25,683 bases of DNA, taken from a virus. Below are positions 1-25,683 of this stretch, piece by piece. The first letter of the stretch is position 1. Every line of letters starts with the position of its first letter. The stretch lies in IMG/VR virus record IMGVR_UViG_3300025104_000005, positions 1 through 25,683 of that record. One strand, written 5' to 3'. A program made the position numbers and the translations under genes. The notes under the pieces were generated by a model that was not told the DNA's origin, made no database searches, and worked only from the letters and a program-made list of their open reading frames with translations.

Positions 1-2
1 TT

Positions 3-86
3 ATCGGTGTGGAACTAAACCCTGAGTATGCGGCTCTTGCAAACAAGCGCCTCGAGCCGTACCTGATGCAACCCAAGTTACTGTGA
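3..86 (+). CDS. DNA methyltransferase, C-terminal end (partial)
   Basis: Only the last 27 codons are visible; the gene begins before the window. The reading frame starts IGVELNPEYAALANKRLEPY and ends at TGA 84-86. The pattern I-G-(V/I)-E-L-N-P-E-Y followed by an A..R-L helix is the usual C-terminal signature of site-specific N6-adenine or N4-cytosine DNA methyltransferases, after the SAM-binding GSGT loop. Phages often carry such enzymes next to the terminase to protect their DNA from host restriction. Target specificity cannot be read from this fragment. The family call rests on this short motif alone, so it is likely but not certain. Confidence 0.7.
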   Translation: MGVELNPEYAALANKRLEPYLMQPKLL

Positions 87-115
87 GGAGGGAACTATTG
101 TGAGGAGGGAACTAT
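82..115 (+). repeat. 17-bp perfect tandem duplication carrying a ribosome binding site
   Basis: The unit TGTGAGGAGGGAACTAT occurs twice in a row, at 82-98 and 99-115. It includes the methyltransferase stop codon (TGA 84-86) and the strong Shine-Dalgarno GAGGAGG. The second copy places GGAGG five bases before ATG 114. In the first copy the same position reads ATT, so only the second copy leads to a standard start codon. It looks like a recent slippage duplication. Confidence 0.85.
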
Positions 116-167
116 GCTGATAGTTAGCGACAACCCTTGCAGCCACCGCGTTTTTCGCGTGTCTTGA
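114..167 (+). CDS. Possible 17-residue leader peptide
   Basis: ATG 114 follows a strong GAGGAGG site at five-base spacing and opens a 17-codon frame, MLIVSDNPCSHRVFRVS, ending at TGA 165-167. Nothing identifies a product. It could be a short leader peptide, the remnant of a longer gene, or a chance frame behind a duplicated ribosome binding site. The only support is the quality of the ribosome binding site. Confidence 0.25.
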   Translation: MLIVSDNPCSHRVFRVS

Positions 168-251
168 AAATGTAGCCAGAGTGGATTATAGCTCCCCCAC
201 ACCCCCACTTTTCTCTAAAACCTGCATAAAACAAACCAGAAGAGTCTCGAG

Positions 252-257
252 TATAAT
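252..257 (+). promoter_or_regulatory. -10 box of the terminase promoter
   Basis: TATAAT at 252-257 matches the sigma-70/SigA -10 consensus. No convincing -35 is seen 16-18 bases upstream. The predicted transcript start near 264 gives a leader of about 18 nt that contains GGTGGAG before ATG 282. The rest of the 87-281 intergenic stretch holds the 17-bp duplication and nothing else recognisable. Confidence 0.5.
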
Positions 258-281
258 CAGCCTCAAGGGGTGGAGCCCTCA

Positions 282-1064
282 ATGACGATGGGCAAACGTG
301 GCCGCAAAACCAAAGCCAAGCCGGAGAACGGCCTCGAGCCTCGCTGTGAGCACTTGCGGGGTAAGCCCCCCCGCTGCCAGGCCCGGCGTACCAATGGTGA
401 GCAGTGCAGGAAACCCGCTGTGCGGGGTACGACCGTCTGCCAGCTTCATGGCGCTGGGTATCCCTCGAGGGTCAAGGCGGGCGAGCGCAAAGACCCCCGA
501 ACTGAACCCGTCAAGCACCGGCTTTACAGCAACATCCAGTACGACGACCTCTACACCCTGATTGACCGCGTAGAGGAAACCATCACAAAAGACGGCGAAA
601 CGACCCGTGAGCTTGCGGTAGCCAAAAGCCTGCTCGAGCGTGCCCTGGCGCAGTTTGAGCGCTACCAGGACACCCCCGAACGCCTCGAGCCCCTGGTGGC
701 CGCCCTGGAGGAAGAGCTAGGCCGTTGCCTGGAGGCTAAAGAGCTTGTAGAGGCGGCGCGGGTGCGTCAGGACATTCGGCAGGCCGAGAGCCTTTTGCGG
801 ATGTTCACGTCCAGCATGGACAAGGTAGCCAACCTGGTGGCAAAAATCATCAACCTCGAGAAGCAGCGGGCCGAGACAAGGGCGAAACTGGCCGAAGTCA
901 AGGCCCTCGAGCAGTTCACTTTGTACGTGGGCAAGGCTCGAGCCATCTTCCATCAGGTTGCGACGGTGGAGCAGGTAGAGTTGTTAGAAGAACTGCTACG
1001 GCGCGAACTACTCAACCCCCTGCGCCTGACCCTGCCCGAACCGGATCAATATGGCCCAAACTGA
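282..1064 (+). CDS. Probable terminase small subunit (HGG-type zinc-motif protein)
   Basis: A 260-residue soluble protein lying directly before, and overlapping by 14 bp, the large terminase gene. That is the usual place of the DNA-recognition subunit, which binds the packaging site and hands DNA to the large subunit. Near the N terminus it carries C32-x9-C42-x10-C53-x2-H56 ending in LHGAG, a Cys/His motif found in small phage DNA-packaging and related proteins. The remainder (about residues 80-240) is charged and helical, with coiled-coil character suited to oligomerisation. ATG 282 is preferred because GGTGGAG lies six bases upstream; in-frame GTG 270 would place the Shine-Dalgarno inside the gene. 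The terminase role is inferred mainly from position, since small subunits diverge quickly. Confidence 0.6.
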   Translation: MTMGKRGRKTKAKPENGLEPRCEHLRGKPPRCQARRTNGEQCRKPAVRGTTVCQLHGAGYPSRVKAGERKDPRTEPVKHRLYSNIQYDDLYTLIDRVEETITKDGETTRELAVAKSLLERALAQFERYQDTPERLEPLVAALEEELGRCLEAKELVEAARVRQDIRQAESLLRMFTSSMDKVANLVAKIINLEKQRAETRAKLAEVKALEQFTLYVGKARAIFHQVATVEQVELLEELLRRELLNPLRLTLPEPDQYGPN

Positions 1065-3117
1065 CCCTCTAGGCCGCCTTGACCCTGCTTTTGCCCTGGC
1101 CTTCCAGGACAGTTTTTTTCGTCCTCCGCCACAGTTTAGCGAGGATGACCTGAGCACCCTCGAGCGCTTCGTCAAAGTCGCGGGCCTGCAACCGGAGGGT
1201 ATCGGTGGCCGCAAGTTCAACCTAGACCGCTTCCCGTACCTGCGCGACCTGTACGCCGAACAGCGGGCCAACCCCTTTCGTCGCATTGTAATCATGAAGG
1301 CGGCGCAAATGGGCCTCACCGTGCGCCTGCTCATGCGCTGCCTGTGGTGGGTGGCGGATGGGCGCAAACAGGTCAACGTGGCCCTTTTCTTCCCGTCAGA
1401 AAAAGCCGTTTTTGAGCTGCACACCTCGCGGTTTCGGCCTATGGCAGAGTCCAGCGTCAAAATGATGCGAATGGCTGACAGCTTCGACCGCATGGGCCTG
1501 GTGCGGTTTGGGGTGTCCACCATGCGGTTTCGGGGTATGCGCTCACCGGTGGGCCTGGACTCCTTTCCGGTGGACGTGGAGGAGTTCGACGAGGTACGCC
1601 TGATGCCCACGTCCTACATCCAGCGGGCTTTTGTGCGTCTGTCGGAATCGCAGCTTCGTGGCCCGCATGGGGAAGCGGGGATTATCGAGCTAAACAGCAC
1701 GGCGGGCTTCCCTAATCAGGACATTGACCTGTGGTTTTCCCGCTCCGATATGAACTACTGGCGCACACCCTGCCCCAACCCAGCTTGCAAGCGCTCGAGG
1801 ACGGGTATCATCATGCCCCTGCGCTGGCCGGATGTGGTGGGCAGGAATGGCTCGAGGCTCTACTATCAGTGCCCGGACTGCCTCACCGAGATACCGGATG
1901 ACTGGCTGCTTACCAAGGGCTTTTACGTCCCTGAGAGGCCCGGCGCTAAAGATGAGTCCGGCATCCCCTGGCGAGGCTACCAGTTCAGTCAGATTCTGAA
2001 GGGTAACAGCTTCCTGCCCGAGTTGTGGGGTGAGTTTCAGCGCGGTGACAACATGGCGGAGTTTTATAACTCCCGCCTGGGCCTGCCTTATCAGGACAAA
2101 AACGCGATACCGGCGACGCGGGATGTGGTGCTGGCCTGCCGTGAAGAGGCGTATCGGTGGCCGGTAGAAGGCGAACCGGTGGCCTATCGAGCAATGGGGG
2201 TAGACCAGCGCGGTGTAGAAAAGCACATAGCGATTTACGACCTGGGCGCAGATGGGCGATTTTACGTAGCCCATCTCGAGGTTGTCGAAGCCTCCGGCAA
2301 TGAAGCCGTGTACCGCCTGGTGGCCCTGGCCCGTCGGTGGGGGGTTGATGTGGTGGTGGTGGACGGCGAACCTTCCTATGACCTGGCAGTGGCTCTTGGC
2401 CGTCATCCCGACATGCCTCGAGGCTCTGTCTGGCTGGCCGATTACGTGGAGAATGCCCCTCAGATGATTCAGTGGTCAGACGAGCGGGCCAACAAGAAAA
2501 TTGCGACGGGCACGGGCGAAACCAAATATGAGTTTCGGGTACTGATTGACCGCTACAAGGGCATGGACTGGGCTCTCTCCAAGTTCGCGCGGCGGGAGCT
2601 GGTGCTACCGGCAGACTTCGAGGCCAAAACCCAAAGCCGTTCGGTGCGGGGCGTTGTCCAGGCCGCGGCGGTTGGGCAGGAGTATCTGACCCACCTTGAG
2701 AATATCGCTCGGGTGTCGGTGCTTGTTACCCGCAAAACCGAGGACGGGGAGAAGTTCGGGTATGGCGAGTACCGGCGCACCTTCCGCCACCTGTCGGTTG
2801 ACCCCCACTTCGCCCATGCCCACCTATTCGCCTGTGTGGGGCTCTCCAGGCGGGCGGGTACGGTCTCGGTGTCGTATGCCAAAGACAATCCCCTCGAGCC
2901 GCCTCCAGCGCCCGATAAACCCGTTTTGGGCCTGCCGGATGCCCTGCAACCCGAGGCCATACAGCAACAAATCAAGGCCGCCAAAGCCAAAACCTGTGGG
3001 ACGTGCCGATATTTTCTAGCAGATAGACGGCGCTGCGGGCATCCGATCAACGCCTACGCACATATCCAGGTAGAGACCGATACCCCACACTGTGCGTACT
3101 ACACGCGGGCGCGGTAG
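1051..3117 (+). CDS. terL: Terminase large subunit, GpA family (packaging ATPase/nuclease)
   Basis: A 688-residue motor protein that pumps DNA into the capsid and cuts the concatemer. KAAQMGLT at residues 83-90 matches the deviant Walker A of lambda gpA (KSARVGYS), with the lysine at the front of the loop. A Walker B-like FPVDVEEFDE lies at about 172-181. A four-cysteine zinc site is formed by C241, C246, C274 and C277. The C-terminal half is RNase H-like, with acidic candidates D385 (MGVDQRG) and D438 (VVVVDGE). The last 40 residues add a second Cys/His cluster (CGTC, RRCGH, HCAYY) that may bind metal. The gene starts inside the preceding one without a clear ribosome binding site, implying translational coupling. 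The family call is firm; the C-terminal metal site is inference. Confidence 0.93.
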   Translation: MAQTDPLGRLDPAFALAFQDSFFRPPPQFSEDDLSTLERFVKVAGLQPEGIGGRKFNLDRFPYLRDLYAEQRANPFRRIVIMKAAQMGLTVRLLMRCLWWVADGRKQVNVALFFPSEKAVFELHTSRFRPMAESSVKMMRMADSFDRMGLVRFGVSTMRFRGMRSPVGLDSFPVDVEEFDEVRLMPTSYIQRAFVRLSESQLRGPHGEAGIIELNSTAGFPNQDIDLWFSRSDMNYWRTPCPNPACKRSRTGIIMPLRWPDVVGRNGSRLYYQCPDCLTEIPDDWLLTKGFYVPERPGAKDESGIPWRGYQFSQILKGNSFLPELWGEFQRGDNMAEFYNSRLGLPYQDKNAIPATRDVVLACREEAYRWPVEGEPVAYRAMGVDQRGVEKHIAIYDLGADGRFYVAHLEVVEASGNEAVYRLVALARRWGVDVVVVDGEPSYDLAVALGRHPDMPRGSVWLADYVENAPQMIQWSDERANKKIATGTGETKYEFRVLIDRYKGMDWALSKFARRELVLPADFEAKTQSRSVRGVVQAAAVGQEYLTHLENIARVSVLVTRKTEDGEKFGYGEYRRTFRHLSVDPHFAHAHLFACVGLSRRAGTVSVSYAKDNPLEPPPAPDKPVLGLPDALQPEAIQQQIKAAKAKTCGTCRYFLADRRRCGHPINAYAHIQVETDTPHCAYYTRAR

Positions 3118-3127
3118 GGGTGTGCGC

Positions 3128-3156
3128 TTGCAAGGTGTAGCAGGATGTGCTACATT
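3128..3156 (+). promoter_or_regulatory. Cassette promoter 1 with dyad operator
   Basis: TTGCAA (3128-3133), a 17-base spacer and TACATT (3151-3156) form a standard promoter. A perfect dyad, GTAGCA-N5-TGCTAC (3137-3153), fills the spacer and overlaps the -10, a placement that would let a bound repressor block polymerase. The -10 ends 17 bases before ATG 3174, and the leader carries GGTGGAGG. Almost the same block recurs at 3590. Confidence 0.8.
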
Positions 3157-3173
3157 GGGGGTGGAGGTAGACT

Positions 3174-3548
3174 ATGAAACTGACCGGCAAAGGGTTCAAC
3201 CACAATAGCGAGAAGGGCGAAATCGTCTTTCTCGCGCAGGACGCAACTTTCTGCATCGCGGCAGGTGAGGCCTTCAGCGAGGGCCTCTCGGCGGACGAGG
3301 CCCTCGACTTCGCCCCCGCCCTGTTCGTTGAGGCGGTCAACGCCCTCATCGGCGGGACTTTTGCCCGTCCGGGCGCGACCGACCTCACGGACGGGCGCTT
3401 CATCGTGGAGGACGAGCGGATGGCTGTTGAGGGTTGGTGGGCCATTCCCGTCACCGGGTACGCCCGGTGGTACGCCAACCTCGAGGCCCTGGTGAAGGGC
3501 GAGTGGGAGCGGGCCGTAGAGGCCCGTATGCCTCACCTGGTTTACTAG
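3174..3548 (+). CDS. Hypothetical protein, cassette gene 1
   Basis: A 124-residue acidic protein with no family I recognise, no signal peptide and no membrane segment. It begins MKLTGKGFNHNSEKGEIVFL and has a tryptophan- and tyrosine-containing C-terminal part. The start is well supported by GGTGGAGG eight bases upstream and a dedicated promoter with an operator dyad; a hairpin terminator follows the stop. It is therefore a stand-alone transcription unit right after the large terminase. Independent control in a phage region suggests accessory (moron-like) cargo, perhaps acting on the host or on competing phages, but nothing in the sequence gives its activity. Confidence 0.8.
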   Translation: MKLTGKGFNHNSEKGEIVFLAQDATFCIAAGEAFSEGLSADEALDFAPALFVEAVNALIGGTFARPGATDLTDGRFIVEDERMAVEGWWAIPVTGYARWYANLEALVKGEWERAVEARMPHLVY

Positions 3549-3564
3549 GTTCATCATCCACCCA

Positions 3565-3588
3565 GGCCCCCTCGAGGGGGCCTTTCTT
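3565..3588 (+). terminator. Rho-independent terminator with CTCGAG core
   Basis: The palindrome GGCCCCCTCGAGGGGGCC (3565-3582) is followed at once by TTTCTT. It lies between cassette gene 1 and the next promoter, which begins at 3590. Confidence 0.88.
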
Positions 3589-3589
3589 A

Positions 3590-3618
3590 TTGCAAGGTGT
3601 AGCAGGATGTGCTACATT
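3590..3618 (+). promoter_or_regulatory. Cassette promoter 2 with dyad operator
   Basis: TTGCAA (3590-3595), a 17-base spacer and TACATT (3613-3618), with the perfect dyad GTAGCA-N5-TGCTAC at 3599-3615. The block is essentially a copy of 3128-3156, and the identity continues through the leader to the start codon (ATG 3636) with only a few differences. The -10 again ends 17 bases before the ATG. The promoter starts two bases after the previous terminator. Confidence 0.8.
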
Positions 3619-3635
3619 GGGTGTGGAGGTAGAAC

Positions 3636-3845
3636 ATGGCACACGAACAAAAAGCGGTAAAAGCGTGGCGGGCGGCCAACCCAGATGGGTTGATTGGCCG
3701 CCTGGTGGACTTGCAGCGGCGCGACCCTGAGCGGGCGCGGCGGCTTGCCTATTTCATTGAGCGGTACTACTACGCAGGGACACCGGCGGGCGAGCCCTGG
3801 CCCTTCCAGTGGCTCATGGCGGATGTTGCAAGCTGGCCGAGGTAA
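3636..3845 (+). CDS. Hypothetical protein, cassette gene 2a
   Basis: A 69-residue basic protein rich in arginine, tryptophan and tyrosine (for example ERYYYAGTPAGEPWPFQW). I recognise no family. The start is fixed by GTGGAGG in the conserved leader and by the shared promoter. Its stop lies three bases before the next gene, so the two form a small operon under cassette promoter 2. The N-terminal half (residues 1-45) looks helical and positively charged, compatible with nucleic-acid or protein binding, but that is a guess from composition. Confidence 0.75.
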   Translation: MAHEQKAVKAWRAANPDGLIGRLVDLQRRDPERARRLAYFIERYYYAGTPAGEPWPFQWLMADVASWPR

Positions 3846-3848
3846 ATT

Positions 3849-4514
3849 ATGGATTTGGAATCTCTGGCAAAAATGAAGCGGTTGATTCAGGCGGGGCTGG
3901 CCGAGGCCCGGCCCCATGGCGGGTACGTGGTCAAGGTGGCGCGGGAGTCCTCCTATAATGAGGACGACCTAACCCACTGCCACCCAAGTTACAACGTAGA
4001 TCCGGGCTACGACTACATCACCGTCCGGCCCGATCAGGTGGCCGAAATGATGGCTCCTGACTTTGAGGCCCGCCTCGAGGCTTACCGTGCCGAACAGGAG
4101 GCTCAACAGAAGGCGCGGTGGGAAGAGGTTATGCGCCAACAGGCTGAGGAAGAGGCGCGGTGGGAGAAGATAGCCACCCGCTTTGCGACCTTTGACCCCG
4201 AGGTAGTGTTGGCTATCGGGGTGGAGTGGTACGCCACCTACGTCGTCGTGGATGGCGTGCGCAAGCCCGCCTGTGAAGCCCCCTACCCCGTGCAGCGGCG
4301 CATTCGGGATGTTGCCCTGGGCGTCATTGGCCCTTCCCGCCTGGTGCGGGTCAAGCGCTCCCATCGGGGCCTCGAGGCCCGTGTGCGCAACGTGGTGGTG
4401 GATGAGGCGGCGCTTCTGGCCCGCACCCGAACCAACCGCAACCCAATCAAGGCTGAGGGGGAGCTGGTCAAGCTCATTAGCGACGGCTCCTTCATTCGGG
4501 TGGTCACGCGCTAG
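3849..4514 (+). CDS. Hypothetical protein, cassette gene 2b
   Basis: A 221-residue soluble protein of unknown function. Residues 75-115 form a strongly charged Glu/Arg/Gln coiled coil (EARLEAYRAEQEAQQKARWE and following). It is followed by a mixed alpha/beta part with the hydrophobic strand VEWYATYVVVDGV and a basic C-terminal part. It starts three bases after the stop of gene 2a, whose last codons include GCCGAGG, a weak ribosome binding site, so translation is probably coupled. A hairpin terminator follows. No catalytic motif was recognised. The reading frame is long and well placed, so the gene itself is secure. Confidence 0.75.
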   Translation: MDLESLAKMKRLIQAGLAEARPHGGYVVKVARESSYNEDDLTHCHPSYNVDPGYDYITVRPDQVAEMMAPDFEARLEAYRAEQEAQQKARWEEVMRQQAEEEARWEKIATRFATFDPEVVLAIGVEWYATYVVVDGVRKPACEAPYPVQRRIRDVALGVIGPSRLVRVKRSHRGLEARVRNVVVDEAALLARTRTNRNPIKAEGELVKLISDGSFIRVVTR

Positions 4515-4532
4515 GGTAGGCCACACGTCAGG

Positions 4533-4569
4533 TATAGCCGAGTCTTTCGAGGGGCTCGGCTATAATTTT
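4533..4569 (+). terminator. Hairpin terminator overlapping the next gene's -10 box
   Basis: Perfect 10-bp arms TATAGCCGAG (4533-4542) and CTCGGCTATA (4555-4564) with a 12-base loop are followed by ATTTTG. The hairpin lies 18 bases after the stop of gene 2b and fits a Rho-independent terminator. The end of its 3' arm is also the first part of TATAAT (4561-4566), the -10 box of the next gene. Confidence 0.65.
4561..4566 (+). promoter_or_regulatory. -10 box of a leaderless promoter
   Basis: TATAAT ends six bases before ATG 4573, with no Shine-Dalgarno between. This is the spacing of leaderless transcripts, in which transcription starts at or next to the A of ATG, common in Deinococcus-Thermus. 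No -35 is evident. Confidence 0.7.
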
Positions 4570-4572
4570 GCC

Positions 4573-5388
4573 ATGTACACGGTTCGGGTGGCCCTCGAGT
4601 CCGATGCCCTCAACGACATTCTGGCGCGGGTGGGGGCGGATGTTGCCGAACTATTCCCGCATACCCTGCAAGCCGTCAGAACGCTCGCTGAGGCGGCTCG
4701 AGAACACTGGCAGGCCCTGGCCCTCAAGCAAGTTCCACCCCCCTGGCGGGTGGCCTATAGAGAGGCCATAAGGGTAGAGATGCAGGTGGGCGATAACACA
4801 CTCACCTACTCGATTTTTGTGGATCACCCCAAGGCGGGGGCCCTCGAGCGGGGCCTGCCTGCCTGGGATATGAAAAAGGTGCTGCAAACCTCCAAAAAAG
4901 TGCGGGTGAGCCGTCGGGGTCACAAATACTTGATTATCCCGTTCGACTGGGGGGAGCCCTCGGCTATCGCAGTGAGAGCCCAAAAAGCCCGCAACGTCCA
5001 GGAGCAGGTCGCTACTGCCTGGATACAGCGTGAACCTCTCGAGTCCCTGGTGAGTGTGACCAAAACAGGGCGTCGGCTGTACTCCTGGGGCGATAGGCTC
5101 ACACCGGCGGAGGTGCGCGAGCTGGGCCTCGACCCCGAAAAACGCGATGAGGGCCGCAACCTGGTAGGCATGGTGCTGATGAAATCCCTACCGGATAGGC
5201 GGCAGTACGCCATGACCTTTCGCACCATGAGCGAAATAAGCGACCCTGCAAGCTGGATACATCCGGGCTTCCCCGCTCTCAATCTCACTGAGCAGGTGGT
5301 ACGGTGGCTCGAGTCTATTTATCCCGCTTCCATCCGCGAGGCCCTGGCCCTGGATGAGATGCTGGCCCTCGAGCGGTTCAAAGAATAA
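4573..5388 (+). CDS. Hypothetical protein, possible virion-assembly protein
   Basis: A 271-residue protein starting MYTVRVALESDALNDILARV. A helical N-terminal part (about 1-60) precedes a stretch around residues 65-120 with strands and the segment HPKAGALERGLPAWDMKK, then KYLIIPFDWG. The pattern 'E-R-G-x5-DMK...L...IPF' loosely recalls small phage head-tail joining or HK97 gp10-like proteins, but the match is too weak to name it. ATG 4573 was chosen because the -10 box lies exactly at leaderless distance, although the frame stays open back to 4252 inside the previous gene. A G/C hairpin follows the stop. It does not share the cassette promoter type, so it may belong to a different regulatory class. 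Confidence 0.7.
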   Translation: MYTVRVALESDALNDILARVGADVAELFPHTLQAVRTLAEAAREHWQALALKQVPPPWRVAYREAIRVEMQVGDNTLTYSIFVDHPKAGALERGLPAWDMKKVLQTSKKVRVSRRGHKYLIIPFDWGEPSAIAVRAQKARNVQEQVATAWIQREPLESLVSVTKTGRRLYSWGDRLTPAEVRELGLDPEKRDEGRNLVGMVLMKSLPDRRQYAMTFRTMSEISDPASWIHPGFPALNLTEQVVRWLESIYPASIREALALDEMLALERFKE

Positions 5389-5408
5389 CCCCCCCTCGAG
5401 GGGGGGGG
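5389..5408. terminator. G/C hairpin between convergent genes
   Basis: Seven C, TCGA and nine G form a strong perfect hairpin directly after the stop at 5386-5388. It lies between the plus-strand gene ending at 5388 and the minus-strand gene ending at 5430. The U-tract is imperfect on both sides (TACTCTTT on plus, TTATTCTTT on minus), so it may stop transcripts from both directions. Confidence 0.7.
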
Positions 5409-5429
5409 TACTCTTTGCCCGCGTCCCGT

Positions 5430-5633
5430 TCAAATGTCGAATCCCCCTTTGCCGTCGGGGTTGATGCGCACAACGGCGTCGAACGCAACCAGCCCCTTGT
5501 CGGTAACGTACCCGCTCGAGGTGATCTCGAGCACCTTGGCGGTGCGGAGATACCCCCGCTGGTTTTTATAGCGGATTTTGGCCCCTACAGGGGCCGCTTT
5601 CTTTTCTTCCGGGGTCAAGGGTTCCTGTACCAT
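5430..5633 (-). CDS. Hypothetical protein, divergent cassette gene
   Basis: A 67-residue protein beginning MVQEPLTPEEKKAAPVGAKI. A short charged N terminus is followed by a compact strand-rich part (IRYKNQRGYLRTAKVLEI, then VAFDAVVRIN) that could form a small SH3-like barrel; no family is recognised. ATG at 5633 is preferred over upstream starts because the minus strand reads GGTGGAGGCAGACTATG here, the same leader as the plus-strand cassettes. Its -10 (TAGTAT on the minus strand) ends 17 bases before the ATG, matching them exactly. It is divergent from the 32-residue gene at 5701, and their promoters overlap. Confidence 0.75.
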   Translation of the reverse strand: MVQEPLTPEEKKAAPVGAKIRYKNQRGYLRTAKVLEITSSGYVTDKGLVAFDAVVRINPDGKGGFDI

Positions 5634-5650
5634 AGTCTGCCTCCACCTAG

Positions 5651-5679
5651 ATACTAGCATAAAGTAGCAAGATATGCTA
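5651..5679 (-). promoter_or_regulatory. Divergent cassette promoter, minus strand
   Basis: Read on the minus strand, TAGCAT (5679-5674), a 17-base spacer and TAGTAT (5656-5651) form a promoter whose -10 ends 17 bases before ATG 5633. It mirrors the plus-strand promoter around position 5667, and the operator dyad 5664-5680 lies inside it. Confidence 0.6.
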
Positions 5680-5683
5680 CATT
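5655..5683 (+). promoter_or_regulatory. Cassette promoter 3 with dyad operator
   Basis: TAGCAT (5655-5660), a 17-base spacer and TACATT (5678-5683), with the perfect dyad GTAGCA-N5-TGCTAC at 5664-5680. The following leader through ATG 5701 equals that of cassette 1. The -35 overlaps the -10 of the minus-strand promoter by two bases, so the two probably cannot be occupied together. TAGCA/TGCTA half-sites begin at 5655, 5665 and 5675, exactly 10 bp apart. Confidence 0.75.
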
Positions 5684-5700
5684 GGGGGTGGAGGTAGACT

Positions 5701-5799
5701 ATGACCATGACCAAGGCCCGCGAGCGGGGTGAGAACGTGCTCGAGGTACTCTACGATGACCTCGAGCGGTTCCTGCGTGAGGGCGACTTTCGCCTGTAG
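5701..5799 (+). CDS. Hypothetical 32-residue protein, cassette gene 3
   Basis: A very small gene, MTMTKARERGENVLEVLYDD followed by LERFLREGDFRL. It is supported by signals rather than length: the conserved promoter-operator, GGTGGAGG at standard distance before ATG 5701, and a strong terminator 17 bases after the stop (TAG 5797-5799). The peptide is charged and probably one amphipathic helix (residues 9-28), which suggests it acts by binding a partner. Candidates include an inhibitor of a host enzyme or an antitoxin-like peptide, but the sequence does not decide. No homologue is recognised. Confidence 0.65.
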   Translation: MTMTKARERGENVLEVLYDDLERFLREGDFRL

Positions 5800-5815
5800 C
5801 GCACCCACCCCATCA

Positions 5816-5840
5816 CCCCCCCTCGAGGGGGGTTTTTCTT
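5816..5840 (+). terminator. Rho-independent terminator with CTCGAG core
   Basis: A C-run, TCGA and a G-run form a perfect hairpin followed by TTTTTCTTT, directly downstream of the 32-residue gene and just before the end of the convergent helicase gene (5844). The T-tract makes it plus-oriented. Confidence 0.88.
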
Positions 5841-5843
5841 TGG

Positions 5844-8800
5844 CTAGAACAAAGCCGCTTGCGGCTCATTTTGCTGTTTCTGTGGGCTTTCCTCGGGCTC
5901 GGGCTGCCCGTCGCGGTTGAGTTTTGCCAGTCGGTAGCGCAACGCAAGGCCGGTCTCGTCCAGGTTCTCGCTCGTACCCTGGAAAATGCTACCCATCATC
6001 TTCTTTTTTGCGATTCGCTCGTAGTTTTCGCGGTCAAAATCGGTATCGCTGAGTACGGTGTGCAGTTCGATGGCCTTTTTCTGGCCCAACCTGTCAATAC
6101 GGGCGCTGCGCTGTTCCCACGATTTTTGCGTCATGGGTACGTCGTACTGGATGAGGTGATGGCCTCGGTGTTGCAGGTTAGCCCCTACCTGCCCGGCGTC
6201 GCTCGAGACAATCACGTCCACTTCCCCGCGATTAAACCGGCTGCGAATCCGGGCCTTCTCCTGAGCGCTGTGCCCACCGTGCAGTACGGCCACTTTGTGC
6301 CCCTGCCGCTGGGCTTCTTCGGCAAGCATCTCCACGGCGGCGCGGTTGCGGGCGAATATCACTGTGCCCTGCCCACGACGGGCCTCGAGCAGTTTCATCA
6401 CGTGCTGCACCTTGCCGTTCTGCTCCGGCGGGTGCTCGTTGATGATGCGGTTCTGAGCCGCATGGTGGATGATGCCAAGGTTGGCCTGTATACGTCTGGC
6501 AACTTCCTCATGCGCCTCTGGCGGGACACCCGTGAACGATTCCGGCGACAGCATTTGCGCCGCCTCCACGTCCACCTTGCCCTGTCGCTGGGCTCGCTGT
6601 AGGCGGCGGTAGGCGTGCCCAAGGGCCTCGAGGGCTTCCTTCTGCGCGGGGTGCAGGGGTACGTACCCGTGTCCGCTGGGGCTGTCGCCCTGGGTTCCGT
6701 CAGCGCCCCAAACCACGCGCTTGACCGTGTTGGCGGGTACGGAATCCACGAAAAAGTGTGGGTCAGTGAAGCGCTTGACCGCCTCACGGCTGGCCTGGGC
6801 GTCCAGTCCGTAGCGGCGCATAAACTCGTCCTTATCGCCAAAACGCTGCGGGTCAATCTTCGCTAACCAGTCGGCGATCTCGCTCATATCGTTTTTAAGC
6901 GGACTCCCGGTGGCATAAGTGCCATATTTGGACAGGCTCATGGCGGTATCGAACACCCGTTGCATGATGCTGTCCGGTTTCCCGTCGCGGCCTAGAAAAT
7001 CGTGAGCCTCGTCGAATGCTAAAAAGTCCAGCGGGATGTTCTCAGCCTCGAGGGCCTTCTTCATCAGTTTTTGCCGTTCCTCAAGCGGGGCCTGGACAAA
7101 ACGCTGGGTGAACTGCTCCACGTCCTGCCCGTGGTGCTCGGCCATGATGCGCAACAGGTCATCCCGCAAGCTCTGGTGGGTGATGGCAACAAAATGGGTA
7201 TTGGGGTCTTTGAGCGCGGCCTTGCGCTCGGCAAATGTACCCTCCCGGGCGTGCCAGCGGTAGCGGCCTGGCTCGAGGGTCATCGCCATTTCCTCGCCCA
7301 TCTGGTCACGCACAACCGAGGGCACGCCCATTATCACCTTGCGAGCCTCCCCTCGGTTCAAAAGTTCCGTGCCCATCCCGATCATCACGCTGGATTTGCC
7401 GCTACCCGTGCCCAAAAATAGGCCGGTTTTTTTGGCGGCTAACAGGTGCTTGATGGCCCGCTGCTGCTTGACGTATTTTGTGCCCCTGCCCATCGTGCGA
7501 TCTGGGATGATGTTCACGGGGTTTTGCAAGGGTCGGATAGGCCCTGAGATGGCCTGCATCATGCTGGCTAGGCGGTTCTCCACCCCCTCGGGCAGGGCAT
7601 GGCGCTCGAGGTTCGGCAAAGGCGGGTCGGGCTCGAGCGCGGGGTCTCCGGTGGCTCCGGCAAACAGGGCAACCTGAGCACTCTGGGCGGCCTTGTCCGC
7701 TTCTTTTTTGGCGCGGTAAGCCTCGAGCAGACTCCCTGCACCCCCCATGTAGGCAAACTTCCCTCCCTGGCGTTCGCGCAACCTTCCGGCTTCAGCCTGT
7801 ACCTGCTTCTGAAACTCCGCAAATCCTTCAGGGTCTCGGATTTGCCACAACACATCCCCCCACGGGTTGGTCTTTTTGGTCGTGGTGAACGGCTTACCTG
7901 TGAGGTTGGCATGATAGCGGTTGAACCGCTCGGTGACGGCCCCTCGCATATGCTCGAGCACGGCGTTGTAGGCCCGGTGGGGGCCTTTGAGGGTATCCAC
8001 GAACTCGGCCCATTCCACCAGGTCGTCACCCATTGCTTCGGCGGCTATCTGCTTCCGGCGGCCATGCCAGGCCCGCCAATCGGGGGACAGGGCCAAACCT
8101 TCTACAATGTCCCCATGGGCGCTGGGTGGCCTTACGTTGGCCTTCCCGCTCTCGGTGAGGGTGATGCTGCCGTTCTCGTTTTCCACGTAATCGCCCTTGC
8201 CCAACCCCATTGACCGGATGGCCTCGGCTTTGAGGCGCTGATCGTCCTCAGCAAACGCACCGCCTCGAGCCCTGAACGTCAGGGTGATGGGCTTGTTGGG
8301 GTCAAAATCCTGTTCGTCCCAGAACATCGCGGCCTGGCTGCCGCTACCAAACTTCGGCGGCTCTGGATTGCGCTGGTCATGCTGCTCGAGGGCCTTCGCT
8401 ACCGCCTCTTTTCGCTGGGCAAGTTCTTCGGGCGATTTGCCCAATACTTCGGTGAGGTAGTAATGCCGGATGGCCCGCTGATCCTGCGGTGTAAGCTCTC
8501 CAAGCGGTTTATAGGCCACCTGGGTGCGGGGGTCTTGCATCAGGGCCAAATACAGGGCTTTGCGGGCATCAGGGGTGTCCTCGAGCTTCTGATCTAAATA
8601 ATGCACCTGGTCGGGCCGGTGGGTCTGCACCCACTGACGGGCTGCCTCCTGAATCCGGCGGGCTATCTCGGGGTGCCTGGCCTCCAGGTTGGTGTAGTCC
8701 ACGGGCCGGTCTACTTCGTACTTCTCCCCGTCCTTGTTGGTGCGGGTTTCCTTCCCGTCGTAGGTCGGTAGCAGGGTCTCGAGGTGTTCGTAATACTCGC

Positions 8801-10922
8801 CTTGTTTGTTTTCTGGAACCCAGTCCTGCACAAATGATAGGCTGCCCAGCAACCGCTTCAGTTCGGCGGGCGTCCACCCGTCGGCCAGCCGCGAATAGAC
8901 GGCTTCCTCGAGGGCCTCTTTTATTGGCTTGTTGGCGGCAATCCCTGGGGTCGCCATGCGCTGCGGGCGCGGGGGGTCGCTGTCAAAAGCGCTGGCGGGG
9001 TAGCGGGTGAACCCTGGCGGTAAATAGTCGTCCTCATCCAGCTCGCCATTTTTGATGGCGGCGGCGGTTTTGCGCAGTTCGGCCAATGCCTCGTCCTGCG
9101 GCTCCATCAGGGCATCGAGGCCGTCCGGCCCCACGTGCACAAGCAGTTGATCTCCGCTCTTTTCGTACTCATACTGGCCTTCTTTGAGTCCCAAAGCCCG
9201 CAAAATCGGCGCTACGTCCCGTACTCCACGCACCCCCATGTTCAGGGTCATTTTTTCTTGTGGCGCTTGCTGTAAAGCCATGTTCAGGGCGGCGCTGGCC
9301 TCCACCTGGCCCAATACCGTACCCAGGACGTCTCGAGCTTCCTCTATCGTTTCGCGGCGCATATCCAGCATTCGCTGTACGGCCATGCCGTCGGTGCTGT
9401 CGGTAATTGGCGGGATTTCAAAGGATCGAGCCGCGTCCAGCAGGGCCTGAGCTTTCTGCATGGCCTCGGGGATGCGGGCAAGGTGGGCCTCGTGCTCTTC
9501 CTCCAGGGCCTTTCGTAACGCATCTACGTCCTCTTTCGGTAAGCGCTTGTGCAGGGCTCGGGCCAGCATCTGCACGGCGGCATCGGTTCCAAAGTGGTCT
9601 AGGATTGAGCGGTCTAGCAGGTTGTCGCCCAAAACCGCCAATGACACGTTGGACAGGTGGCCGTAGGCTCCTGTGGCGTGGGCTCCGTGCATGGCGTCCC
9701 GTAGCTGCTTGTAGTCCAGCCCGTCAGCAGTGGCCTCCACCTGGCCCAAAAAATTACGCATCAGGTCTTCGCGCTGCATGGCTTCCATGCTCTGCTCGAT
9801 GTCCTGCCGGGCCTCGTCGGATAGGTGAATCTCGAGGGGGGCTCCGGTGGGTTCACGGGTCATGCGCCTGATGGTCTCGGGGGTGAGGGTCGGGTCTTTG
9901 CCAAAAGCAATTTTCCGCTGGGCCTTCCTGAGTTCTTTTAGCTGGCGGTTGGCCTCGATAAAGGCGCGAACGTGGGCGGCTTCTTCGGCTACCTTCTCGG
10001 GGGTAATCTCGATTTTGGGTTTGGGTAGGGCGGCCTCGGTGGTTATGGCGGCTAATGGCCGTAGCTGCTGGGCCTCAATCATGCGGGCGCGGGCGGCCAA
10101 CATCCTCGCGGCCTGCTCAGGTTCGGCTTCCTCGAGCCGTTTCTGGAAAAACTTATCGGCCTCGGTTTTGGCCTGGCGGGGCCCAAAACCCTGCTGGGCG
10201 GCCTCTTCTTTGAGGTTGCGCTGATACCCAGGCGATTTTTTTGGTGCGCTGGGTTCGGGTGGCTCGAGTTCCTGGTTCGATAGCACCTCGCGGCGCAGCT
10301 CGTCATTATCAATCAGGGTTTTGATGAGTTCGCGCTCGAGCTTTTTGACTGCACTCTCCACCTTCCTGACCTGACTGGCGGCGGCCAAACCAGCGGCTAG
10401 GTTGACAGCGGGCTCTGCGTCGGCGGCGTCCTCTTCGTTGGCTGTAATCGGGGTGATGCTGCGTTTAGCCACTTCCTTGAGCGTTTCTTTCAGGTCGGGC
10501 TCGAGCAGGGCCTCAAAAGCGGGGTTCTGGGTAAGGCGGGCGGCGGCTTCCAAAACCCGCTGCCGGGCCTTGTGCACGGCGGGCTCGAGCTTCGCCATTT
10601 CCTCAACCCGTCGAGCGCGTTCCTCGGGAGTTGCCTGCGCCTTTTGTTTGGCCCGCCGCTTCCAGTCCTCAGCGGTTCCGAGTTTGCGAAGCCGCAAGCC
10701 GGTCAACGCTTTGGGGCCGCCAATAACATGAGCGCTCCCATCGGGGTTTTCGCGGATTTTGACGTGAATGTAGGCTTCGTGGTCGGGGCCGTGGGGCTTG
10801 AGGGTGATCCAGCGCTCCCCTGGCTGTAGGGGTTCGTTGGCTTTTCTCAGGGCGGGCTCGGCCCAAAAAACAAGAGCAAAGCCGTTTTCGTCATAGGCTA
10901 GACAGTAATCCGGCAGGTACAT
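5844..10922 (-). CDS. Giant polyvalent-type protein with C-terminal SNF2-like helicase
   Basis: A 1692-residue protein. The helicase core occupies about residues 1150-1660: Walker A GTGSGKSS near 1171, DEAH box (AFDEAHDF) near 1303, motif III-like TGSPLKN, motif V-like SSDAGQVGANLQ and motif VI QRSARIDRLGQ near 1604. The order and sequence fit an SNF2-type superfamily 2 DNA translocase. The 1100 residues before it are charged, helical and mostly unrecognised; residues 1-90 (WITLKPHG, HVIGGPKAL) recall the opening domain of large phage and mobile-element polyvalent proteins. Such proteins can be injected with the DNA or protect it (the P1 DarB helicase-methylase is a precedent), but no methylase motif is seen here. 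The -10 TAGCAT lies six bases before the ATG, so the message may be leaderless, and a dyad covers that site. The helicase call is firm; the role is inference. Confidence 0.88.
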   Translation of the reverse strand: MYLPDYCLAYDENGFALVFWAEPALRKANEPLQPGERWITLKPHGPDHEAYIHVKIRENPDGSAHVIGGPKALTGLRLRKLGTAEDWKRRAKQKAQATPEERARRVEEMAKLEPAVHKARQRVLEAAARLTQNPAFEALLEPDLKETLKEVAKRSITPITANEEDAADAEPAVNLAAGLAAASQVRKVESAVKKLERELIKTLIDNDELRREVLSNQELEPPEPSAPKKSPGYQRNLKEEAAQQGFGPRQAKTEADKFFQKRLEEAEPEQAARMLAARARMIEAQQLRPLAAITTEAALPKPKIEITPEKVAEEAAHVRAFIEANRQLKELRKAQRKIAFGKDPTLTPETIRRMTREPTGAPLEIHLSDEARQDIEQSMEAMQREDLMRNFLGQVEATADGLDYKQLRDAMHGAHATGAYGHLSNVSLAVLGDNLLDRSILDHFGTDAAVQMLARALHKRLPKEDVDALRKALEEEHEAHLARIPEAMQKAQALLDAARSFEIPPITDSTDGMAVQRMLDMRRETIEEARDVLGTVLGQVEASAALNMALQQAPQEKMTLNMGVRGVRDVAPILRALGLKEGQYEYEKSGDQLLVHVGPDGLDALMEPQDEALAELRKTAAAIKNGELDEDDYLPPGFTRYPASAFDSDPPRPQRMATPGIAANKPIKEALEEAVYSRLADGWTPAELKRLLGSLSFVQDWVPENKQGEYYEHLETLLPTYDGKETRTNKDGEKYEVDRPVDYTNLEARHPEIARRIQEAARQWVQTHRPDQVHYLDQKLEDTPDARKALYLALMQDPRTQVAYKPLGELTPQDQRAIRHYYLTEVLGKSPEELAQRKEAVAKALEQHDQRNPEPPKFGSGSQAAMFWDEQDFDPNKPITLTFRARGGAFAEDDQRLKAEAIRSMGLGKGDYVENENGSITLTESGKANVRPPSAHGDIVEGLALSPDWRAWHGRRKQIAAEAMGDDLVEWAEFVDTLKGPHRAYNAVLEHMRGAVTERFNRYHANLTGKPFTTTKKTNPWGDVLWQIRDPEGFAEFQKQVQAEAGRLRERQGGKFAYMGGAGSLLEAYRAKKEADKAAQSAQVALFAGATGDPALEPDPPLPNLERHALPEGVENRLASMMQAISGPIRPLQNPVNIIPDRTMGRGTKYVKQQRAIKHLLAAKKTGLFLGTGSGKSSVMIGMGTELLNRGEARKVIMGVPSVVRDQMGEEMAMTLEPGRYRWHAREGTFAERKAALKDPNTHFVAITHQSLRDDLLRIMAEHHGQDVEQFTQRFVQAPLEERQKLMKKALEAENIPLDFLAFDEAHDFLGRDGKPDSIMQRVFDTAMSLSKYGTYATGSPLKNDMSEIADWLAKIDPQRFGDKDEFMRRYGLDAQASREAVKRFTDPHFFVDSVPANTVKRVVWGADGTQGDSPSGHGYVPLHPAQKEALEALGHAYRRLQRAQRQGKVDVEAAQMLSPESFTGVPPEAHEEVARRIQANLGIIHHAAQNRIINEHPPEQNGKVQHVMKLLEARRGQGTVIFARNRAAVEMLAEEAQRQGHKVAVLHGGHSAQEKARIRSRFNRGEVDVIVSSDAGQVGANLQHRGHHLIQYDVPMTQKSWEQRSARIDRLGQKKAIELHTVLSDTDFDRENYERIAKKKMMGSIFQGTSENLDETGLALRYRLAKLNRDGQPEPEESPQKQQNEPQAALF

Positions 10923-10935
10923 AGCACCATGCTAT
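10921..10935. promoter_or_regulatory. Dyad over the start and -10 of the helicase gene
   Basis: The perfect inverted repeat ATAGCA-N3-TGCTAT covers the helicase start codon (minus strand ATG 10922-10920) and a TAGCAT box six bases before it. The core TAGCA/TGCTA is the same as in the cassette operators, but the half-sites are 8 bp rather than 10 bp apart. It is a likely repressor site, though the spacing difference lowers confidence. The intergenic region 10923-11078 also holds a 6-bp-stem hairpin (10960-10975) and a G-rich tract (11006-11027). Confidence 0.5.
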
Positions 10936-11065
10936 CACCGCCTGTTGCGCACCATCTCGGCCCACTGAGGTGGGCATGGGCGGCCACCGGTGGGGCATGG
11001 ATAGCGGGGGGTGGAGGCGGCGGGGGGCTTCCTACTGCTTTACGTAATTTGCTCATGCACAGTGA

Positions 11066-11091
11066 TAGAATGGGCTACATGAAAAGTAGCA
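11066..11091 (+). promoter_or_regulatory. Leaderless promoter and half-sites of the repressor gene
   Basis: TAGAAT (11066-11071) ends seven bases before ATG 11079, a leaderless arrangement with no clear -35 or Shine-Dalgarno. GCTAC (11074-11078) and GTAGC (11086-11090) flank the start codon as an inverted pair. They have the cassette half-site sequence in the opposite relative order, which suggests autoregulation. Confidence 0.45.
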
Positions 11092-11318
11092 ACATTGAAA
11101 AACTGCTAAGGGATCAGGTGCGTGAAGCTCTGTTCAAACAGCGCCTTACACAGGCGCAGCTTGCCGAAAAAACGGGTATACACCGCGTGCATATAAATAA
11201 GATGTTGAATGGGCAGTCGGGGAAATTCCCAAATGCCTGGGAAAGGGTACTCGAGGCCCTGGGCCTTGAGGTTCAGGTAAAACCCAAAAAGCGATCAAAC
11301 AAGGTCAACGTCGAGTAG
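11079..11318 (+). CDS. XRE-type HTH regulator, probable phage repressor
   Basis: A 79-residue protein made almost only of a DNA-binding domain. The helix-turn-helix lies at about residues 23-47 (LTQAQLAEKTGIHRVHINKM), followed by LNGQ and a last helix ending EALGLEV, the Cro/CI/XRE pattern. The basic tail KPKKRSNK may add DNA contacts. Such small proteins bind dyads as dimers. ATG 11079 is chosen because the -10 box sits at leaderless spacing; in-frame ATGs at 11055 and 11070 would add 8 or 3 residues. It is transcribed divergently from the helicase gene and its 3' end overlaps the convergent 74-residue gene by 24 bp. It is the only small XRE-type regulator in the window, so the best candidate for the repeated TAGCA/TGCTA operators; that link is inference. 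Confidence 0.85.
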   Translation: MKSSNIEKLLRDQVREALFKQRLTQAQLAEKTGIHRVHINKMLNGQSGKFPNAWERVLEALGLEVQVKPKKRSNKVNVE

Positions 11319-11519
11319 GTTTGCAAGCTCGAGCCAACACTCCAGGACGGCCTTGCCCTTTGCGGTGAGGCCGTCGCTGTCTACCAGGCCCTCGGCCTCC
11401 CATCGCTGCCATAGTTTTGTGCGGGGGTATGGAGCCTTGATCTGGGCGGCTAGATACTCGTCAAGCCGAATCGGTAAAAGCAGGTGCTCGAGCCGCTTGT
11501 GCAGCGTGTCAGTCCTCAT
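11295..11519 (-). CDS. Hypothetical 74-residue protein, possible winged-helix fragment
   Basis: The last gene of the minus-strand tail operon, starting at ATG 11519 inside the end of the preceding gene (11-bp overlap), which implies coupled translation. The sequence WQRWEAEGLVDSDGLTAKGK resembles the recognition-helix-to-wing part of small winged-helix proteins, but the protein is too short and degenerate for a firm call. Its 3' end overlaps the convergent XRE repressor gene by 24 bp, and no terminator separates them. It may modulate the 312-residue DNA-binding protein encoded just before it. Confidence 0.6.
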   Translation of the reverse strand: MRTDTLHKRLEHLLLPIRLDEYLAAQIKAPYPRTKLWQRWEAEGLVDSDGLTAKGKAVLECWLELANLLDVDLV

Positions 11520-12447
11520 CCTGTAACCCCCACGGCTTGCCAGATAGCTTTTCCACGAGGTAAATAGGCACTGCCTGCGGCTGATTCCTGAACCCTATCC
11601 GGCGCAAAATGGCCTTCATGCCCTGTGCGCTCACGCGGCAATGACGGGCGGCCTGGTAAAGGGGCAGGGTTCTGGCGGCGGTTCCCTGCTGATGGTAAAG
11701 CCGATAGGCCCATGATGCGGGACTCCAGCGGCCATAATGCCGCTCCACGTGGGTGGGGTGTTGAATCTCGAGCAGGGCTCGCAAGTTGCTGTACTCCCGT
11801 ACCAGGTAGGCTTCGCGCAGCGTACCATCGTAAAAAATTACGAATGCGCGTTTGTCTGGGCGCATCTTGAAGGACAGGTCGAAACTTTTGAGGTAGTAGT
11901 AGAGTTTCCCTTTAGGTAGCAGGGCTTCGCGCTCTACCTGTTCAATCCGGCGTGCACCCCGTCTGAGTACGGCATTGATCAGGTGGGCTCGAGACTCCGG
12001 CTTGCTCCACCATTCGTTAGCGCGTTTGTTGTTGGAACGGTCTCGAGTCCGCAAATAGGCGATGGACTCATCATAAGTAGGGTTGGCCCTGGTCAGGAAG
12101 TCCAGCAGGGCGGGGTGATCCTGGGCATTGCGCCATTCCCCGTAGGTGTTGCCATCGTAGGGCGCGGGCGGCTTGGGCGCGGGCTTGCGACACTGTTCGA
12201 GGCGGGCGCTGCTTACCCATGCCGTCGGTGGGTTTATTCTCCAGGGGTTGCGGCTTATAAAACCGGCCCGCTCGAGGGTTCCAAGGTGGCGCCGCACGCT
12301 GCGACTGCTGAGGTTGCAGGGCAGCCGCCTGGGTAGCGTAAACCTGCCGTCTGAGGCGGCAAGGGTGAGTAGGGTCAGGTACAGGGTAAATTCCCCTGGT
12401 GTGAGTCCGTAGCGGTTGAGGGTGCGCCCGTCTATCCGCACGGCCAT
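11509..12447 (-). CDS. Probable DNA-binding protein with N-terminal winged helix
   Basis: A 312-residue basic protein. Residues 15-68 (LTPGEFTLYLTLLTLAASDG, then SSRSVRRHLGTLERAGFI) form a clear winged helix of the kind in replication initiators and MarR-like regulators. Residues 263-287 (LYQAARHCRVSAQGMKAILR) look like a second helix-turn-helix. The middle is unassigned. It lies at the end of the tail-fibre genes, seven bases after the stop of a fibre gene, so it is made with late proteins. Possible roles are a late regulator, a replication initiator or a DNA-condensing factor; I cannot choose between them. TATACT directly before the ATG is too close to serve as a -10 for this start. Confidence 0.65.
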   Translation of the reverse strand: MAVRIDGRTLNRYGLTPGEFTLYLTLLTLAASDGRFTLPRRLPCNLSSRSVRRHLGTLERAGFISRNPWRINPPTAWVSSARLEQCRKPAPKPPAPYDGNTYGEWRNAQDHPALLDFLTRANPTYDESIAYLRTRDRSNNKRANEWWSKPESRAHLINAVLRRGARRIEQVEREALLPKGKLYYYLKSFDLSFKMRPDKRAFVIFYDGTLREAYLVREYSNLRALLEIQHPTHVERHYGRWSPASWAYRLYHQQGTAARTLPLYQAARHCRVSAQGMKAILRRIGFRNQPQAVPIYLVEKLSGKPWGLQDED

Positions 12448-12453
12448 AGTATA

Positions 12454-13317
12454 TCAACCCTGGCGCAAATCTAAAGCGAAATTGGCTTTTACGCTGCACC
12501 AAACGTAGCCGTTGCCCCCCGTGAGTCCGGTTTTGACCCAAATGCTATGATTGGGGTTCAGCGGCGCGATACCGTGCAATACCGTGGCGGTATAGTTATC
12601 GGTGTTGGGGTTCTGGTAAATCAAAGTGCCACTGCTGGGTTGGGCAAAACCGTTGGGAGTGGCATCCGCTGGCACATTCCAAAAAACTTCTATGACCGCT
12701 CCAGCGGCCCCACTCGCGGCAGGCGCTATGAAAACCCCTGTGGGGTAGGCGCGTAAAACAGTCAGATCAACAATAGAGGTGGGTAAAGGCAGGGCGCTGT
12801 AGGTGTTTTCTACGCCTACCAGATAGTCCTTGCGCGATAAACCCCACAGAAACGGCGTGATGTTGCGCCACAGCGCTGTGGTGGTGGATAAGTTACCCAC
12901 CTTGATCAGCAACATCTGCCGGGTGGTGAAAAGCTGGGTTTTGAGCCATAGCGTGCCGGGCCCTGCGGATATGGGCGGGGTCTCGGTGGGGCCATACAGG
13001 GTAGAACCCCCCTCGAGGGCTGTGATACGGTCGGCTATGTTGAGCCCGTCGTACCCATCCAACCGGCCCTCAATCGCGGTGGCGCGGTTCTCGATAGCGG
13101 CCATGCGGCTTGCTAGGGTACTCAGTGCACTTTCCGCCTGCCCCATGCGGCTAACCAGATTGGCGGCCTCGAGTACCCCCATCCGCTGATTGATCAGGCC
13201 GGTATTGTTCAGGATGTCCAGATATTGCGGGTTGAAATTGGCCGGTACGCTGCTATCGGATGGTACAAGCTCATAAATGCTATTTTTGAAGGTTGCGTTG
13301 GGGTCAAAGTTCAGCAT
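12454..13317 (-). CDS. Tail-fibre-type protein, paralogue B
   Basis: A 287-residue protein in a tandem pair with the upstream neighbour (13321-14181). Both open with N-F/Y-N/D-P-x-A-T-F-K and share NPQ...LNNTGL (about residues 30-43), a heptad-rich coiled coil at about 45-105, an ETPP...PGT(L/I)WLK block near 110-125, LTVLRA near 185, a beta-rich C-terminal half and the same final tripeptide, RQG. The build, a coiled-coil stalk plus a C-terminal beta domain, fits trimeric tail-fibre or collar proteins that bind the host surface. A GGGGT site precedes ATG 13317. The paralogues are clearly diverged, so the duplication is not recent. The function is inferred from architecture and position after the baseplate genes. 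Confidence 0.7.
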   Translation of the reverse strand: MLNFDPNATFKNSIYELVPSDSSVPANFNPQYLDILNNTGLINQRMGVLEAANLVSRMGQAESALSTLASRMAAIENRATAIEGRLDGYDGLNIADRITALEGGSTLYGPTETPPISAGPGTLWLKTQLFTTRQMLLIKVGNLSTTTALWRNITPFLWGLSRKDYLVGVENTYSALPLPTSIVDLTVLRAYPTGVFIAPAASGAAGAVIEVFWNVPADATPNGFAQPSSGTLIYQNPNTDNYTATVLHGIAPLNPNHSIWVKTGLTGGNGYVWCSVKANFALDLRQG

Positions 13318-13320
13318 GGG

Positions 13321-14181
13321 TTACCCCTGGCGAAGCTCGAGGGTCAAGGGTGTGTAAACATTGCACCAGGCATCGCCCTGGCCCAAAAAGCCCGTGAACC
13401 CCAGCTTGATCCATAAACGCTCACCCGGCAACAATTCGGCGGCGTTGTGGAAGGTCACAGCCGAAAGCGCGTCACCTCCTGCCGCGAATGAATAGATCGT
13501 AGTCCCAGCCGTGGGCTCGGCGTTGGCTCCCACCGTGGCCGTTGGGGGTACTTTCCAGAAAACACCTATGTAAACCACGGATGCACCGCTCGAGCCGGGC
13601 ACAATCTCAATCCCGTTCGGGATGGCTCGCAAAACGGTAAGTCCCGCAATACTGGAGGGCAAGGGCACGTCCCTGTACTGGCTTTCGCCATCTCCTAACA
13701 AATCTTTGAATGCAAGCCCAAACCCATAGGGGGTGATGCTGCGCCAGCGGGCTGCCGAACCGCTGATATTGTCCACCTTTACCAGTAGGTAGGCGTCTTT
13801 CAGCCAGATTGTGCCAGGGGGTGCGGTATAGGGCGGGGTTTCGCTCGAGCTATAGAAACGCTTGTAGGTCTCGAGGTTTGCAAGGCGCGTCGCTATGTTG
13901 AGCGCGTCGTAGGTATTGAGGCGGCCCTCGGCGGATGTAAGCCGGTTCTCGGCGCTGGTAGCCCGGCCCTGCAAGGTCGTGATGTTGCCCTCGGCAGTGG
14001 TCATGCGGGCGGGCAGGTTGGCCCCCTCGAGGCTTCCCAGCCGGTCGTTCAACAAACCCGTATTGTTCAGCAAATCCTGAAACTGGGGGTTGAAGTTCTC
14101 GGGCACGAGCTGGTCTGTGCCCTCGAGTTCCCGAATACTCGTTTTGAACGTTGCGGATGGGTTATAGTTCAAAGGCATCAT
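13321..14181 (-). CDS. Tail-fibre-type protein, paralogue A
   Basis: A 286-residue protein, the first of the tandem pair. After MPLNYNPSATFK come NPQFQDLLNNTGLLNDRLGS and a run of coiled-coil heptads (NITTLQGRATSAENRLTSAE), with the beta-rich half from about residue 110. Two consecutive ATG codons are available; the second, at 14178, has better spacing to GAGG, so the product may be 285 residues. The gene begins five bases after the stop of the 70-residue gene. Its role is probably receptor binding or fibre assembly. Having two similar but different tips would let one virion recognise more than one surface structure; that is inference. Confidence 0.7.
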   Translation of the reverse strand: MMPLNYNPSATFKTSIRELEGTDQLVPENFNPQFQDLLNNTGLLNDRLGSLEGANLPARMTTAEGNITTLQGRATSAENRLTSAEGRLNTYDALNIATRLANLETYKRFYSSSETPPYTAPPGTIWLKDAYLLVKVDNISGSAARWRSITPYGFGLAFKDLLGDGESQYRDVPLPSSIAGLTVLRAIPNGIEIVPGSSGASVVYIGVFWKVPPTATVGANAEPTAGTTIYSFAAGGDALSAVTFHNAAELLPGERLWIKLGFTGFLGQGDAWCNVYTPLTLELRQG

Positions 14182-14186
14182 TCACC

Positions 14187-14399
14187 TCACGAAGCCCAAC
14201 CTTCCTGCTCGTACCAGGTAAAAGCGTTCAGGTTCAGGTACATCACCTTGCGGCTCAACCCTACGCTGTCGTTGCGGTTGTTCAAGCGCTGCCACACATA
14301 CCCCGCTGGCCTCGCACTTGCAAGGCACACGCTGTAATAGGGCGTGAGGGGTACTGGGATAGGGGCGACGTAAGGGCGGCTCGAGGCATTCACAATCAT
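14187..14399 (-). CDS. Small hypothetical tail-region protein
   Basis: A 70-residue protein, MIVNASSRPYVAPIPVPLTP onwards, ending in a tyrosine- and tryptophan-containing segment (NLNAFTWYEQEGW). The frame stays open upstream to 14537, but ATG 14399 is preferred: it lies four bases after the previous stop (14404) and GGTGAG is correctly spaced. The proline-rich start and aromatic end suggest a small virion or fibre-joining protein, but no family is recognised. Its place between two fibre-type genes supports a structural or assembly role. Confidence 0.6.
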   Translation of the reverse strand: MIVNASSRPYVAPIPVPLTPYYSVCLASARPAGYVWQRLNNRNDSVGLSRKVMYLNLNAFTWYEQEGWAS

Positions 14400-14403
14400 A
14401 GGC

Positions 14404-15507
14404 TCACCATGTGATTTGATAGCTGGCGATAAGCAGCTTGTGTGTGTTGGCCTTTGTAAACTCCTGACCGGAGTCAAACACCAGGTTGATGGTGGGGGTA
14501 AGGGTATTGAATGCGTTATTGCAGGATAGACATACACTTTTAATCGAACCGTTGAATGTCGCGGTATTAGCCAGAAAACTGGACTGCCTCGAACGCCCTG
14601 AAGGAGCGGCGTGCGTTAGCGATCCAAGGCCTAGATGGGGGCTAAACGAGCTGGTAGCGTGTCCGTAGGTGGTGGGTGCTGTGCCTGTGGCGGCTCCAAT
14701 GTGAAAGCGCAAAGAGTTATAGCCGCTTCCATCGCCGTTTGCACCTTTTATCAGGCAATGTGCGGCTTGCAAGTCTCCAGTATTGCTATTGATCGGAAAA
14801 CTAATACCGCCATAGATGGGGTTGCTGTCCAGGCTCCCACCTCCCGATACACCCCCCATGCGGTTGGTCACAATAAACTGTGCGGTGCGGCTGCCCGGGC
14901 CTTCACCGCCAATGTTGACTGTGACAGCCTGCACTACGGTGGGCCCGATGCTCACGCGCATCTTGTAAATCAGCCGCAACCGCTGGTCACTGGCAAGGGT
15001 CAGGGTGATGGGGTTGCTCGAGCCGTCCCTGAACAGCTCCCTGCACATCAGGTTGGCTCCAGCGCTGGCGGAAGGGGAGAACCCCCACTCCGTCAAGTTC
15101 TGGCCGCCTACCTGGGCCTCGGTAAACTCCTTGACACGGCGAATATCGTAAACTCCATCGCTGACAAACTGGGCCTGGTCGGACTCACCGGCGGGTACGC
15201 TGCCGGTGCGTACAAGTTCGGAAACAAGTCCAGTTTGGCTCGAGTTGGGCGCGGTTGACCCCGTGCCCACTACTGCGTACTGGTTTAGAGGAATGATGCC
15301 GTGGGTAGGCATCAGACTGGTGTAGGTCTGGTCGAGGATCAGGTTATGGATAGGTTGTTCGGCTTCGCGTACCACCCGGCCCGCGCGGTCGAGAATCTGC
15401 CAGTGCATTTCATGAGCCTCGAGCCGCACCGTCATTTGAGGGGGGTTCTCGAGGGTGCGCACCTTCATGCGGCGTATTTGGTCGGGGGTTAGAATCAGTG
15501 CCTTCAT
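14404..15507 (-). CDS. Tail-fibre or virion surface protein
   Basis: A 367-residue protein starting MKALILTPDQIRRMKVRTLE. The N-terminal 60 residues look like an attachment module. They are followed by YAVVGTGSTAPNSSQTGL (about 100-117) and the EVGF-like EWGFSPSASAG (near 170), patterns common in phage fibre and tail-surface proteins, then a Gly/Ser/Asn-rich beta region to the end. ATG 15507 is chosen because AGGAGC lies five bases upstream and the previous gene stops at 15516; the open frame continuing to 15618 is out-of-frame overlap. The role is inferred from composition and neighbours. Confidence 0.65.
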   Translation of the reverse strand: MKALILTPDQIRRMKVRTLENPPQMTVRLEAHEMHWQILDRAGRVVREAEQPIHNLILDQTYTSLMPTHGIIPLNQYAVVGTGSTAPNSSQTGLVSELVRTGSVPAGESDQAQFVSDGVYDIRRVKEFTEAQVGGQNLTEWGFSPSASAGANLMCRELFRDGSSNPITLTLASDQRLRLIYKMRVSIGPTVVQAVTVNIGGEGPGSRTAQFIVTNRMGGVSGGGSLDSNPIYGGISFPINSNTGDLQAAHCLIKGANGDGSGYNSLRFHIGAATGTAPTTYGHATSSFSPHLGLGSLTHAAPSGRSRQSSFLANTATFNGSIKSVCLSCNNAFNTLTPTINLVFDSGQEFTKANTHKLLIASYQITW

Positions 15508-15515
15508 AGCTGCTC

Positions 15516-16856
15516 CTATGGTAAATCGTAGCTCCAGTTGAGGGGGGGGCTGATGGTCATGCTGTCCAGGGTGTCGTCGGGCAGGGTCTGAACTACTACC
15601 ACAACGCTGTACGTCCACCCAAGCGGCGGGTCAATGGTCATGCTGTCCAGGGTGTCGTCGGGCAGGGTCTGAACTACTACCACAACGCTGTACGTCCACC
15701 CAAGCGGCGGGTCAATGGTCATGCTGTCCAGGGTGTCGTCGGGCAGGGTACGGATTACGGTTGTGGGAATATAATCCCACCCAAGCGGCGGGTCAACGGC
15801 CATCGGCTCGAGCGTGTCGTCGGGTAGGCTGGGCTCAATCACAAGGGGGTCGTATTCCCAATCCTCGGGCGCTTGCAAGGCGATGGGCGCTAGACTGTCC
15901 TTGTCCTGCACGGGATACAGGTCGGATCGCACGTTGAGCAGGTAGCCCTCGGCCTGCCACTGGTAGCCAACCTGGGTCACGATGTCCAGCGTCACAGGCG
16001 CGGGGAAGGTCTCGAGGGTGTACTCGATGCTGTACTGGTCGCGCTGGGCTCGCATGTAGAGGGTCTGCCGATTTGGAGACAGGTACAGCAATAGCACGTC
16101 GCTGTCGGCGGTGGTTTGCAGGGTGATGGCATCGTTGAATACGACAGGATCAACTCCAACAAACGGGCCTCGGTACACATAGCCGCTGCTCAGGGGGTCA
16201 TACTGCCTAACGTAAATGCTCGAGGGACTCCCGGGCACTTCGTAGGCAAGCACCGGCTGGGCCGCCTGGTCAAAACACAGACTGATGTGCTGGTAGGTGC
16301 TGTTGTTGGTCGGGATGTCCTGCACATAGGCCCATCCGGTTGGCCCCTGGCGGTACAGTTTGACCGTTCCCTCGGTTTTGGTGACTGCGTAGGGCGTGGA
16401 AAACAGCGTGCTAAAACCCCCAGCGGTGACGCCAATCTCGGTCGGCCCCATTGTTTTTGAGACTTCCGGCGCAAAACCTTCCGCTGCTCCGTTACGAGGG
16501 TAAACTTCCACACCTCCGGTGACGCCCTCGCCCAATCGGTAAAGGAATTCCAGCTTCATGCCTCGCTCGAGCCATAGCGGTCGAAAAGTCTCGATAAACA
16601 CAAGTTCGTTGGCGCTGGTGTACAGTGCGGCCTCGGTGACGCGCACCGGCGCGGCGTTGGGGTCGGCGCTGGGTTCAAACACCGCTCTCAAGTAAATCTG
16701 GCCGTCATTTAGCGTGTACTGGCAGGGCTGCTCGAGGCCCAACGGCGCGGCCAATGCGCTTCCTGGTGGGTTCGGGGTTTTGGTGGCGTCATTATAGCCG
16801 CCATCTCCAAGCCGGAGTATGTAGGACTGCTCACCACAGGGCGCGGAAAGTGGCAT
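15516..16856 (-). CDS. Tail fibre protein with C-terminal 27-residue repeats
   Basis: A 446-residue protein. The first 110 residues have the gpH-type fibre N-terminal pattern (ILRLGDGGY, then RVTEAALYTSANELVFIETF), which docks fibres to the baseplate. A beta-rich middle of about 200 residues follows. The last 110 residues are a tandem array with period 27, consensus (T/S)LPDDTLDSM-T-I-DPPLGW-x-Y followed by a run of valines: two identical units, two diverged ones and a partial unit. The gene lies directly after the gpI-like gene, where fibre genes usually sit. The repeats probably form a rod or beta-sandwich array whose length can vary. Confidence 0.75.
   Translation of the reverse strand: MPLSAPCGEQSYILRLGDGGYNDATKTPNPPGSALAAPLGLEQPCQYTLNDGQIYLRAVFEPSADPNAAPVRVTEAALYTSANELVFIETFRPLWLERGMKLEFLYRLGEGVTGGVEVYPRNGAAEGFAPEVSKTMGPTEIGVTAGGFSTLFSTPYAVTKTEGTVKLYRQGPTGWAYVQDIPTNNSTYQHISLCFDQAAQPVLAYEVPGSPSSIYVRQYDPLSSGYVYRGPFVGVDPVVFNDAITLQTTADSDVLLLYLSPNRQTLYMRAQRDQYSIEYTLETFPAPVTLDIVTQVGYQWQAEGYLLNVRSDLYPVQDKDSLAPIALQAPEDWEYDPLVIEPSLPDDTLEPMAVDPPLGWDYIPTTVIRTLPDDTLDSMTIDPPLGWTYSVVVVVQTLPDDTLDSMTIDPPLGWTYSVVVVVQTLPDDTLDSMTISPPLNWSYDLP
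15553..15876 (-). repeat. 81-bp tandem repeats in the fibre gene
   Basis: Four units with an exact 81-bp period begin at 15553, 15634, 15715 and 15796. The first two are identical at the DNA level, the third differs in its second half, and the fourth is clearly diverged. The period keeps the reading frame (27 codons). A further degenerate unit follows at protein level. Copy number could change by slippage or recombination. Confidence 0.9.
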
Positions 16857-16863
16857 ATTGCAC

Positions 16864-17649
16864 CTAACCTATCACCCTGGCGTGCGTGACGTAAACCTCA
16901 TATCGCACACCGGCGGGCCTGACGCGCTCGAGTTCCTGCCCCAGCTCGCCATAGGTGATGAGTGGCCGCCTGGGTAAGCGCACACGGTAGCGTTGAATGC
17001 CTGAGTCATGCCCTCCAAGGTTGCGCGTCCCGTCTAGCGGTGGCCCCATGCGACTGGCCGGTATCGCGCTGGTGAACCCGTCGCTGATGCTCACCGGACA
17101 TCCACAGATAGCCCGTAGATGGGCCTCGAGGGCCTCGCGGGTGGTGTATTTGCCCGATGCCAGGGCGAGAATCCGGGCCTGTAGAGACTCGTAGCTCTCG
17201 CCTGGGAATGCCTGCACCCCGAACTGCACCGCGTGTTGTTGCAGTAACAGAGGGGGTGCGGTGCGGGGGTCTACCGAGTCTACAAGCTCGCCTGGCAGGG
17301 CAAAACTGGCCGCGTCAAAAATCTGCTTTATGCGGTTGCCATAGGGCAACCAGGGCGGCAGGTTCCAGTTCCGCTTGTCCGGCGGGATGTCATATATGGC
17401 GTTGAGGGATGTGGCCGAAAAAATCTCATCAGGTTGAGGCGGGCGGCTTGCCACTACCGTAAAGGGGCCGGTAAAGGTCAGGACGGTTTGATACACCCTG
17501 GCCCCGTCCCACGGGTCGTTGATAAAGTCGGTCAGGGGTTGCGGTGGGTGGCCGGTGCGCACCAGGTTGACAGCGGTCACGTCGTCGCTGGCCCTGAAGT
17601 GAAGCAGGGTCTCCCCAGAGTCCAGCCGGTACAGAAAAAGCTCGCTCAT
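16864..17649 (-). CDS. gpI-like baseplate/tail protein
   Basis: A 261-residue protein overlapping the gpJ-like gene by four bases (ATGA). Placement after a gpJ-like gene and before the fibre gene is the P2 order J-I-H. Residues 147-180 (GESYESLQARILALASGKYT, then REALEAHLRAICG) resemble the helical segment of gpI/YmfQ-type proteins that close the baseplate periphery and help hold the fibres. The first 90 residues, beginning MSELFLYRLDSGETLLHFRA, form a beta-rich domain that P2 gpI lacks, so this is a larger, divergent version. The call relies on gene order plus modest similarity of pattern. Confidence 0.6.
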   Translation of the reverse strand: MSELFLYRLDSGETLLHFRASDDVTAVNLVRTGHPPQPLTDFINDPWDGARVYQTVLTFTGPFTVVASRPPQPDEIFSATSLNAIYDIPPDKRNWNLPPWLPYGNRIKQIFDAASFALPGELVDSVDPRTAPPLLLQQHAVQFGVQAFPGESYESLQARILALASGKYTTREALEAHLRAICGCPVSISDGFTSAIPASRMGPPLDGTRNLGGHDSGIQRYRVRLPRRPLITYGELGQELERVRPAGVRYEVYVTHARVIG

Positions 17650-18761
17650 TGCGCACCTCGATACTCAAAGGTAATGTTCAGGGTTCCCAACACGGCGCGG
17701 CGGTCGCCTGCGATGGGCACGTGTAAAGTGCCGCTGGGTACGTTGATCCAACCCCCTGGCGGGTCTTGGTAGCGCGTGACCGTCAACAGGGCGCGGTACA
17801 GGGTGGGGTCGGCCTCGAGGATGACCGACTGCAAGCGGTCGGCAAAAAAGTCCTCGCCGTTCTGCATGGCGGCCATAAACTGCCCTGCAATCGCCTGAGC
17901 GCGGGTTACGGCGGCCCCGTCGCTGCCCCACAGGGTCAGGTTCAGGTCAATCGTCACTTCCTGTACCGTGATCACATGCACAAACACACCGGCGGCCCGT
18001 GCGTCCCCTTCCACAGCCTGCTCTACAGCCTGACGCAAGGCCAGCGATACCCCCCCTGGCCGGTAGCACAGTAACCACACATGGCCGGGCGGGACGCTAT
18101 TGCTGGTCATGCAGTCCAGGACTCGAGCATCCGTCAATCGGTTGCTCCCGCTGTTGGCACTGAGAGCAGCTTCCACAATGGCCCCGTATGTGCCCTTGGC
18201 TAGAGTGCGGATGTAAGCCTGAAAAGCCGCCTGGCGTTCCTCGGGCGCGGTGGCATCCCGTCCACCCGTAAAGGCGTTGGGGTTGCTGACTGCCTCCACC
18301 CCTGGCACGCTGTTGACCAGCAAGGTCACGGTCTGAGCGGGAAAATTGCCGATGGTTCCAGGGTTCAGGGCGCGGGCTGCGGCGGTGACGCTGGTCTCGC
18401 CTGCAAGCAGGGTCACATCCACTAAGGTCTCGGCAAACTCCCCGTTGATGGCCTGGGCGCGGGTTCCGGTGGGGATCAGGTAGTTTTGCGGTGCGGGGGT
18501 GGCGCGGCTAAACACGAGCTGACCCTGAGCGGTGGCGGGTTCGGGAAAATCGAGGCCAAATGCAGAGTAGGCAGCACGGTTGACGCCCTCCTCGAGGGCC
18601 TCCTGAAACCCTGCGCTGAGCTGCTCCACCTCGAAACCTACCGCGTCAAAAAAGGCTAAAAGTACGTCTCCCGGCACGGTGGGCGGCTCCAGCCCGCTCA
18701 CGTACCAGAACCACCGCTGCATCGCGGCGACAGCTTCTTCTTTCGTGCGAAAGGTGCTCAT
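17646..18761 (-). CDS. Baseplate J-like protein (gpJ family)
   Basis: A 371-residue baseplate wedge protein. The family hallmark is clear at residues 150-176: SVPGVEAVSNPNAFTGGRDA followed by TAPEER, matching the gpJ/Mu gp47/T4 gp6 pattern of 'pGv..v.Np.a..GG.D.E..ee.R'. The N-terminal helical part (1-65) contacts neighbouring wedge subunits in known relatives, and the C-terminal part is alpha/beta. The gene overlaps the gp25-like gene before it and the gpI-like gene after it by four bases each (ATGA), a tightly coupled W-J-I order. This family is diagnostic for contractile injection machines, so it is the best single marker that the phage has a myovirus-type tail. Confidence 0.92.
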   Translation of the reverse strand: MSTFRTKEEAVAAMQRWFWYVSGLEPPTVPGDVLLAFFDAVGFEVEQLSAGFQEALEEGVNRAAYSAFGLDFPEPATAQGQLVFSRATPAPQNYLIPTGTRAQAINGEFAETLVDVTLLAGETSVTAAARALNPGTIGNFPAQTVTLLVNSVPGVEAVSNPNAFTGGRDATAPEERQAAFQAYIRTLAKGTYGAIVEAALSANSGSNRLTDARVLDCMTSNSVPPGHVWLLCYRPGGVSLALRQAVEQAVEGDARAAGVFVHVITVQEVTIDLNLTLWGSDGAAVTRAQAIAGQFMAAMQNGEDFFADRLQSVILEADPTLYRALLTVTRYQDPPGGWINVPSGTLHVPIAGDRRAVLGTLNITFEYRGAQ

Positions 18762-19411
18762 AGGTTCAGGCTAACCGTAAACGTCAGTATCTCGCTCGGC
18801 GGGATGGGCTCGAGGCGAACGTCATACCGTATCGCCTTCCCATCATACTCACCCGTCACATCCACCGAAACCACGTCGGGATCGGATAAAAGGGCGCGTT
18901 TGAGTTCGGCGGCCCCCAATGAAATACTCCAGTCATCCACAACATAGGCTAAAAAATCCCTGATTCTGCACCCCCATTCAGGCCAACCTGGGAGCTGGCC
19001 GGGATAGGTCGCCAAAAGCCGGTATAGACGGCCCATTAGCTTGTTCAGGCCGGTCTCCACAGTGAGGGCAGTGGCGGACTCCGGCGGGGGCACGAGCAGG
19101 TCTCCCGTCTCTCCAAGGCTCAGGGTCGGGCGCTGCCATGCCACATCCCACCCGTAAACGTCCTCTGGGCGCATAGTGCGGCTGAATGGCAAAGGCACTT
19201 TTAGGGTTTCTCCCCATCCCACCACCCGCAACCCCTGGGCGCGGTAGGGCGCGGGGTCGTCGACCAAATAGGGGTAATCCAGTCGGTTGTTCTCGACTAC
19301 CTCTACCCACCGATTGCCGTCTCCAAGGTGACGCTGGGCAAAAGTGACAATGGTATCGCCGGGCTGTACCACAGCGGTGATACCAACGCCGGTAATGGTC
19401 AGTTCAGGCAT
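18758..19411 (-). CDS. LysM-gp25 fusion baseplate wedge protein
   Basis: A 217-residue protein with two modules. Residues 11-73 (AVVQPGDTIVTFAQRHLGDG, then VEVVENNRLD...LKVP) form a LysM-like fold, which in contractile tails helps hold the baseplate together rather than binding peptidoglycan. Residues 115-217 (TGLNKLMGRLYRLLATYPGQ to the end, including LKRALLSDPDVVSV) match the gpW/gp25 wedge family. ATG 19411 is chosen because GGAGGTAACC precedes it at ideal spacing; the frame continuing to 19465 lacks support. The gene overlaps its predecessor by eight bases and the gpJ-like gene by four. Separate LysM and gp25 proteins are the more familiar arrangement, so the fusion is notable. Confidence 0.85.
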   Translation of the reverse strand: MPELTITGVGITAVVQPGDTIVTFAQRHLGDGNRWVEVVENNRLDYPYLVDDPAPYRAQGLRVVGWGETLKVPLPFSRTMRPEDVYGWDVAWQRPTLSLGETGDLLVPPPESATALTVETGLNKLMGRLYRLLATYPGQLPGWPEWGCRIRDFLAYVVDDWSISLGAAELKRALLSDPDVVSVDVTGEYDGKAIRYDVRLEPIPPSEILTFTVSLNL

Positions 19412-20030
19412 GGTTACCTCCGGGCAGGTTGCCCAGCTTGGCATTGAACCGGCTGGCCCACCCAAGGGCGAGCTGGCCGTTGCGCAACGTTACGGTTGTT
19501 TTTACGGGTATCCCGAACAGCGATATTTCCCGTGCCCATTGCAACACGGCTACAGTTTTCCAGTCTCCTGTGCCAAGGCGCTCGAGCCTCACCGTATACC
19601 TGAGTAACGCACCAAGTAACGGGATGGCCCCTCGAGCCTGCGCGTTGCCACTGAGCCGTAGCTCCGAGATGGCATTGGTGAGGTGGGCCTTGGCCTGCGC
19701 GGTGGTGTAGTTCGGCAGGGTCAGGTTCGTGCCCCTGATCCAGTCCACCGATTGACCGGCTCGTAGGCGTGTGTTGATCTGGCTGCTGAGGCTTGCAAGG
19801 TCGCTAACAAAGGTCGCGGTGGCCGCGCCGGTGATGGCCCCGCTCGAGGCTGCCACACCGAGGGTTGCGCTGGCCTGTGCACTGTTACGAATCGCCTGTG
19901 TTTGGGTCTGAACTTCCTGGGCCTGCTGGATACTCGAGGCCGCTACCTGAGCTGCCTGCGCCTTCTCCTGCGGGGTCTGGTCGGCTATCTGGGTGCGGCG
20001 GATTTGTGCACAAAATGGTTTCAAACTCAC
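19404..20030 (-). CDS. Tail/baseplate protein of unknown family
   Basis: A 208-residue protein. Residues 15-75 are Ala/Gln/Ser-rich and helical (EKAQAAQVAASSIQQAQEVQ) with a mildly hydrophobic stretch SGAITGAATATFVSDL. The C-terminal half alternates strands (YTVRLERLGTGDWKTVAVLQ). The start is GTG 20030, supported by a near-perfect AGGAGG six bases upstream. It lies between the unknown 204-residue gene and the LysM-gp25 gene, overlapping the latter by eight bases, so a baseplate role is likely. The first 146 bases overlap the small CxxC frame in another register. Confidence 0.7.
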   Translation of the reverse strand: MSLKPFCAQIRRTQIADQTPQEKAQAAQVAASSIQQAQEVQTQTQAIRNSAQASATLGVAASSGAITGAATATFVSDLASLSSQINTRLRAGQSVDWIRGTNLTLPNYTTAQAKAHLTNAISELRLSGNAQARGAIPLLGALLRYTVRLERLGTGDWKTVAVLQWAREISLFGIPVKTTVTLRNGQLALGWASRFNAKLGNLPGGNHA

Positions 20031-20121
20031 TCAACACCTCCTGGCGCAAGGATAACCGGTAGGGACAGCGCTTACAACCGCGTCTTGGACAGCGTTTGCA
20101 GGGGATTTTGGGCAGGGCCAT
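19885..20121 (-). CDS. Small CxxC protein overlapping the next gene
   Basis: A 78-residue frame starting at ATG 20121, 16 bases after the previous stop, with AAGGGAG nine to ten bases upstream. MALPKIPCKRCPRRGCKRCP gives C8xxC11 and C16xxC19, a compact treble-cysteine or zinc-ribbon-like motif rich in Arg and Lys. From about residue 31 the frame overlaps the 208-residue gene for 146 bp in another register, and there the protein is low-complexity Pro/Gly/Ser, as expected if only the first 40 residues matter. It could be a small metal-binding DNA or RNA contact protein. It may also serve mainly to bring ribosomes to the GTG start of the next gene. Confidence 0.5.
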   Translation of the reverse strand: MALPKIPCKRCPRRGCKRCPYRLSLRQEVLSEFETILCTNPPHPDSRPDPAGEGAGSSGSGLEYPAGPGSSDPNTGDS

Positions 20122-20137
20122 TGCATAGTTCTCCCTT

Positions 20138-20752
20138 CTAGCTATCGAAACATTCAGCGCATACGCTCTGAATCACAACGTCGGGATTGTCGTAAAGGGC
20201 TCGCTGGCGCGGGTTCTCTACAACGCTGTTTAGCGGCCTGATCGCAATAAGGCGCAGGTTGTAGCGCTCCACAAGCGGGGTCTGATTGCTGCGTTCGCCC
20301 AACGGGACAAGCTGCGGGACTACCACCCACGACCGTTCGGTGTACAGGTCGTGGAATTCGAGCTGCAACATAGGGCGTTGCGCTCGGCCCCGCTCGAGGT
20401 TCTGCTGCAAGTAGTAGCGGATAAAGGCCTCGAGGGCTCGCTGCAACTGATAGCCGTCCAGCAACCGGCCCCGTATCTGCACTGGTGTAAGCGGAAAAAC
20501 GCCTGAAAGGTCGTATTCCGGCGGGCTGTACCCCTGTTCGTCTGCTACATTCCAGTTTCTTGCGGGCAAAATACCCACCCTGGCGGCCTGCTGGGGACGC
20601 AGGGTCTGGGGTGGGACAGGCAAAATAAACTGTCCGTCGGCTCCGGCTACGGGGTGGTTAGGTACGGGGTGGGGCTTCCCGTTCTCGGTGATGCGCAAAA
20701 CGTAGGCCTGGTTGTCAAGGCGGCGCTGGTGGTTGGCGGTAGGGCGGGCCAT
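20138..20752 (-). CDS. Tail/baseplate protein of unknown family
   Basis: A 204-residue protein beginning MARPTANHQRRLDNQAYVLR, with a strand-rich N-terminal half, a helix around residues 100-120 (QRALEAFIRYYLQQNLERGR) and a C-terminal strand pair (LQLEFHDLYTERSWVVVPQL, then YNLRLIAIRPL). Two cysteines sit close together at the very end (SVCAECFDS). It lies 18 bases after the spike gene, inside the baseplate block, so it is very likely a baseplate or tube-end component. I cannot place it in a named family. The ribosome binding site (CTAAGGG) supports ATG 20752. Confidence 0.7.
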   Translation of the reverse strand: MARPTANHQRRLDNQAYVLRITENGKPHPVPNHPVAGADGQFILPVPPQTLRPQQAARVGILPARNWNVADEQGYSPPEYDLSGVFPLTPVQIRGRLLDGYQLQRALEAFIRYYLQQNLERGRAQRPMLQLEFHDLYTERSWVVVPQLVPLGERSNQTPLVERYNLRLIAIRPLNSVVENPRQRALYDNPDVVIQSVCAECFDS

Positions 20753-20770
20753 GCCCTTAGCCTATATCCC

Positions 20771-21532
20771 CTAGCCTGCTTTTACACGGCCCCCTGGCCT
20801 GGGCCTGATCTGGCCGGTAACGGTAAGGGGCGCGGGCAGGGGTTGGCCGCCAGGGATGGCGAGGACTCCGGCGGGTATGGTGACTTCCACGGGGTCGTTT
20901 TCACGCGCTACCGCCTGGGTTCCTCCGGCAAGCTCTACGTCCCCGTCCAGAACAAAGCGGTTTTGCTCCATCCTGAGCGTGATATTGCCATTGCTGATGC
21001 TAACTTCTCCGCTGCCGTTGATGTGGATATTGAGCCCGGAAGCAAGCTCGAGGTACACGTCAGCAGGCTCCCGCTCGGGCGGTGTCCAGTCCACCCGCTC
21101 GGTCTGCCCAAACAGGTCACCTTTCCTGCGGGTGCGCTTGCGTGGGGTGCGGCTGTTGTTGCGGCTCGAGCAGGCGATTTTGAGCAGTGAGCCGTCAGGC
21201 AACACGTGTTCCTCATCGCCATTGCTCCGGCGCAATGAATAGGCCCCGTTGGGGTGCTGTTTCAAGGTGGCCCTAGGGTCTTCTTGTAACAACTCATGGG
21301 GTATCAGGTTGGTGGCGGTGTCGGGCAACGTGCGCAACCACACCCCTGACCGGCGATCCTCGGCGTAAAAAGCCACAATGCCGAATTTGCCTGGCGCAAC
21401 CAGAGCAAATTCTTCTTCAGGTAACCGGATTTTGGCCCCGGTGGTGGTGGTCAGGTTGGGCAAGAGCACGCTCACGGCGTACTCGAGCGGATGCACATCG
21501 AGCACCTGTACTAGATGGATTCCTCGCAACAT
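20771..21532 (-). CDS. Baseplate central spike protein (gpV/gp45-like)
   Basis: A 253-residue protein forming the membrane-piercing tip of the tail. Residues 1-75 fit the OB-fold head of the spike family (LVQVLDVHPLEYAVSVLLPN, then GKFGIVAFYAED). A basic linker (about 123-138, SRNNSRTPRKRTRRKG) leads to a strand-repeat rod at 158-205 (GLNIHINGSGEVSISNGNIT), and the end holds AVARENDPV, the usual closing motif of such spikes. The start is ATG 21532, whose first base is the last base of the hub gene's stop codon (TAATG), with AAGGAG upstream; the open frame up to 21607 is not coding. No metal-binding HxH tip is seen. Confidence 0.8.
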   Translation of the reverse strand: MLRGIHLVQVLDVHPLEYAVSVLLPNLTTTTGAKIRLPEEEFALVAPGKFGIVAFYAEDRRSGVWLRTLPDTATNLIPHELLQEDPRATLKQHPNGAYSLRRSNGDEEHVLPDGSLLKIACSSRNNSRTPRKRTRRKGDLFGQTERVDWTPPEREPADVYLELASGLNIHINGSGEVSISNGNITLRMEQNRFVLDGDVELAGGTQAVARENDPVEVTIPAGVLAIPGGQPLPAPLTVTGQIRPRPGGRVKAG

Positions 21533-22947
21533 TACGGCTCCTTCTCGGCTAACTTGCGGTAGGTCTCCGAACCCACCCGTGCAAGGCTGAGGCCCCTGGC
21601 AAACCACTGGGGGTCACTGTACACTTCCACCGGCAAACCCCGCTCAACCCCAAACACCGATTGGCCTCCGGTGGCCGGATTCCACGATAATTGACGGCTG
21701 TAAATGTGATACTCGGCCATTTTGTTGGTGTGCCATAGGTGGGGGCCCCGTAGCCGCTCCCCAATACGCACCCACGGCATCAGGGGCGTGGTGATCGTGC
21801 CCTGGGCCATTTCGTGCAGGCGGTTGTGCTGTACTGCAAGTCTCCAGGTCATGCGCTCTATGAAGTCCTCGAGGCTCTCCTTCCGGTAAGCGGCGTTTTC
21901 GCTGTGTAGCAGGTTGGTTCTGACTTTCATCGGGCGTAACCCAAAGGTTTTGTAACTGCCTTCGTTGGCTACCACGGTTCCCAGCGCCCATAGCATCATG
22001 TCGGTGGCAAAGGACACGCCTGGATACAGCATGAAAAAGTTACGAATGAGGCTATCGTTACGCTGGCGGCTCGAGGTGCTCACAGCCCCAAATTTCTCGT
22101 CCAGGGTGTGCACCCGTAGCTTGCTCCAGTCGTTGAGTACAATTCTGACTCTACCCCCCTCTGATACGCCATATGGGTAAGGCGCAGGCCTCCAGCGCAA
22201 TACGTTTGTGCCCGCAAGGTTCATATCCCATTTGCGCCCTGGGTTGGCTTCGTGTGTGAATTTGCCAAACAAGCGGGTATCGGTGGTGGTGTAAAGCTCC
22301 TGTAAGGGGGCCTCGAGAAAGCTGCTGATAATCTCCAGGTGTGAGCCCTCAAACTGGGTAAGGGCGTGCTGGTAGGGCGCTACCGCGTTCAGTCCGGCAA
22401 AGTCCAGGCTGATGAGGCGCTCGAGGCTCAGGCCGAAATTGCTGTAAATGCTTTGCCGCATCGCAACTTTCTTGAGGTACTTGAACGCAACTTCGGCGCT
22501 CTGCCCCTGCTGCTCATCGGGCGTTAGAAAGGTGGTCACGCGGCCCCAACCCTCCACACTGCCCCAAAACATCCACCATGCCACCGTGTCGCTGGCGAGC
22601 AGGTGGGTGAAGCTGGCGGCCTGTACCACACAGTTATAACCATAGCTTTTATCGCTCACCGTCTCCTGCTCACTCAGGCCGGTAATGATCCCATCCAGCA
22701 CCACTTCCCTCGAGCCCTCCATGCCGTTCCAGTTCGACATCACAACGGTGATGTGGTCGCCAATACTCAGCCGGTCAAACCACGAGAGGCGGCTTCCGTC
22801 AGCCCGTGTGTACTTGAGGGGCAACTGAATCTGTGCTCGAGCGTAACCGTCGGCAGATAGACTCTCCGATACCGTGACCCCGAGCAGGTCTTTGAGTTCC
22901 TCGAGGCCCTCATCGCTTCTCCAGAACACCCTACAATCGCTGTGCAT
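21532..22947 (-). CDS. Tail hub protein (gpD/gp27-like)
   Basis: A protein of 471 residues from ATG 22947 (472 from GTG 22950). The N-terminal part (SVSESLSADGYARAQIQLPL-like pattern, then FDRLSIGDHITVVMSN and GIITGLSEQE) is the usual hub barrel in which a fibre or spike protein's reference frame is defined, 'G-D-x-I-x-V...I-x-G-x-I-T'. It lies between the tape measure and spike genes, exactly where hubs such as gpD, Mu gp44 or T4 gp27 are encoded. The stop and start codons of the tape measure and hub genes overlap (TGATG), and AAGGGGA lies just upstream. ATG 22947 fits the ribosome binding site slightly better than GTG 22950. The family call rests on order and on the barrel motif. Confidence 0.75.
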   Translation of the reverse strand: MHSDCRVFWRSDEGLEELKDLLGVTVSESLSADGYARAQIQLPLKYTRADGSRLSWFDRLSIGDHITVVMSNWNGMEGSREVVLDGIITGLSEQETVSDKSYGYNCVVQAASFTHLLASDTVAWWMFWGSVEGWGRVTTFLTPDEQQGQSAEVAFKYLKKVAMRQSIYSNFGLSLERLISLDFAGLNAVAPYQHALTQFEGSHLEIISSFLEAPLQELYTTTDTRLFGKFTHEANPGRKWDMNLAGTNVLRWRPAPYPYGVSEGGRVRIVLNDWSKLRVHTLDEKFGAVSTSSRQRNDSLIRNFFMLYPGVSFATDMMLWALGTVVANEGSYKTFGLRPMKVRTNLLHSENAAYRKESLEDFIERMTWRLAVQHNRLHEMAQGTITTPLMPWVRIGERLRGPHLWHTNKMAEYHIYSRQLSWNPATGGQSVFGVERGLPVEVYSDPQWFARGLSLARVGSETYRKLAEKEP

Positions 22948-25683
22948 CACGTCCCCTTGTAGTTTGGCAATACAGCCCGAATCAGGCCCCTGGCTGCGCC
23001 CTCGATCTGCTCTGCCTTCTCGCGGTTGACCCCCGTGACCTGTATCCGGTCAAGGCCCTGAATGTTTACGTTGATGTCCAGCCGTCCGGCGGGTGCACTG
23101 TTCTGCTGAGTCATGCCCATGCTCTCGTACAGGGCTCGCAACTGCATGATGTAACCCTCGCGCCCACCACCTAGCGATTTGCCTCCCTGAAAAAACTCCA
23201 TGTGCAGGTGTGGGCCCGTGCTATTGCCGGTGCTCCCCTCGAGCCCTACCAGGTCGCCTCGCTGCAAGCGCTGGCCCTGGCGCACGTTGACCCGCTCCAG
23301 GTGGGCCAGAATGACCGTTCGGCCTCCACCAAGGTCAAGCTCTACAAAGTTCCCATAGCCTTTGGGGTCGTTTCCGATGCGCTTAACCACTGCACCCTCA
23401 AACACGTTGCGGATCGGGTCACCCCCTTTCCCCCGCTCGCCTATCGCAAAATCAATGCCTCGGTGCTCTGCTCCAGAGGGATAAAGGCCGGTGGTGGTGA
23501 TAGCGCTGGCCCCCAATTCGCGGCGGGCGGCCTGTTCGATGGTGACGCGCTCGAGGGCGTTCATCGGTGCGTTGCTGGGCAAAGCACGAGAGCCCTGGCT
23601 GCGGGGTATGGCGCGGGCAAACGGGCCTTCACGGTTCAGCCACTGCCGGTACAGGGCGGTGGCTTCGGTACGGTTGGGAATAGTGGCAAAAATATCGGCC
23701 TGGGCCACCCGATTGTCCACCCCTGGCTCATAGGACATGAGGCGCTGCATCAGGTTGTTGCGGGCCTGGGTCTGCCCCTGGGCGCGGGCGCGGGCGGCCT
23801 GGCTGTTTGCGCCCTGCAAGGTCGAGGCCCCCTGCTCGCCGAACTCATTGAAAAGCCGGTCTTGCTGGAGGATGTTGCCGATAGCCCGTCCGATGCCCTG
23901 CTGGATCAGGCGGGCTACTTCCTCGAGCGAGCCGGTGGTTGCCAGCATTCCACGGCTGAGAATAAGGCGCGTATCCTCGTCCCCTACGTTGAGTTGCCTC
24001 GAGATTTGTTCAATCAGGTTGCGGCCCTGCGGGTCAACCTCCAAGCCCTGCCCTTCTTGAAACCGCCCTACGTCACCGGCAGCCCTTCCATAAAGGCTGC
24101 CCAAACCGGCCCCCATGATCCCCAAAACCTGCTCACCCTGCAACCCGTATTGCTCCAGAAACATGCTCATCAGTACAGGGTCGCGTAGCTGGCCCTGCAT
24201 GTTCTGAGCAAGGCGGGCCATCAGTTCGGGCCTCCTGCGGGCTAACTGGAGTGCGTAGCGCATGGCCTGTACTGGGCTTCGGGCGGCCACCTGCCGGTAT
24301 CCGGCGGCCACGCTCCCCGTCAACCCCAACTGCTCGGCAGTGGGTGCGCGGCCTCCAAAGGTGCGCAGGGCTAACAACTGCAAAGCGGGGTCGTTTTCCC
24401 CCGTCACAGCCGAATCAAGGCGGGCCTGGGCCTCGGCTCCCATCGCGCCCTGTAGGGTGCGCGTGCCTACCCCTGCAAGGGCGTTTTGCAAAGAGGCGGC
24501 CATCGCAAGCGCGGCGGGTGTGGTGGCAATGCCCCGCTGGTTGATCTCGGTCATTTGCCGCAACAACCCGCTCATGGTGTCGGATTTGGCAATACCCCGC
24601 TCTATGCCCTCCGACATGGCGAGCTTGAAGGTCTCGAGGGCCTCGCCTAGCTGCCCCCTGGCAAACGTGCCCCCTACCCCTAACTGCCGCATGATATTGG
24701 CGGTGTCGCCCAAGTCCATGCCGGTTGTGCGGGCAAAGGTCAGCCCGCTGATGGTATCTCCCCGCATACCCCCTGGCAGGTTGAGCATGGCGGCAAAGGC
24801 GGCGGCCTGGCTTCCCGAAAAACCGAGGCGCTCGAGTTCGGCTCGAGTGCGTCCCTGGCGGTTTCGGTCGTAAAACAGATTGAGAAAGTTCGTCTCGGCC
24901 CCATACTGGCGGGCAAGGTCGGCCAGTGATATAGCTTCCTGGCGGGCGGGGTCGTTGTTGCCTCTGAGAGTATTCAATAACAGGTTGAACCCACCGATGG
25001 CGGCCCCCGCTACCAGGGCAGGCGGGCCCGCCACACGCAACAAGCGTCCTAGGGGGCCAAGGGCGACCAACCCCTGCCCGGCAAGGTTGCGCAGCTCGTC
25101 TAGCAGGGCTCCACCTACGCGCCCTTCCCGCTCATCTCCTGGGGGTTTTCTTCCGTCGGGCGCGTTGCGGTTGCGGTTTTGCTGCGAAAGCTCGCCCTTG
25201 GTGGCCTCGAGTTCCTCGGTCAGTTCCTCGAGGGCCTGCCGTAACCGTTCGGTGCGTTCAGGGTCGGCCCCTGCCGTGACTGCCCTGTTCAGGTAGGCTC
25301 CCAAAACCGATAGCCGGGCCTCGAGGCTATTCACATCGCTGTAGGTGCGTAAACCCACGCTGCGGGCCTGGGCCGATACCAAACCCCTCTCCACCCGCGC
25401 AAGCAAGGCTTCGGGCGATATGGCCTGCTCTACGCTGACCCTGGCAGCTCGTTTTACTTCGTTGGCGATGTTTTCAGCGGCCTGTTTCCATGCCGCTTGC
25501 ATCTCGTCGCCTAGCTGTCTGACTGAACCGGCTACGTCGGTAGAGGCGGTTTCGGCGGCCTCGAGTTCCTCGGTCAGTTCCTCGAGGGCCTGCCGTAACC
25601 GTTCGGTGCGTTCAGGGTCGGCCCCTGCCGTGACTGCCCTGTTCAGGTAGGCTCCCAAAACCGATAGCCGGGCCTCGAGGCTA
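22947..25683 (-). CDS. Tape measure protein with M23 peptidase domain (partial, 5' end missing)
   Basis: At least 911 codons are visible and the frame is open through the window edge, so the true start lies outside. It sets tail length and is ejected ahead of the DNA. The visible N-terminal part is charged coiled coil and contains an exact 127-bp repeat. A hydrophobic segment (RVAGPPALVAGAAIGGFNLL) follows, then a long helical region. About 172 residues from the end lies an M23/LytM metallopeptidase domain: HRGIDFA (zinc ligands His and Asp), a catalytic-type His in ILAHLE, and HLHMEF (HxH). All expected zinc and catalytic residues are present, so it can probably cut peptidoglycan cross-links during entry. 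The last residues may contact the hub encoded next, with which the gene overlaps. Confidence 0.92.
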   Translation of the reverse strand, partial: SLEARLSVLGAYLNRAVTAGADPERTERLRQALEELTEELEAAETASTDVAGSVRQLGDEMQAAWKQAAENIANEVKRAARVSVEQAISPEALLARVERGLVSAQARSVGLRTYSDVNSLEARLSVLGAYLNRAVTAGADPERTERLRQALEELTEELEATKGELSQQNRNRNAPDGRKPPGDEREGRVGGALLDELRNLAGQGLVALGPLGRLLRVAGPPALVAGAAIGGFNLLLNTLRGNNDPARQEAISLADLARQYGAETNFLNLFYDRNRQGRTRAELERLGFSGSQAAAFAAMLNLPGGMRGDTISGLTFARTTGMDLGDTANIMRQLGVGGTFARGQLGEALETFKLAMSEGIERGIAKSDTMSGLLRQMTEINQRGIATTPAALAMAASLQNALAGVGTRTLQGAMGAEAQARLDSAVTGENDPALQLLALRTFGGRAPTAEQLGLTGSVAAGYRQVAARSPVQAMRYALQLARRRPELMARLAQNMQGQLRDPVLMSMFLEQYGLQGEQVLGIMGAGLGSLYGRAAGDVGRFQEGQGLEVDPQGRNLIEQISRQLNVGDEDTRLILSRGMLATTGSLEEVARLIQQGIGRAIGNILQQDRLFNEFGEQGASTLQGANSQAARARAQGQTQARNNLMQRLMSYEPGVDNRVAQADIFATIPNRTEATALYRQWLNREGPFARAIPRSQGSRALPSNAPMNALERVTIEQAARRELGASAITTTGLYPSGAEHRGIDFAIGERGKGGDPIRNVFEGAVVKRIGNDPKGYGNFVELDLGGGRTVILAHLERVNVRQGQRLQRGDLVGLEGSTGNSTGPHLHMEFFQGGKSLGGGREGYIMQLRALYESMGMTQQNSAPAGRLDINVNIQGLDRIQVTGVNREKAEQIEGAARGLIRAVLPNYKGT
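25203..25329 (-). repeat. Exact 127-bp repeat, downstream copy
   Basis: Identical to 25557-25683, 354 bp away (118 codons, in frame). It codes for SLEARLSVLGAYLNRAVTAG and the following PERTERLRQALEELTEELEA segment of the tape measure. The base at 25202 differs from its counterpart, so the repeat has a sharp edge on this side. Confidence 0.92.
25557..25683 (-). repeat. Exact 127-bp repeat, copy at the window edge
   Basis: The same sequence as 25203-25329, running into the end of the window, so its full length is unknown. If it continues, the tape measure holds tandem 354-bp units. Confidence 0.92.

Follow-up and report, generated by a model that had tools for sequence, protein, structure and literature searches.

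Results

Genes and proposed control units between TerL and the helicase

The window, by which we mean the whole stretch of DNA analysed, is a virus contig of 25,683 bases. Downstream of its TerL gene (1051-3117) and ahead of a helicase gene (5844-10922) lie a family of 49-nt plus-strand repeats (3128-3176, 3590-3638 and 5655-5703), a divergent minus-strand unit, and the genes behind them. Promoter elements and operators in the list are putative.

3128-3176, plus strand: unit 1, with -35 TTGCAA (3128-3133), operator 1, extended -10 TGC-TACATT (3148-3156), SD leader and ATG at 3174
3137-3153: operator 1, GTAGCA-GGATG-TGCTAC
3174-3548, plus strand: 124-aa gene of unit 1, no homolog found
3564-3583, plus strand: intrinsic-terminator-like hairpin with T-rich tail, 3' of the 124-aa gene
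3590-3638, plus strand: unit 2, with -35 TTGCAA, operator 2, -10 TACATT (3613-3618), SD leader and ATG at 3636
3599-3615: operator 2, GTAGCA-GGATG-TGCTAC
3636-3845, plus strand: 69-aa gene of unit 2, member of an early-operon family
3849-4514, plus strand: 221-aa gene, second in the unit-2 operon, no homolog found
4573-5388, plus strand: 271-aa gene of the PHROG 16819 family, kept in relatives; it has its own TATAAT at 4561 and no operator, and is not unit-controlled
5388-5409: hairpin between the convergent 271-aa and 67-aa genes, which could serve both strands
5430-5633, minus strand: 67-aa gene behind unit 4, no homolog found
5631-5679, minus strand: unit 4, with -35 TAGCAT (5679-5674), extended -10 TGC-TAGTAT (hexamer 5656-5651), 17-nt SD leader and ATG at 5633-5631
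5655-5703, plus strand: unit 3, with weak -35 TAGCAT (5655-5660), operator 3, -10 TACATT (5678-5683), SD leader and ATG at 5701
5664-5680: operator 3, GTAGCA-AGATA-TGCTAC, common to two divergent promoters
5701-5799, plus strand: 32-aa gene of unit 3, with in-frame codon usage strongly favoured
5815-5833, plus strand: intrinsic-terminator-like hairpin with T-rich tail, 3' of the 32-aa gene

The phage is a hot-spring phage and, judged by homology, kin of the Thermus myoviruses. Its TerL matches PHROG 675 and the Pfam GpA_ATPase family and is 51-55% identical to that of the Thermus phages Lalka27a/8/27b, Cumys and phiMa (50-56% in the comparison used for the group assignment); the helicase has homologs in Lalka, Cumys, phiMa and IMG/VR relatives (41-57% identity), and several baseplate genes are 34-50% identical to those of the Lalka/phiMa/Cumys group. 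Homologs of baseplate and tail genes are found in that group and in the IMG/VR relatives too. The window thus carries the related TerL, helicase, baseplate and tail genes by which we assign phages to this group, and so represents part of a myovirus of the Thermus/Meiothermus type. The Thermus myovirus group that includes Lalka, Cumys and phiMa has been described (PMC11437467). The lysogeny region of the relatives (LexA-like regulator, Cro-like regulator and integrase) is absent from the fragment. A 130-nt direct repeat (25200-25329 and 25554-25683, 99% identical) terminates with its second copy exactly at the contig end, which makes an assembly ambiguity the probable reason for the contig stopping there. 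Other repeats in the window are an 81-nt (27-aa) tandem repeat inside a 446-aa tail-region gene (15528-15828) and a 17-nt tandem duplication at 79-112 that resembles a ribosome-binding site (TAyTGTGAGGAGGGAAC).

Anatomy of the repeated units

A prior sequence-only reading had described three plus-strand units with a common dyad, a TACATT -10, 17-nt spacing and a shared leader, and a fourth on the minus strand with the same leader and spacing; these descriptions held, the minus-strand leader being one base off. Each of the three plus-strand units has the exact dyad, GTAGCA-N5-TGCTAC (3137-3153, 3599-3615 and 5664-5680), and the rest of the window lacks it; with two mismatches allowed the sites are still these three (shuffle mean 0.64), and 300 Markov simulations gave no exact copy. 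TACATT starts at 3151, 3613 and 5678, and the distance from the -10 hexamer to the ATG is 17 nt in four of four units, including the minus-strand one. Pairwise identity within the 49-nt units is 94, 86 and 80%, and outside them falls to 20-30% (50 nt upstream) and 20-34% (50 nt downstream). Given this drop at both edges, the copied or constrained stretch is exactly that from -35 to ATG. The dyad and the 49-nt block are well above chance.

The window leader reads GTGGAGGTAGACT, and within the window GGAGGTAGA is confined to the three plus-strand units. The minus-strand leader, CTAGGTGGAGGCAGACT, carries GTGGAGGCAGA, which differs from GGAGGTAGA by one base. The right half-site of the dyad supplies a TGC ahead of the hexamer, giving TGC-TACATT in the plus-strand units and TGC-TAGTAT in unit 4; from general knowledge of bacterial promoters, we take TGC-TACATT to be an extended -10. 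The proposal of TTGCAA as the -35 of units 1 and 2 stands as well, though this hexamer, like TACATT, matches the consensus at four of six positions, a moderate fit, and TAGCAT of unit 3 is a poor one. A consensus promoter scan called no promoter at the units. With hexamers at just four of six and no call by the scanner, the units are no more than predicted promoters. The dyad of unit 3 sits between two divergent promoters and so would control both; as the minus-strand -35 (TAGCAT, 5679-5674) falls within operator 3, a single bound protein would block both directions.

Genes behind the units

Searches of PHROGs, Pfam, phage records and relatives matched nothing to the 124-, 221- and 67-aa genes, and the search with the 32-aa gene, limited to PHROGs, Pfam and relatives, was likewise negative; Pfam and PHROGs gave no family match for any unit gene. 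The annotated frame is nevertheless the best by codon usage for all five, the 32-aa gene included. An AlphaFold model of the 124-aa protein was too poor for structure search (pLDDT 47). The 67-aa gene, which lies beside the helicase, was considered as an Ulx homolog and rejected, the Lalka27b Ulx protein being without a match in the window.

The 69-aa gene is related to a 283-aa protein of Meiothermus phages MMP7 and MMP17 (66% identity), to Riverbug_50 (48%) and to Lalka27b_77 (39%). In Riverbug and Lalka27b the early operon is headed by a transcriptional regulator, and the homolog comes a few genes later. With homologs in early operons of Thermus/Meiothermus temperate phages, the gene therefore belongs to their early-gene repertoire, and these relatives point to early, non-structural functions. 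The units had been thought to drive small unknown genes bounded by hairpins, which might be cargo of the moron kind. Hairpins are present after the 124-aa and 32-aa genes and between the 271-aa and 67-aa genes. The cargo idea is half right: the 124-, 221-, 67- and 32-aa genes are homolog-less amid conserved genes, as it expects, but the 69-aa gene departs from it, having homologs and belonging to an early-operon family.

Searches beyond the window and a parallel system in a relative

Neither ten related phage or virus records nor 50 Thermaceae genomes contained the exact operator, and its absence from the latter is as expected of a phage-specific site. A scan of viral contigs for the dyad with GGAGG returned 15 matches, all coincidences within coding sequence that had neither -10 nor leader; the leader alone gave 10 unrelated matches, one per contig, and a TTGNC/leader pattern gave none in 111 genomes of the class to which Thermaceae belong. 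A survey of repeated start-associated units across 68 loci (window and relatives) yielded no further copies of the window's design. As the exact operator occurs in the window alone, covariation within the operator is absent.

An unbiased comparison of upstream sequences within the relatives did reveal a parallel system in IMGVR_UViG_3300025018_000166 (G003), whose TerL is 50% identical to that of the window. G003 has seven CGYGCGTACGCRCG palindrome sites, each within TTGACG-N17/18-TANNNT, the palindrome lying at the -35 end with its near-consensus TTGACG; at six of the seven a GTGGAGGTNNGACC-ATG leader follows. A unit is found 8 nt past the TerL stop in G003 and 11 nt past it in the window (unit 1), and G003 units bracket the homologous helicase, which in the window is adjoined by units 3 and 4. 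The leaders of the two phages are alike beyond the SD core (GTGGAGGT..GAC.ATG), and none of the other TGGAGGT-starts among the relatives searched has GAC.ATG. Units of such design were not found in Lalka, Cumys, phiMa, MMP7 or a further relative (G001), so that just two phages of the lineage show it. The expectation that the motif would recur in relatives thus failed for the sequence GTAGCA-N5-TGCTAC and succeeded for the architecture, which G003 repeats seven times.

That a relative keeps the cassette design but has another switch sequence suggests that the cassette probably marks co-regulated early host-interaction genes. The operator difference, seen across two genomes, would fit heteroimmune relatives in which repressor and operators have changed together. 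In the operon behind the TerL-proximal unit of G003, a 618-aa ORF has an N6/N4 methylase domain, and this DNA methylase, the sole hint of its kind, suggests that unit genes might have an anti-defence role.

Some features of other kinds were noted in the compared loci. The helicase of the relative (L046:9909-16061, 2050 aa) contains an intein-splicing domain (residues 1213-1537), which divides its match to the helicase of the window; a cluster of repeated TGCGGTC/GACCGCA palindromes at joined positions 22518-22702 of L045-L047 comprises possible origin iterons. In distant TerL relatives (L099, L100 and L101, near 1272-3592), two or three ORFs have a further start-associated dyad, TACGGG-N6-CCCGTA, followed by GAAAGGAA and the ATG. 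A Thermus sp. 2.9 phage contig (L048:14448-15021) contains eight CRISPR-like repeats (GTTGCACGAGATGCTTCCCCGCAAGGGGATTGCGAC), whose spacers had no convincing match in the loci compared.

Candidate repressors

The one HTH_3 match in the contig (11136-11270) falls in a gene for a solo XRE/Cro-CI-type HTH protein of 79 aa:

11079-11318, plus strand: XRE/Cro-CI-type HTH protein, 79 aa

This protein, of a kind like Cro or Aca proteins, would be the sole repressor candidate inside the contig. No operator copy was found at its gene or promoter, and no exact or near operator lies beside its relatives (L084-L087). The start codon of the gene is overlapped by GGCTAC-N7-GTAGCA (11073-11091), with outward-facing GTAGC half-sites on both strands, and the helicase start has the palindrome ATAGCA-N3-TGCTAT (10921-10935), whose spacing differs from that of the operator; neither was counted as an operator. 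Since the contig covers only part of the genome, the true repressor may lie beyond it. Relatives carry LexA-like/Cro-like switch genes (PMC11437467), and a LexA/CI-like repressor outside the fragment, as in Cumys, phiMa and Lalka, is as possible as the XRE protein.

Discussion

We consider it likely that each unit is a promoter-operator-leader cassette and that together they make up a dispersed early regulon, silenced by a phage-specific repressor that blocks RNA polymerase from the promoter. A phage-encoded repressor dimer on the 17-bp dyad would cover the spacer and extended -10 and exclude the host RNA polymerase; without repressor, upon infection or induction, all units would fire together, and the strong SD leader would give high expression and a burst of small host-interaction proteins, until accumulating repressor shut the units off again. 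Behind this model stand the repeated dyad overlapping the -10, an unvarying 17-nt distance from there to the ATG, the abrupt block edges, the coding-like genes and the parallel in G003; promoter activity, protein binding, repressor identity, timing and gene function are what we infer from them. The broader idea of the sequence-only reading, that dispersed small non-structural genes are placed under a presumed common repressor by repetition of the whole unit, is thus well supported by the anatomy and by the seven units of G003.

Alternatively, the units could be classical morons, that is, independent promoter-gene-terminator cargo expressed from the prophage. ORFans among conserved late genes with flanking terminators would suit this, and the usual marks of a moron (absence from relatives, position between conserved genes, a terminator and a promoter, here a predicted one) can all be recognized. 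However, genes under a common operator should be silent in any lysogen producing the repressor, and the 69-aa gene is a member of an early-operon family. The name moron therefore fits in part, and we regard this explanation as unlikely.

It also appears improbable to us that the dyad is an activator site, or the site of an infection-stage sigma or RNA polymerase-modifying factor, that switches the units on. Core promoters so weak by consensus could need such help, and the element that recurs close to the -10 could be a motif of phage promoters. However, a dyad that spans the spacer and extends over the first half of the -10 is in a place typical of repressors, whereas activators usually bind at or upstream of the -35; the palindrome of G003, in turn, is at the -35 end of promoters with near-consensus TTGACG.

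That the repeat acts as RNA, with a 5' hairpin in read-through transcripts governing translation or stability and the conserved leader as the functional part, is in our judgement very unlikely. The 6-bp stem of the dyad does fold, the leader next to the start codon is highly conserved, and read-through is likely at unit 1 since it follows TerL. Against this, the dyad would lie upstream of the +1 of the proposed promoter, the units differ from one another in the spacer and so lack compensatory changes, a single dyad serves both strands at the divergent unit, and the palindrome of G003 does not include a loop. Least probable of all is control by the host, in which a Thermaceae regulator on the dyad would make the genes respond to the state of the host: LexA is one of the host regulators that phages often borrow, but 50 Thermaceae genomes hold no exact site and the relative G003 uses another palindrome.

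It is conceivable, if rather doubtful, that a fixed start-associated cassette serves a phage lineage as an acquisition platform, with new host-interaction genes captured behind its copies at preferred sites, after TerL and around the helicase, and all operators replaced in step with the repressor while immunity types diverged; if so, the cassette would be a ready marker for undiscovered anti-defence genes in phages of thermophiles. The cassette provides a sequence handle on the ORFan early genes of Thermus-type myoviruses, almost none of which have been characterised, and its cargo proteins are testable candidates for host takeover or anti-defence. Moreover, a control design that recurs at equivalent sites of two genomes, each time with an unrelated operator, opens concerted operator change across a dispersed regulon to study.

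Comparison with known systems

Repressor sites scattered over a temperate phage genome, as in the window, are familiar from the C1 operators of phage P1 and the stoperators of L5-like phages, and those sites are asymmetric. There the operator alone is repeated, whereas the window repeats the promoter and leader too. Stoperators are also described in PMC4351075, together with a 17-bp palindromic repeat of cluster O mycobacteriophages; that repeat resembles the window in its dispersed 17-bp dyads but occurs in more than 30 copies, about one third of them within genes, with no tie to starts or promoters.

In SIRV2 and other archaeal viruses (PMC11065993), as in the window, a near-identical control sequence precedes dispersed, small and unrelated genes. 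This conserved early-gene regulatory sequence controls anti-defence genes in SIRV2, with Aca8 as the likely repressor (PMC11065993). In contrast to the window, the promoters are of the archaeal TATA/BRE type, the genes cluster at the genome termini, and the anti-defence role was tested there.

Promoters of acr-aca operons regulated by Aca proteins (PMC9410906) have an inverted repeat in the core promoter that is bound by a small solo HTH protein. The window is similar in that its dyad (3137-3153 in unit 1) lies between -35 and -10 and overlaps the -10. Whereas acr and aca usually share one operon, the units of the window are scattered, with no HTH gene behind any of them and no HTH match in the unit genes.

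Of the designs described so far, the SAS/ESAS system of cluster K mycobacteriophages (PMC3203893), for which no binding factor is known, comes nearest. Its SD leader, GGGATAGGAGCCC, is 13 bp long and lies 3-7 bp before the start codon; about half of the sites are preceded by an inverted repeat whose consensus is subcluster-specific while the leader is kept, and the sequences are absent from the host (PMC3203893). Both systems repeat an SD leader with a linked inverted repeat before non-structural genes of unrelated families. The window leader, GTGGAGGTAGACT, is not GGGATAGGAGCCC but has an analogous position, and an inverted repeat is tightly linked to it in three of three plus-strand units, unit 4 using operator 3. 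SAS/ESAS differs in its imperfect, longer 17-bp repeats, its 4-13 nt spacer, its dozens of copies and its actinobacterial hosts, and the two have no common sequence. The units of the window would work like the SAS/ESAS, SIRV2 and Aca systems but match no family's sequence definition, and they belong to neither SAS/ESAS nor the Aca promoters.
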